Shown here: piece after piece, positions 1 to 52,338 of the stretch
Layout of the letters: each line of letters opens with the position of its first letter
Numbering within the stretch: position 1 is the stretch's first letter
DNA from: Dictyobacter arantiisoli
Lineage (GTDB): Bacteria; Chloroflexota; Ktedonobacteria; Ktedonobacterales; Ktedonobacteraceae
Assembly: GCF_008326305.1 (NCBI RefSeq)
Contig: NZ_BIXY01000050.1
Span: 1 to 52,338, forward strand
Reading direction: 5' to 3'
DNA length: 52,338 bases
Notes under the pieces: model-generated
Databases searched by the model: none
Told to the model about the DNA's origin: nothing
Seen by the model: the letters and a program-made list of their open reading frames with translations, nothing else
Program-made: the position numbers and the translations under genes

Positions 1-107
1 GTCTGCTGATCCGCTGGGAGAAGCGCCCGCGTTCCTATCAGACCTTGTTGTGCTTGGCTTGTGCGCTCATTTGCTTTCAACAATGTGATCGCGTTTCCTC
101 CTTGTAG
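1..107 (+). CDS. IS5-like transposase, C-terminal fragment (cut by window edge)
   Basis: An open frame enters from the left edge (codons in phase with position 3) and stops with TAG at 105-107. The visible 34 residues begin LLIRWEKRPRSYQTLLCLAC. A WEKxPxxYxxLLxLACAL pattern is typical of the last helix of IS5-family DDE transposases, so I read this as the end of an insertion sequence lying mostly outside the window. It overlaps the 3' end of the convergent hydrolase gene by about 30 bp, so the IS end may form that gene's last codons. The frame is short; family recognition rests on one motif. Confidence 0.55.
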   Translation, partial: LLIRWEKRPRSYQTLLCLACALICFQQCDRVSSL

Positions 108-1147
108 GTTTTCGGATAAGTTCTTAGAGGATTTAGAGTGTCACAATACTGGACTATGGCATCTTCAATAGTTGAAGTATCATGAATGGCACCACCATGA
201 CCATAGCAAAAGTCTTGGCTGTAACTGCTACCATAGAGCACTTTATGATTTGCTGCGGTGTAGAGCGGATCATCAGCAACTAAAAGATCACAACTGCTTG
301 TAACGACTGTCCAATCGGTCGTATATCCTGATACACTCGGGGCTTGCCCATGTGTAATCATGTCATTTATGAAAGCAGAATTTGTGGTCATTTGATGACC
401 TTGGTAACAACCAGCACATCCCCAAGTTGCTAACGCTTCACCAATATTAGGGGTATTAAATATGATAGCATCTGTTACATTCCCAATATTGGTTGGGAAA
501 CCAGCCGCATGATCTCTGACCAGTTGCAATGTTCTTCGTACAATGAGTCCCCCCATACTATGACCAACGAGGGTTTCAGCCCAACCATGTTGGCCAAAGT
601 TGTAGTAGAGGTACCATGCCAGTAAACAACTTATATGATCCATGTTCTCGTTATTTGTTCCTGCATTTGAATTTCCGCCACCAACATTTCCACATTGATT
701 TCGGTATGTTTGCGTTTGGAGATTAGCTGAGTAGGTGTGTTCATTTCCGTTGTCCGCACATCCTGAGCCATTTGGCTTGATTTCATTAGCGTAGTAAGTT
801 AGTTGTCGAAAGTCACCCTGCCAGCGACTACTTAAAAAGCTACGTGCATCGCTCCAATAGGTATCGCATCCGGGCATTTGGCTACTTCCATATGATGCAG
901 TTCCTGCTGAACCATCTCCCGCATTCAGTCCATGAACAGCAACGACACTTTCGTTAGAAGTAATTGAGAATGGAGTAACCAATGAAGGTTTATCTTGGTA
1001 TTTAGATATTGTTGCTTCTCCTCTCTTTGCATTATGAGGAGGCACTAGAGGTGATGCATCAGCAATAGGCGAGAGAAAAATCACTATTAATGTAAAGAAA
1101 TAAATGCTTAATGAGACGTGTTTAAAGTTAAAGATGTTTTGAAGCAC
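77..1147 (-). CDS. Secreted lipase-like alpha/beta hydrolase
   Basis: A 356-residue protein with an N-terminal signal peptide (hydrophobic run about residues 11-30, likely cleavage after the ADA-S region), so probably exported. GHSMGG at residues 195-200 is the nucleophile elbow of alpha/beta hydrolases (Ser197), in a lipase/PGAP1-like setting. VHGLNAG near residue 71 fits the oxyanion-hole strand. Likely Asp and His partners lie in the C-terminal third (CDLLVADDPLY and GHGGAIHD). The substrate is probably an ester or lipid, but this cannot be told. The start is GTG at 1147 with no good ribosome binding site, so it is uncertain. The last residues overlap the IS fragment at the left edge and may not be original. 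Base composition is AT-rich like its neighbours to 8.7 kb. Confidence 0.8.
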   Translation of the reverse strand: MLQNIFNFKHVSLSIYFFTLIVIFLSPIADASPLVPPHNAKRGEATISKYQDKPSLVTPFSITSNESVVAVHGLNAGDGSAGTASYGSSQMPGCDTYWSDARSFLSSRWQGDFRQLTYYANEIKPNGSGCADNGNEHTYSANLQTQTYRNQCGNVGGGNSNAGTNNENMDHISCLLAWYLYYNFGQHGWAETLVGHSMGGLIVRRTLQLVRDHAAGFPTNIGNVTDAIIFNTPNIGEALATWGCAGCYQGHQMTTNSAFINDMITHGQAPSVSGYTTDWTVVTSSCDLLVADDPLYTAANHKVLYGSSYSQDFCYGHGGAIHDTSTIEDAIVQYCDTLNPLRTYPKTYKEETRSHC

Positions 1148-1237
1148 GGAGTAAAATCGACGAAGTTTTGATTCCCTTCAAGCCTTACTTAATATTATAT
1201 ACTTTATATAAACAAAAGAGTGATGGAAGTATCATAA

Positions 1238-1758
1238 CAGATTTTTATACAAGATGCAATAGATTCTTTGAGAAAAATGTATGGAAATAGTTATCGTTTG
1301 TCGAAATTCTTGGGTCTGTGTCGTTTGAGTCAATTCACAGGTCTTTCGAAGCATAAATTGTTCATGACCACTCTTGGGGCTTACTGCGCACTTGCTGAAC
1401 TTGGATTTCTCAATGTAGGAGCGTAGCAACCAAGCAATTTTCCCTAAAGTGGATATGATCCAAATTATGGAACAGAAATTACTTCCAAGAACATTATTCT
1501 CGTATATGGATAATTATCGTGGTTTATCACAAAATGCTGCAACATGAACAAAGAGAATAAGTAACCTCATTTGATCTTTGAAATGAAATATTTCCCATTT
1601 TGATGGACATTTACTGAAAAAGCTAATAAAGAAGTGGAAAGTCTCAAATAACAAGGGAAACGGATTCCTTGCATCTGGGATAGAAGCGTGCTAGAAAAGC
1701 CAGAAATTAGTATTGCAGAAGGATTATAACCGGTTAGATCAAGTAAGGCAAAAAGGCT
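1238..1758 (+). pseudogene. Decayed gene of unknown family
   Basis: Two adjoining forward frames read as plausible protein. Codons from 1238 to about 1423 give a segment including LSKFLGLCRLSQFTGLSKHK and TTLGAYCALAELGFLNVGA. After a shift near 1415-1425 the next frame gives VDMIQIMEQKLLPRTLFSYM, then NYRGLSQNAAT, then a stop. The same frame continues to about 1758 with several further in-frame TGA/TAG codons but otherwise protein-like text (FDGHLLKKLIKKWKVSNNKG). This pattern of one frameshift and repeated stops suggests a dead gene. I do not recognise the family; a mobile-element protein is possible. It ends just before the hairpin at 1781-1822. Confidence 0.4.
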
Positions 1759-1780
1759 GAATCGTTCAATATTACTTACA

Positions 1781-1822
1781 AAAAACCGTTGGGTAGCTCT
1801 TATGCGCCACCCAACGGTTTTT
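1781..1822. terminator. Bidirectional intrinsic terminator
   Basis: A perfect 14-bp inverted repeat: AAAAACCGTTGGGT at 1781-1794 pairs with ACCCAACGGTTTTT at 1809-1822. The T-rich 3' arm gives a U-tract on the plus strand and the A-rich 5' arm gives one on the minus strand. It sits between the decayed plus-strand gene and the minus-strand membrane protein gene, so it can end transcripts from both sides. Confidence 0.8.
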
Positions 1823-1951
1823 TGTCAATGGAAAATGGAAGAAAATTTGAAATCGAACAAATGGACTCTTTTCTGATTCGATGCTCACAACACACATTCT
1901 CTAAAAACTTGTTAGTATGTTTTCATCTTGCTATCTTACCATACGCTATTT

Positions 1952-2473
1952 TTAATCATGTTTGTATGAACGCGCTTCTATGCTCAGAAATAGCCAACTT
2001 AAAAAACGCTGAAGAAGAGGACCAAACCCGGTTAGCAGAAAAGAAACAATCAAAGCCGCCCCAAGCCAGGGTAAAATACTTGTGAGAGGTGTATTAAAAG
2101 GCCATAAATTATCGTAAATCCCGCCACCAGAGATAAAGGCCCAATAATACCACTGCGCAATAATAATCATCCATAAGAATATTAAGATGCCCCACCAAGC
2201 AATTTTTGCTTGTAACGTTCCGAAACACAACAGGAACAAACCAATACCAATATATTCAAGAGCGCCAAACAGCAAACTAAACCCTACCAAACTCATAAAT
2301 GGAAGGTATCCAATTCTTGTAAAATAATGTCCACCTACTCCATAGTTTGTATCAACTACCTGGCTCGAAAAAACACCATATGCTTGATAAAGTCCCCACA
2401 AAATAACAAATCCCCCAGCAGTGAAAAGTATGCTTTTGCAAAGTGTGGATATCCTCATATTCGTATGCACCAT
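1952..2473 (-). CDS. Small multi-pass membrane protein, unknown function
   Basis: A 173-residue hydrophobic protein with about four transmembrane segments (roughly residues 13-32, 58-82, 85-112 and 130-150) and short polar loops. The loop after the first segment contains YGVGGHYFTRIG, and a later loop has ISGGGIYDNLWPF. A basic tail (RSYKHD) closes the protein. No enzyme or transporter motif was recognised. It is isolated, with an intrinsic terminator downstream and about 290 bp of AT-rich DNA upstream that separates it from the divergent secreted protein. Codon use is AT-rich like the surrounding accessory region. Membrane location is well supported; function is unknown. Confidence 0.65.
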   Translation of the reverse strand: MVHTNMRISTLCKSILFTAGGFVILWGLYQAYGVFSSQVVDTNYGVGGHYFTRIGYLPFMSLVGFSLLFGALEYIGIGLFLLCFGTLQAKIAWWGILIFLWMIIIAQWYYWAFISGGGIYDNLWPFNTPLTSILPWLGAALIVSFLLTGFGPLLQRFLSWLFLSIEARSYKHD

Positions 2474-2767
2474 TTCTTTTGAAAAAACATTAATAGCTTA
2501 AAGATACTCTGTAATATACTATAAATCATAAAAATATTTTATTCAATATTTCAAACACGTATATATTGCTATGATTAATAACACTAACCAAATCACATAA
2601 TACTTATTGACTTTTCCTTAAAAATATAGTATTTAAATACATGTAACTAAATTAATAACTGTAATAATAAACTTGTCGTTATTAACATTTAAACGATGAA
2701 TGCCATTTTCACCACCATTCCAAATCATGGAACAGCTTGAGTTAAACAGTGTAAAGAAAGGACTCTT

Positions 2768-3655
2768 ATGACCAATACTACAAATTCATGGAAGAAGACT
2801 TGCTTGATTTTTCTTCCTGTCTCAATTGCTCTCGTGTTGATCGTGCTTTTCATGCCATCCATTTATACGGAAGCACATGTATCAAGTAATGTTCCCTCTC
2901 CTCTTTCCACGAAGCAAGGTTCCTGGTTAACGCACAATACCACGCTTAGAAACCAAATCATCCACTATACACAAGTGGAGACACTATTCGTAAAACACGA
3001 TACAGGCCAAAACTATACAAGCACATTACTGGGTAATGTCTGGCTCGAAGTTGATGCTCAAGGCCATGTGCAAGTTGCTCATACCATCTATACATCACTG
3101 GATGAGAAGGTATTTCACCAGGAAATCTATGAAGATGGCACTACCAATATAGTTGTCTTCGGAAAAAATGATAGTAATCACCCGTCTATTAAGAACCCAA
3201 CCGCATCCTCAAATACAACTTGCCTTGTACAAAGTCCGGCAAATACAGTACAAATCAGAGATATGGCATTACCTTCTTTTGTTAATCTAAGCGATCTACA
3301 AAAACAGGGGTATGTTTTAAAAGTAAATGCACATACTAAATCCCAAAACGTGCCAACTATCCTGGTGACAACGAAGGCACTACCAGTGAAACAGTATGTT
3401 ACCAACGCCCCAGTTCATATCTGGGAAAATACAACGCAGCTTGCTGAAGTCAATGCACAACGCTTCGATCATTTCGAAATTGATCAACAGAATCGATTAG
3501 TATTCCATAGTACCGCCCGTAAAGACATGAATGGGACAATCATCAGTAGTTCCACATATTCCTACGGTACCATTAGTATCTATAACACTCACGATGTTTC
3601 TCTCTCTGTACTTTCTAACCCACAACAGATTCTAACAGAAGGATGCACACGATGA
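2768..3655 (+). CDS. Membrane-anchored or secreted protein, unknown function
   Basis: A 295-residue protein starting at an ATG with an AAAGGA ribosome binding site about 6 nt upstream. One hydrophobic segment at about residues 11-31 is preceded by basic residues, so it is a signal peptide or N-terminal anchor; the remainder is polar and extracytoplasmic, rich in Thr, Asn and Val. It contains two Cys (in TTCLVQ and the C-terminal EGCTR) that could form a disulfide. No catalytic motif was recognised. It overlaps the next gene by 4 bp (ATGA), so the two are translationally coupled and probably work together at the cell surface. Confidence 0.65.
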   Translation: MTNTTNSWKKTCLIFLPVSIALVLIVLFMPSIYTEAHVSSNVPSPLSTKQGSWLTHNTTLRNQIIHYTQVETLFVKHDTGQNYTSTLLGNVWLEVDAQGHVQVAHTIYTSLDEKVFHQEIYEDGTTNIVVFGKNDSNHPSIKNPTASSNTTCLVQSPANTVQIRDMALPSFVNLSDLQKQGYVLKVNAHTKSQNVPTILVTTKALPVKQYVTNAPVHIWENTTQLAEVNAQRFDHFEIDQQNRLVFHSTARKDMNGTIISSSTYSYGTISIYNTHDVSLSVLSNPQQILTEGCTR

Positions 3656-4119
3656 AACGATTCTTTCTTAGCTTAATAACAGTTTTAGCCTTGCTAAGCG
3701 CAGACGTATTCTTTTATCAAGGAAACATTGCTCATGCAGTCTCGTTGCAATGTGATCAGGGGCAGAATAACTATGCTGATCCGCAATACACATTTAGTGG
3801 TATTAGAATTTGGGGGGGTGTATGTATGGAGTATCCGACTAGTACAACTTGGGGAGCTATTGTTGAAACAAGATCAAGCCAATGGGCAACTATTGCATCC
3901 TTATCTTCTGGCATTGATCAGTGCGGCAGCAATGGTTCCTGGGTTTCTGAATTCAATCAACAAGGTAGTTACGCCAGCGCTAACTACGTTACTGTTACAG
4001 GAGTTGGAAACTATTTAGAATGTGATCAACTTGGTCATAACTACAAGGTTTATAGTGAACATGATATTTTGCTACAGGGTACCACGTACTTAACAATATA
4101 CAGTCACTTAAATCCCTAA
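3652..4119 (+). CDS. Small secreted protein, unknown function
   Basis: A 155-residue protein with a clear signal peptide (basic MKRFF, hydrophobic core about residues 5-20, likely cleavage after AHA). The mature part has four Cys (in LQCDQ, GVCMEY, DQCGSN and LECDQ), as in disulfide-stabilised exported proteins, and is rich in Ser, Thr, Gly and Tyr. The start at 3652 is chosen because AGAAGG at 3637-3642 is 9 nt upstream of this ATG, whereas the earlier ATG at 3643 touches the ribosome binding site. The ATGA overlap with the preceding gene indicates an operon of two exported proteins. Function is not recognised. Confidence 0.65.
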   Translation: MKRFFLSLITVLALLSADVFFYQGNIAHAVSLQCDQGQNNYADPQYTFSGIRIWGGVCMEYPTSTTWGAIVETRSSQWATIASLSSGIDQCGSNGSWVSEFNQQGSYASANYVTVTGVGNYLECDQLGHNYKVYSEHDILLQGTTYLTIYSHLNP

Positions 4120-4175
4120 CTGAAACCATTAATAGTATTTCCCTAAAACAGAGCATATTCTAAATGCCAATAAAG

Positions 4176-4221
4176 GGTTTGTAGAAAACGCGTGATAGGA
4201 AAAAGAAGACTTCTACAAACC
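4176..4221. repeat. Inverted repeat with long loop
   Basis: GGTTTGTAGAA (4176-4186) is perfectly repeated in inverse as TTCTACAAACC (4211-4221) with a 24-nt loop. It follows the secreted-protein pair and may be a weak terminator or the ends of a small lost element; there is no U-tract. Confidence 0.5.
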
Positions 4222-4237
4222 GGATATCTAGAGCAAA

Positions 4238-4276
4238 GCATGCGTATACGCGTCAAAGTGACGCATATACGCATGC
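4238..4276. repeat. Strong hairpin between secreted-protein operon and HAD fragment
   Basis: An 18-bp stem with one mismatch and a 3-nt loop: GCATGCGTATACGCGTCA at 4238-4255 against TGACGCATATACGCATGC at 4259-4276. It lies just outside the truncated HAD fragment, where the complete HAD gene has its own terminator. It lacks a long U-tract on either strand, so terminator function is likely but not certain. Confidence 0.55.
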
Positions 4277-4293
4277 TTGTTTGATGATTGGCG

Positions 4294-4555
4294 GCATGTT
4301 AGCGTGCGCTGGCCTGGGGATGCAGGAATTGTTCGGGGGTGATAAAACGGGTATCGCCGATCTGTTCGACGGTCAGGTCAGGGACAAATCCGTCACTAAA
4401 GCCAGCGTCGGCGTATTTGCCTTGCTTCACAAACAGGGTGGTGACAGTATCCCCTTTGATCTTCTTGATATCCATCAGGATCTGCGGCTTGTCGTCGATG
4501 ACCACATAGTGATCAGCGGGATAGCGGGCGCTGATTTCATCAAGATGGTGCTGCT
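4294..4555 (-). pseudogene. HAD hydrolase 3'-end fragment (duplicate)
   Basis: This 262-bp stretch matches 8764-9025, the last third of the complete HAD gene plus 5 bp beyond its stop, in the same orientation, with 11 mismatches by eye (about 96 percent identity). The longest open part encodes 68 residues (VIDDKPQIL to PQASAR) that align with the HAD C-terminus, including the motif III/IV region. The catalytic N-terminus (DxDNT) is missing and there is no start region, so it cannot be active. It is markedly more GC-rich than the DNA on either side. It forms a direct repeat with the intact copy, bracketing about 4.2 kb of AT-rich sequence. Confidence 0.85.
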
Positions 4556-5091
4556 AGAACAGGGGAGCGACTTCCGTTTTGAATATAAGATTTTCATAAA
4601 CAGTGGTGCATCTATAACCCATAATATTTATGAATACGAATTTACGCTTTACATATGACTATATTTAATAAAAAATTAATATTACTAAATTGATTAATAT
4701 TGACTTTTATGTTATACATTGATACAAGATTATATATAACTTACCATTTGCTTAAATCTTAGATGTATTTTGAGAATCGTCCTCTCAGGCATCCAACATT
4801 TGATCATGTAACTATAATTAAACCTTGCCTTGGTGATGAGGTTTGATTTTAATCTCAAATATTATTAGTAAGTGGGAACACATCTCTGTTTCTACCCAAA
4901 AATTTAAGCGAAAGATAAGATACAACATATAATTTTTACAAATTTTCTGATAATGTGTACCAGCTTAAAGTAAAGCTAAAGAGGAAGGTGTTATCAAATT
5001 AGAATCTTCTAGTGGTTAGATTTAAATCATGAAACAACTTTTTCCTTGTGTGATTCAAACGACATAATCTAGATGTAGAAAAGGATTGACT
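4556..5091. other. AT-rich intergenic region
   Basis: About 535 bp of very AT-rich sequence between the truncated HAD fragment and the next secreted protein. I see no convincing gene, tRNA or inverted repeat. It presumably holds the promoter of the downstream gene, but no clear -35/-10 pair could be assigned. Confidence 0.5.
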
Positions 5092-5910
5092 ATGAACTTT
5101 TGTCCAAAAAAATCCCCTCGTATTTTGAATACAAGGCAGCATTTTGAATTGCGTGTTGGACTTATAAGTCTAGCGATTTTATTTTCTCTTGCTTTCCAGC
5201 TCAATCAAACTTATGCTGCTGGTAATACACCCAAAATCACGTATAATTGCATTAATACTCCAGATTCAACCTCTGGTCACTGCTACTCTATGGCGGAATG
5301 GAATGGAGCTTCAGGAGCATTTACAGAGATTTTTACTAATCAACTTTATTCTGGTGGAGGATTTGTAACAAATGAAATGTGGATAGGATCTGGTAATACT
5401 CGATGGGTCGAAGCGGGGCTTATATCTTCCGATGTAAGTCTGACACAAGGTTCTGGATCATATAACCATGGTAGCACAGCTGAATTTTTGTTCTGGGGAG
5501 ATGTTAATAACAGTGGTAAATTTTATTTTCATCCCGGTCCTAATTTAGCTAGTAGTGATTTTGGGAAGACCGCATTTGTTGAAATACAGAAAACGTCATC
5601 TACTGCGTATGGGGTATATATTTCGAATCTTCCTAGTGCAAGCCTATTTGGTACGTCCACTAATAATACGATGTCTGACGATTATATACATACAGGCGGT
5701 GAATTATATGGGGCAACTACAGCTTCAGCGCCAGTAAATGGATATAGCTACAATGAATGGTATAACTCAAATGGTGGTGGAAGTTGGAATCTTCAAGGAG
5801 ATACCGATGGATTTGTTAATGGTCCCTGGGAGGGCTATTGGCAGTCAACTGCATCTTCTGATGGCATAGGTGGGGATTGGCGAACCTGTATTCGTGGTGC
5901 TGGCTGTTAA
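5092..5910 (+). CDS. Secreted protein, unknown function
   Basis: A 272-residue exported protein. It has a long N-region followed by a hydrophobic core at about residues 27-40 and a likely AYAA-type cleavage site. The mature part is rich in Gly, Ser, Asn, Trp and Tyr (WVEAGL, FLFWGDVNNSGKFYFH, NEWYNSNGGGSW), as in beta-sandwich extracellular or carbohydrate-associated proteins, though no family was recognised. Four Cys (YNCINT, GHCYS, two in RTCIRGAGC at the end) may form disulfides. AAGGA at 5081-5085 is 6 nt before the ATG at 5092, which is preferred over the upstream TTG at 5086. The next gene, 79 bp downstream, also encodes an exported protein and is probably co-transcribed. Confidence 0.65.
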   Translation: MNFCPKKSPRILNTRQHFELRVGLISLAILFSLAFQLNQTYAAGNTPKITYNCINTPDSTSGHCYSMAEWNGASGAFTEIFTNQLYSGGGFVTNEMWIGSGNTRWVEAGLISSDVSLTQGSGSYNHGSTAEFLFWGDVNNSGKFYFHPGPNLASSDFGKTAFVEIQKTSSTAYGVYISNLPSASLFGTSTNNTMSDDYIHTGGELYGATTASAPVNGYSYNEWYNSNGGGSWNLQGDTDGFVNGPWEGYWQSTASSDGIGGDWRTCIRGAGC

Positions 5911-5989
5911 CCATCAGGAGGATGTTTTACATTCATTTCCTCTTCAGGTTTTATAGGGAAAGTTTGACACTCATGAAAGGATATATGAG

Positions 5990-6550
5990 ATGAGAACTCG
6001 CTTATTCTCAGTTAGCTGTATTGTTGGCGCCGTGTTCTTTGGATTATTTATATTAGTACAACCAAATGTACAGGCAGAAAAGACAGATATTATCATACCA
6101 AAACCTTTAAATCTTTCTCAAATGAAAGCTAGCAGTTTGCCAGATCATCCAGGGCATCCGGCAATTGATCCTGTTAGCAGTGCAACTGAAATTAACACTG
6201 TACATTCAAATGTAGAAGTTTCCATTCGTGTTAAAAGTGATAATGTAAAAACGTATCTACTCAGTCATGAGTTTCCCTGTGGTCCACTCGTAGCAGGTGC
6301 AATTCTCAAGGTGGTTTCTATTGATTTACTTTCCAGTAAAGATGCATCAGCAAGATTAAGTGGTGAATCTTTAGGATTACCAGATACTGCTCCTGTGTAT
6401 TTAGTAAAAGTTCAAGGACCTTTTAAAACAACCATGATGCCCTTTGCTCCAGGAGCAAAAGCAATCTCTCAAGTTCCATATGGCATAGAAGTTTTCGATG
6501 CAGAAACTGGTAACATGCTGATTTGGAGTATTCCTATATACGGAAATTAA
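5990..6550 (+). CDS. Secreted protein, unknown function
   Basis: A 186-residue protein with a signal peptide (MRTRLF, then a hydrophobic segment about residues 8-24, cleavage probably after VQA). The rest is soluble, with a segment of VEVSIRVKSDNVKTYLLSHE type followed by GPFKTTMMPFAPGAK, suggesting a compact beta-rich extracellular domain. The ribosome binding site AAAGGA at 5976-5981 is 8 nt before the ATG. It follows the 272-residue secreted protein in the same direction and is closed by the terminator at 6591-6632. No catalytic motif is visible and the function is unknown. Given its position next to a convergent ECF sigma/anti-sigma pair, it could be part of an envelope response; that is only inference from location. 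Confidence 0.6.
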   Translation: MRTRLFSVSCIVGAVFFGLFILVQPNVQAEKTDIIIPKPLNLSQMKASSLPDHPGHPAIDPVSSATEINTVHSNVEVSIRVKSDNVKTYLLSHEFPCGPLVAGAILKVVSIDLLSSKDASARLSGESLGLPDTAPVYLVKVQGPFKTTMMPFAPGAKAISQVPYGIEVFDAETGNMLIWSIPIYGN

Positions 6551-6590
6551 TTTTTTGTATACATGATACGACATTGGCGAGATTTCATTT

Positions 6591-6632
6591 GGCAAAACAA
6601 CCTCAACTAAAATGAGGTTGTTCTAATTTGCC
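6591..6632. terminator. Bidirectional terminator
   Basis: AACAACCTCA (6596-6605) pairs with TGAGGTTGTT (6613-6622) around a 7-nt loop, extended by GGCAAA (6591-6596) with TTTGCC (6627-6632). It lies between the convergent secreted-protein and anti-sigma genes and can serve both. Confidence 0.65.
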
Positions 6633-6655
6633 AGCGAATGTAACCTATAATCAAC

Positions 6656-7930
6656 TTATTTCTTTACTGTCGCAGTTTCGGTTGCATTAAACATTTTTCG
6701 CAATTGATCTTGATTCACAGGATGGCACGTTCCGCAATTTGTATGTGTTGGTTGAGGCCCTGCTAAATGTATAAAATCTGCTTGAGAAATAACTGTCGCT
6801 TGTACTGGTGTCTTGCTTAAGAGATAATCCAGACGTATGTACAACGATTGATTGGTGGTTGGGGCTTTTTGAATAGATGATAGTGTAAGCGATAGCAGGT
6901 TAGCCGTATGAGTAGCAACGTATGCCTTCTTATCAGTTACATCTGGTATACGCATTATAAGCTCTGGTAAATTTTTTTGATCGACTATAAATGCTCCATA
7001 TTCTCCACCAGAGCTAGAATCTCCTGTAGGTAATGTGGTCATTTGCGTACATAGGGTCAGATGCCAGAGATTTGGCTGCTCTGGAAATGTTCCTTGTAAT
7101 ACTATCGATTGTTTTACCCTGTTTTGTACATGCATATAAATTATGCCTATTTCAAACTCTCCTATTGTTCCCAGTGATTGGATATGATCAGGAATAGTAA
7201 TACTGCTTCCTTGATGATATGGCAATATAGAATCAACCTCAATGTGTGGTAACGTTCCTGGGTGCGATGAACGATACGCATAAATGATACCAAATTCGCT
7301 GTTATTCACAATAGGAATAAACTCTACTGCAAATATGTTTTGCCCTTGCCGTATTGTCGTTGCGACCTGATCTTGTTGGAACATCCATATCGGTGGTTGT
7401 GAGGTTGAATCTACGCTAACTCCAGTTTTATTCTTTGATATAAATTGGCTGATAGCCGAAAAAAACAAGACGTTTAATAGAGCGATACACATAACCGCAG
7501 CAGCTAGTCCAACAACCCACCGTAAACGGTTCTTGTACCTTGCCTTCTCTCGTAATGAGACAAAACGAACTGGCTGTTGCGCTACGATTGATGAGCTTAA
7601 TGTTGCTGGCGTATGTTCTCCACCCATCAGTGTAATACGGTCAAGTATACTATCTGCCAGTAGCGATACGTTTCGTCTATAGGTGGGCGTAAGACTATAT
7701 TCATGAAGCATTGGTGATCGAAGATCATTCTCTGGTAATTTGAGGAGTGTATGAAGATGTGAGATGTCAGTCAACATATATTGACACTCCTGGCATGAAA
7801 CAAGATGATGCTCTACGAGCGCTTTTTCCAGATAGGTAAGCTCATCAGTTGAATAGCTGTCGAGAAGCACTATGACTGCTTTATGGTCATTAGAATCAAA
7901 CGCCTGGGTCGTTGATTGATCCTTTTTCAT
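6656..7930 (-). CDS. Transmembrane anti-sigma factor with C-terminal CXXCH motif
   Basis: A 424-residue protein. The cytoplasmic N-terminus has an HX3CX2C zinc-binding anti-sigma motif (His42, Cys46, Cys49), the feature that holds ECF sigma factors inactive. A single transmembrane helix lies at about residues 137-160 and leaves a roughly 260-residue extracytoplasmic domain. Near the C-terminus is CGTCH (Cys399-His403), the consensus for covalent c-type heme attachment, which is unusual for an anti-sigma factor. The start overlaps the sigma gene by 4 bp (ATGA), so the pair is translationally coupled, sigma first. Expected role: sequester the sigma factor until the outer domain senses its signal. 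The zinc motif and topology are clear; heme binding is inference from five residues. Confidence 0.8.
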   Translation of the reverse strand: MKKDQSTTQAFDSNDHKAVIVLLDSYSTDELTYLEKALVEHHLVSCQECQYMLTDISHLHTLLKLPENDLRSPMLHEYSLTPTYRRNVSLLADSILDRITLMGGEHTPATLSSSIVAQQPVRFVSLREKARYKNRLRWVVGLAAAVMCIALLNVLFFSAISQFISKNKTGVSVDSTSQPPIWMFQQDQVATTIRQGQNIFAVEFIPIVNNSEFGIIYAYRSSHPGTLPHIEVDSILPYHQGSSITIPDHIQSLGTIGEFEIGIIYMHVQNRVKQSIVLQGTFPEQPNLWHLTLCTQMTTLPTGDSSSGGEYGAFIVDQKNLPELIMRIPDVTDKKAYVATHTANLLSLTLSSIQKAPTTNQSLYIRLDYLLSKTPVQATVISQADFIHLAGPQPTHTNCGTCHPVNQDQLRKMFNATETATVKK

Positions 7931-8547
7931 AATAGCCCTTCCTCATCTTTTAATGTAACGTAGGCAGAACGCAATGTAATTAATCCACGAGCAATACGTT
8001 TGCGAACGGCTTCTGTGGTTGAATTGATTTTTTGTGCAATCTCGCCGTATGACTCATCACAACAAAAACGAAGAACGAGACAAAGTGCATCTTCTTCTGA
8101 TAATAAATGCAATGCTTCCACCAATAATTCTTTTACGAGATATCCTTCTTCTGGTAAGATATCGCTTATTTGCATATTTACTGATAGGCGGTTAGATATA
8201 TGTTCTAGCCGTTTCTGCTTCTTAAGAAAATCTAGTGCTTTATTCGTTGCGATTCGATAAAGCCAAGAAGATAATGGATGAATTTGGATGTGACACTTTT
8301 CATCTACTGAGGTTGTTTGGGTTAGTTCTGCTATATTCAGTTCGGGAGGTTTCCAGCGAGGGAGTGCGTAATAAGCGGCGGTCAAAGTCTCTTGAACCAC
8401 ATCGCGCGTACATTCCCAATCACGAAGAATGGAATAAATGTAGGTCAATAAGGGGCGTTCATAAACCAATACGAGAGCGCCAAATGCCTCTTGATCACCA
8501 GCCAGAGTTTGCCGTATTAAATTTAGTTCATGAGTATCCAGTGACAT
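7927..8547 (-). CDS. ECF-type RNA polymerase sigma factor
   Basis: A 206-residue group 4 (ECF) sigma factor. Region 2 spans about residues 15-100: GDQEAFGALVLVYERPLLTY, then the polymerase-binding and -10-recognition part with DVVQETLTAAYYALPRW and LSSWLYRIATNKALDFLKKQ. Region 4 (about 140-200) has LSEEDALCLVLRF, then the HTH SYGEIAQKINSTTEAVRKRI for -35 contact. A longer than usual linker joins the two regions. It is coupled by ATGA overlap to the downstream membrane anti-sigma gene. Together they form a surface-signal-responsive regulatory switch, possibly controlling the exported proteins in the same AT-rich region. No autoregulated promoter could be defined. Confidence 0.92.
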   Translation of the reverse strand: MSLDTHELNLIRQTLAGDQEAFGALVLVYERPLLTYIYSILRDWECTRDVVQETLTAAYYALPRWKPPELNIAELTQTTSVDEKCHIQIHPLSSWLYRIATNKALDFLKKQKRLEHISNRLSVNMQISDILPEEGYLVKELLVEALHLLSEEDALCLVLRFCCDESYGEIAQKINSTTEAVRKRIARGLITLRSAYVTLKDEEGLL

Positions 8548-8703
8548 CTATGTATATCCATTTCCACTCTTATTCCTTCTCATACAAGAAGAAGAAAACT
8601 TATATCAGATTGGCTTATAGAATGATAACTACTGGGAATGGCAAAAGCGGACAAAATAGTATTTGTTTGTCCATTTTAGGAATTGACATTTAGATAAACG
8701 AGT

Positions 8704-8735
8704 AAAAAAAGTACCCTTTGACAACCAAAGGGTAC
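8704..8735 (-). terminator. Intrinsic terminator of the HAD gene
   Basis: GTACCCTTTG (8711-8720) and CAAAGGGTAC (8726-8735) form a perfect 10-bp stem with a 5-nt loop. On the minus strand the stem is followed by seven U (A-run 8704-8710), a classic terminator 34 nt downstream of the HAD stop codon. Confidence 0.85.
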
Positions 8736-8768
8736 CTATCTCTCAGCCAGTGCCAGAACGATAGCATG

Positions 8769-9455
8769 TTAGCGTGCGCTGGCCTGGGGATGCAGGAATT
8801 GTTCGGGAGTGATAAAACGGGTATCGCCGATCTGTTCGACGGTCAGGTCAGGGACAAAGCCGTCGGTGAAGCCTGCATCGGCGTATTTGCCTTGCTTCAC
8901 AAACAGGGTGGTGACAGTATCCCCTTTGATCTTCTTGATATCCACCAGGATCTGCGGCTTGTCGTCGATGACCACATAGCGATCAGCGGGATAGCAGGCG
9001 CTGATTTCAGCAAGATGGTGCTGCTTATGGACAAAGAGCAATACACGACCATCCACGGCGGAGGCGATACTACTATTGACAATCTTCTCGGCCTGATAGT
9101 GTAAGTCACCATCCGAGACAATAACGGGCTGGCCGATGCGGTTCAGATAATCCAGGGTTTCCATGACGTGGGGATAGAGTTCATCCGCGAAAGGGAAATT
9201 GGTGAAGATGGAATGAACATGTTGATAGGTCAAATCATCCATCTCGGAGAGCGCTATATGTTCGCGAAAGCGCTCCAGAGCGAGAGGAATATCCACAACC
9301 TTCCGTTCATTGCGAACCTCTTCATAGATATCCCAATAGCGCTGAGCGAGTTGGGGTCCGACCTCGGCGTGGAGCGCCTCATTCTGTCTTTCTTTGATGG
9401 TATCGTTGTCCAATAATGTGTTATCAACATCGATCCAAAATACAAGTGTTGCCAT
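8769..9455 (-). CDS. HAD-superfamily hydrolase
   Basis: A 228-residue haloacid-dehalogenase-type phosphatase. Motif I is DVDNTLLDND (nucleophile Asp9, acid/base Asp11). A helical cap follows from about residue 20. Motif II is in VIVSDGD (around residue 114), and the motif III/IV region is YVVIDDKPQIL with the acidic DD that binds Mg2+. Length and order fit small-molecule phosphatases of the phosphoglycolate-phosphatase/beta-phosphoglucomutase class; the substrate cannot be told. It is a single-gene unit with its own terminator. The last 262 bp are duplicated as a direct repeat at 4294-4555. It is GC-richer than the region to its left and marks the boundary between accessory and ordinary DNA. 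Confidence 0.85.
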   Translation of the reverse strand: MATLVFWIDVDNTLLDNDTIKERQNEALHAEVGPQLAQRYWDIYEEVRNERKVVDIPLALERFREHIALSEMDDLTYQHVHSIFTNFPFADELYPHVMETLDYLNRIGQPVIVSDGDLHYQAEKIVNSSIASAVDGRVLLFVHKQHHLAEISACYPADRYVVIDDKPQILVDIKKIKGDTVTTLFVKQGKYADAGFTDGFVPDLTVEQIGDTRFITPEQFLHPQASAR

Positions 9456-9811
9456 GGTATGTTATCTCTCTTTATATTTAATGCTATGGTCTGATCAGGC
9501 ATGGGACGATTGCGTAACGGTTCCATTAAGAAACACGTATCGCAACCCTTGCCAGTATACGACCAGAACCTCTCTCAACACAAAATCTCGCTGGAGAAGG
9601 GGATACATGCCTCTCTTCAGCGAGATTTGTGCTGATATACACAATGAAATTGTCAAACTCCCACTACCATCGGGAGCTTGCTGGCAGGCGCTTGCGCGCC
9701 TGCGCCCTTTTTTAGTGTGGTGGAGAAAAAGATGTTTGAGTACCTACAGTGCGAAAACGCATGCACAGAAACCGTGGAGACCACGGATGCTTGCTGCTCA
9801 ACTGATGATCT
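9456..9811. other. Intergenic region with two hairpins
   Basis: A 356-bp gap between two minus-strand genes. It contains a perfect 11-bp stem at 9583-9628 (AAATCTCGCTG / CAGCGAGATTT, partly extendable inward), a plus-strand terminator-like hairpin at 9684-9713, and CCGTGG/CCACGG (9772-9786), a weak stem just past the ABC-F stop. No protein gene is convincing. Confidence 0.55.
9684..9713 (+). terminator. Intrinsic terminator on the plus strand with no upstream gene
   Basis: GCAGGCGC (9684-9691) and GCGCCTGC (9696-9703) form a GC-rich stem with a 4-nt loop, followed by GCCC and six T (9708-9713). The U-tract is on the plus strand although both neighbouring genes are on the minus strand, so it may end a small RNA or a stray plus-strand transcript. 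Confidence 0.6.
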
Positions 9812-11761
9812 CTAGCTAGCCATGTCGGCGAGTTGCTCCCATTCGGCGAGCAGCACATCGAGGCGAGCTTTGGCCTCTTCATATTCGGCCGAGAGTTGCG
9901 TGAGTTGCTCGGCGTTGCCTTCCAGCGCGGCCTGCGAGAGCGCGTCTTCCAGGCTTTTGACCTGGGCTTCGGCTTTCTCAACGTCGCGCTCAACCGCTTC
10001 CAGGGTGCGAACCTTTTCTTTGCTCCCTTTTTTGTTGCCTTTATTGGCGGGGACAGCTTTGGCTGGCTGGCTTTTCGCTACTACGGTCTTCGCAGGCGTA
10101 CTGGCACTTGCGGCATTGAGCGCGCTTTGCTGGCGACGCTGGCGATATTCCGTGTAATTGCCCTGGTAAGCATTGAGTACACCATCTTCAATGGCCCAGA
10201 TGCGGGTAGCCAGACTGTCAATAAAATAACGGTCGTGCGAGACGAAGAGCAAAGAGCCTTCGAATTCGCTCAAAATCTCTTCCAGGAACTGGCGTGATTG
10301 CAGATCCAGATGGTTGGTCGGCTCATCGAGGATCATCAGATTGGGACCCTGAAGCGTGAGTTTAGCAAGCGCGACACGGCTACGTTCACCACCACTGAGC
10401 TTGCCAATCGGCTTGAACACATCATCCCCACTGAAGAGGAAGCGGCCCAGCAAGCTCCGAGCGCCCTCTTCACTCAAGGCGCTCACCTGCCGAATCTCAT
10501 CGACAATTGTGCGCTCCATATCCAGTCCCGAGTGGGTCTGGGAATAATAGCCCACGCGCACGCTGCGGCCAATATTGACATGTCCATTGAGCGGCGGCAA
10601 TTCACCGATCAGGGTACGCAGGAGTGTCGTTTTGCCAGCGCCATTGGGACCCAGCAGGCCGACACGATCACCGCGTAGCAGTTCCAGTTCAGGAACCTGA
10701 ACCAGCACTTTATCCTCTGGCATCTCTGCCGTTGAATGCTCGCCTTTCGCACGATAGCCCACCGTCAGTTTATGGGTCTCGATCACAATCGTCCCACTGT
10801 CATTGACCGGCGTGAACTCAAAGTGCATTTCAGGCATATCCTGCGGGCGCTCGACACGATCCATACGATTCAGCAAAGTCTGGCGACCACGCGCCTCACG
10901 GCTCCGCTGCCCCGCTTTATACTTGCGAATAAACTCTTCAGTATGCGCGATATACGCCTGCTGAGCCTCATATTCACGGCGGCGCTGCTCCATACGCTCT
11001 TCGCGCAAGGAGAGATACTTCGTATAATTGCCGGGATATTCTTCGATGCGCCCAAAGGCCAGTTCAATCGTGCGTGTCACCACTTTATCCAGGAAATAGC
11101 GATCATGGGCCACAATCACCATCGCGCCATGCCAGGCGGTCAGGTAGCCCTCCAGCCACTCGAGGGTCGCCAGATCCAGATGGTTAGTCGGCTCGTCGAG
11201 GAGCAGCACCTCAGGTTCTTGCAAGAGCAGTTTGCCCAGAGCTGCACGCGTCTGCTGACCGCCGCTGAGTTGCATCACAGGTGATTCCTGCTGCTCACGC
11301 GTAAACTCCAGACCATCCATCACCTGCTCAACCCGATTCTCATAGGTATAGCCGCCAGCATGCTCATGCATCAACTGGAGCTGATCGTAGCGGCGGAGCA
11401 ACTTCTCATAGCGCACTGGATCATCCTGGACTGAAGCTATTTCAATCGCCAACTCACCGAGTTCGCGTTCCCAGGCACGTGCTTGCGCAAATACCGACAA
11501 CAACTCGGCGCGTAACGTATTTTCCGCATGGAAATCCGTCACCTGCGTCAGATAGCCCAGGCGTGTATTGCGGGCCAGCGCGATAGACCCCTCATCGGGC
11601 TCCTCGCGTTTCGCCAGGATATTCAACAACGTTGACTTCCCTGCCCCATTTGGTCCCACCAGACCAATACGATCCTGCGGCTCAACCTGAAAACTGATTC
11701 CCGAAAAGATGCGCTCGGCACCAAAGGATTTTCCCAAATTATTGATATTTACAACTGGCAT
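9812..11761 (-). CDS. ABC-F family ATPase
   Basis: A 649-residue soluble protein with two ATP-binding cassettes and no membrane segment, as in the ribosome-associated ABC-F family (Uup, EttA and antibiotic-resistance types). Cassette 1 has Walker A GPNGAGKSTLL, signature LSGGQQTRAALGKLLL and Walker B LLLDEPTNHLD. Cassette 2 has GPNGAGKTTLL, LSGGERSRVALAKLTL and LMILDEPTNHLD. An arm/linker lies between them. The C-terminal part (about residues 545-645) is Ala/Lys/Glu-rich and ends in a coiled coil, resembling the Uup C-terminal domain. Predicted role: binding the ribosomal E-site region and modulating translation, or target protection. Which subfamily it belongs to cannot be decided by eye. 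Confidence 0.93.
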   Translation of the reverse strand: MPVVNINNLGKSFGAERIFSGISFQVEPQDRIGLVGPNGAGKSTLLNILAKREEPDEGSIALARNTRLGYLTQVTDFHAENTLRAELLSVFAQARAWERELGELAIEIASVQDDPVRYEKLLRRYDQLQLMHEHAGGYTYENRVEQVMDGLEFTREQQESPVMQLSGGQQTRAALGKLLLQEPEVLLLDEPTNHLDLATLEWLEGYLTAWHGAMVIVAHDRYFLDKVVTRTIELAFGRIEEYPGNYTKYLSLREERMEQRRREYEAQQAYIAHTEEFIRKYKAGQRSREARGRQTLLNRMDRVERPQDMPEMHFEFTPVNDSGTIVIETHKLTVGYRAKGEHSTAEMPEDKVLVQVPELELLRGDRVGLLGPNGAGKTTLLRTLIGELPPLNGHVNIGRSVRVGYYSQTHSGLDMERTIVDEIRQVSALSEEGARSLLGRFLFSGDDVFKPIGKLSGGERSRVALAKLTLQGPNLMILDEPTNHLDLQSRQFLEEILSEFEGSLLFVSHDRYFIDSLATRIWAIEDGVLNAYQGNYTEYRQRRQQSALNAASASTPAKTVVAKSQPAKAVPANKGNKKGSKEKVRTLEAVERDVEKAEAQVKSLEDALSQAALEGNAEQLTQLSAEYEEAKARLDVLLAEWEQLADMAS

Positions 11762-11918
11762 TTATTTTTCACCCAAGAAATCAAAACAAGCAGAAAGAGA
11801 GTGGATATGTTTGAGTTAGCGTACCATAGTCATCCGCTTGACGCAAGAGTTATACTAGCGGCGGAGATCACAGGTCACTCTCATAGAACGAAAACCATCT
11901 GTAACAACCACCCATCAC

Positions 11919-12090
11919 GGGCAATACCGTTAAAAGAGCAGTAATCCCGATGGAGCGATGTAGGTGCGTGCCAAGGCCGCAGCCGAGGTGCGCTTTCCCG
12001 TTGACGTGCAATCATCTCTCCCGTAGGCCATATAGTACGATGAACAGCAAAGCGCACCTCGGTTGCGACCTCGGCACGCACCTACATCGC
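11919..12090. repeat. Palindromic intergenic repeat, copy A
   Basis: The core runs 11955-12090. It starts GCGATGTAGGTGCGTGCC and ends with its exact reverse complement GGCACGCACCTACATCGC, and the arms (each about 50 bp) continue with few mismatches around a roughly 30-bp centre. About 35 bp upstream, GGGCAATACCG (11919-11929) matches the outer end of copy C. The rest of the 570-bp gap between the ABC-F and phosphoribosyltransferase genes shows nothing clear. Open frames here are artefacts of the palindrome. Confidence 0.85.
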
Positions 12091-12332
12091 GGCCCGACGC
12101 TCTGTTCCCTGCCCTGGCACCGTTGTTTAGATATAAATACCTCTCCGTTTGTAGCCATACGCTCAAGGGATAGGCGGCCAAAATTTGCATTACGATCGGT
12201 ACCATTGCATAATGGAAGAGGTCAGGTACCAGCAGGCAGAATTCAGGGCAACCGGGATGAGGTTGGCTGAACTTATGCAATTTATGATATACTGAAGAAA
12301 CTAATCCTTCTGTTGAGAGAAAGGATGCTGAG

Positions 12333-13004
12333 GTGGCGAAAGAGCAGTCTCTGGATAATTTGTGGTTGGCCCAAACACTTTATGATCTGGGCGGCGTGAA
12401 ATTCGGCAACTTCACGGTCAGTGAATCTGCCGTCAGTTCTCCCGTTTTTGTGAATCCTAAAGTATTGATCAGTAACCCAACCGCGCTTCGTGTTGCGAGC
12501 AAATTAATGCAACAAGAAATTGATCTGGCCCAATCATTGCGCCGTCCACGCGTACACCCTTTTTCGGTCGTGGCCGGGGTGCCCGTGGGTGGACTATTAC
12601 TGGCCAGCGCCTATTCACTGGAAACAAATATTCCTTTGATTTATGCCCGCAGCCGACCGGAAGGGACCGGCAAACGCGGCATTGAGGGACATTTCACCCA
12701 GGGTGATACGGCGATTATTATCGACGACCTGATCACACGAGGAAGTAGCATCCTCGAAACAGCTTCACTGCTGGAAGAAAATGATCTGAAGGTAAAAGAT
12801 GTGATTGTGCTGATTGATCGCGAACATGGTGCGGTAGAACGCCTACGCAGTCATGGCTACAATCTGATCAGTATCTTAAAGCTAGACGTTATGCTCATGC
12901 ACTACATGTCACGAGGACTCATTAACGAAGAGACCTATCGAACATGTTCGGAGTATGTACGGAGCAAGCAAAGCGATACCCATACCGGGCCTCTGGGACT
13001 CTAA
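12333..13004 (+). CDS. pyrE: Orotate phosphoribosyltransferase-like protein
   Basis: A 223-residue type I phosphoribosyltransferase. The PRPP-binding motif is TAIIIDDLITRGSS (about residues 129-142), preceded by VVAGVPVGGLLLA (the PPi loop) and a flexible-loop segment RPEGTGKRGIEG. The N-terminal LGGVKFGNFTVSESAVSSPV matches the OPRT hood region. The C-terminal half (LKVKDVIVLIDREHGAVERL) resembles the OPRT domain of eukaryotic UMP synthase as I recall it. Expected reaction: orotate plus PRPP to OMP in de novo pyrimidine synthesis. The usual Lys-rich RKExKxHG loop is altered, so substrate or activity may differ. The start is GTG with GAAAGGA upstream. A very long hairpin follows directly. Confidence 0.78.
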   Translation: MAKEQSLDNLWLAQTLYDLGGVKFGNFTVSESAVSSPVFVNPKVLISNPTALRVASKLMQQEIDLAQSLRRPRVHPFSVVAGVPVGGLLLASAYSLETNIPLIYARSRPEGTGKRGIEGHFTQGDTAIIIDDLITRGSSILETASLLEENDLKVKDVIVLIDREHGAVERLRSHGYNLISILKLDVMLMHYMSRGLINEETYRTCSEYVRSKQSDTHTGPLGL

Positions 13005-13005
13005 A

Positions 13006-13075
13006 CCAGAGCACAAAGAAAGAGGGAGGTGTTGTGCCATTGTGCACAACACCTCCCTCTTTCTTTGTGCTCTGG
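13006..13075 (+). terminator. Perfect 32-bp hairpin after the phosphoribosyltransferase gene
   Basis: A 32-bp arm beginning CCAGAGCACAAAG at 13006 is exactly inverted at 13044-13075 around the 6-nt loop CATTGT. It begins 2 nt after the TAA stop. There is no U-tract, so it may act as a terminator by strength alone, as an RNA-stabilising 3' structure, or as the remnant of a palindromic element. Confidence 0.6.
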
Positions 13076-13100
13076 CACGGACATAACAACCACCCATGAA

Positions 13101-13140
13101 GGGCAATACCACAAATCATTTTATTTAAGCGGTATTGACC
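13101..13140. repeat. Remnant of the palindromic repeat (ends only)
   Basis: GGGCAATACC (13101-13110) and AAGCGGTATTGACC (13127-13140) match the two outer ends of repeat copy C with only about 16 bp between them. The sequence just before (AACAACCACCCAT, 13086-13098) also occurs upstream of copy A, supporting a shared origin. Confidence 0.6.
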
Positions 13141-13184
13141 GTAAGGGTTCGCGTTTCGGGGAAATGAGGGAAGATGATCGAAGA

Positions 13185-15056
13185 TTATGCCGGCGTGGCA
13201 TCCCAATGTACGGGTAGACCTTCCATTTGCATGATGCGCAGGGCGTTGCGCGTGGGGCTGGGGCCATCATGCAGCAGATATTCAAAGACCATCTTGCCGT
13301 CGATGATGTTTTCACGGAAGTGATAGTTTTTAATCATGGGATTCCCCTCAGCCAACTGGACAAGTTCAAGATCATGGGTCGAGATGGCTCCTACGCACTT
13401 TTTGTCGACCAGCGCCCGAATATAGGCTTCGCTGCCGATGGCTCGCTCATAGTTGTTGGTGCCCCGAAAGATTTCATCGATCAAGAAGAAGACAGGATGA
13501 TCAGTGCCTTCATCGAGTAGATCCAGCAACCCTTTGAGACGGCGCACTTCGGCATAGAAGTAGGAGTAACCGTCGGCCAGCGAGTCGGTGACGCGAATAC
13601 AGGCGTAAAGATCGAAAATGGTGGTTTTAAACGAGGCGGCGTTGACGACGCTTCCGGCATAGGCCAGCACCAGATTGATGCCGATGGTGCGTAAGAAGGT
13701 GCTTTTACCCGCCATATTGGAGCCGGTGATCAACAGGATCTCGCCCGCCGGGTCCATCGTGAAGTCATTGACGACCTTGTGCTCAGGCTTGATCAGAGGA
13801 TGTCCCAATGCTTGCGCATCGAAGAAGATGGGATCGCCCGATCGCTTGCGCACTTCAAGCTCAGGGAAGGTGTACTCTGGATGCAAATGCGCGAAGTTTG
13901 CCAGTGAGTTGGCGGCCTCTAACTCATACCAAACATCCAGCCAGACTGGCAGATATTCCGCGAGCAGGGTGGTACACTGGATAAGTTGATGGGCCAGGAT
14001 GGCTCCAATGGGGAAGAGGACATTTACCAACGCCCAGCCTTCGGAGCTGGTGGATAAGGTGGCGCGGTTCAAGATGCGTTCGATGCGCTTGAGGAGGATG
14101 GATGGACGACGGTCGGCATGCAAGAAGAAGGGTTCACAGAGCTGACGTAGCCGCGATTTTTTGGCATAGCGGTTCTTTTCCAGAAATTCAAAGATCAGTT
14201 GCAATTGTCCAAAGGCGATACGCTGCCGATTGCTGCTTTGCGAAAGCTGTCCCTGCTCTTTTTTGGTGCGTAGATACCAGAACAGGCTACAAAGCAACGC
14301 CGCAACGCAGAATAGTACAGAGGTATGCACAAAGAGGAAAGCCAGAATTGAGGCATAGAACAGACATGCCAGCAGGAGCGCGACAACCAGGGATGAGAGA
14401 GGCTGTTTGAAGTTTGCTTGTTCCTGGACCCAGGCCGTCAGGGCTTCACTATCGATGGGACTGGTGGAGAAGCGCGTGGCAAAGAGAGAATTGAGCAGGA
14501 ACTTATTGCGGAATCCGGTCATGGGGATGAGTTCGCGCACCAGACTGCGGCGCGCCCGTATGACCTCCAGATCAGGATTCAGTTCCAGCAACCAATCGCG
14601 CAAGAGCAGAGTTCCCTCTAAAGAGACGCCCGTATTGAGTAAACGATGCAGTGAACGCTCTCCGCTGATATCCAGATCGAGCTCAAAAGGATGCATCTCG
14701 CCCATCTCCTGCTCCTCACGCGGAGGGACAGGTGGCAGGGCATCCCAATCCAGGTTCAGGCGTGCAATCTGTGTATTCAGCATCCGCACCCAGGACTCAT
14801 AGCGCAGAGCGCTCTTGCCAAACGCAGGCTGTAGACGCGCTCTCAGCCAGAAGATCACGCACGAGAGCAGAATACAGATAAAACCAATCCAATGGACCAG
14901 CGACAGAAATGTCACCGTCACAAAGATACAGAGCGCCAGGATGATGAGGGTTCGCATCTTATTCTGCTGATCCAGTGCCTGTACCTTTGCCAGCCGACGT
15001 TGCACTCGCGCCAATTGCCGCTCAAGCACCACCTGCCGAGATGGGATAGTATCCAT
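13185..15056 (-). CDS. Membrane-anchored MutS-family ATPase
   Basis: A 623-residue protein. The C-terminal domain (from about residue 435) is a MutS domain V ATPase: Walker A TGSNMAGKST (about 445), an aromatic/acidic segment DSLADGYSYFYAE, Walker B FFLIDEIFRGTN, and the STHD switch. The N-terminal half lacks the MutS mismatch-binding domain and instead has two hydrophobic hairpins (about residues 48-88 and 220-265), so it is probably a membrane protein with cytosolic MutS core and ATPase domains. It is therefore unlikely to be the canonical mismatch-repair protein. Homologues are often annotated simply as MutS-related; the cellular role is unknown. An AAGGAAG ribosome binding site precedes the start. 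It stands alone. Confidence 0.88.
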   Translation of the reverse strand: MDTIPSRQVVLERQLARVQRRLAKVQALDQQNKMRTLIILALCIFVTVTFLSLVHWIGFICILLSCVIFWLRARLQPAFGKSALRYESWVRMLNTQIARLNLDWDALPPVPPREEQEMGEMHPFELDLDISGERSLHRLLNTGVSLEGTLLLRDWLLELNPDLEVIRARRSLVRELIPMTGFRNKFLLNSLFATRFSTSPIDSEALTAWVQEQANFKQPLSSLVVALLLACLFYASILAFLFVHTSVLFCVAALLCSLFWYLRTKKEQGQLSQSSNRQRIAFGQLQLIFEFLEKNRYAKKSRLRQLCEPFFLHADRRPSILLKRIERILNRATLSTSSEGWALVNVLFPIGAILAHQLIQCTTLLAEYLPVWLDVWYELEAANSLANFAHLHPEYTFPELEVRKRSGDPIFFDAQALGHPLIKPEHKVVNDFTMDPAGEILLITGSNMAGKSTFLRTIGINLVLAYAGSVVNAASFKTTIFDLYACIRVTDSLADGYSYFYAEVRRLKGLLDLLDEGTDHPVFFLIDEIFRGTNNYERAIGSEAYIRALVDKKCVGAISTHDLELVQLAEGNPMIKNYHFRENIIDGKMVFEYLLHDGPSPTRNALRIMQMEGLPVHWDATPA

Positions 15057-15261
15057 CTAACTTCTTCCTTATCATATGAAATTACATCTATCATCCACCC
15101 GCCAATCGCTGGCGAGAACAAAAGCATAACCATTGACCATTGTCGCACACAACATCGAACATCACAATCCTGAACCATTCAAAGAACGAGAGGGTGGCTG
15201 CTACGGGTGGCTCCTCTGGCCTTCATTCCTCTTCTTTAAACGGTATTGTGCGAGCCAGGTG

Positions 15262-15267
15262 TATAAT
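15262..15267 (+). promoter_or_regulatory. Candidate -10 element for the 90-residue protein gene
   Basis: TATAAT at 15262-15267 lies about 45 bp upstream of the ATG. No good -35 is visible at 17 bp. A repeat-family end (CTTTAAACGGTATTG, 15234-15248) overlaps the -35 region, so the repeat may supply part of this promoter. Confidence 0.45.
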
Positions 15268-15312
15268 AGGGGGTGAGTTTTTCGATATTTCCAGGTAGGA
15301 GTTGGTGAATAA

Positions 15313-15585
15313 ATGAAGGTTGTGTTTAAGAGTAAGGATTTTGCGAGCGTGGATAGCTCGGGTTATGGCTTTAATAATCGTCGACCAATGGCGAATCCCT
15401 GGCAGTATCAGGGGCGAGTACAGCATCGCCAGTGGCAGGGGATCTATGAGTGTGGTTGGCAGAAGACGAATGATCGTTTGAAGCAGGATGAGCTGCTGTG
15501 GACGGTGCGCGGCGATGCTCGTTTGTTTGGTCTGGCCGCCGCCCTGAAGACGAAGGGCTTTGAGGTCGAGGTAGAACAGGATTAG
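15313..15585 (+). CDS. Small protein of unknown function
   Basis: A 90-residue soluble protein beginning MKVVFKSKDFASVDSSGYGF and ending in an acidic tail (VEVEQD). It is rich in Trp and Gln in the middle (WQYQGRVQHRQWQG), followed by an alternating segment ELLWTVRGDARLFGLAAALK and a KGFEVEV strand, suggesting a small alpha/beta fold. An AGGTAGGAG ribosome binding site lies 12 nt upstream, and TATAAT is present 45 bp upstream, so expression is plausible. It lies between the MutS-like and MocR genes, both of which are on the other strand, so it is a single-gene unit. No family was recognised. Confidence 0.6.
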   Translation: MKVVFKSKDFASVDSSGYGFNNRRPMANPWQYQGRVQHRQWQGIYECGWQKTNDRLKQDELLWTVRGDARLFGLAAALKTKGFEVEVEQD

Positions 15586-15639
15586 AAATTGATGCTGTTC
15601 TACCTATGATACAAACTTGCTGGCAGCACCAGTAGCTCG

Positions 15640-17175
15640 TTATAATCCACTTAACCAATCCTGCTGGCTGAGTAGTTGCTGGAGATGGCGGATACCGGTG
15701 CGAATCTCCTGTTCGTCAAAGGATGTGTAGCCAAGGATGAGGCCGTTGCGTGTGGAATGCTGGTAGGCGTATCTTGAGATGGCGGTGAGGATGAGGTCTT
15801 GTTCGGCGGCTCGCTTTGAGACAAGCACATCGGGATAAGCGGCGGGCAGGTGCGCACAGAGATGCATGCCAGCTTCGTCGGGTTGGACGGTAAGCAGACC
15901 AGTAGCATCCTCCTTCTGGAGCGCGTCCAGCATGATTTCTTGGCGACTGGCGTAGAGGGCACGCATGCGACGGACATGGCGGGAAAAATGCTCTTCAACC
16001 ATGAAGTCGGCGAGGACCATTTGATCAAGCATGTGTGAATTGCGGTCGGCGGCGGCATGGGCGGCACTAAAAGCATCAATCAGGTCGGGCGGGGCGACCA
16101 GATAGCCGAGCCGCAAGCCCGGGAACATCACCTTGCTAAAGGTCCCGATATAGATCACACGGCCCGCCTGATCTAATCCCTGCAAGGATGCCAGAGGATG
16201 GCCCGTGTAGCGATATTCTCCATCATAGTCATCCTCAAGAATCCAGGCTCCAGTGCGGGTAGCATGGCGTAAGAGCGCCAGACGGCGAGCCAGGCTCATG
16301 GTGACGCCGGTCGGGAACTGATGTGAGGGTGTGGTGTAGATCAAACGTGCCCGAGGGCTCATCCGTATGCCGGCCTCAAGCTCTATGCCCTCGGCATCCA
16401 CTGGCACGGGGACCAGATGCGCGCCACTACTCAAGAGCGCCCCACGCGCACCCAGATAGCCAGGGTCCTCGATCCAGACATCATCACCGGGATCAATCAA
16501 CAACTGGGCCGCTAAATTGATCGCCTGCTGCGAGCCTGCGACGATGATGATCTGCTCCTCGCTACAGCGCACCCCACGCGCCGTTTGCAGATAGGCCGCG
16601 ATCTCCTGGCGCAATGGTCGATAGCCCGCCGGATCGCTATAGCCAAAGTAATCTGGATTGATCTTTTGCCAGCGTTTATGCGCCAGCCGCGCCCAGAGCT
16701 TGAAGGGAAACTCATGGAGCGCAGGGATACCATGCCGAAATGTCTGACGTAGGATCACCTGCTCCCAACTCTGGATCGGAGCAACCGGAGCAGCCGCGAT
16801 CAGCCGTCCCCGCGCCGATAGTCCCGGCGTATGAGGATGCGCCACCCGATCAGCATCCTTTGACGGACCCTGCTGAGACGACTGAGGCAGGCGCAGCAGC
16901 TCATCCGGCAGGCTCTCCTCGACATAAGTGCCGTTTCCCACCTGACCACGCAAATAGCCCTCATAGAGTAATTGCTCGAAGGCCACGATCACCGTAGTAC
17001 GCGAAACGCCCAGCGTGCTGGCGAAGGTGCGCGTCGATGGCAGCCTGGTGCCAGCAGGCAATGAGCCTGATAAGATTGCCTGCCGCATCGCGGAATAGAT
17101 TTGTTGATAGAGCGGGGTCGAGGCATGATGATCCAACATCAATGTCAATAATATGCTGCTTCCAGTCTTCTGCAT
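15640..17175 (-). CDS. MocR-type GntR transcriptional regulator with aminotransferase domain
   Basis: A 511-residue two-domain regulator. Residues about 18-85 form a GntR winged helix (PLYQQIYSAMRQAILSGSLP, then LPSTRTFASTLGVSRTTV). After a linker, residues about 130-500 form a fold-type I PLP aminotransferase-like domain with the DPAGYRPLR, EDDYDGEYRY and GTFSKVMFPG motifs; the Lys in the last is the expected PLP Schiff-base residue (near 345). MocR/PdxR-type proteins use PLP as effector and usually control vitamin B6, GABA or amino-sugar genes. It is divergently transcribed from the SIS-domain gene with about 130 bp between, so that gene is the likely target. No operator could be defined. 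Confidence 0.93.
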   Translation of the reverse strand: MQKTGSSILLTLMLDHHASTPLYQQIYSAMRQAILSGSLPAGTRLPSTRTFASTLGVSRTTVIVAFEQLLYEGYLRGQVGNGTYVEESLPDELLRLPQSSQQGPSKDADRVAHPHTPGLSARGRLIAAAPVAPIQSWEQVILRQTFRHGIPALHEFPFKLWARLAHKRWQKINPDYFGYSDPAGYRPLRQEIAAYLQTARGVRCSEEQIIIVAGSQQAINLAAQLLIDPGDDVWIEDPGYLGARGALLSSGAHLVPVPVDAEGIELEAGIRMSPRARLIYTTPSHQFPTGVTMSLARRLALLRHATRTGAWILEDDYDGEYRYTGHPLASLQGLDQAGRVIYIGTFSKVMFPGLRLGYLVAPPDLIDAFSAAHAAADRNSHMLDQMVLADFMVEEHFSRHVRRMRALYASRQEIMLDALQKEDATGLLTVQPDEAGMHLCAHLPAAYPDVLVSKRAAEQDLILTAISRYAYQHSTRNGLILGYTSFDEQEIRTGIRHLQQLLSQQDWLSGL

Positions 17176-17309
17176 TTAGATCTCCAGCGGATAAGAGAAT
17201 GGTATGCACAGTATAAAGGAAAATGGCCCTGTACGCAAGACCACTTCTCTGTTAGTATAGCGCCATCAACTACTATTCAATTTTCCCATTCTATAAGGAG
17301 ATGTGTGTG

Positions 17310-18320
17310 ATGCCAGAATTTAAACTTGATACTCAGATTGCAGCGCAGGCGGCGAGCATTCACAGACTGCTGACACAGCATGACCTGCCACGATTGGATG
17401 CTGAGCGGCCTCTTATTTTAGCGGGCATTGGGACCTCCTGGCATGCCTGCCGGGTCGCGGCCTACTGGCTCATCGCATTGAGTCATGGTCAGATTCGTCC
17501 CCTGGTCTATAACTCCCATGATCTGGCTCTCAACGCACCATTAAGCAAGCAGGATCAGGTCATCGTCGTCAGCCATCGTGGCAGCAAAACCTTTCCACGG
17601 CAGGTCCTACAGCGGGCCCGGCAGATCGGTGCCACCACCATCGCCATCACCAGCAGCGACGCACCTGCACAGGATGCGGATTATCATCTCCACACCTGTC
17701 CCGGCGAAATTTCAAGTACGCATACCATTTCCTATACCAGCGCCCTCACCGTCCTGGCCCAACTGGTCGCAGGCTGCATCGGCAAACAGGCCAGCCAGCC
17801 CTTCCTGGACGCACTCCAGGAGATCCCCACGGCCCTCGATGCCATTCTTGAGCACCCGGCCCCGGTCCAGATAGCCGAGCAGCTCGCCAACCGCGAGCCG
17901 ATCCTGCTGGCGGGCGTTGGCATCGACGCCATCACAGCCGCCGAAGCCGCCCTCAAGATCAAAGAAGGCACCTACCAATGGGCGGAAGGCTTCGAGACCG
18001 AGAACGCCCTGCATGGACCGCCAGCCGCCTTCCGCACCGGCCTGGGAGCCATCACCATCACGCCAGCCAGGGATGATGGAGGGCGCACAGCATCCTTACG
18101 TACCCAGCTCCACGCCCTCGGCGCGGTCGCCTTCAGTTGTGGATCGGACAACGAAGACCTCTGGTTTCCGGCTGTACATCCATTGCTACGCCCACTGGTC
18201 GCCATTGTCCCTCTTCAGAGACTCGTCGCCGAGATCGCCAGAATCAAAGGGAGCAATCCCGACGCCATCCATACCGACCAGGAACCCTGGACCAGCGCCA
18301 TGGCAAACGTCACCTTATAA
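17310..18320 (+). CDS. SIS-domain sugar isomerase/deaminase-like protein
   Basis: A 336-residue protein with two sugar-isomerase (SIS) domains, as in the C-terminal half of GlmS and in AgaS/FrlB-type amino-sugar enzymes. Domain 1 has LILAGIGTSWHAC and VIVVSHRGSKT (phosphosugar-binding Ser-rich loop), with TIAITSS further on. Domain 2 has ILLAGVGIDAITAAEAALKIKEGTY followed by the AEGFETENALHGP segment. It lacks the glutaminase domain, so it probably acts on a phosphorylated amino sugar or a fructosamine-type substrate. The start at 17310 is preferred because AAGGAG (17295-17300) touches the ATG at 17301 but is 9 nt from this one. Divergent MocR gene upstream; strong terminator downstream. Confidence 0.85.
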   Translation: MPEFKLDTQIAAQAASIHRLLTQHDLPRLDAERPLILAGIGTSWHACRVAAYWLIALSHGQIRPLVYNSHDLALNAPLSKQDQVIVVSHRGSKTFPRQVLQRARQIGATTIAITSSDAPAQDADYHLHTCPGEISSTHTISYTSALTVLAQLVAGCIGKQASQPFLDALQEIPTALDAILEHPAPVQIAEQLANREPILLAGVGIDAITAAEAALKIKEGTYQWAEGFETENALHGPPAAFRTGLGAITITPARDDGGRTASLRTQLHALGAVAFSCGSDNEDLWFPAVHPLLRPLVAIVPLQRLVAEIARIKGSNPDAIHTDQEPWTSAMANVTL

Positions 18321-18386
18321 ACATCAGAAGGCTTCGAGACCTTAGTGCTCGCCTGTAGACAGGCACTACGCGCCAGTACTCTTTTT

Positions 18387-18443
18387 ATTCTGTGTTGCAT
18401 AAATGGCTTTCGAGCTATTTATACAACACAGAATATTTTTTTT
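18387..18443 (+). terminator. Intrinsic terminator of the SIS gene
   Basis: ATTCTGTGTTG at 18387 pairs with CAACACAGAAT ending at 18434, with the stem continuing inward with small mismatches, followed by A and eight T (18436-18443). The next about 370 bp to the FHA-like gene are AT-rich without recognisable features; they presumably hold that operon's promoter. Confidence 0.85.
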
Positions 18444-18820
18444 GAGCATCTAAGGTGTGCAAACTCATATACGAAGATAGCGGCAGACAGGGAAAAATGG
18501 TATATCTTACTTTTATGGAACAGAAAGAAGCAAGGGTACAGTGAATCATAAAACATATGAGAATACTATGAAGACACCAAAATGTTGTATATAATGTGTA
18601 TATATATGTATGAAAAATATCCAATCTTAGCGTTGATATAGCGAGTCAGAAAGCAAAGTCGTGCATATCATTTCATCTTATTTTTTTATGTTTTATTGTA
18701 AGTCAATTATGAGCAATGAAGCAGACATTCAAATTCCACTGCGAAACTTCATGTCTCTAATCAAAGCTCACTCTGTTTAGCGATTATTTACTGTTATCCT
18801 AAGTAAGGATGGATACTACC

Positions 18821-20953
18821 ATGCAATTCACTCAATTTGTTTTACAGTATCAGGGGCGAGAGTATCCTTTAGACAAACCACAAATCATTATCGGAAGCGA
18901 TCCAAGATGCGATATCCGCATTGAGAACAATCCACAGGTGCTACCGATGCATGCCCAGGTGATCTCGCAGGCCGGGCAGGTGTTTCTTCAGTATATGCAA
19001 CGTGGCGCGGCTGTCTGGGTGAATGATTCACCGGCATCTCAGCAAGCGCTGCGGGATCAGGATGAAATCGCGCTAGGCAATCGCGAAACCAGATTGAAGC
19101 TTCAACTCAACCGCAATCCCACCGGAGTGAACCAGCAAGTCAACTGGACCAATCCCACTCCAACAGTGCAAAATACTACCGGAACGCAGATGTCAGGGAC
19201 ACTGAATACTGGTGGAATGCGCACACCTGACAGCGCATATCAATCGGGCTTGTTGGCAACGACACCTCCTCAAGCACAGGCTCCCACGGCAACAGTCAAT
19301 AGTACAGGATTGGATACTACGCGCTACCTGTGCGCAGCCGGACATCTAGACGAGGATTCCCAGGATTATGTGATGCGCAATGTGATCTATGAGGAACGCA
19401 AGTCGCTGGGCGAGTCCTATGGTGTGAATATGCCGCTTGTCGTGAGCTGGTGTAAGGCTGGTATTAATCGCATCAATGTCCGCGATATGATTCTGAGCGG
19501 CCTGCTCGGTCTGGTCTGCCTTGGCTACTTCCTGGTCATAAACGTGATCGTCGGATATCTCAGCAGATTGACCTCCGCCAGTAGCTCCCCTTCTAGCTAT
19601 GGTTATGGCTATGGCTCTTCATACAGCGCGCCCAGTCCCGCTACCCCTTCCCCGCTTGTCACCATCATTGGAGGCCTGTTTACCATTGTGTTAGCGCTGA
19701 TCATTCTCGTCATCGCGTTCAATATCGAGAAATGGATTACACGACGTTGGCCGAAGTCCCATCCAGGTATTGTCACCTATATCATACTCCTCCTCCCATT
19801 CAGCTTCATGGGACTCATTATAGTCCCGTTGCTCTGGGGGATAATCCTGGTCGAATTGCTCGTGCGTTACTACGGCAATGCGGTGAAACAATTGCGCAAA
19901 GACACGTTTAATCCACGGGTAGGACCAGTCTCGTTGGATAGGAATCTATCAAAAAAGCTTCAGGAGAATTTTGTTACGTCACAACGCAATGTAATCGCTT
20001 ATAGTGGCTATAAGCCCTTTGCAGGAGCTGGCGAGTATAAAGGCGGTTGGTCGTTTGTGATTGATACCAGTAAAGGTGCTTACGATACCTCCAAATTTGC
20101 CACACCATCCCAACGCCAGCCGGTGCGCCCTTTCACAATCAGCAGCCTCTATGATAAGGTTGAGAAGGATGTGTGGGCCCTGGGTGTAAAAAATGTCCTT
20201 GAGATTGAAGGGAAACTCTACGTACGTGGCGAGTATCTGCCAGAACAAGTCCCCTTCTTCAATGCAGAAACGCAACGACCAATGACGAGCGTCAATCCAG
20301 ATTTGGTCGCACAATATAAAGAACATCCAACCGAAGACGTACGCTACTATCAATGCCTCCGCTTCAGCTTCTGGCGCGGGGAGATGATTTTCACGGCCTA
20401 TCTGCGCTTTGTCAAGCGCGGGAAAGATCTATTCACTGAAATCAATTACGTCCTCCTGCCACCTATGCATCCCGATTACTACTGGGTGGACAGAAGAGAA
20501 ATCACACCACCACTCAGAGAAATCTGGCAACTCTACCTGCGCTCATTAGACAAACCGGTTCAAACATGGCTTGGGGCACCCTTCCGGCTCGCACGTAGTC
20601 GCGTCTATGCGGCTCAGCAGCGCAAACTTGCCCGTGTCGCGTCCAACAATCCCGCTTTCGATTATGGCGCATCCACCAGCCTACGCCAGTTTGCCAGTGA
20701 CGACGGAGCTCATCTCTTCTTCCAGGAACTCGATGAACAGATGTATCTCAAAATGGTTGAGAAACAGATCCTGGAAACAATCTCCAACTTTCTGGACGCC
20801 CACCAGATCGACACCAGCGAATTAATCCAACGCCAGCAGACGATCTTGAATGATAACACGGTCAACAATCTGACCTTTAATGGCGAGGTCAGCAATTCCG
20901 GCAGTATGACCATTGGTGCAGGATCACAGATCAACAATTCCGCCCCGGCATAA
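18821..20953 (+). CDS. Membrane protein with degenerate FHA domain and C-terminal NG-rich motif
   Basis: About 710 residues from the ATG at 18821, preferred because AAGGATGG at 18805-18812 is 8 nt upstream; an in-frame ATG at 18809 is also possible. Residues about 4-96 fold like an FHA domain (IIIGSDPRCDIRI, then LPMHAQVI and LRDQDEIALG). The Arg after the conserved Gly and the Ser-Arg of SRxH are replaced (GS and LPMH), so phosphothreonine binding is doubtful. A Gln/Thr/Pro-rich linker, three to four membrane segments (about 224-351) and a large cytosolic C-terminal domain follow. The last 28 residues hold FNGEVSNSGSMTIG, which recurs at the start of the next protein. It begins a three-gene operon (CHAT protease, pseudokinase) with a 30-bp gap to the next gene. 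Confidence 0.75.
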   Translation: MQFTQFVLQYQGREYPLDKPQIIIGSDPRCDIRIENNPQVLPMHAQVISQAGQVFLQYMQRGAAVWVNDSPASQQALRDQDEIALGNRETRLKLQLNRNPTGVNQQVNWTNPTPTVQNTTGTQMSGTLNTGGMRTPDSAYQSGLLATTPPQAQAPTATVNSTGLDTTRYLCAAGHLDEDSQDYVMRNVIYEERKSLGESYGVNMPLVVSWCKAGINRINVRDMILSGLLGLVCLGYFLVINVIVGYLSRLTSASSSPSSYGYGYGSSYSAPSPATPSPLVTIIGGLFTIVLALIILVIAFNIEKWITRRWPKSHPGIVTYIILLLPFSFMGLIIVPLLWGIILVELLVRYYGNAVKQLRKDTFNPRVGPVSLDRNLSKKLQENFVTSQRNVIAYSGYKPFAGAGEYKGGWSFVIDTSKGAYDTSKFATPSQRQPVRPFTISSLYDKVEKDVWALGVKNVLEIEGKLYVRGEYLPEQVPFFNAETQRPMTSVNPDLVAQYKEHPTEDVRYYQCLRFSFWRGEMIFTAYLRFVKRGKDLFTEINYVLLPPMHPDYYWVDRREITPPLREIWQLYLRSLDKPVQTWLGAPFRLARSRVYAAQQRKLARVASNNPAFDYGASTSLRQFASDDGAHLFFQELDEQMYLKMVEKQILETISNFLDAHQIDTSELIQRQQTILNDNTVNNLTFNGEVSNSGSMTIGAGSQINNSAPA

Positions 20954-20983
20954 AAGCCATAAGTTAAGAAAGCTAAAAATGAC

Positions 20984-21673
20984 ATGAGTGATACGAATAA
21001 CACGAATTTTAATGGCCCGATCAACAATTCTGGCAGCCTGGCGATAGGTCCTAAAGCCAGCATTCATAACTATGCGCAACCGCAACCGCAGCCACAGAGC
21101 GAAACAACGCAACACGTAAAGACGACCAATGCCCTCTTTGTGCTCTCCAATCCACGCGGCAGCAATAGCCTGCGCCTCAACACAGAGATGCGGGCGATTG
21201 AAGAGGCACTCCGCCTGAGTCCACAACGCGACCGGATTCAGAGCCGCACATTGCACGCCGCCACGGCCAATGATCTGCGGCGGGCACTGCTCGAAAAGCC
21301 TTATCAGATTATTCACCTGTCAGGACATGGCGGTTCCGATGGTTTTATGCTGGAAGATGAGCAGGGACGCCCTCATCTGGTCTCCCCCCAAGCGCTCGCA
21401 GCGTATTTCGGCATCTATCGTCAGACATTGCGCTGCGTCCTCCTGAATGCCTGCTATACATTCAGCATGGGACAACACATCGCGCTGGGCATTCCCTATG
21501 TGATCGCCATGCCCGGTCCCATCCAGGATCGAGCCTCCATTGAATTCTCGCGTGGCTTCTACGATGCCATTGGCGCAGGACTGGACATTGAACGTGCCTA
21601 TCTGGAAGGATTGAGCACTGTACGCTTCGCGCACCTGGATCATAATTTCCTGGCTCTGCTGCTACAAGAATAG
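20984..21673 (+). CDS. CHAT-domain caspase-like protease
   Basis: A 229-residue protein. Residues about 46-225 are a CHAT domain (clan CD peptidase, caspase HetF-associated with TPRs). His115 in HLSGHG and Cys157 in LNACYT form the catalytic dyad, followed by GIPYVIAMPGPIQD, FSRGFYDAI and GLDIERAY, all typical. There are no TPR repeats. Instead, residues 5-30 carry NTNFNGPINNSGSLAIG, closely similar to the C-terminus of the upstream protein, and then a PQ-repeat linker. CHAT proteases act as effectors in several bacterial immune systems by cutting partner proteins. Here the N-terminal motif probably recruits the protease to the membrane FHA-like protein; that step is inference. The substrate is unknown. 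Confidence 0.88.
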   Translation: MSDTNNTNFNGPINNSGSLAIGPKASIHNYAQPQPQPQSETTQHVKTTNALFVLSNPRGSNSLRLNTEMRAIEEALRLSPQRDRIQSRTLHAATANDLRRALLEKPYQIIHLSGHGGSDGFMLEDEQGRPHLVSPQALAAYFGIYRQTLRCVLLNACYTFSMGQHIALGIPYVIAMPGPIQDRASIEFSRGFYDAIGAGLDIERAYLEGLSTVRFAHLDHNFLALLLQE

Positions 21674-21753
21674 GATAGGAATGATGTGTTTCAACAATCA
21701 GACAATCAGAGAAGCTTTTTAGCCAGACAGACTTATAGAAGGAGTAGCGCGGC

Positions 21754-23421
21754 ATGGTAGAGTATCAGGGGCAACAAATAGGAAACTATCAACTCATCCA
21801 GCACTTAGGAGGCGGTGAGACAGCAACAGTCTATCTAGGCATACACATGTTCCTCAATACGCTGGCAGCGATAAAAATAGTCCAGGCATCCCTGCTTGAA
21901 CAAGACGCGCCGGCATGCCTGGATGAGGCCCGCACACTTACCAGTCTGATCCATCCAAACATTGTACGACTGCTTGATTATGGAGTACAGGATGAAAAGC
22001 TCTTTCTGGTGATGGAATATGTGCCCGGAGATACCCTATGGCAGGTCTATCCACCCGACGCGCATCCGGGTCCGGTATTTATCATTGCGCTGATCAAACA
22101 AATTGCAGACATTGTCCAGTATGCGCACGATCAGAACATCATGCACGGCAACCTCAAACCAGAGAACATCCTGTTAGGGCCAAACAATGAACTATTGATC
22201 AGCGATTTTGGCATTGCAATGCTCTTGCAAAGCATGGGCTCGCGGCCAGCACAAGCCCACGCCGGAACGCTCTCCTATAAAGCCCCCGAACAATTAGAGG
22301 GGAAGCTCCAGCGAGCCAGCGACCAGTATGCCCTCGCGCTCATAGCCTATGCATGGTTGAACAGCGAGCACCTGCTCCAGGATACTATTATTGCAAACAA
22401 CAGCCAGCATTTGCAGGACCAAACCACGCCGCTGCAAGCACAAGAGACAACGCTTGACGATGTGTTAAATAAGGCAATGGAGAAAGAACCTGCGCAACGT
22501 TTCGACTCCATCCAGACATTTGTCAGGGCATTGGAACAGACATATCACAACACGGCGAAAAAAACCATCCCAATCAGTTCGATGGCATCACTCCCAACCA
22601 TCCCTGTGGAGTATCCAATCAATCCAGATCCAATCCCGTTACTTACTGAGCTGGAAACGCAGCCAGCCGGGCAACCACAACCGGACTGGCAAGCGCAGGA
22701 AGTTGCCGCATCTCCCCTGGTGCCCTTTTTCGTACCAGAGAGCGCAGCGCCACCTGCCTATCAGCAGCCATCAAATGAGGAATATCCAGTACTATTTTTT
22801 TCAGCACATAAAACCAGAAGCCGGTCAACCCCGGCAGTAATGCTGCTCATACTCTGCCTGATCGGGATAGTGGTGATAGGCGCAGTATTTTTTATCGGAC
22901 CCAACCGAATTCTACAAATAGTACATGGAGGCCAACAGCTATCCTCAAAATCGTCAGGTGCTCCGGCAAAAAATAGCAGCAATCCCGGTGCCCAGGCACC
23001 CACGCTACTCCCATCAGTTGTGTCAACCATCCAGGCACAGACACCGACGCCGACGCCGACATCAATCCCGACACCGACGCCGACACCGCAACCAACGGCC
23101 ACACCCGAACAACAGGCGCAGTCAGCCATTCAGCATTACTTTACCGCGATCAACAACAAAGACTACCAGGCCGCTTACAATCTCTGGGTAAACTATCCAG
23201 ATAGTTACCAGAACTTTGCAAATGGCTTCGCGGATTCAAAACACGATGACTATCAGTTTAGCAATGTCCTTCAGCAAAGCGATGGGACTGTTCAGGTGTC
23301 GCTCACGCTTGTGGCTACTTCAACCACAGCGCAGCAAACTACCTACCAGGGATACTATATTGTAGGCAAGCAGCCAGATGGCACCTGGAAGATTATCACG
23401 GCCAGTATGCAACAATCATAG
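21754..23421 (+). CDS. Transmembrane Ser/Thr kinase-like protein, probable pseudokinase
   Basis: A 555-residue PknB-type protein. The kinase domain (residues about 11-262) has a Gly loop (LGGGETATVYLG), Lys41 of the AIK motif, a likely alphaC Glu58, DFG (151-153), APE (177-179) and Asp190. The catalytic loop reads HGNLKPEN (131-138) instead of HRDLKPEN, so the catalytic base Asp is Asn133; phosphotransfer is expected to be weak or absent. One transmembrane helix lies at about 361-382, followed by a Thr-Pro repeat linker (430-450) and an extracytoplasmic NTF2-like domain (about 455-555), a likely sensor. It follows the CHAT gene by 80 bp with AGAAGGAG upstream and probably completes the operon. 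Confidence 0.88.
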   Translation: MVEYQGQQIGNYQLIQHLGGGETATVYLGIHMFLNTLAAIKIVQASLLEQDAPACLDEARTLTSLIHPNIVRLLDYGVQDEKLFLVMEYVPGDTLWQVYPPDAHPGPVFIIALIKQIADIVQYAHDQNIMHGNLKPENILLGPNNELLISDFGIAMLLQSMGSRPAQAHAGTLSYKAPEQLEGKLQRASDQYALALIAYAWLNSEHLLQDTIIANNSQHLQDQTTPLQAQETTLDDVLNKAMEKEPAQRFDSIQTFVRALEQTYHNTAKKTIPISSMASLPTIPVEYPINPDPIPLLTELETQPAGQPQPDWQAQEVAASPLVPFFVPESAAPPAYQQPSNEEYPVLFFSAHKTRSRSTPAVMLLILCLIGIVVIGAVFFIGPNRILQIVHGGQQLSSKSSGAPAKNSSNPGAQAPTLLPSVVSTIQAQTPTPTPTSIPTPTPTPQPTATPEQQAQSAIQHYFTAINNKDYQAAYNLWVNYPDSYQNFANGFADSKHDDYQFSNVLQQSDGTVQVSLTLVATSTTAQQTTYQGYYIVGKQPDGTWKIITASMQQS

Positions 23422-23490
23422 AGTTTCCCTCTCAAAGCGTTTGATTCCCATGGTCTTCGCCATCCTGGCGTATGAGTTTTCGCACAGCCT

Positions 23491-23581
23491 CTACACTTCT
23501 CCATCATGATTTGGGTACATTCTCTAAATAGGCTTATAAGCGAGATTATTATACGATGAACGGGAAAGCGGGACTCACATG
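23491..23581. repeat. 91-bp direct repeat, first copy
   Basis: The sequence from CTACACTTCTCC to GGACTCACATG is identical at 23491-23581 and 23809-23899. The two copies flank the palindromic repeat copy B. Each contains a half-arm of that repeat (TACGATGAACGGGAAAGCG), so the region is a nested array of one repeat family. Confidence 0.9.
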
Positions 23582-23628
23582 AGGGGAGATGTAGGCTGAT
23601 GTCAGGGCAAGGGACAGATCGTTGGGAA

Positions 23629-23815
23629 GCGATGTAGGTGCGTGCCGGGGTCGCAACCGAGGTGCGCTTTCCCCTTCATCGTACGATATCTCTCCCATAG
23701 GCTCATCCGTATCCCACCATCCATGTTTGGGTAAATCACCGAGCGTTGGGGCGAGATCACGGTACGATGAACGGGAAAGCGCACCTCGGCTGCGGCCTCG
23801 GCACGCACCTACACT
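23629..23815. repeat. Palindromic intergenic repeat, copy B
   Basis: The left arm from GCGATGTAGGTGCGTGCC (23629) to about 23684 is inverted at 23762-23815 (GTACGATGAACGGGAAAGCG to GGCACGCACCTACAC). About 78 bp lie between the arms. It lies between the pseudokinase gene and the 3' end of the EcfT gene, on the same arm sequences as copies A and C. Nothing else is recognisable in the 558-bp gap 23422-23979. Confidence 0.85.
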
Positions 23816-23899
23816 TCTCCATCATGATTTGGGTACATTCTCTAAATAGGCTTATAAGCGAGATTATTATACGATGAACGGGAAAGCGGGACTCACATG
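23809..23899. repeat. 91-bp direct repeat, second copy
   Basis: Identical to 23491-23581, 318 bp downstream. It overlaps the last bases of the right arm of palindrome copy B. Confidence 0.9.
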
Positions 23900-23979
23900 C
23901 GTTCGTGCCGCACCTACAATATCGTGCATTAACGGCTCCTTTATCAAGGGTTGGAATGGGCCTTCGCTGCGCGTCAGGG

Positions 23980-24891
23980 TCATCGGGTGAGGAAGGTTGG
24001 GATGCCCTGGATGTGCATGAAGTGGATGATGCTGTCGGGATAGTAGCCTCCGAGGATGTTGAGGATGGTAATGGCGAGAAAAGCGGCAATGATCAGCGCG
24101 ATAAGGATGCGGTCCAACGAGCGAGCGCGCAGTTCGATGAGCCAGGTACGTTTGGTGACTCCGAAACAGCGCAGTTCCATGGCGTTGATGATGTCTTCCG
24201 CGCCAATAATTGAGCCGATCACCAGCGGAACGACGAGGGGAGCCATACGGGCGATTTTGCCAAAGGGTCCGCCGCGCAGTTTGTCGAGTTCGAAGCCACG
24301 GGCACGCTGGGCATCCATAGTCGTACTGAAGTCACGTCCGACGGTGGGCAGGAAGCGGAAGGTGAGATCGACGGCATAGGCAATAGAATCCGGTATGCCG
24401 AGTCCTTTGATGGCGCTTGAGATGTGGCTGGGATTGGTGGTGTAGGGCAATGAGATGGCGACGAGGGCGATGGAGAAGTTGCGCATGGCCTGGGTGATCA
24501 AGAAGGTGATGTTCTCGACACTCAATGGGAGCATGGCAGGTCCAATAAAGGGGGCATGAGCGGTAAAACCGATAAACGGAAAATAGGTGAGGATGTGTTC
24601 CTGAGTCAGATCGGCTCCCCGTACCACGTGTCCACCGGTCAGGAAGAAGTTTCCCAGCACGATCACGATGTTGATCCAGAAGATAAGCAGCCAGGCTTTT
24701 CTAGTTTCGGACCATTTCAGATGGGCCAGGCCATAGTAGATGCTCGCCAGGATCAGCGCAACGAGCATGAACCAGAAGTTGGAGGTTTGCGCGACCGCCA
24801 ATCCGAGCGCGAGCAAGAAGAGCAACTTGGCACGCGTGTCCAGCCGATGGATCGGCGAGTCCCGTTCGATATAAGGAAAATTAATGAGCAT
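23980..24891 (-). CDS. ECF transporter T component (EcfT-like)
   Basis: A 303-residue integral membrane protein, the energy-coupling subunit of an ECF-type vitamin/micronutrient importer. It starts INFPYIERDSPIHRLDTRAK, the usual EcfT beginning with SPxHRLDPRxK, and has about six hydrophobic segments. The coupling helices carry AQRARGFE and MELRCFG, equivalent to the two Ala-Arg-Gly motifs that contact the ATPases; the second is altered. The start at 24891 fits the family; the open frame extends 29 codons further upstream but that part looks non-coding. It lies 95 bp downstream of the S component on the same strand. No EcfA ATPase gene is in the window, so ATPases must be encoded elsewhere. 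Confidence 0.87.
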   Translation of the reverse strand: MLINFPYIERDSPIHRLDTRAKLLFLLALGLAVAQTSNFWFMLVALILASIYYGLAHLKWSETRKAWLLIFWINIVIVLGNFFLTGGHVVRGADLTQEHILTYFPFIGFTAHAPFIGPAMLPLSVENITFLITQAMRNFSIALVAISLPYTTNPSHISSAIKGLGIPDSIAYAVDLTFRFLPTVGRDFSTTMDAQRARGFELDKLRGGPFGKIARMAPLVVPLVIGSIIGAEDIINAMELRCFGVTKRTWLIELRARSLDRILIALIIAAFLAITILNILGGYYPDSIIHFMHIQGIPTFLTR

Positions 24892-24986
24892 AAGATCGCT
24901 ACTTCCCGTATAGTAATGACAATGTGGATGAGATGTTGGATACAGACCGTTCGATGAGATCTGTATCCAATCAATCAAGCAGTAAA

Positions 24987-25568
24987 CTAGCGGCCAGAGC
25001 GTCGCACGGCAGCGGTATAGGCAATCAGCAAGATCGGCAGGAGGATCAGTCCATTGATCAGATCTGAGGCAGCCGATGGGATGAAATCACCAATGACAGC
25101 CGCAGAGAAGCTCAGTTTGGAGACCCAGATATCGGTGATCGAAGCAAAGCCAATACCGACAACGATACCAAGGATAGCGAAGACTTCGGCGAAGATGATG
25201 TTTTTCCGCTTGAGGTAGCGACCCAATGTGTAGTAGACCACCAATCCGGTGATCAGGCCGATCAAGCCGTTGCCGAGATCCCAGTTCCACCAGACACCAG
25301 AGCCAGAGAGCCAGTCACCCAGGAGGTTGCCGACGCCGCCAGCGAAGAAGCCAACCCAGGGTCCAAAGAGGGCGGCAAAGAGCAGGGGAATGACAATCGC
25401 GGGCCGGAATGAGACGTTACCAGCGCCGGGCAGTTGCAACGCATTTGTTGCGATACTCAAGCCACCATAGAGCGCGGCTCCCAAAGCGGCATAGACGATC
25501 TTTTTGACATCGAGACCCCAGATAGTAGCCAGTTGACGAGATGAGCGTTCTTTTTCCACTGTAGCCAT
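24987..25568 (-). CDS. ECF transporter S component (UPF0397/riboflavin-type family)
   Basis: A 193-residue membrane protein with about six helices, the substrate-binding subunit of an ECF importer. The segment FGPWVGFFAGGVGNLLGDWL, then WWNWDLGNGLIGLITGL, matches the UPF0397/ECF-riboflavin S-component family. The substrate cannot be fixed by sequence reading; a vitamin or related small molecule is expected. The start at 25568 (MATVEKE) is chosen because AAAGGGTG lies just upstream and the membrane domain begins soon after; a longer frame to 25754 would add an unlikely polar extension. It is followed by EcfT. Upstream is a 120-nt leader fused to the broken EamA gene. Confidence 0.82.
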   Translation of the reverse strand: MATVEKERSSRQLATIWGLDVKKIVYAALGAALYGGLSIATNALQLPGAGNVSFRPAIVIPLLFAALFGPWVGFFAGGVGNLLGDWLSGSGVWWNWDLGNGLIGLITGLVVYYTLGRYLKRKNIIFAEVFAILGIVVGIGFASITDIWVSKLSFSAAVIGDFIPSAASDLINGLILLPILLIAYTAAVRRSGR

Positions 25569-26368
25569 GAACGTGCACCCTTTCTGCAAGACCATAAAAT
25601 ATAAGAACGAAAAAATAAATGAACAGAGAAGCCAGATAGCCTCCGCTGACCGTCCGTCCCGTCTAGCGACGGACAGCCCCCGGTTGGGACAATAATCAAG
25701 GCCAGCAGGACGTCTGGTTGCCAGAGGACGGTGCTCTGAAAGATGTGCTGCCACGGTTCAAAGAACAGGGCGGCGATCCCGCTCAGGCAGGCGACGGTGC
25801 CCAGTTGGATCACGACAAGATAGTTGATGGCGGTGCGCGCCACAAATTTTTCGGTATAGATGACCTGCAAGGCAAAAGCTATCGAGCAGAAAAAGGCGAG
25901 GATGTCGCCAGGATTGATGTGATTGAGGTCGACAAATGCGAGTAGATAGAGGCCAATTGTTGCCATACCAACACCACCCAGGGAGGTCAGACCCGGACGT
26001 GTGCGCAGAATCAACCAGGCACAGAGGGGGACCAGCGCCACCGATAATCCTGTTAAGAAGCCGGATTTACCAGAGGTGGTGTAGAGCAGGCTAAAGGTTT
26101 GTAGTCCATAGCCGAGAAAAAGGATACAGCCGAGCACGATACCGCTGCCAAAGAGAGCGCGCCGCGAACTGATCGGGACGGCCCCACGCTTTTGTGTAAG
26201 ACGTGCGAACAGCAGCAAGAGCAAGGCAGCAAAACCAAAACGCAGGGCCAGGAAGGTGAGAGGCGGCAATAGCACGATAGCGTCCTGCACCAGCACAAAA
26301 GTGATGCCCCAGATACAGGCAATGATCAGTAAAATGGCATCCGAGAGCCAGCGTCTGGTCGAAAGCAT
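25457..26368 (-). pseudogene. EamA-family transporter, 3'-truncated
   Basis: The first about 226 residues (26368 to about 25690) are an EamA/DMT drug-metabolite transporter: SDAILLIIACIWGITFVLVQ, then LRFGFAALLLLLFA and YTTSGKSGFLTGLSVALVPL, with seven of the usual ten helices. After VLLALII the frame continues for about 78 residues of non-membrane, low-likelihood text to 25457, overlapping the start of the ECF S gene. The last three helices of the second EamA repeat are missing in all frames, so the gene was cut by a deletion or rearrangement whose junction is near 25690. A fused but functional short product is possible but unlikely. Confidence 0.72.
25569..25690 (-). promoter_or_regulatory. 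Possible structured leader of the ECF S gene
   Basis: Between the end of EamA homology and the S-component start, the minus strand can form a GTCCGTC/GACGGAC hairpin (about 25651-25673), then a weaker GC-rich stem followed by a T-rich stretch (25593-25610 region) before the ribosome binding site. This could be an attenuator or riboswitch-like leader, but I cannot match it to a known class. Confidence 0.3.
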
Positions 26369-26496
26369 AATTGTTCCTTCGGTATGGTAGTTGCAGAGCT
26401 GTTCTTAACAGGATAGCGCACACAGGGGAGGTTGACAAGATGAGTCTTTCTAAAAGCTATAAGAAACATCCTGGCATGGGCCACCTTCTCCCCACC

Positions 26497-26534
26497 GCGC
26501 TATCCCAACCATACTGCGCTATCCCAACCACACT
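26497..26534. repeat. Tandem 19-bp repeat upstream of amino-acid permease
   Basis: GCGCTATCCCAACCATACT (26497-26515) is followed directly by a copy with one mismatch (26516-26534). It lies in the 314-bp gap between the divergent EamA remnant and the permease and could be a binding site for a regulator. Nothing else is evident in that gap. Confidence 0.7.
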
Positions 26535-26682
26535 GTAACATTCTCTGTTGCGCTGGCGTGTTTTCAATGCAGACTTGCATTATCAGACAGACTGCTTGTT
26601 CGCCATCAAGCAAGCACGGCATTATTCATCGGCTGGCGACCGCTGTTCCCACTGACGCAGCAGGAGAAGGAGAAGGAGAGAT

Positions 26683-28131
26683 ATGGCAACCACACGCTCG
26701 CGAAACCAAAGTATCTGGCGCATCAAGCCGATTGACATTATTTTGAAACAGGGGGATGAGACTGATAAGTCCCTCAAGCGAACGCTCGGCCCCATCAGCA
26801 TTACCGCAATGGGAGTGGGGGCAATTGTGGGTACGGGTATTTTTGTGCTGACCGGCATTGCCGCCGCCAATTATGCCGGTCCAGGCTTGATCCTCTCGTT
26901 CATCGTAGCAGGTATTGCCAGCGGGCTGGCTGCGATTTGTTATGCTGAGTTTGCCAGTTCAGTACCCATTTCAGGCAGTGCTTATACCTATTCCTATGCG
27001 ACTCTGGGCGAGATAGTCGCCTGGATCATTGGTTGGGATCTGATTCTGGAATATGCTGTGGGCGCAGCGGCCGTGAGTATCGGCTGGGCGGGCTACTTTA
27101 CGGATCTTTTTCGCGGCGTATTAGGCATTCATATTCCAGTGGCGCTGACCTCCACCCCGTTTTCGGGCGGGATTATCAATCTACCAGCCGTGATCATCAT
27201 TCTTCTGATTACCATCCTGCTGATATGCGGCACCTCAGAGAGCAGCACCTTCAATAATGTGGTTGTCAGCATAAAAATCCTGGTAATCCTCTTCTTCATT
27301 ATTATCGGTATCGGACACATCAATCCAGCCAACTGGCATCCATTTCTGCCCTATGGCGCGGGCGGTGTGTTCCGAGGGGCCAGTATCATCTTCTTCGCCT
27401 ATATCGGCTTTGATCAGATCTCAACCTCAGCCGAGGAGGCGCGCAATCCTTCACGCGACCTCCCTCTAGGTATTATTACCAGCCTCATAATTTGTACCAT
27501 CCTTTATATCTCCGTCACCGCCGTCCTGACAGGGATGGTATCCTATACGCAATTGAATGTTGCTTCGCCCGTCTCCCATGCCTTGATCCTGATAGGACTT
27601 AATATCGCTGGCTCGATCATCTCAGTAGGGGCCCTGTGTGGCCTGACCACTGTCTTGCTGGTCCTGCTCTATGGACAGAGCCGCATCTTCTTCGCAATGG
27701 CCCGCGATGGGCTCCTGCCTGGCTTCTTCTCACACATACATCCACGCTTCCGCACCCCCTACTTATCCAGCATCCTGGTCGGAATTGTCGTAGCACTTGT
27801 GGCTGGCTTCACCCCTATCGATATCGTCGCCGAACTCACGAATATTGGAACCCTGGCCGCCTTTGTCCTGGTATCTGGTGCCATCCTGATTCTCAGAAAA
27901 ACGCAGCCTGATCTGCGCAGAAAATTCCGCGTCCCCTTCGTACCAGTCGTACCCATTCTCTCAATGCTTGCCTCTCTGGTCCTGGTCGTCAGCCTGCCCC
28001 TCATCACGATTGGACGCTTCATCATCTGGCTCATTCTGGGATTAATCGTCTACTTTGCCTACAGCAAACGCACCAGCCATCTTGAACGCGACAGGCATGT
28101 CCCGGCACCACCACATGATGTAATCACTTAA
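26683..28131 (+). CDS. APC-family amino acid permease (cationic amino acid transporter type)
   Basis: A 482-residue membrane protein with about twelve helices of the APC superfamily. The first helix has GVGAIVGTGIFVLTG (unwound TM1 substrate site), followed by AGIASGLAAICYAEFASSVP and SGSAYTYSYATLGE, the signature of the CAT/YfnA branch. TM6 contains FFAYIGFDQISTSAEEARNP, the standard second substrate-contact segment. Expected role: proton- or exchange-driven uptake of amino acids across the cytoplasmic membrane. A strong GGAGAAGGAG ribosome binding site precedes the ATG. It is a single-gene unit followed by a small hairpin. Confidence 0.93.
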   Translation: MATTRSRNQSIWRIKPIDIILKQGDETDKSLKRTLGPISITAMGVGAIVGTGIFVLTGIAAANYAGPGLILSFIVAGIASGLAAICYAEFASSVPISGSAYTYSYATLGEIVAWIIGWDLILEYAVGAAAVSIGWAGYFTDLFRGVLGIHIPVALTSTPFSGGIINLPAVIIILLITILLICGTSESSTFNNVVVSIKILVILFFIIIGIGHINPANWHPFLPYGAGGVFRGASIIFFAYIGFDQISTSAEEARNPSRDLPLGIITSLIICTILYISVTAVLTGMVSYTQLNVASPVSHALILIGLNIAGSIISVGALCGLTTVLLVLLYGQSRIFFAMARDGLLPGFFSHIHPRFRTPYLSSILVGIVVALVAGFTPIDIVAELTNIGTLAAFVLVSGAILILRKTQPDLRRKFRVPFVPVVPILSMLASLVLVVSLPLITIGRFIIWLILGLIVYFAYSKRTSHLERDRHVPAPPHDVIT

Positions 28132-28163
28132 TGCTCTTTTTTATCGGTGGTGCAGTAGCATAA

Positions 28164-28184
28164 CCCTCATTGCAAGAATGAGGG
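28164..28184 (+). terminator. Weak hairpin after permease gene
   Basis: CCCTCATT (28164-28171) pairs with AATGAGGG (28177-28184) around a 5-nt loop, 33 nt after the stop. No U-tract follows, so terminator function is tentative. Confidence 0.4.
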
Positions 28185-28398
28185 AGACGTTGGTGTGGTG
28201 AATCTTTCCACCGTAGAGGGATGAATTGCGTAGGAACTCATCAAGCGTCTGGGAAAGAGATGTTGTATAATTCTTATCATTCGATTTCGTACCGCTTTTC
28301 TGTTTTTAGGAATAATCAAGCAAGCGTAGAAAAACACATCGCCTGTCACCATTCAGGATACAAAGCTCTTGTGCTGTCAGATAAGGAGTAAACAAGCT

Positions 28399-29142
28399 TT
28401 GAGCAATACGATACGAAGCACGCAACGAGTATTGGCCTTGCAACACGTCGCGATCAATCCTCCTGGGCTCGTCGGGGAGGCATTGCGACGACACCGCATT
28501 CCCTATGATATCGTGCAGGTTGCCAACGAGGCATTACCAGATCCCACTCAGTACAGCGCGATTGTGAGTTTTGGGGGTATACAGCATGTCTATGAAGAGG
28601 GAGAAACGCCCTATCACTACATCAAGCAGGAAGAGAAGATGCTCCACACTGCGGTAGAAATAGGCATCCCTGTGCTGGGCATCTGCCTGGGTAGCCAGAT
28701 CCTGGCGCACGCCTTTGGCGCAAACGTCAAGGCACAACCACCTGCTAAAATTGGCTTTTTAGAGATCCAATTTACGCCCGAGGGACAGCAAGATCCTATT
28801 TATCAAGGCTTCACAAACTTCGAGCAGGCATTTCACTGGCACGGAGATATCTTTGAGAATCCTGCTGGCGCAACCCTCCTCGCCCATCATAACTCTGGCA
28901 AACATCACGCCTTTCGCATCGGGCAGCACGCCTACGGCTTACAATATCATGTCGAGCTGACCGCCCAGATGTTAGAGCATTGGTTGAATGATCCCTCCTC
29001 GCGGCACGATTTTATCGAGGATCGCGGCATCAAAGCCTATAATAAGGTCATACAGGAACGCCCACAGCTCTATCCTCTCTATCATACACACTCACAACTA
29101 TTAATAGAAAACTTCCTGCGCATCAGTCATCTCATTAATTGA
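28399..29142 (+). CDS. Class I glutamine amidotransferase-like protein
   Basis: A 247-residue protein with a GATase1 fold. The nucleophile elbow is GICLGSQ with Cys96; the His-Glu pair is in YGLQYHVEL near residue 190. It resembles free-standing GMP-synthase-glutaminase-like proteins (YfeJ/GuaA-domain type), which hydrolyse glutamine or gamma-glutamyl compounds. No partner synthetase is adjacent, so the acceptor or substrate is unknown. The start is taken as TTG at 28399: AAGGAG at 28383-28388 lies 10 nt upstream, whereas the frame extends further without a ribosome binding site. Confidence 0.8.
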   Translation: MSNTIRSTQRVLALQHVAINPPGLVGEALRRHRIPYDIVQVANEALPDPTQYSAIVSFGGIQHVYEEGETPYHYIKQEEKMLHTAVEIGIPVLGICLGSQILAHAFGANVKAQPPAKIGFLEIQFTPEGQQDPIYQGFTNFEQAFHWHGDIFENPAGATLLAHHNSGKHHAFRIGQHAYGLQYHVELTAQMLEHWLNDPSSRHDFIEDRGIKAYNKVIQERPQLYPLYHTHSQLLIENFLRISHLIN

Positions 29143-29281
29143 TGAGCCAGGTCGAATAAATACGAGAGAGAAACATAGTATGCATATCATTCGTGATAGT
29201 GTCTGGAGTTGTTAGTACTACTGTGTGAATCATCCGTATGCCAACAGGTAGAGGTAGACAATAAACCAATGGAGGTAGATG

Positions 29282-30283
29282 ATGCTTATTGCAGGTGATA
29301 TTGGTGGAACCAAAACGATTCTTGCCGCTTATGCCCACGACTCAAGTCCCAGCAAGCCTATTGTACAAAGACAATATGTCAGCGCGCAGTATCCCAATCT
29401 GGAGACCATCACCAACGAATTCCTGAACGAGGTTAATCTGCCTATTCATTACGCTTATTTTGCCGTAGCCGGTCCCATTATCAACGGGACCGCCAAGCTC
29501 ACGAATCTGCCCTGGAAACTAAGCGAGCAGGGCTTTCAACGCCCCCCGGGAATCTTCTCGATCCGTTTAATGAATGATCTGGAAGCCATCGCCAACTCCA
29601 TCCCTCACCTTCTGCCACAGGATATCCAGACCATCAACACAGGAAAATCGCAGTCCAATGGTGCCAAGGCCGTCATAGCACCGGGCACCGGGCTTGGACA
29701 GGCCTATCTGGCCTGGGATGGGCATGAGTATCGCGCTCACGCCTCCGAAGGCGGACACGCCTCATTCGCCCCTCATAATGATCAAGAAGTGCAACTGCTT
29801 CAATATCTCTGGAAACAAATGAAACATGTGAGCGTTGAGTCAGTTTGTTCCGGCATTGGTGTGCCCAACATCTACGACTTCGTCAAGGAGAGCCAGCAAT
29901 TAAAGGAAAAGCCAGAGGTAGTCAGCAACTTTGAAGGCATTCCCCGCTCCGAGCGCACACGCGTGATCTTTGATGAAGCCCTCAAAGCGGACGAACCAGA
30001 TGCCATCTGTAGCAAGACGCTGGTAGTCTTTCTGAATATTCTGGGTGCGGAGACCGGCAATCTGGCACTCAAACAACTGGCAACCAGCGGCATCTATCTC
30101 TCCGGTGGTATTGCCATGCATCTGCGCTCAGTACTGGGCGATGGGCGCTTCATGCAAACCTTCGTCGAAAAGGGGCGTATGAGTGAAATGCTCCAACAGA
30201 TCCCCATCCACATCATGCTCACCCGTGCCGCCCTGCTCGGCGTCGCTGGCTATGGCCTCAAAGAACTCTACCGCCATGCCTGA
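29282..30283 (+). CDS. glk: Glucokinase
   Basis: A 333-residue bacterial glucokinase of the Glk (non-ROK) family. The N-terminus MLIAGDIGGTKT is the phosphate-1 ATP motif; FAVAGPI and LTNLPWKLSE follow. The glucose site includes the LMNDLEAIA segment (catalytic Asp) and PGTGLGQAYL; HASEGGHASFAP contributes a His/Glu pair typical of the family. YLSGGIAM near residue 278 is the adenosine motif. Reaction: ATP plus glucose to glucose 6-phosphate in the cytosol. GGAGG at 29271-29275 is 6 nt before this ATG and 3 nt before the preceding one. Gnd lies 3 kb downstream, so glucose could feed the oxidative pentose phosphate route. Confidence 0.93.
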   Translation: MLIAGDIGGTKTILAAYAHDSSPSKPIVQRQYVSAQYPNLETITNEFLNEVNLPIHYAYFAVAGPIINGTAKLTNLPWKLSEQGFQRPPGIFSIRLMNDLEAIANSIPHLLPQDIQTINTGKSQSNGAKAVIAPGTGLGQAYLAWDGHEYRAHASEGGHASFAPHNDQEVQLLQYLWKQMKHVSVESVCSGIGVPNIYDFVKESQQLKEKPEVVSNFEGIPRSERTRVIFDEALKADEPDAICSKTLVVFLNILGAETGNLALKQLATSGIYLSGGIAMHLRSVLGDGRFMQTFVEKGRMSEMLQQIPIHIMLTRAALLGVAGYGLKELYRHA

Positions 30284-30323
30284 GACAAATATATTTATAA
30301 CTCATAGTTGATTTTGAGCGTTT

Positions 30324-30761
30324 TTAAGGGGTGGGGTGATCAGTGAGGGCTTCGAGAGTACGGACAAGCGCGGGTCCGGCTGAGCGAAGCTCCGTCCTAT
30401 GGAGCAAGGAGAGGTGCCTGAGCACGGTTTCGCCAGCAGTGGTTAACGTGATCAGCACCCGGCGCTGATCCGCTGTATCACGAGTACGCTGGACAAAACC
30501 ATGCTCGGCCATACGGTCAAGGAGTTCAACAGTACTATGATGCCGGAGTTGCAAGCGTTCAGCAAGAGCGCTGATCGTGACGTTGCCTTGCATGGAAAGA
30601 CCTTTGAGCGCCAACAATAGTTGATGCTGCTGTGGCTCAAGGCCAGCCGCCCGGGCCGATTCTTCACTGAAGCGCATAAAACGGCGAATCTCATACCGGA
30701 ATTCACTCAGTGCCTGATAATCCATATCGGAAAGCTCTTCATCGAACATAGTCGTATCCAT
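30324..30761 (-). CDS. MarR-family transcriptional regulator
   Basis: A 145-residue winged-helix regulator. Helical N-terminus (residues 10-60), then the DNA-binding part: ISALAERLQLRHHSTVELLDRM (recognition helix about residues 72-88) and the wing VQRTRDTADQRRVLITLTTAG, with the D-x-R-R-V motif characteristic of MarR proteins. The C-terminal dimerisation helix is short. It is encoded 43 bp downstream of the ClC channel start-side neighbour on the same strand, ending convergently with glucokinase. Ligand and targets are unknown. Confidence 0.9.
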   Translation of the reverse strand: MDTTMFDEELSDMDYQALSEFRYEIRRFMRFSEESARAAGLEPQQHQLLLALKGLSMQGNVTISALAERLQLRHHSTVELLDRMAEHGFVQRTRDTADQRRVLITLTTAGETVLRHLSLLHRTELRSAGPALVRTLEALTDHPTP

Positions 30762-30804
30762 GCCCTGTCATCTTCTTCACTAATGCTCGTTCACACTCGA
30801 TCCA

Positions 30805-32703
30805 TTATACGTCAATGGTTTCCTTCTCCAAAACGCTCTCCTTGCCACTCTGCCCACGCCGTGGCAGGAGCAAACGCAATTGAAGAGGACGTTCCCGTAT
30901 CCGCTCCTCGGCTAGATTATGCGTGCGGGCCCTCAAGAGCGCGCTGAGCGAGATCATACCTAATAGTTTTGGCGTCGTGGAATCTTCAACCACAGGCAGA
31001 CGCGTAAAACCGCTCACTGCCATACGGTTAATCACTTCACGCAATGGTTCATTCGCATACGCCACTACAGGTCGTTGTTTGATCAATGTCCCGATGGACC
31101 AGTTCTCCACCTTCGCGTCAGTTTGCTGAAGGAACGCCTGCAAATCGTTGCGTGTTACCACACCCAGCAACTGCTGCTCAACGTTCACAACAGGATGCAG
31201 ATGCTGCATGCGCCCACCCTGCTGAGCACCACCTTGCAGCAATGTCACCACATCCGCACGTGAAACGGTATCCGGCAGCGCCACGACATCCGTGCGCATC
31301 ACCTCACGCGCAAAGAGCAGTTCCAAAGGATCGATGGCATACTCACGGCTCAGATGATAACCACGACGACTGATCTTCTCCGTCAGGATCGAGCGACGCA
31401 TGACCAGGACCGTGAAGCCATGAGCGACAATGACCGCAATCAGCAATGGCAACAGGGCGTTCATATCGTGGGTCAATTCCAGGGCAAAGATAATCGCGGT
31501 GAAGGGTGAACGCATCGTGCCACCCAGCATCGCGGCCATACTGATCAAGGCCCAGAAGCCTGCTCCCTCGGCTGGCAAAAACAGTCCTTCAATGCCACCA
31601 AGCGCGCATCCCATCATAAGCAAGGGAGCAAGCACACCACCTGAGGTTCCAGAGCCCAGAGACACAGACCAGATGATCGACTTGACCACCAGTACGCCCA
31701 CGATAAGTTGCAACGAAACATTACCCTGTAGCAATGTACCGATTGTATCATAACCTACACCAAGGGCCGGTGGAAAGATCAGCCCACCAATACCGATCAC
31801 TAATCCTCCCAGCATCGGCCACCACATCCAATGGATCGGCAAACGATGAAATATATCTTCAAAGAAGTAGACCGCCATGGTCAGCAGCGAAGATAAGCCA
31901 CCCGCCAGCAGACCTGCCAGGACACATCCCAGAAAGCCTGCCACGCCAATAAACGCGCTATGGGGTGGGACTGGAAACAGGGGTCCGCCGCCCAGGATAA
32001 AATGACGTAGGATCGCGGCACTGGCACTGGCAAGCGCGACCGGGACCAGACTGCGCGGCTTCCATTCAAACAGTAATAATTCAACCGCCAGCAGTACCGA
32101 AGCCACAGGTGCCGCGAAGGTCGCCGACATACCCGCCGCCGCGCCTGCCACCAGCAGCGTCTTGCGCTCCGTACTCGTCAGATGAAAGAGCTGTGCGATC
32201 ATAGAGCCAAAAGCACCACCGGTCATAATGATGGGACCCTCGGCACCGAATGGACCACCGGAACCAATCGAGATCGCAGACGAGATTGGCTTCAAGATCG
32301 CCACCTTCGGCTCTACCTTGCTGCCATTCATTAAAATAGACTCAATAGCCTCGGGGATACCGTGTCCACGGATACGCTCAGAACCATACCGTGCCATCAA
32401 ACCGATCAACAGAGCACCGATAACGGGCACGATCACTTCAAACACGCCCAACGTATTGGCCGCCGGCGAAACAAGATCTGTTCCCCAGCGTTGAAAAAAG
32501 AAAAGATTGGTAAAAATACCGATCAGCTTTAATAAAAGAAACGCGATAAAAGTGCTGGCAATACCGATCACAATCGCCAGCAGGGCAATAAAAAGCATGC
32601 GCGGCGTCGTCGTAAAGTCACCCGGTTGCCTGACTCTGTCTATAGCTTCGATAGTATCAGTTTCGAATGTACGCGGCTGACGCGCAATGGTAGAAGATGC
32701 CAT
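30805..32703 (-). CDS. ClC-family chloride channel/transporter with CBS domains
   Basis: A 632-residue membrane protein. The ClC core (residues about 35-445) carries the selectivity-filter segments: RGHGIPEAIES (usual GSGIP, here with His for Ser), GSGGPFGAEGPIIMTGG with the gating Glu of GxEGP, and GSGTSGGVLAPLLMMG. Two CBS domains follow (about residues 465-590; AREVMRTDVVALPDTVSRAD and the VAYANEPLREVINRM region) and probably bind adenine nucleotides to regulate transport. Role: chloride conductance or Cl-/H+ exchange across the cytoplasmic membrane. The ATG at 32703 is preferred to the upstream TTG because AAAAGG is 7-8 nt away. Confidence 0.93.
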   Translation of the reverse strand: MASSTIARQPRTFETDTIEAIDRVRQPGDFTTTPRMLFIALLAIVIGIASTFIAFLLLKLIGIFTNLFFFQRWGTDLVSPAANTLGVFEVIVPVIGALLIGLMARYGSERIRGHGIPEAIESILMNGSKVEPKVAILKPISSAISIGSGGPFGAEGPIIMTGGAFGSMIAQLFHLTSTERKTLLVAGAAAGMSATFAAPVASVLLAVELLLFEWKPRSLVPVALASASAAILRHFILGGGPLFPVPPHSAFIGVAGFLGCVLAGLLAGGLSSLLTMAVYFFEDIFHRLPIHWMWWPMLGGLVIGIGGLIFPPALGVGYDTIGTLLQGNVSLQLIVGVLVVKSIIWSVSLGSGTSGGVLAPLLMMGCALGGIEGLFLPAEGAGFWALISMAAMLGGTMRSPFTAIIFALELTHDMNALLPLLIAVIVAHGFTVLVMRRSILTEKISRRGYHLSREYAIDPLELLFAREVMRTDVVALPDTVSRADVVTLLQGGAQQGGRMQHLHPVVNVEQQLLGVVTRNDLQAFLQQTDAKVENWSIGTLIKQRPVVAYANEPLREVINRMAVSGFTRLPVVEDSTTPKLLGMISLSALLRARTHNLAEERIRERPLQLRLLLPRRGQSGKESVLEKETIDV

Positions 32704-33144
32704 GGGCAAGCCTTTTCCTCCTCATTTATTGAGAGCAACTCTTGTGTCTGTTCTCATCTGTCAGCAATTATATCGTAACACGATACAATTTCGCAAGAGG
32801 TCAAAGAGAGCCACCCATAGAGCGGGCCAGATCCCTTGCGGTCGGGCTCGTGAAGCGTGCAAATGGGGTGCGTGGTCCTCCACAAAGCACTGCCTGTAAA
32901 TAAGTCCTGCGAAGAATTCCCAAACGTGGTATAGTATTGGATGGAAAATGTATGCGACATACATCAAGCATATTGTTTGCGATCAGGGAACCTGCTGTCG
33001 TTACCCTGGAACGGCGGCTGAACTGTGTTCACAACTATCGCAGGAAGATATTTTCTCTGCTCTGTTCGTAACATGCTACTAAGACCGTGTAGATGGTTGC
33101 GTGTAAAAATACGAACATGCGAAAGAACGAAAGGACACTTTATA
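32704..33144. other. Intergenic region between divergent ClC and 6-phosphogluconate dehydrogenase genes
   Basis: About 440 bp that must hold both divergent promoters. I see a short palindrome GAACTGTGTTC around 33019-33029 that could be a regulator site, but no confident -35/-10 pair and no gene. Confidence 0.4.
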
Positions 33145-34158
33145 ATGGAACTTGGAATGATTGGTATTGGCCGCATGGGCGCCAATATGGCCCAGAGACT
33201 GGTACGTGATGGTCATAAAGTTGTTGGTTATGCCCGTACAGCCAAAACTGTACAGGATCGCGTAAACGAAGGCGCTATCACAAGCGGCGCAACTTCACTG
33301 GAAGACGTAGTCAAACAGTTGAGCGAGCCCCGCATCCTCTGGTTAATGGTTCCAGCCGCCTCGGTTGATGACACCATTGCTCAATTGCTGCCACACCTCT
33401 CTCCCAATGACATCATCGTCGATGGTGGTAACTCTCACTATCAGGACGACATCCGTCGTGCCGAAGAGCTGAAAAAGCATCAGATCCACTACGTTGACTG
33501 CGGTACCAGCGGCGGCGTCTGGGGCCTGGAGCGCGGCTATTGTGAGATGATCGGTGGCGAAGACGAAATCGTTGCTTATCTCGATCCTATCTTCAAGAGA
33601 TTGGCCCCTGGTGTTGAGGCTGCTGGCCGCACAGAAGGCCGCACAGGCGAGCCCACCACAGCTGAGCAGGGCTACCTGCACTGCGGACCTCACGGTGCCG
33701 GTCACTTCGTGAAAATGGTCCACAATGGCATTGAGTATGGTCTGATGGCTGCTTATGCCGAGGGTCTCAACGTTCTGCGCCATGCCAACATTGGTAAAAA
33801 ACAACACCTGGTTGATGCTGAGACAGCCCCTGTCCAGAATCCAGAGCACTATCAGTACGACATGAACCTCGCGGACATCACCGAACTGTGGCGCCGTGGT
33901 AGCGTTGTGAGCTCCTGGTTGCTCGATCTGTCCGCTCATGCTCTCATGCAGAGCCCAGATCTCAGCAACTTCAACGGTCGTGTCGCTGACTCTGGTGAGG
34001 GTCGCTGGACCGTCAAGGCTGCTATCGACGAGGGCGTTCCAGCCCACGTTCTGAGCGCCGCTCTCTACGACCGCTTTGAGTCCCGCAATGAGGCAGAGTT
34101 CGCCAACAAGATCCTGTCTGCCATGCGCTTTGAGTTCGGTGGTCACCACGAGCGCTAG
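33145..34158 (+). CDS. gnd: 6-phosphogluconate dehydrogenase, decarboxylating (short form)
   Basis: A 337-residue NAD(P)-dependent dehydrogenase. The N-terminal Rossmann domain starts MELGMIGIGRMGANMAQRLV (GxGxMG), with YARTAKT after beta2. DGGNSHYQDD and GTSGGVWGLERGYCEMIGG are the substrate-binding motifs; GHFVKMVHNGIEYGLM supplies the catalytic Lys. Length and motifs fit the short GndA-type enzymes. Reaction: 6-phosphogluconate to ribulose 5-phosphate and CO2 in the oxidative pentose phosphate pathway. The start at 33145 fits the family and has AAAGGAC upstream; the frame extends 40 codons upstream with no family match. A strong terminator follows. Confidence 0.93.
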   Translation: MELGMIGIGRMGANMAQRLVRDGHKVVGYARTAKTVQDRVNEGAITSGATSLEDVVKQLSEPRILWLMVPAASVDDTIAQLLPHLSPNDIIVDGGNSHYQDDIRRAEELKKHQIHYVDCGTSGGVWGLERGYCEMIGGEDEIVAYLDPIFKRLAPGVEAAGRTEGRTGEPTTAEQGYLHCGPHGAGHFVKMVHNGIEYGLMAAYAEGLNVLRHANIGKKQHLVDAETAPVQNPEHYQYDMNLADITELWRRGSVVSSWLLDLSAHALMQSPDLSNFNGRVADSGEGRWTVKAAIDEGVPAHVLSAALYDRFESRNEAEFANKILSAMRFEFGGHHER

Positions 34159-34246
34159 TTGTTTCCCAGGCCAGGTCAGGCCATATGCAAACACGGAAAC
34201 AGGTTTACGCATAAGTAGATAGGGATCTTTAATTTCAACTACGAAA

Positions 34247-34296
34247 GCAGCCCGACCGCTTCTCCAGCAGGGATGAAGCGGTCGGGCTGCTTTTTT
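34247..34296 (+). terminator. Intrinsic terminator of gnd
   Basis: A perfect 16-bp stem GCAGCCCGACCGCTTC (34247-34262) / GAAGCGGTCGGGCTGC (34275-34290) with a 12-nt loop, followed by six T (34291-34296). Confidence 0.93.
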
Positions 34297-34394
34297 CGCC
34301 AGGGGTCCCGCCATAAAAACCCCTCAAAATTCCTCATCGCTCTTCATTGCCAGGGAACCCACTCGACATCACTGAACGAAGGTCTGCATGGCAG

Positions 34395-34772
34395 CTAGGC
34401 ACGTCTGGGAAGTTGCTGAAATGACCAGCGATTGCCATCTGGATCGCTAAAATGGGCGAAATCTCCCCAGGGCTGCACATCAATCTCACTGATATCCACG
34501 CCCCGTTTCACCAGTTCTTCTCGGACAGCTCTCACATCCTCGACCACCAGGAGACCACCCTCGAGTGATCCAGGCTGCATTTTGGTAATACCCACACCGA
34601 ATGCAATGGAACAGGCCGAACCAGGAGGGGTCAATTGAACAAAACGCAGATTCTCGTTGACCTGGTGGTCATGGTCTGCGTGAAAGCCGATCTTCTCGGT
34701 ATAAAAAGCCTTTGCGCGATCAACATCTGTGACAGGTACGATAGCCAGTTCAAGTTTCATTTGCATGGTCAT
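34395..34772 (-). CDS. VOC-superfamily (glyoxalase-fold) protein
   Basis: A 125-residue protein with the paired beta-alpha-beta-beta-beta modules of the vicinal-oxygen-chelate fold. The first module starts LELAIVPVTDVDRAKAFYTE; the second contains VEDVRAVREELVKRGVD and ends FSDPDGNRWSFQQ, the usual VOC closing motif with a metal-ligand-type position. Members include glyoxalase I, dioxygenases and antibiotic-sequestering proteins; the substrate is unknown here. The start is set at 34772 because GAGGAG lies 6 nt upstream of this ATG and within the longer frame. It is a single-gene unit between gnd and the cysteine desulfurase. Confidence 0.88.
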   Translation of the reverse strand: MTMQMKLELAIVPVTDVDRAKAFYTEKIGFHADHDHQVNENLRFVQLTPPGSACSIAFGVGITKMQPGSLEGGLLVVEDVRAVREELVKRGVDISEIDVQPWGDFAHFSDPDGNRWSFQQLPRRA

Positions 34773-34905
34773 CGTTTTCTCCTCTTCATTCATGCTTAAC
34801 TGTTTCTTCTGTTCTCAGTATACGCTGAAAGGAGGACAAAATCGACCCTCTTTTTTTTCGGATTCCACAATCTTCTTGACGAATGGTACGCTAGACCCAT
34901 CCATA

Positions 34906-34951
34906 GGATCTCTCTCCCCGACAGAAAAGGTGTTCAAAGGGAGAGAGATCC
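34906..34951 (-). terminator. Hairpin after cysteine desulfurase gene
   Basis: A perfect 13-bp stem GGATCTCTCTCCC (34906-34918) / GGGAGAGAGATCC (34939-34951) with a 20-nt loop, 25 nt downstream of the desulfurase stop. No strong U-tract follows, so it may be a weak terminator. Confidence 0.6.
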
Positions 34952-34976
34952 ACAGACTCCGCGGGTTCCCATAAAG

Positions 34977-36152
34977 CTAGCTTTCGCGCTTCTCCCGAAG
35001 ATCATGGATGGTTTGTGCCAGTAGATCGGCGGCCTGATCGACTTCGCCTTCGCTGGACCAGCGTCCCAACGAGAGACGCAGTGCTCCCAGGGCACGCTCA
35101 CGCGAGCAACCCATAGCGGTTAATACCGGCGATGGATCGGTCTGACCGGCGTGACAGGCCGAGCCGGTGGAACTGGCAATACCAGGTGTGGCGGCCAGAA
35201 CCGCTTCGCCAGCGACACCATCGATGCTGATATTCAGCGTATTCGGCAAGCGGTCGGTGGGATGTCCATTGAGATGGGTAGCATGTGGCAGGGCAACTTC
35301 GAGACGTTGTTGCAGGCGATCCCGCAATTTTTGCAGCCGGGCTTGAGTGCTCGGAAGTTGTTCTTCCGCCAGCACAGCTGCCGTGCCCAGCGCCACAATA
35401 AAGGCAATATTTTCAGTACCAGCCCGCAATCCTCCCTCCTGTCCACCGCCATAGAGCAACGGCTCAACCTGCAAGCCACGGCGGATATAGAGCGCGCCGA
35501 TCCCTTTGGGGGCATAGAGCTTATGGCCGGCTACTGTCAGGAAATCCACTCCTAACGCGCCTACATCCACCGGGATCTTGCCTACCGCCTGCGAGGCATC
35601 GGTATGCAAGAGCACACCATGGCGCTTCGCGATTCGGGCCAGCTCACCAATCGGCTGGATCGTGCCCGTCTCATTATTGGCATACATAATCGAGATTAGC
35701 GTTGTCTGCTCCTCAAGCGCCGCCTCTACCTCAGATGGATTGACCAGTCCATATTTATCAACCGGTAGATAGGTCACGCGAAAGCCATGGAAGCGGGCCA
35801 GCGCCTTACAAACATTCAAGACCGCTGGATGTTCGCTAACCTGCGTAATAATATGATTCCCATGGAAGCGATTCGCCAGCGCCGCCCCTCGAATCGCCAG
35901 GGCATTGCTCTCAGAACCACAACCGGTAAAGACCAACTCGGATGGGATACAACCAAGGAGATGAGCCAGCTGAGCACGAGCCGTCTCCATCGCCTCATGC
36001 GTCTGCCGCGCATACGCGTGGGTGCTTGAAGGATTGCCAAAGTAGGTTGTCAGATACGGTGTCAAAGCATCCACCACAGCAGGATCAACCGGCGTCGTCG
36101 CATTATAATCGAGGTAAATCGGACCATTTCGCAAACCAGGATGAGTTTTCAT
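34977..36152 (-). CDS. Cysteine desulfurase (NifS/IscS family)
   Basis: A 391-residue fold-type I PLP enzyme. YLDYNATTPVDP at the N-terminus, SEHPAVL with the PLP-stacking His, and HKLYAPKG with Lys211 as the Schiff-base residue. The active Cys is Cys333 in STGSACHAG, on the mobile loop. The spacing fits class I NifS/IscS enzymes. Reaction: cysteine to alanine with transfer of sulfane sulfur for Fe-S clusters, tRNA thiolation or thiamine. No IscU or MnmA gene is next to it. The glutaredoxin gene lies about 260 bp upstream on the same strand, but the terminator in between argues against one operon. Confidence 0.93.
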   Translation of the reverse strand: MKTHPGLRNGPIYLDYNATTPVDPAVVDALTPYLTTYFGNPSSTHAYARQTHEAMETARAQLAHLLGCIPSELVFTGCGSESNALAIRGAALANRFHGNHIITQVSEHPAVLNVCKALARFHGFRVTYLPVDKYGLVNPSEVEAALEEQTTLISIMYANNETGTIQPIGELARIAKRHGVLLHTDASQAVGKIPVDVGALGVDFLTVAGHKLYAPKGIGALYIRRGLQVEPLLYGGGQEGGLRAGTENIAFIVALGTAAVLAEEQLPSTQARLQKLRDRLQQRLEVALPHATHLNGHPTDRLPNTLNISIDGVAGEAVLAATPGIASSTGSACHAGQTDPSPVLTAMGCSRERALGALRLSLGRWSSEGEVDQAADLLAQTIHDLREKRES

Positions 36153-36350
36153 TGCAAACCCCTTCCATCTCTCTTTGACAAGAGCAACATTCTGCTATCT
36201 CTATCAACAGTACCATATTTCGCCAGAGCACTCCCACCTCAATTATAACCACAATCCTATCACCCAAACGACCATTTGGGATATAAATAAACATGCAGGA
36301 TTTGGTACAAATGATTAATGATGATTAATGGGGGAGGCACATAAAAATAT

Positions 36351-36386
36351 CCCTCGGCTATCTGGAATCGGGTGGATAACCGAGGG
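36351..36386 (-). terminator. Intrinsic terminator of the glutaredoxin gene
   Basis: CCCTCGGcTAT (36351-36361) pairs with ATAaCCGAGGG (36376-36386), one mismatch. On the minus strand the stem is followed by ATATTTTTAT, 30 nt after the glutaredoxin stop. Confidence 0.75.
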
Positions 36387-36416
36387 ATTGTGGTTTGTTT
36401 AGGATGCGGAGCTGGC

Positions 36417-36698
36417 CTATTTGACGAGGTTGGGAAATTTGGCAGACAGGGCACGCGCATCGGGTTCTACCAGGATTGAGTTGTCCGGGAAGACAATAGT
36501 GGGCACAGACTGTCGCCCATTGTTGAGCTTAACGACATAAGCGGCAGCTTCGTCGTTCTGCTCGATATCCACATAGTCATAAGCCACCCCGTGGGAGTCT
36601 AACCAGCGCTTCGCAAAGTGACAATCCGGGCACCAGCTTGTCGCGTAGACGACGATTTTCTGCTCCCCCTGCGAGGTCTCGTTCGTTGTATCAGCCAT
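36417..36698 (-). CDS. Glutaredoxin-like protein (mycoredoxin type)
   Basis: A 93-residue thioredoxin-fold protein. VYATSWCPDCHFAKRWLDSH carries the CPDC redox motif at the start of helix 1. QSVPTIVFPDNS has the cis-Pro loop, and LVEPDARALSAKFPN the C-terminal helix. CPDC/CPWC-type short glutaredoxins include actinobacterial mycoredoxins, which reduce mixed disulfides with low-molecular-weight thiols; the thiol partner here is unknown. The ATG at 36698 is chosen because AAGGAG lies 7 nt upstream; the frame extends 8 codons further. Single gene with its own terminator. Confidence 0.88.
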   Translation of the reverse strand: MADTTNETSQGEQKIVVYATSWCPDCHFAKRWLDSHGVAYDYVDIEQNDEAAAYVVKLNNGRQSVPTIVFPDNSILVEPDARALSAKFPNLVK

Positions 36699-36867
36699 AT
36701 ATCGCTCCTTTTCATGAATCAAATTGTAAATAATGATTTCACTTTCTATCTTTGAAACACATATGTTCAGCCACTTATTCCAACAGCAAACCGGCTCTCC
36801 GTCCTTGCGGGTAATGGTGGTGCTGACGTTGATCCGTCGGATAACAAACGTAGTGGGATAATAAGAA

Positions 36868-36897
36868 AGCCTGCATTCGTATAGATAAATGCAGGCT
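36868..36897 (-). terminator. Terminator of the geranylgeranyl-reductase-like gene
   Basis: AGCCTGCATT (36868-36877) pairs perfectly with AATGCAGGCT (36888-36897). On the minus strand it is followed by TTCTTATTAT, 16 nt after the stop codon. Confidence 0.72.
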
Positions 36898-36913
36898 CTG
36901 CTGTGGATTGGGA

Positions 36914-38155
36914 TTAAGCATGGACGCCGGCAGGTTTGTTGATGCGTTCGAGCATTTTGTCGAGGAAGCGTTTGCCTCCTGTGGCGATAAGGGAGGGATT
37001 GCGCGCGAGTATTCCCATGACAAGGCTGGCGTTAAAGTCGCCTCGCAGGGCTTGTGCGGCCTGCGCGGGGGTCAGGCGCTTCAGAAGATCAATCGAGCCG
37101 TCCCATTGGGCGTCACTATAGGCGGCGATGTGCTTATTGATCATATAGGCGATATCCATATCGCGTCCGAAGCGGCTACGCCAGCGCTGATCGAAGCGCG
37201 CGAGATAGGCTTCCGAAGTGTCACCAGCTTTGATGGCTTCGGCGGCGGTTTCGCCCGCCATTTGACCGGAGTAGATGGCGAAGCGGATACCTTCACCGAC
37301 CAGGGTTGAGCCATGTCCACCGGAATCGCCAGCCAGGAGCAGTCCATCGCGCGAGAAGCGCGGTAGCGCACCCTCGGATGGGAAGAGTCCTGTGTGGAAT
37401 TCTAAGGGGCTCGCGCCCTTGAAATGTCCCTCTAAGCGTGGGATATCATGAATGATGCGATCCAGATACAGACGGGCATCCTTATCGTTATCGGGATGGA
37501 TCACACCAGTACCGACACGGACACGTCCTTCGCCATGTGGGAAGATCCAGGCATAGCAGTTGGGGGCCCACTCGCTCCCGACCAGCAGAAAGATCTCATC
37601 CTGGGGATAATTGGGCGCATAGAGATCATATTCCGCACCAAAGCCATAGCGCTTAAAGGCATCTCCCATGTCTGTACGCACACCGATATGGCGCGAGAAG
37701 CCAGAGGCATCAATCGTCACATCGGCCCGCACGGTGATACGCTCGCTTAAATGATCTTTGGCCGTGACGCCGAGAATGCGTCCATCCTCAAATAATGTCT
37801 GCTCTACGGTATGCTTGACGCGCACTTCAGCACCCGCCGCCACTGCCCGCGACGCCAGATGCTGGTACAGGCCACGAATATCAACGACACACACCACTTC
37901 CGGAGTATAGTGGAACGCGGCCTCACGGTGTGGACTGATGAAATACACTGTTTTCACAGGATGATACAGATGCGCGGGAATCTTCAACGCCTGCATATCT
38001 TTCACCCAGGTTCCACCGCTGGTATGAATGGGATAGCCAATCTCTTTTTGACGCTCTAATACAAGGGTGCGGACACCTTGCTTTGCAGCCGCTTCCGCCG
38101 CCGCCAGGCCAGCAGGTCCACCACCCACTACGAGCACATTATAATCGTCTGACAT
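36914..38155 (-). CDS. Geranylgeranyl-reductase family FAD-dependent oxidoreductase
   Basis: A 413-residue flavoprotein. The Rossmann GxGxxG is YNVLVVGGGPAGLAAAEAAA at the N-terminus with LERQKEIG at the end of beta2. DASGFSRHIG and LLLAGDSGGHGSTLVGEGI form the second FAD motif (GD), and the PHGEGRVRVGTGV segment matches the GGR family as well. Members saturate geranylgeranyl chains of (bacterio)chlorophyll, archaeal lipids or menaquinone. Here the neighbouring gene (broken by an IS element) is CrtA-like, which hints at isoprenoid or carotenoid modification. The exact substrate is unknown. It was probably expressed alone; about 195 bp separate it from the CrtA-like remnant. Confidence 0.87.
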   Translation of the reverse strand: MSDDYNVLVVGGGPAGLAAAEAAAKQGVRTLVLERQKEIGYPIHTSGGTWVKDMQALKIPAHLYHPVKTVYFISPHREAAFHYTPEVVCVVDIRGLYQHLASRAVAAGAEVRVKHTVEQTLFEDGRILGVTAKDHLSERITVRADVTIDASGFSRHIGVRTDMGDAFKRYGFGAEYDLYAPNYPQDEIFLLVGSEWAPNCYAWIFPHGEGRVRVGTGVIHPDNDKDARLYLDRIIHDIPRLEGHFKGASPLEFHTGLFPSEGALPRFSRDGLLLAGDSGGHGSTLVGEGIRFAIYSGQMAGETAAEAIKAGDTSEAYLARFDQRWRSRFGRDMDIAYMINKHIAAYSDAQWDGSIDLLKRLTPAQAAQALRGDFNASLVMGILARNPSLIATGGKRFLDKMLERINKPAGVHA

Positions 38156-38351
38156 GGAAGTCCTTCTTTAGGAGATTTGATGCACCCAGGCATGGCTCTT
38201 GCCGCCCGGTCCTCACACACAGAATGATTGCGGGAACGACGGTCAGAGGAATGCCGGTTCTCGCTTTTATTGACGTTAGTATAGTCGAACTACTGGCGAC
38301 TGTCTACTGTACCCGACCATTGAAGCAGCCACGGATAATCCTACTAGATAG

Positions 38352-38493
38352 CTACTCAAGGAAGGCGACAAGCGGATCGACGCCATCCCAGGTGCCGTGG
38401 GATGCTACGGGACGAAAACGCGCAAAAAATTCTTCGCGATACCAGTGCTCCTGACGTGTGCGTCGAATCACCTCTACATGTGGCGTGGCTCCT
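38352..38493 (-). pseudogene. CrtA-like monooxygenase gene, 3' part (IS-interrupted)
   Basis: This segment encodes the C-terminal 46 residues, [13 protein letters not shown] then [20 protein letters not shown] and the end. It continues the protein begun at 40829-40237. The two parts are separated by the IS200/IS605 element. Joined, they give 244 codons plus stop with the reading frame intact across the junction (FAYQGATPH). The RTRxxxWYxExxFARF pattern is typical of the CrtA/spheroidene monooxygenase-like family. Confidence 0.85.
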
Positions 38494-38502
38494 TGACCTA
38501 CT

Positions 38503-38524
38503 CCCCACGCCTGAAGGGCGGGGG
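38503..38524 (-). repeat. Right-end subterminal hairpin of the IS element
   Basis: CCCC-A-CGCC pairs with GGCG-GGGG around a TGAAG loop, with a single bulged A. Foot of the IS right end; also inside the expected 3' end of the TnpB guide RNA. Confidence 0.75.
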
Positions 38525-38535
38525 ATTCTCCCCCC

Positions 38536-39714
38536 TCACGAGGAGAGTCTTCCTGCTTCATTGAGAACTGCCTCCGCCCCTTTCGAGGTCGCAGGTCTTA
38601 CGTTCTCTCCACAGGCAGCTACGACTGCGAGTCCCGCAGCCAAGATATTATGCGCGGCGTTGATGTCTCGATCATGGCAGACGCCGCACGCTGGACAGAC
38701 CCACTCTCGCACGTCAAGGGTGAGGCTGTCTAACGTGTACTCACAAGCACTACACGTCTTGCTGCTGGCTTCCCAGCGATCAATGATGACGACGCTACGC
38801 CCATACCATGCCGCTTTGTATTCCAGTTGCCGACGGATTTCGCCCCATCCCACATCACTGATCGCCTTCGCAAGGCAGTGGTTCTTGAGCATGCCAGCGA
38901 CGTACAAGTCTTCCAGGCAGATCACTTGGTTCTCGCGTATCAGTCTGGTGGTGACTTTGTGCTGGTAGTCGCGCCTTGTGTCGGCAATCCTGGCATGCAG
39001 ACGAGCAACCTTGCGCCATGCTTTGTCGCGGTTCTTACTGCCCTTTTTCTTCTTCGCATGCCTCCGCTGAACGCGGGCTAACTTCTTCTCGTAGCGATGG
39101 AAGTGTTTGGGATTCGCAATGGTCTCCCCGTCGGAGGTAATGAGCAAAGATGTGAGCCCCAAATCCACTCCGACGACCTTCTCTGTCATGGGAAGAGGTT
39201 CAATCCACTCGTCAACCAGCAGCGAAATGAAGGAGCGCCCTGCAGGGTCTTTGGAGACCGTGACGCTAGAGATGCGTGCATTCTCTGGCAGGGGACGCGA
39301 CCATACGATATCGAGGGGGTCCTTTTGCTTGGCAAGGATGAGCCTCCCATCGCGCCACGTAAAGGCGTTGTCAGTATAGGTCGCACTCTGTCCTTTGTGT
39401 TTCTTTTTGAAGGTGGGATACTTGGCGCGGCCCTCAAAAAAGTTTTTGTAGGCGCTGTCCAGGTGGCGCAACGCCTGTTGCAAGGGGACACTGCTCACAT
39501 CTCTCAGCCATGCCATCCCTTTCTCTTGTTTGAGGGCGGTAACGGAGGCACTCAATTCTGAGGTCTTGATTTTGCGCTGGTGATCGAAGTAGGCACGTTT
39601 CCTGGTTGCGAGAGCAGAGTTGTACACGAAGCGGCAACAGCCGAACGTTTGCGCGAGATTACGCGCCTGTTCGTTGGTTGGGTAAAAGCGGTACTTGTAT
39701 GCCCTTTTGACCAC
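38536..39714 (-). CDS. tnpB: TnpB RNA-guided endonuclease / IS605 OrfB
   Basis: A 392-residue TnpB protein, ancestor-type of Cas12. The N-terminal OrfB helix-turn-helix part begins [20 protein letters not shown]. The split RuvC nuclease is complete: Asp184 (VGVDLG), Glu268 (ICLEDL) and Asp350 ([10 protein letters not shown]). The zinc finger is Cys321/Cys324 and Cys340/Cys343. All key residues are present, so it should be active as an RNA-guided nuclease that helps retain the element. The start is GTG at 39714, 1 nt after the TnpA stop; the longer frame to 39759 overlaps tnpA. The guide RNA would come from the right end. Confidence 0.95.
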
Positions 39715-39715
39715 G

Positions 39716-40114
39716 TTACTTGCCTTTCTGGCTTTCCACGTAGCGTCTGACGGTTTCAATCGTCACTCCCCCTGTGGTTCCAATGTAGTAACTATTCGTC
39801 CACAGGCTTGGAAGCTTCTTTTTGAGTTCAGGAAATTCTGCTCGCAACTGATGAGCAGTCGCCCCCTTGACAAATTTCACCAACCGATGAATACCAAACT
39901 GAGGATCACACCCTACCAGCAGATGAATGTGAGCGGGCATGACCTCTACCTCCACGAACTCCTGTCCCCATTTCTCGACACATTCATGGATGAGGACTTT
40001 GAGCCGCTCATCAATAGGTGATGTGAGGACTTTGCGGCGATATTTGGGACACCAGACCACGTGATAGTGGCAGTTAGAGGTGATATTTGAATTGCTCCTA
40101 ACGACTGCCTTCAT
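39716..40114 (-). CDS. tnpA: IS200-type Y1 transposase TnpA
   Basis: A 132-residue HUH single-strand transposase. The metal-binding HUH motif is AHIHLLVG (His62, His64) and the catalytic Tyr is Tyr125 in VRRYVESQ. The start HYHVVWCPKYRRKVL is typical of the family. It cuts and rejoins single-stranded ends carrying the subterminal hairpins, without target duplication. It is followed by tnpB with a 1-nt gap, so the two are co-transcribed. Full length; all key residues present. Confidence 0.95.
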   Translation of the reverse strand: MKAVVRSNSNITSNCHYHVVWCPKYRRKVLTSPIDERLKVLIHECVEKWGQEFVEVEVMPAHIHLLVGCDPQFGIHRLVKFVKGATAHQLRAEFPELKKKLPSLWTNSYYIGTTGGVTIETVRRYVESQKGK

Positions 40115-40201
40115 GCAAAGATTATCGCATGGAACAGTAGTTCGTGCAAGAGTTAATTATTCTCTGCCTCCCTATCCTCCTCAAAAGGACTCGCTTCTAT
40201 C

Positions 40202-40221
40202 CCCGTGCCTGAAGGCACGGG
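40202..40221 (-). repeat. Left-end subterminal hairpin of the IS element
   Basis: CCCGTGCC (40202-40209), loop TGAA, GGCACGGG (40214-40221): an 8-bp perfect stem at the TnpA side of the element, 15 nt inside the deduced border. Confidence 0.85.
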
Positions 40222-40236
40222 TTTTACGCTCGGTTA

Positions 40237-40829
40237 TGATAAGCAAAACTGGTCACCGCTGGCAAGGATTTCCATACACTCACGGTCGCTTGATACAAGA
40301 ATGGTGCCTCGCCCACGCCCACCGAATTCAACAATTCCTCCTGCTGCAATAACTGTTCCGCCACCGCCGGAACCGCATCCAAAAAGGCCCGCACCTTACG
40401 CGGATAGAGGGAAGCGCGCGTCAAAATAATCCATGGACCCGTTGGTGGAACGGGAGCCGAGGTGAAATCCCCGAGAGGATCAGCACCGCCCCATTTGCCA
40501 TGCCAGCGCACGGGCACCATATGCACCGTCCAGGCTTCCTCGGAGTGAAGTTGGATACGCCGCATCACATGGGATTGCTCCTCAAAGCGGCGCAGATCGG
40601 CCAGCGAGCGCCAGACGGTGAAGAGCGCATAGCGCTGCAAATCCGGGTGCGGATCAAAGACGCGCCCCCGTCCCACGCCCAGTAGACGCCAGAAACGCAA
40701 GCCAGGCGTTCGCATCAACGGCCAGCGATCCAATCCCAGATGAGCCAACTCTTGTAGACGACGCTGACGTGGATACTGTGCCAGCGTAAAAGCCACCACA
40801 GGTTCATGATCATCAAGCCACATATACAA
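40237..40829 (-). pseudogene. CrtA-like (spheroidene monooxygenase-type) gene, 5' part, interrupted by IS
   Basis: About 197 residues of a CrtA-like protein: FTLAQYPRQRRLQELAHLGL, then LRFWRLLGVGRGRVFDPHPD, then RYALFTVWRS and RASLYPRKVRAFLDAVPAV. Reading through into the IS adds only a few foreign residues before a stop. The remaining 46 residues are at 38493-38352. CrtA-type heme monooxygenases oxidise carotenoids, but homologues are widespread in non-phototrophs with unknown roles. The gene is inactive here unless the element leaves, or unless the truncated form is stable. Confidence 0.85.
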
Positions 40830-41061
40830 TCAATCTACTTCCCAAACGAAATATCTATTCCATCTCGCCATTATCGTCTATAGGGCGATCCAGAGGAAAC
40901 GCATGGGTAAGGGACGCAAAGCACTGACATATCTGAAAACATTGCTCAATCCATTCTATCAGTATTGCGTCCCACCACACAAGAGCTGGCTTCAGGGGCT
41001 AATGCAGTTCCCTTTCAATCCTTCCTGGCACAAAGCGCATTTGCCAAACCCGAGCAGCCTA

Positions 41062-41835
41062 TCATTTCGTTGGGATCTGAATGAAGGGGACCCCATTGGT
41101 TGAGCTCGGCAATTTGCCATCCCATTTCTGTATTGCTAAGAAATGCAGATATGCGTCCGTCAAACTTCCTGAAGATTGCAGGATTTTTTGGGAGTCGGCC
41201 TGGCCTTTTGCCTGAATCAAAGCGGTTGTTGCTTCAATTTGTGCTTTCTCTTTGTTTTGCTCCGCTATAGTCTTTTGTTCGATAGCATCATTAAATGCTT
41301 GCGAAAAGGCAAAATTCACGATATTGAAATCATCAACGGCAATATCATATTTCGCAAGCCGAGTACCTAATTCATTAAAAGCAAGCTGTTTGACCTTTTC
41401 TCGCTGAACAATCAAGTCGGCAGCCGTAAATTGTGATGTGGTAGATTTAAAGGCTTCTTGCATTGCGGGAGCAATAATTCTATCAATATAGTCTTCACCA
41501 ATATTTTGATAGACATCCACCGCCTTTTCCCCGCGTAAATGGAAGTTAAGTGCAATAGTTGATGTGACTGATTGCAAGTCTTTAGAAGCCGCTAAAGCCA
41601 CAACCTGTTCTTTTTGTGTTCTTGTTTCCATTGCATAGACATTTTCAAAGACAGGGATTTTTAGAACAAAGCCAGGATCGACCACACGATTGACCGCACC
41701 AAAGGTTGTAGTAACACCAACATGACCAGCATCCACAATCGTCCATGCCCCGATGCCTGGAATAAAAGTGATCACAGCCAGGAGAATGAGGATACCAAGT
41801 AATACGCTCCGTATTCCAAAGACATTCCTGTTCAT
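41062..41835 (-). CDS. SPFH/prohibitin-family membrane protein
   Basis: A 257-residue protein with one N-terminal transmembrane helix (about residues 9-31) followed by a Band-7/SPFH domain (about 34-190: VDAGHVGVTTTFGAVNRVVD, then DPGFVLKIP, and the TRTQKEQ segment). A coiled coil rich in Ala, Glu, Gln and Lys follows (about 190-225). Prohibitin/stomatin-type proteins form membrane rings that organise microdomains or protect membrane proteins from proteolysis. No partner NfeD or FtsH gene is adjacent. A purine-rich GAAGAGAGAGGG ribosome binding site precedes the ATG. It is a single-gene unit. Confidence 0.9.
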   Translation of the reverse strand: MNRNVFGIRSVLLGILILLAVITFIPGIGAWTIVDAGHVGVTTTFGAVNRVVDPGFVLKIPVFENVYAMETRTQKEQVVALAASKDLQSVTSTIALNFHLRGEKAVDVYQNIGEDYIDRIIAPAMQEAFKSTTSQFTAADLIVQREKVKQLAFNELGTRLAKYDIAVDDFNIVNFAFSQAFNDAIEQKTIAEQNKEKAQIEATTALIQAKGQADSQKILQSSGSLTDAYLHFLAIQKWDGKLPSSTNGVPFIQIPTK

Positions 41836-42291
41836 GATAAACCCTCTCTCTTCATTTCTTTATGCGAGAACAGCGCTTACACAAAATTTTTGATACACCA
41901 TATTCAAAAAAGTATCACTACACACATTTACACTGTAAATATCACTTTATAAAGCTTACATTCTTCAATCATTTAAATCTCATCAACCAAACCACACTAA
42001 TGATAGTGACGTTATCACCTTGCTAAAGTAAAAAATATGACGATAGAGCCGAAAATCACGAAGAGTTATGAAAGAAGAATTGACGTAGCACGTTGGGTGT
42101 GGTAAAATTAGAACAGGATTTCGAATATTGTCTTCACAACAGCATTGAAAACAGGTCACCGTCCTCGTAGATTCTCCACTTTTGAGCTCCACAAAAAGAA
42201 TATCTCTATAGATACGTTCGATGAATAAGCAAGCCAGCCGAAACACCATATCACACCACGAACCTACCATATAGCAAGGGGAGGGCAATCT
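41836..42291. other. Intergenic region
   Basis: A 456-bp gap between divergent SPFH and HhH genes, AT-rich near the SPFH side. I see no convincing gene or structured RNA. It should carry the two promoters. Confidence 0.4.
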
Positions 42292-42918
42292 ATGATGAGT
42301 ATTATGCAAGTCACACAAACAATCCATTTTATGCCAACATTGCCCGTGCGCTCCAAAAAGAAGGCCGCTCAACCGATGTTGCCAGGCCTGGAACCCGAGT
42401 CAACACAGCCAGAAACAGCTAAAATTACCAATCGTCAGATCGCCGAGGTCCTGGCGGGCATCGCGGAGATGATCGAGGGGCAGAATGGCAATCCCTATCG
42501 TGTTCAAGCCTATCGCAACGCAGCCCGTGGCGTCCTCGATTTAACCGAACCAGCAGCAAACATCCTGGAACGTGGCGAAAGACTCCCTATTCCCGGCTTA
42601 GGCACGCGACTCAATCAGCGCATCTCCGAACTGGTCACGCTAGGATCGATGACTATCAATAATGGTTTCTGCATGGACGCCCTGCCCATGGGCGTACGTG
42701 TCCTGATGAGCGTCGAACATATTGGACCCTATACGGCCATCCGTCTGTATCAAGAACTGGGTATCGAAACGGTTGAGCAGCTCTTGCAGGCCGCCAATCG
42801 GAAACAGATTCGCCAGCTCGCAGGCTTTGGCATCCGCAGTGAAGCCCGTCTCAAAGCCGCAGCGGAACAGATTCTCACTCACAAAAATACCAACCACTCC
42901 CTGGGCGGAGCCGCTTAA
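42292..42918 (+). CDS. Helix-hairpin-helix protein resembling the N-terminal part of PolX
   Basis: A 208-residue protein. Residues about 42-125 match the 8-kDa domain of family X DNA polymerases (NRQIAEVLAGIAEMIEGQNG, then NPYRVQAYRNAARGV and IPGLGTRLNQRISEL). Residues about 145-200 match the second HhH region (VEHIGPYTAIRLYQELGIET, then LAGFGIRSEARLKAAA). The palm/nucleotidyltransferase and PHP domains of PolX are absent, so it may bind DNA (gaps or 5'-phosphate ends) without synthesis. The first about 38 residues are a flexible lead. GGGGAGGG upstream of the ATG is the ribosome binding site. Converges on the class IV aminotransferase with a hairpin between. Confidence 0.8.
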   Translation: MMSIMQVTQTIHFMPTLPVRSKKKAAQPMLPGLEPESTQPETAKITNRQIAEVLAGIAEMIEGQNGNPYRVQAYRNAARGVLDLTEPAANILERGERLPIPGLGTRLNQRISELVTLGSMTINNGFCMDALPMGVRVLMSVEHIGPYTAIRLYQELGIETVEQLLQAANRKQIRQLAGFGIRSEARLKAAAEQILTHKNTNHSLGGAA

Positions 42919-42925
42919 ACCGTAT

Positions 42926-42960
42926 AGAACCAACGCTGCCATCGGCGCAGCGTTGGTTCT
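42926..42960. terminator. Bidirectional hairpin between convergent genes
   Basis: A perfect 14-bp stem AGAACCAACGCTGC (42926-42939) / GCAGCGTTGGTTCT (42947-42960) with a 7-nt loop, just after the HhH gene stop. Directly after it, 42963-42995 resembles the end of the intergenic repeat family (AAAGAACGAG, then TGGAGAAATGTAG). Confidence 0.65.
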
Positions 42961-43012
42961 TGAAAGAACGAGGATTATAATGGAGAAATGTAGTGCTTTG
43001 AGCGATATTAAC

Positions 43013-43852
43013 CTATATGCCCTGTTCGATCAGGTCGATGAAGCGCTGTTCGAGTTCGGTCGTGCGTGGGCCAGGCTTTCCATTGCCAATGGTCCTATCA
43101 TTGATCCACAGAACCGGCGTGATCTCTTTGGATGAGGAGGTGATGAAGGCTTCGTCGATCTCATGCAGTTCGTCCAGCAGGATCGGGCGCTCGTGGATGG
43201 TGAAACGTTCACGTGCCAGATCAAGGACAGTGTTGCGGGTTACGCCAAGCAGGACCTCGGCACGCGCTGTGATCAGAGTATCACCTCGGAAGACAAAGAA
43301 GTTGCTGCGCGTTCCCTCCAGGACATGTCCCTGTTCATTCACAAAGAGTGCGTCACTGGCTCCCTGTTGGGATGCGGCCTTTAGCGCTCGAATGGCGGCG
43401 ACGTAATTCGAGGTTTTGGCTTCCGGCGTCATCCTTGTCAGAGAAGTAGTGATCAACTTGCAACCACGGGCGAAGCGCTCCATATCACGCTCAGGGAGCG
43501 GATTAATCATGACCGCCAGACCAGATTGCGCGGAGGGCAGGACACCATCCTCGCTGATACCACCCGTGACCAGCAGACGCACCGCGGCATGTTCATAGGG
43601 ATTGCGCTGGATAATCTCCAGGACAATCTGCGCCAGAAACTCATAGCTATAGGCGACCTCAAGCTCAATCAGGCGCGCGGAATTGTAGAGACGCTTGAGA
43701 TGCTCCTCAAGATGAAAAGGCCGCCGATGATAGGTACGCAAAGATTCAAAGACGCTATAGCCACGCAAGAGTCCTACATCGTTGATAGAAATAGTCGCGT
43801 CCTGCGGATGGACCCAGCGACCATTGATATACCACCAGGCTGTCTGATCCAT
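43013..43852 (-). CDS. Class IV PLP aminotransferase (branched-chain / D-amino acid type)
   Basis: A 279-residue fold-type IV PLP enzyme. SINDVGLLRGYSVFESLRTY near residue 22-42 is the N-terminal substrate loop. TPEAKTSNYVAAIRA carries the catalytic Lys (about residue 145), and VLEGTRSNFFVF the Glu that binds the pyridine nitrogen. SSSKEITPV is the phosphate/substrate loop. Members include IlvE, D-alanine aminotransferase and aminodeoxychorismate lyase; sequence reading does not separate them, although length and the opening fit the IlvE/DAAT group. Single-gene unit; the EVE gene lies 71 bp upstream on the same strand and may be co-transcribed. Confidence 0.9.
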   Translation of the reverse strand: MDQTAWWYINGRWVHPQDATISINDVGLLRGYSVFESLRTYHRRPFHLEEHLKRLYNSARLIELEVAYSYEFLAQIVLEIIQRNPYEHAAVRLLVTGGISEDGVLPSAQSGLAVMINPLPERDMERFARGCKLITTSLTRMTPEAKTSNYVAAIRALKAASQQGASDALFVNEQGHVLEGTRSNFFVFRGDTLITARAEVLLGVTRNTVLDLARERFTIHERPILLDELHEIDEAFITSSSKEITPVLWINDRTIGNGKPGPRTTELEQRFIDLIEQGI

Positions 43853-43923
43853 AAAATGACTCTCTTCCTCTCTTTATACTGCACTGCTCGCTTGAAAGCA
43901 TACGCTGACAAGGCGGTCAGATA

Positions 43924-44340
43924 TCAAGCCAGCGTATTCGTGGGATAGTGCTCACGCAGCCAGGCAATGAAGGATTCAGGAGCCGACATGGTCGAGAGAC
44001 GGCTCTGCCGCACCAGACTCCAATCATCGAACTGATGGCACTCCTTGATCGCGCGCAAGGTCACCGGCTCGGCAAATTGACTCACAAACGCCATATCCAC
44101 CATCCAGCTTTTCGCATCCCGTGGATCGGGACGCGGCTCGGACGTCACACAGGCCACACCCACAATTGCCGCCACACCCATACTATGATAAATCAGAACA
44201 GTATCGCCCGGCCGCATACACTTGATACTGGCAACCGCCTGCGCATTGCGCACCCCATCCCACGGCGTCTCCTGATCGCGCGCAAGCTGCTCAATCGAAT
44301 AGGTCTCTGGATCGGTCTTGGCTAAAAAATAGGCCATCAC
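43924..44340 (-). CDS. EVE-domain protein
   Basis: A 138-residue PUA-like EVE protein. It starts MMAYFLAKTDPETYSIEQLA, then TPWDGVRNAQAVASIKCMRP with the WDGVRN motif of the family. GDTVLIYHSMG and VGVACVTSEPRPDP follow, and the C-terminus has SLVRQSRLSTMSAPE. EVE domains bind modified bases (for example 5-methylcytosine derivatives) in DNA or RNA, and appear as single-domain proteins or in restriction modules. No nuclease partner is adjacent here. Start ATG at 44340 or 44337. Confidence 0.9.
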   Translation of the reverse strand: MMAYFLAKTDPETYSIEQLARDQETPWDGVRNAQAVASIKCMRPGDTVLIYHSMGVAAIVGVACVTSEPRPDPRDAKSWMVDMAFVSQFAEPVTLRAIKECHQFDDWSLVRQSRLSTMSAPESFIAWLREHYPTNTLA

Positions 44341-44471
44341 ACACTCAAACTCCTAACAACAAGTTTCTCCTCTCATCATAGCAAACCGCGCGGCGGACGC
44401 CAATCCCACACAATGGGATGCAGTCCTTAGCTTCAATACGAGAAATGAAGAGCTCGGCGTTCCACAATCTC

Positions 44472-44538
44472 CTTCTTTAAGGACGGTATTGGTCCATGCT
44501 CCTCTGTGGGTGATCATTTCAGCCACAAAGGAGCATGG
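44472..44538. terminator. Hairpin after the DUF4188 gene with repeat-family remnant
   Basis: CCATGCTCCT (44494-44503) pairs perfectly with AGGAGCATGG (44529-44538) with a partly paired interior, just past the DUF4188 stop. CTTCTTTAAGGACGGTATTGG (about 44472-44492) beside it resembles the outer end of the palindromic repeat family. Confidence 0.5.
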
Positions 44539-44545
44539 GGAGAAG

Positions 44546-45028
44546 TCAATTCTGTCTGGTTGCCATTCGGGTGCGAGCACTCTCTCGCTGTCCGGTTGCT
44601 GGAATGAGGGGGAAAACCTTTCCCAGTCCAAATGCAGGCATGTTGTTGTAAACAGCCTCATAGTGTCCCGCTGGAATACGATAGGTTTCGTGCCAGATTC
44701 CTACATCGCCATTGCTACCAACCTGCCGATTAAATTCGCGCCAGGCTGGCAGATGGACAGCGTCTCTGTTCCCTGCATAGACCGCCAGGTCTTCGAATGA
44801 ACGCCAGTATTGAATCATGACCGTCGTAGGAAAGTTCAGCGTCGTTTCTCCACCCAGAAAACCCATCTCAGGATGCAGCTTCAATTCTTTTAGCATGCGC
44901 GTCATTGAAGCTGCGACTGGCGTCCATTTTTGAACCTTCAACACCTTGTTTACCCGCATCCCAATCAAAAACACGACCAGCTCTTGCTCGTTTGCAACTG
45001 TCATACGCTCTTTAATCAGCTCTGCCAT
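44546..45028 (-). CDS. DUF4188-family protein (monooxygenase-like)
   Basis: A 160-residue protein of the DUF4188 family, which has a dimeric alpha/beta-barrel-like fold related to heme/aldoxime-type enzymes and small monooxygenases. The motifs VVFLIGMRVNKVLKVQKW near the start, GFLGGETTLNFPTTVMIQYW and RSFEDLAVYAGNRDAVHLPA in the middle, and the GIWHETYRI strand near the end fit the family. The true reaction is not established. The TetR regulator gene lies 87 bp upstream on the same strand, and both have near-identical palindromic operators before them, so it is almost certainly the regulator's target. Confidence 0.82.
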   Translation of the reverse strand: MAELIKERMTVANEQELVVFLIGMRVNKVLKVQKWTPVAASMTRMLKELKLHPEMGFLGGETTLNFPTTVMIQYWRSFEDLAVYAGNRDAVHLPAWREFNRQVGSNGDVGIWHETYRIPAGHYEAVYNNMPAFGLGKVFPLIPATGQRESARTRMATRQN

Positions 45029-45075
45029 GGGAGTATCCCTCTCTTTTTTTGATCCATCTTCAGAACAAGAAACGT

Positions 45076-45097
45076 TTTACGAACACTATACGGTAAA
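45076..45097 (-). promoter_or_regulatory. Predicted TetR operator upstream of the DUF4188 gene
   Basis: TTTACGAACACTATACGGTAAA without its first and last base pairs shares CGAACACTxTACGGTAA with the site at 45734-45752, and its ends (TTTAC / GTAAA) are inverted. On the minus strand TATAGT inside it is a plausible -10, so bound repressor would block transcription. Confidence 0.7.
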
Positions 45098-45115
45098 CCC
45101 TAAAATTTTTTGACA

Positions 45116-45709
45116 CTACTTCAATTGCTCTACAAAAGCCCGAAATGCCCTTTCGTGTATGCCATCGATGTCTTCTGTAATCTGATGCATTAATGTCAGC
45201 CGCAACATTGATAAGCCGTGCATCAGGGACCAGGCGGTATACGCTAACTCGCGCGAACCTGCCTCACTTGCGGAACGAATCTCGCCCGACTGAAGACCAT
45301 CCTGAAAGGTTTGAACCAGTCTAGCGTAGGCCGTATTCTGCTCAACTTCAGCTAATGCGAATGGGGATAATGTGGTACGATTGAACATCATCAGGTATAG
45401 CTGTGGTTCTTGTAAGGCAAAGTGCATGTACATTTTTCCCAGCTCCTCTAAACGCTCAAGGGCCGTTCCAGTATGAATGACATGTTCCATACGTGCTGCC
45501 AGACGCACAAAGCCCTCCCCAACCAGCTCATCAATGATTGCTTCTTTGCTAGAGAAGTACTCATAAAGGCCCGATGGGCTATAATCGATGCGCCCGGCTA
45601 TCTCACGCATGGATAACGCTTCCACGCCATGCTGCATCACAATCTGCATCGCCGCTTCCAGGATGGTCTCTCTGGTCCTGGCGCGTCTCTTCTCGCGGGG
45701 ACTCTTCAC
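45116..45709 (-). CDS. TetR-family transcriptional regulator
   Basis: A 197-residue TetR/AcrR repressor. The N-terminal HTH (residues about 9-55) reads ARTRETILEAAMQIVMQHGV, then LSMREIAGRIDYSPSGLYEY and FSSKEAIIDEL, all typical. The C-terminal domain (TetR_C, WHG-type) is helical, with MLFNRTT-like and SLMHGLSMLRLTLM segments, and should bind the effector. The next gene downstream (DUF4188) and the gene itself carry matching palindromes, so self- and target repression is likely. The DUF4188 target suggests response to a small organic compound. Confidence 0.93.
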   Translation of the reverse strand: MKSPREKRRARTRETILEAAMQIVMQHGVEALSMREIAGRIDYSPSGLYEYFSSKEAIIDELVGEGFVRLAARMEHVIHTGTALERLEELGKMYMHFALQEPQLYLMMFNRTTLSPFALAEVEQNTAYARLVQTFQDGLQSGEIRSASEAGSRELAYTAWSLMHGLSMLRLTLMHQITEDIDGIHERAFRAFVEQLK

Positions 45710-45733
45710 GCTGGCATTCCTTACTCAATCCAC

Positions 45734-45783
45734 TACCGAACACTGTACGGTAACAGTATAGCAGTCTATTTTCTTGTTGTCAA
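45734..45783 (-). promoter_or_regulatory. Promoter and operator of the TetR gene
   Basis: On the minus strand TTGACA (plus coordinates 45778-45783) and TATACT (45755-45760) are separated by exactly 17 bp, a consensus sigma-70 promoter. Overlapping the start site is TACCGAACACTGTACGGTA (45734-45752), a near copy of the palindrome before the DUF4188 gene, so the regulator likely represses itself. Confidence 0.82.
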
Positions 45784-45796
45784 GAAACAGGAACAG

Positions 45797-45820
45797 GAGA
45801 TTGAGATTGAGATTGAGATT
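45797..45820. repeat. GAGATT hexamer repeat
   Basis: Four perfect tandem copies of GAGATT (45797-45820) upstream of the TetR promoter. Copy-number change here by slippage is possible, but the site is outside the promoter core. Confidence 0.8.
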
Positions 45821-45993
45821 GATGCCCATTTTTTTCAACCAGCATACAGTTAGTTACGTATATAGAGTGTCGCTGAAAAAAGCAACGTGCAGGTAACCTA
45901 TTATACGACCAGTGAATATCTGTGTGAGAACACATGTATAACTATCGAAAAAAATTTGTACTCAGTATGAAGATACACGAAGGAGAAAATACG

Positions 45994-46353
45994 ATGGCAC
46001 AGGCAGATCCAAATAATGTCGAACAGAAATTTGGTTATGGCGTAGAAGAGTTACAGGTTGTCGGCGAGCAGCTATTGGCGAAGGTGAAAGAGCTCGTCCA
46101 TGAGGGCAATGTACGCCGCATTATTATCAAGCAGGATGGTCATTCTCTGATCGAGTTCCCGCTGTCCCTGGGTGTTGCCAGTATCGCTCTCGCCCCCGTC
46201 TGGGCGGCATTGGGTGTCCTGGGCGCACTGATCAGTAATTGCTCGATCGAGGTCATCCGCACCGATACAGCCGCCAGGGATGTGCCATTTAACGCTGATC
46301 CTACCGCCCATAGCGTCGAGGAAATCAAGCTGGACGGCGGCGAGAAGCTCTAA
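45994..46353 (+). CDS. DUF4342-family protein
   Basis: A 119-residue protein of the DUF4342 family. It carries an EELQVVGEQLLAKVKELVHE helix, then GNVRRIIIKQDGHSLIEFPL with the conserved strand. The C-terminal segment SLGVASIALAPVWAALGVLG is hydrophobic, probably one membrane-spanning hairpin, and is followed by ISNCSIEVIRTD. The function of the family is not known to me. The start at 45994 is preferred because GAAGGAG lies just upstream and the family begins here; the frame extends 20 codons further. Single gene; a GC-rich imperfect hairpin and TTTTGTT lie downstream (about 46384-46431). Confidence 0.82.
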   Translation: MAQADPNNVEQKFGYGVEELQVVGEQLLAKVKELVHEGNVRRIIIKQDGHSLIEFPLSLGVASIALAPVWAALGVLGALISNCSIEVIRTDTAARDVPFNADPTAHSVEEIKLDGGEKL

Positions 46354-46484
46354 TATTCCAGACAATCTGCTCAATAAACAATCACGAGGGCGCCTGATCT
46401 CTTTCCAGAGGCCAGCTGCTCTCGTTTTGTTATATAATAAACGGCAGGCAAACAGCTTTTATTTGAAAGGATATTTGTAAGCAT

Positions 46485-46958
46485 ATGCCAGTAGCAACAC
46501 CCGAGCAGATTGAGAACTATCAGGCCATTACCCGGCGTATTGCAGCAGCAATAGAAGGACTAAGCGAGGAACAGCGTGCGTATCGTCCCACTGAGGATGA
46601 TTGGAATATTCATACTGTGATTATCCATCTTGCCGATAGCGAGGCAGTTGGCTTCTGGCGTCTTCGCAAGACTCTGGCGGAACCCAACTCCATCCTGGCA
46701 GTCTATGATGAAGATGGCTGGAGCAAGTCGTTATTCTATGAGCAACAGGATGAAGTACTGGCCCTGCGCATCTTCACAGATTTGCGCACCGCTAACGCCA
46801 ACCTTCTCAAATTAATCCCGGCCAAATCCTGGGAACTGTCCGCCATCCATGCGGAGCGCGGTGAAATAAGCATCTACGAAATCTTCCAGACCTATGCTGA
46901 GCATGGCGAAGCTCATCTACAGCAAATCGAAACCATCAGACAGGCGCTGCCAGCTTAA
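46485..46958 (+). CDS. DinB-family protein
   Basis: A 157-residue four-helix-bundle protein of the DinB/YfiT superfamily. The metal-binding His triad is probably the HLADSE His (about residue 49) together with the HGEAH pair at the C-terminus (about 141 and 145). The N-terminal IAAAIEGLSEEQRAYRPTED, then WNIHTVIIHLADSEAVGFWR, is typical. DinB-like proteins include metal-dependent hydrolases and thiol transferases (bacillithiol- or mycothiol-dependent); this one's substrate is unknown. TATAAT at about 46433-46438 precedes the gene. A repeat element follows. Confidence 0.87.
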   Translation: MPVATPEQIENYQAITRRIAAAIEGLSEEQRAYRPTEDDWNIHTVIIHLADSEAVGFWRLRKTLAEPNSILAVYDEDGWSKSLFYEQQDEVLALRIFTDLRTANANLLKLIPAKSWELSAIHAERGEISIYEIFQTYAEHGEAHLQQIETIRQALPA

Positions 46959-46978
46959 CGAACAATACATACTCCACA

Positions 46979-47250
46979 GGCAATACCGCTTCATACGAGG
47001 AATGTGGGGGGGGAACCACAAATGATGGAAAACGTAGGTGCGTGCCAAGGCCGCAGCCGAGGTGCGCTTGCCCGTTCATCGTACCATCATTGCCCCCGTA
47101 GGGCAAACGTCCCAGAACTGGAACCTCGGCATCGGACAGAGCGTTGGAGGGAGATTTCGGTACGAGTAAGAGGAAAGCGCACCTCGGTTGCGACCTCGGC
47201 ACGCACCTACACTTCTCCATCATGCTTCTCGTTCTTTAAGCGGTATTGCC
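46979..47250. repeat. Palindromic intergenic repeat, copy C (most complete)
   Basis: A 272-bp element with terminal inverted repeats GGCAATACCGCTT (46979-46991) and AAGCGGTATTGCC (47238-47250). Inside, the arms from ACGTAGGTGCGTGCCAAGG (47032 on) and CCTCGGCACGCACCTACAC (to 47212) pair in inverse order as in copies A and B. It fills the gap between the DinB gene and the topoisomerase A gene. No protein is encoded, so it looks like a non-autonomous (MITE-like) element. Confidence 0.88.
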
Positions 47251-47285
47251 GGTAAAGAGTGCCATGATCGGGTTTTGGCATCCGT

Positions 47286-49790
47286 TTAGAGTTTGATGAC
47301 ACTTAAGACGCGATTCTCAACCAGTTGCTCTCCCCGATGGGGGCGCAAGAAGGTTTTGATGTCGGCGACTTTGTAGACGACAGATTGCTCGCTTTTGCCA
47401 TGAGTGATGGCGATTAAGACGGTGTCGCTCTCCTGCACCAATAATGTCTGAAGAACGTGATCGCCTTCTTCCAGTTCAATGCCGGGAACACCGCTGCTGG
47501 CACGGTTCCTGGGGGCGAATTGGCCGAGTGGGACCTGTTTGCCCCGGCCGGCCTCGGTCAGGATGAGCAGGTTGGTGATGTCCAGATTGTTGCTGACACC
47601 AACTTCACGCGGAACTTCGGGATCACTGTCGATAGAGGAGGCGCTGATGACAATGCCACCTTTGTTGAGGGAAATCGCGGCCACACCCTGTCCACCACGT
47701 CCCTGGCTACGCAGTTGATCATCGCTGAAGCGGAGCACCTGCGCGTTGTCGGTGGCGACAATGTATTCTCCGCGTCCCAACGAGATCAACGCCGTGACCA
47801 CGCTATCCCCTTCGGCCAGCTTCATGTCCTGCACCCCATCGGTATCAGCCCCTTTATATTCGCTGAGTGGCGACTTTTTGACTTTGCCATAGGTGCTAAA
47901 GGTTACCAGATAGCGATCTTCATCGTAGGCATCAACCGGCAGGATGGTTACAACCTCTTCTCCTGGCAACAGTTCAAGTAGTCCTTGCAGTGGTTCGCCC
48001 TTGCCCGAACGCGTTCCCACCGGGATACGGTGAGTGGCGATCTGGCAGACACGGCCGCTCGAGCAGATGCAGAGCAAATAATCCTGTGTGGTGGTGGCAA
48101 TAATCTGACGCAGTTGCTCATCCCCACGTACGGCTGTGTAGACGGCAGTACTGTTCTTGCCACGCGCCTTATAGCTCTCAGCTGGCAGTGCCTTCACGGC
48201 CTGGTTGCGGGTCAAAGCGACCAGTAAAGGCTCACGCTCATGCAAGCTCTCAATTTTTTCGATGGGTGCCAGCAACTGACCATCCGGATCAATCCTGGTG
48301 CGGCGCTCATCGCCAAATTGTTTGATCAACTGCTGCATCTCTTTTTTCAGGGCCGTAATCAGAACTTTACGATCCCCAAGGATGTATTCTAGCTCACTGA
48401 TACGCACCTGAAGATCAAGCTTCTCTTTGTCATACTTACCCGCATCCAGACGCGTCACCTGGGATAACGTCATGGAGGCGATCACATCCGATTGGATAGT
48501 GCTCAACTGATAGCGTTGCTCAAGCGTTCGACGGGCCGCAGTACGATCCTCCGCCTGCTGGAAGATCGCGACGATATCCGCTGCATGGCTGGCACCGATA
48601 ATCAGCCCTTCGACCACATGCAGGCGTTCCTGCGCTTTGCGTAGATCGTATTGCGAACGGCGCGTCATGACATCGATCTGATGATTATTCCAGTAGTTCA
48701 AAAGTTCGGGAACACCGACCTGCTTCGGCTGCCGTCCAGGCTGCATCGACTCACCAAAGAGAAAGACCATCTGGAACGAAAGCGCAATCTGGAGATCCGT
48801 CTCTTTGTACAGTTGCATCAAGGTCTGAGCGGCATCGGCATCCTTACGCAACTCAAGCACAATGTGCGTTCCCTTTTCGGTATCGCTTTCATCGCGCAGT
48901 TCAGGCATCAAGCCTTCCAGCTTGCGAGCATTGATCGCCTTGACGATAGAGGCTTTGAGTTTATCGCGTCCAATCGGTGGCGTCTGTGTCACGACCAGGG
49001 CCCGGCGGCGTGGCGTCTCTTCCAGGCGCACATCGGCCCGCACAAAGATCCGTCCTTTGCCGGTCCTGAAATAATCTTTGATCCCCTCGTTCCCAATAAT
49101 ATGTCCGCCCTGCGGAAAATCGGGCCCCTGCATATAGGTCATAATCTGCTCAACTGACAGATGGGGATTATCCAGCAGAGCGATACAGGCGCGCAAGGTT
49201 TCGCTCAGATTATGCGGCGGAATGTTGGTAGACATACCAACCGCAATACCGCTTGAGGGATTGACCAGCGGTGGAATATGGCCGGGCAGATAATCTGGCT
49301 CGACCACCCTGGGATCTTGTTTATAAGTTGGTTGCAGTGGGACCGTATCGCGGTCCATATCAGCCATCATCGCTTCCGCGATAGGCGAGAGGCGCATCTC
49401 GGTATAGCGATAGGCAGCTGGCGCGTCGCCATCCTCACTGCCCATATTGCCCTGTCCCTCAATCAGAGGATAGCGCAGGGTAAAGGGCTGCGACATACGC
49501 GCCGCGGCATCGTAGACCGAGGCATCCCCGTGGGGATGATAGTTGCCGAGAATCAGGCCAACCACTTCGGCACTCTTGACCGTCGGACGCGACGAAAGGT
49601 AACGCGCATTCAGCATGCCTGCCAGGATGCGGCGATGGACAGGTTTGAGACCATCGCGAGCATCTGGGAGCGCACGATCCGTGACCACGGACAGTCCGTA
49701 GGTCGCAAAAGCTTGCGAGAGAATGACGGAAAAGTCCTCACGGATAATTCCAACATCTGCAGTATCTGTTTCTGTCATAGTACGAGCCAT
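47286..49790 (-). CDS. Type IIA topoisomerase, subunit A (GyrA/ParC)
   Basis: An 834-residue A subunit. The winged-helix/tower part starts ALPDARDGLKPVHRRILAGM; the catalytic Tyr is Tyr129 in AYRYTEMRL. NYHPHGDASVYDAAARMSQP is the quinolone-resistance region, with Ala90 at the site that is Ser in E. coli GyrA and Asp94 retained. A coiled coil (about 440-490) and a C-terminal beta-pinwheel (about 515-830) follow. A GyrA-box-like segment GRGGQGV in the pinwheel departs from the usual QRRGGKG, so gyrase versus topoisomerase IV activity is not certain. It begins 3 nt after the B-subunit stop, in one operon. It cuts and religates DNA to change supercoiling or decatenate chromosomes. Confidence 0.92.
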   Translation of the reverse strand: MARTMTETDTADVGIIREDFSVILSQAFATYGLSVVTDRALPDARDGLKPVHRRILAGMLNARYLSSRPTVKSAEVVGLILGNYHPHGDASVYDAAARMSQPFTLRYPLIEGQGNMGSEDGDAPAAYRYTEMRLSPIAEAMMADMDRDTVPLQPTYKQDPRVVEPDYLPGHIPPLVNPSSGIAVGMSTNIPPHNLSETLRACIALLDNPHLSVEQIMTYMQGPDFPQGGHIIGNEGIKDYFRTGKGRIFVRADVRLEETPRRRALVVTQTPPIGRDKLKASIVKAINARKLEGLMPELRDESDTEKGTHIVLELRKDADAAQTLMQLYKETDLQIALSFQMVFLFGESMQPGRQPKQVGVPELLNYWNNHQIDVMTRRSQYDLRKAQERLHVVEGLIIGASHAADIVAIFQQAEDRTAARRTLEQRYQLSTIQSDVIASMTLSQVTRLDAGKYDKEKLDLQVRISELEYILGDRKVLITALKKEMQQLIKQFGDERRTRIDPDGQLLAPIEKIESLHEREPLLVALTRNQAVKALPAESYKARGKNSTAVYTAVRGDEQLRQIIATTTQDYLLCICSSGRVCQIATHRIPVGTRSGKGEPLQGLLELLPGEEVVTILPVDAYDEDRYLVTFSTYGKVKKSPLSEYKGADTDGVQDMKLAEGDSVVTALISLGRGEYIVATDNAQVLRFSDDQLRSQGRGGQGVAAISLNKGGIVISASSIDSDPEVPREVGVSNNLDITNLLILTEAGRGKQVPLGQFAPRNRASSGVPGIELEEGDHVLQTLLVQESDTVLIAITHGKSEQSVVYKVADIKTFLRPHRGEQLVENRVLSVIKL

Positions 49791-49793
49791 CTC

Positions 49794-51890
49794 TTATATG
49801 TCCAATTCCTTAATTTTACGGGAATGCTCGGCCAGGAATGAACGCCTGCGCTCCGCATTTTTATCTTCCATCAGCTCGCCCACCAGTTTCGCAGCCAGCA
49901 CGCCATCTTCCATTGTGACACGCTTCAATATGCGCCGGGCAGGATCGAGGGTTGTATCGCGCAGTTCTTTGGGGTTCATCTCACCCAGACCTTTAAAGCG
50001 CTTATATTCCAGATTTTGCGCATCGGCATGCGAACGCATAAATTGTAAACGCGCCTCATCATCCAATAGCCAATGCACTTTATTTTTATATTTCACTGAA
50101 TAGAGTGGCGGGCAGGCAATATAAACATGACCATGATCAATTAAATCGCTAAACTCTTGATGAAATAGTGTCAGCAATAAACATTGAATATGCAGCCCAT
50201 CCACATCCGCATCCGTAGCAATAATAATACGATTAAATTTGAGGCGACTGATATCAAAGGCGTCGCGAGTGCTGGTACCCAGCACGTTAATGATGGTACG
50301 GATCTCATCGTTTTCGACAATACTTTTGAGATCAGCTTTTGCCACATTAAGTGGTTTCCCTTTGAGCTTTAAGACCGCCTGGAAATCGGAGAAGCGGCCC
50401 TGACCGGCACTACCGCCAGCCGAGTCACCTTCCACGATAAAGAGTTCTGCTCGCGAAGGGTCATTGGTATTACAGCGTAAGAATTTGCGGGACAGCGTGG
50501 TATCAATTAACTCACCATTTTTCTTGGTGCCAGCCCGTGCCAGTTCCTCGACCAGTTGCGCCTCGTTGCGTGCCTTCTGCATCTGCTGAATCTTCTTCAG
50601 CCACTCTTTACCAACGCTGACATTATTTTCGAACCAATCTTTCAGGCCCTCATCGGCAACCGAGCGCACCAGACCCTCGACCGGAGCATTATTCAAGCGA
50701 TCCTTGGTCTGGCCCTGGAATTGAGGATTTGTCAATTTGACCGAGATGACGATGTTCAAACCCTGCTGAATCACCTCTGGTCGGAAGCCGTCGCGCTCAC
50801 GATTTTTGATAATGTTCCATTTGAGCGCATAGTCGTTGACAACCTTGGTCAGCGCGGCCTTGAAGCCAGTTTCATGGACACCGCCATCGCGTGTACGGAC
50901 CGCATTCGCATAGCTGTACATGGATACTTTATAGCCCGATGTCGGCTGGAGCGCCACCTCGACCCGCACCTCATCTTTTTCTTTGGCAATACTGATAACC
51001 TGCTTGAAGAGGGGAGCGCTGGTCGTGGTCGCCAGATCTCGAACGTAGTCCGGCAATCCATCGCGAGAATAAAAGACCAGTTCAACCGGCTCATTGGTCG
51101 CATCATCCCAGGCATTGAGATGGAAGGTCACGCCACGGTTGAGGTAGGTTGCAGCCTTCAGACGACTCTCAAGGGACTCCAGTGAATAATAGACATCGGG
51201 ATCGAAAATAGTGCTGTCATACAGCCAGCGCAACTGCGTCCCGTGGAGTTTGGGATCACAGGGCGTAATCTGATGTGGCATCGCTGTGCCACGGCTAAAA
51301 GCTTGCGTGAACTGCTGACCATCTTTCCAGATCGTCAATTCCAATTTTTCAGAGAGCGCATTGATCACGGTCGAGCCCACACCATGCAGGCCACCGGCAG
51401 TCTTATAGGCGCCTTCAGCAAATTTACCGCCTGAATGAGGAACAGTCAAAATGACAGTCGCGGCAGGCTGATACTCACCCTGATAGAGCATCGGATCAAA
51501 TGGCATACCACGCCCTTCATCCCGCACCGTCACCCAACCATCTTGATCAATTTGTACCCAAATATTTTTGCCATAGCCAGCCACGGCCTCGTCTACCGCA
51601 TTATCCAGCGCCTCCCAGATCAGATGGATCAGGCCTGAGGTAGAGGTAGAACCAATATACATTCCCGGACGATGGCGGATAGCCGCGATACCTTCCAGAA
51701 CCTGGATGTCAGCCGACGAATAGGTGTCGGCCCCTTTTTTGGCTCGTGGAGCCTGCTTTGCTTCTGCTTTATTTGAAATCATTTTGTCAGATGGTTCACC
51801 TGTTTTCCTCACGGCAAAGAGTGAGAGTTGCTCATGCATGGCATCCGACTCATCTTGCGTGGGAGGGAGCGCGTTGGGGGAACGAAACAT
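49794..51890 (-). CDS. Type IIA topoisomerase, subunit B (GyrB/ParE)
   Basis: A 698-residue ATPase subunit. GHKL ATPase motifs: WEALDNAVDEAVAGYG (Mg-binding Asn), VRDEGRGMPFD, and TAGGLHGVGSTVINALS. The TOPRIM part has FIVEGDSAGGSAGQGRFSDF and IIIATDADVDGLHI with the acidic metal site. The usual AKQGRD after GGS is changed to GQGR, and LKLKGKPLNV replaces the common LPLRGKILNV, so it is a divergent member. The first about 55 residues are a poorly conserved Ala/Lys/Ser-rich lead. A TAAGGG site lies 4 nt before the start. Operon order B then A. Whether gyrase or topoisomerase IV cannot be decided by reading alone. Confidence 0.92.
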   Translation of the reverse strand: MFRSPNALPPTQDESDAMHEQLSLFAVRKTGEPSDKMISNKAEAKQAPRAKKGADTYSSADIQVLEGIAAIRHRPGMYIGSTSTSGLIHLIWEALDNAVDEAVAGYGKNIWVQIDQDGWVTVRDEGRGMPFDPMLYQGEYQPAATVILTVPHSGGKFAEGAYKTAGGLHGVGSTVINALSEKLELTIWKDGQQFTQAFSRGTAMPHQITPCDPKLHGTQLRWLYDSTIFDPDVYYSLESLESRLKAATYLNRGVTFHLNAWDDATNEPVELVFYSRDGLPDYVRDLATTTSAPLFKQVISIAKEKDEVRVEVALQPTSGYKVSMYSYANAVRTRDGGVHETGFKAALTKVVNDYALKWNIIKNRERDGFRPEVIQQGLNIVISVKLTNPQFQGQTKDRLNNAPVEGLVRSVADEGLKDWFENNVSVGKEWLKKIQQMQKARNEAQLVEELARAGTKKNGELIDTTLSRKFLRCNTNDPSRAELFIVEGDSAGGSAGQGRFSDFQAVLKLKGKPLNVAKADLKSIVENDEIRTIINVLGTSTRDAFDISRLKFNRIIIATDADVDGLHIQCLLLTLFHQEFSDLIDHGHVYIACPPLYSVKYKNKVHWLLDDEARLQFMRSHADAQNLEYKRFKGLGEMNPKELRDTTLDPARRILKRVTMEDGVLAAKLVGELMEDKNAERRRSFLAEHSRKIKELDI

Positions 51891-51932
51891 CTACCCTTAT
51901 ACCTCTCTTTAGAATGCTTTGATTGCTTATTC

Positions 51933-51961
51933 AGCATACAGCCTTGATTCTCGAAAGTCAA
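51933..51961 (-). promoter_or_regulatory. Sigma-70-type promoter of the topoisomerase operon
   Basis: On the minus strand TTGACT (51956-51961) and TATGCT (51933-51938) are separated by 17 bp, placing transcription start about 35 nt upstream of the B-subunit ATG. The remaining sequence to the window end (51962-52338) is without a recognised gene; it is AT-rich in part and may hold a divergent promoter region. Confidence 0.7.
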
Positions 51962-52338
51962 GGCACATTAGACCAGAAGTTCTAAATTAAATTTTCTGTA
52001 GGTATTCTAACACAGACAGCAACACTATTCTTGTTGGTGAAAGCGGAAGTGGAATCGCCAGCGGAGCAGTGTGAATGTATACATGGTGTAACATAAAAGT
52101 TTTATCAAAACCCTTCACACCTATTTTTCTCACTGGCTCTTCTCCTTGCTCTTAAGCATATACACAAAAAATCTACTTGTCTAGTATACTTCCGGTCTAT
52201 TCACCCTATTTTCACCAGGGCTTTCCAATTCTAAAAAACGGAACAGTAGCCAGTGAGCAAGAGATCAAGAGCCTTGTCATACGATGCATCAAAATAGCGC
52301 ATCTGTCGGGCAACATTGCACACGCCGACACGATCCAT

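Follow-up and report, generated by a model that had tools for sequence, protein, structure and literature searches.

A displaced 3' end of a HAD-family hydrolase gene in AT-rich DNA of Dictyobacter arantiisoli, most likely the scar of a past DNA import

The prophage e14 of E. coli is an integrase-driven element. When e14 enters icd, the incoming DNA supplies a 3' end for the gene, and a 163-bp displaced end with a few differences lies at the far side of the insert (PMC6379469). A CIME (cis-mobilizable element) has no recombination genes but keeps functional attL and attR. Segments free of integration genes, bounded by direct repeats of a gene 3' end and located in a variable region past that gene, are known as CIMEs and from the ssrA islands of Dehalococcoides (PMC3146451, PMC5704250); 15 of these ssrA islands have no integration module (PMC3146451). 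In homology-facilitated illegitimate recombination or Campbell-type integration, a stretch of homology at one end, or a single crossover, links imported DNA to the chromosome, so that it is added beside the homologous gene (PMC3240628).

Here we describe a related layout in Dictyobacter arantiisoli, a soil bacterium of the Dictyobacter group. The window, a stretch of 52,338 nucleotides on contig C50, belongs to a 7.2 Mb draft assembly of 256 contigs with a contamination estimate of 2.1%. Near its start lie an intact gene for a HAD-family hydrolase and a detached copy of the 3' end of that gene, which was most likely left behind when DNA was once imported beside this conserved gene. As with e14 at icd, a direct repeat of a gene 3' end flanks an insert and the gene stays intact, but here there is no integrase and the displaced end lies away from the compositional boundary. 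The locus resembles the CIMEs and the ssrA islands, which come from the same phylum, in lacking integration genes, in its gene-3'-end direct repeats and in its position downstream of a gene. Whereas the Dehalococcoides repeat is 20 bp long, is reused across strains and has related recombinase-bearing islands, the HAD repeat measures 262 bp, was used once and has no such island known. Campbell-type and illegitimate import are known from laboratory conjugation and transformation, whereas the HAD case is read from one genome only. The features of the repeat are as follows.

8769..9455, minus strand: intact HAD-family hydrolase gene, 228 aa (open reading frame; Pfam PF00702, Hydrolase, E=7e-6; homologues 38-63% identical in 43 of 60 relatives)
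8764..9025, minus strand: HAD 3' end in the intact gene, a repeat copy that runs 5 bp beyond the stop codon (two copies genome-wide, no more)
4294..4555, minus strand: displaced HAD 3' fragment, the other repeat copy, codons 144-228 plus 5 bp (95.8% identical; in-frame stop before the fragment)

The two copies align over 262 nt without gaps and in the same orientation, with 11 mismatches, which bears out the direct repeat of about 96% identity reported in the preliminary description. The repeat comprises the last 257 bp of the HAD gene and the 5 bp that follow its stop codon. A search of the genome against itself found it in two places in all of the 7.2 Mb assembly (E = 4e-119), which rules out chance. 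No third HAD fragment was found in the assembly, including at the far end of the AT-rich DNA. The detached copy corresponds to the last third of the gene and lies 4.5 kb beyond the intact copy; it contains no internal stop and no frameshift, is incomplete as a gene and is without predicted function.

The surrounding DNA differs from the rest of the window in composition, and its outer parts are the following.

125..4293, no strand: AT-rich DNA on the far side of the fragment (compositionally one unit with 4556-8763)
1..124, no strand: IS-like high-copy repeat end (recurs at about 20 further sites, almost all of them at contig ends)

An AT-rich island bracketed by the two repeats had been proposed. 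We instead found that ~125-8730 forms a single AT-rich unit (38.8% GC vs 52.1% to its right), with the best single GC changepoint in the window, by likelihood, at 8729 and equal AT-richness leftwards to the contig start. The two 4.2-kb stretches beside the fragment are equally AT-rich and alike in gene style, and the 4-mer distance between them is 0.219, against 0.26-0.28 for the nearest of 299 segments of the same genome. Since AT-richness runs on left to 125, only the right repeat marks a change in composition, and AT-rich DNA surrounds the fragment on both sides. In a genomic island the repeats would mark both limits of the foreign composition; here the right end at ~8729 alone is a boundary. 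The proposed layout of gene, insert and displaced 3' end is therefore correct in its topology, and integration at the 3' end is possible, but the repeats do not delimit an island because AT-richness and gene style continue for a further 4.2 kb. No shared sequence was found between the two AT-rich segments, or between the 300-bp flanks of the two HAD copies. Tandem duplication in its simple form, which had also been suggested, fails because no similarity exists between the sequence to the left of the fragment and that to the left of the intact gene.

At the contig start, the IS-like repeat at 1-124 provides the last codons of the lipase-like gene 77-1147 and thereby truncates it. An IS-flanked composite transposon was considered and rejected; the IS-like end occurs at 1-124 only, and a 150-bp query had no other match on contig C50. 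We also weighed a chimera of assembly or strain mixture at 4555/4556. The assembly is a draft in many contigs, and the two alleles could stem from two strains in one sample. Against this, contigs of this assembly break at repeat ends of ~124-127 bp, as expected from long-k assembly, the 4555/4556 junction lies in genome-unique DNA, and the contamination estimate is the low figure given above; we regard such a chimera as highly improbable.

The AT-rich unit carries the following genes on the two sides of the fragment.

7927..8547, minus strand: ECF-type RNA polymerase sigma factor (Pfam and NCBIfam; homologues adjoin anti-sigma genes in relatives)
6656..7930, minus strand: anti-sigma factor with an N-terminal zf-HC2-like zinc finger and a membrane span predicted from sequence (pair with sigma kept in G001, G002 and G003)
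5990..6550, plus strand: small secreted or anchored protein, no assigned function (homologues adjoin 5086-like or 6656-like genes in G033, G044 and G028)
5086..5910, plus strand: secreted-type protein of no known family (broken paralogue in the same genome, C42:26766-27334)
3643-4119 and 2768-3655, plus strand: secreted-type proteins (open reading frames left of the fragment)
1952-2473, minus strand: membrane protein (open reading frame left of the fragment)
77-1147, minus strand: lipase-like protein (open reading frame left of the fragment)

The first four of these (5086, 5990, 6656 and 7927) fill the 4556-8763 segment, so that the two secreted-protein genes and the sigma/anti-sigma pair noted earlier between the repeats were all recovered, again with no integrase. 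Homologues of the sigma/anti-sigma pair occur in other Dictyobacter and elsewhere in the family. The 5086 protein has no family in Pfam, NCBIfam, PHROGs or PDB. In G033 and G044 the homologue of 5990 has a 5086-like neighbour, and in G028 an anti-sigma-like one, which suggests that the cargo of this segment is a sigma-controlled secreted-protein module. In G015, a 5990-like and a 3643-like gene occur on one partly AT-rich contig, and genes from both sides of the fragment therefore belong to one shared gene pool. Plasmid and phage collections held no match to the segment or its proteins, and no HAD relative was found among viral contigs.

These gene contents bear on a second possibility, in which an element equipped with a HAD 3' end of its own integrated site-specifically at the end of the gene, its integrase having since been lost or acting in trans. 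The 4.2-kb segment would then be what remains of a CIME-like element, and may be one of two such segments that accreted. In support, HAD is left whole by a repeat that stops 5 bp after the stop codon, the layout matches those of e14 at icd (PMC6379469) and of the Dehalococcoides ssrA islands (PMC3146451), and the 17 Phage_integrase matches over cut-off in the genome could supply the activity in trans. However, there is no integrase among the genes of 1-8763 and no PF00589 match on contig C50, the four genes leave little room for an integrase relic, the far end lacks a third HAD fragment, and the repeats do not bound the AT-richness. We consider such an integration unlikely.

To place the locus in its lineage, we compared it with related genomes. 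All seven relatives examined have the JAB, SpeE-like and PurA genes after HAD, at a distance of up to 0.5 kb in five and of up to ~5 kb in two. In this genome the order conserved in Ktedonobacterales is split: JAB-SpeE-PurA lies on contig C82 (L091 2647-12503), where the upstream DNA has ordinary GC and unrelated genes, and HAD debris is absent. This lineage thus has a rearrangement or synteny breakpoint on the 3' side of HAD, with the AT-rich unit to one side of the break. The suggested comparison with relatives for an empty site with a single HAD copy gave the HAD-JAB-SpeE-PurA order in 7/7, but with the cluster on another contig here, and with the wider rearrangement at HAD, a simple pair of filled and empty sites cannot be demonstrated. 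The collections contain no close strain (the best HAD match is 63%), and neither a donor nor an empty site was seen. On the other side of the gene, within 8769-15585 of the window, ABC-F, phosphoribosyltransferase and MutS-like genes separate HAD from its usual upstream neighbour (15313-15585).

A further HAD 3' piece is absent from all 43 relatives that have the gene, which indicates that the end of this gene is not a commonly used integration site and counts further against site-specific integration, as repeated use of the site is not seen. For a CIME, a related, recombinase-bearing element would be expected at the same site in kin genomes; here these 43 relatives lack the fragment and seven have HAD followed by JAB.

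We then considered how the two HAD 3' ends differ. Both copies have changes of their own that are atypical of relatives. At codons 154 and 159 the fragment has R and H, as do most relatives, where the intact gene has C154 and R159; M171 and S197 of the fragment are absent from relatives. Given that G014, the top-scoring relative outside the genus, likewise has A149 and R159, the polarity of these changes is uncertain. Synonymous changes account for 5-6 of the 11 differences, against 26% expected, a borderline excess on few differences (P 0.04-0.13). The differences are also clustered, with 6 of the 11 inside 19 nt (P 0.0016), a pattern closer to mosaic exchange than to steady decay. A separate structure lies past the end of each copy.

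8709..8737, minus strand: terminator-like stem-loop with a T tract, following intact HAD ~27 bp beyond the repeat (z -3.9)
4236..4278, minus strand: stem-loop with 20-bp arms (AAGCATGCGTATACGCGTCA), ~16 bp past the displaced HAD 3' end (z -6.4; very stable; no T tract; unique in the genome)

The strong stem-loop past each 3' end (at 16-27 bp) differs from the other and is followed by unrelated DNA, as expected of two gene ends with different downstream DNA. That at 4236-4278 was also considered as a dispersed repeat, and rejected as it occurs once in the genome. Together the private changes, the synonymous share, the clustering, the absence of inactivation and the separate stem-loops are suggestive, rather than strong, indications that the copies are two real gene ends from two lineages and not a gene and a random, decaying internal copy.

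Partly synonymous differences and the absence of inactivating changes could also be accounted for by the remnant of an old duplicate, an outcome that the preliminary description had named as one that would overturn its reading. In this case a second HAD gene at ~4300-5000 would have diverged while working, and would then have been mostly deleted and overwritten by AT-rich insertions. Such a history has to explain why the first 143 codons are wholly gone while the last 85 stand at 95.8% identity with sharp ends, and why the two flanks have no other sequence in common. We judge it rather unlikely, and favour instead the joining of two diverged gene ends.

A comparable arrangement was found elsewhere in the genome. 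We scanned a 1.3-Mb sample for near-duplicates; contig C42 was included because it had been fetched for the 5086 paralogue and not at random, and a 165-bp inverted pair on C3 was left out. C42 and C50 alone show same-orientation displaced pieces of single genes. The other matches were tandem repeats, repeats inside a gene or gene family, a tRNA-Thr pair (C7) and inverted-repeat elements. The pair on C42 lies as follows.

L066 4908-5137 and 8671-8906 (locus starts at 17000 of C42): C42 piece pair

Here 236 bp from the interior of a gene that by its sequence resembles an aldehyde dehydrogenase recur 3.8 kb downstream in the same orientation at 92.8% identity. Nine of 11 substitutions are synonymous (P 1.5e-4), and short pieces that diverged as working genes do therefore adjoin their relatives in this genome. 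The likeness of this piece to the HAD fragment also speaks for an old duplicate. As the piece is internal and not at a gene 3' end, such layouts arise without 3'-end targeting and the process at HAD need not be site-specific, which again argues against site-specific integration. The piece lies 0.85 kb from the broken 5086 paralogue; given how the contig was chosen, this coincidence is a lead and not a result. Displaced pieces of working alleles may recur by the same AT-rich secreted-protein genes (5086-type within ~1 kb on both C50 and C42), as the mark of an unrecognised, integrase-less process of Ktedonobacterales that inserts cassettes together with a piece of the neighbouring gene; we regard this as highly speculative.

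Two further repeats were observed in this genome. Near-identical tRNA-Thr-like genes at G000:C7:64267-64367 and 68668-68768, 4.4 kb apart, flank a locally AT-rich stretch and mark a possible integration site. A dispersed palindromic repeat with the core AACGGGAAAGCGCACCTCGG...CACGCACCTACA occurs in the window at 11909-12119, 23491-23899 and 47028-47261 and on C82 (L091 4172-4355), and has the look of a MITE or REP-type element.

These data allow us to propose, tentatively, that one additive recombination event joined two diverged HAD 3' ends, each already followed by AT-rich DNA of its own. The repeat and its geometry, the compositional unity of the AT-rich DNA, the broken synteny at HAD and the lack of an integrase and of a third copy are directly observed; the proposal also draws on the changes private to each copy, on their clustering, on the two stem-loops and on the parallel piece on C42. 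Incoming DNA from a related lineage would have borne its own HAD 3' end with AT-rich DNA attached downstream. It would have entered at the 3' region of the recipient's HAD gene, either through one crossover within the sequence common to both (Campbell-type) or through homology-facilitated illegitimate recombination. A single crossover would yield exactly the present order, with a unit of 4470 bp (262 + 4208). The outcome would be an intact HAD gene, an AT-rich segment with the sigma/anti-sigma pair and two secreted proteins, the leftover HAD 3' end, and the other AT-rich segment. The foreign origin of one allele and the crossover itself are inferred, and either AT-rich segment may have been the last to arrive.

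The HAD scar would thus represent gene import beside a conserved gene, an event of a known kind for which a recombinase is not demonstrated, and a fairly ordinary example of bacterial gene gain. It provides a readable import scar in a poorly studied lineage, in which two different AT-rich gene sets, one including a probable sigma-controlled secreted-protein module, are stacked behind one gene with no visible recombinase. If the parallel on C42 holds in more genomes, a route of AT-rich gene acquisition in these large-genome bacteria would become testable.
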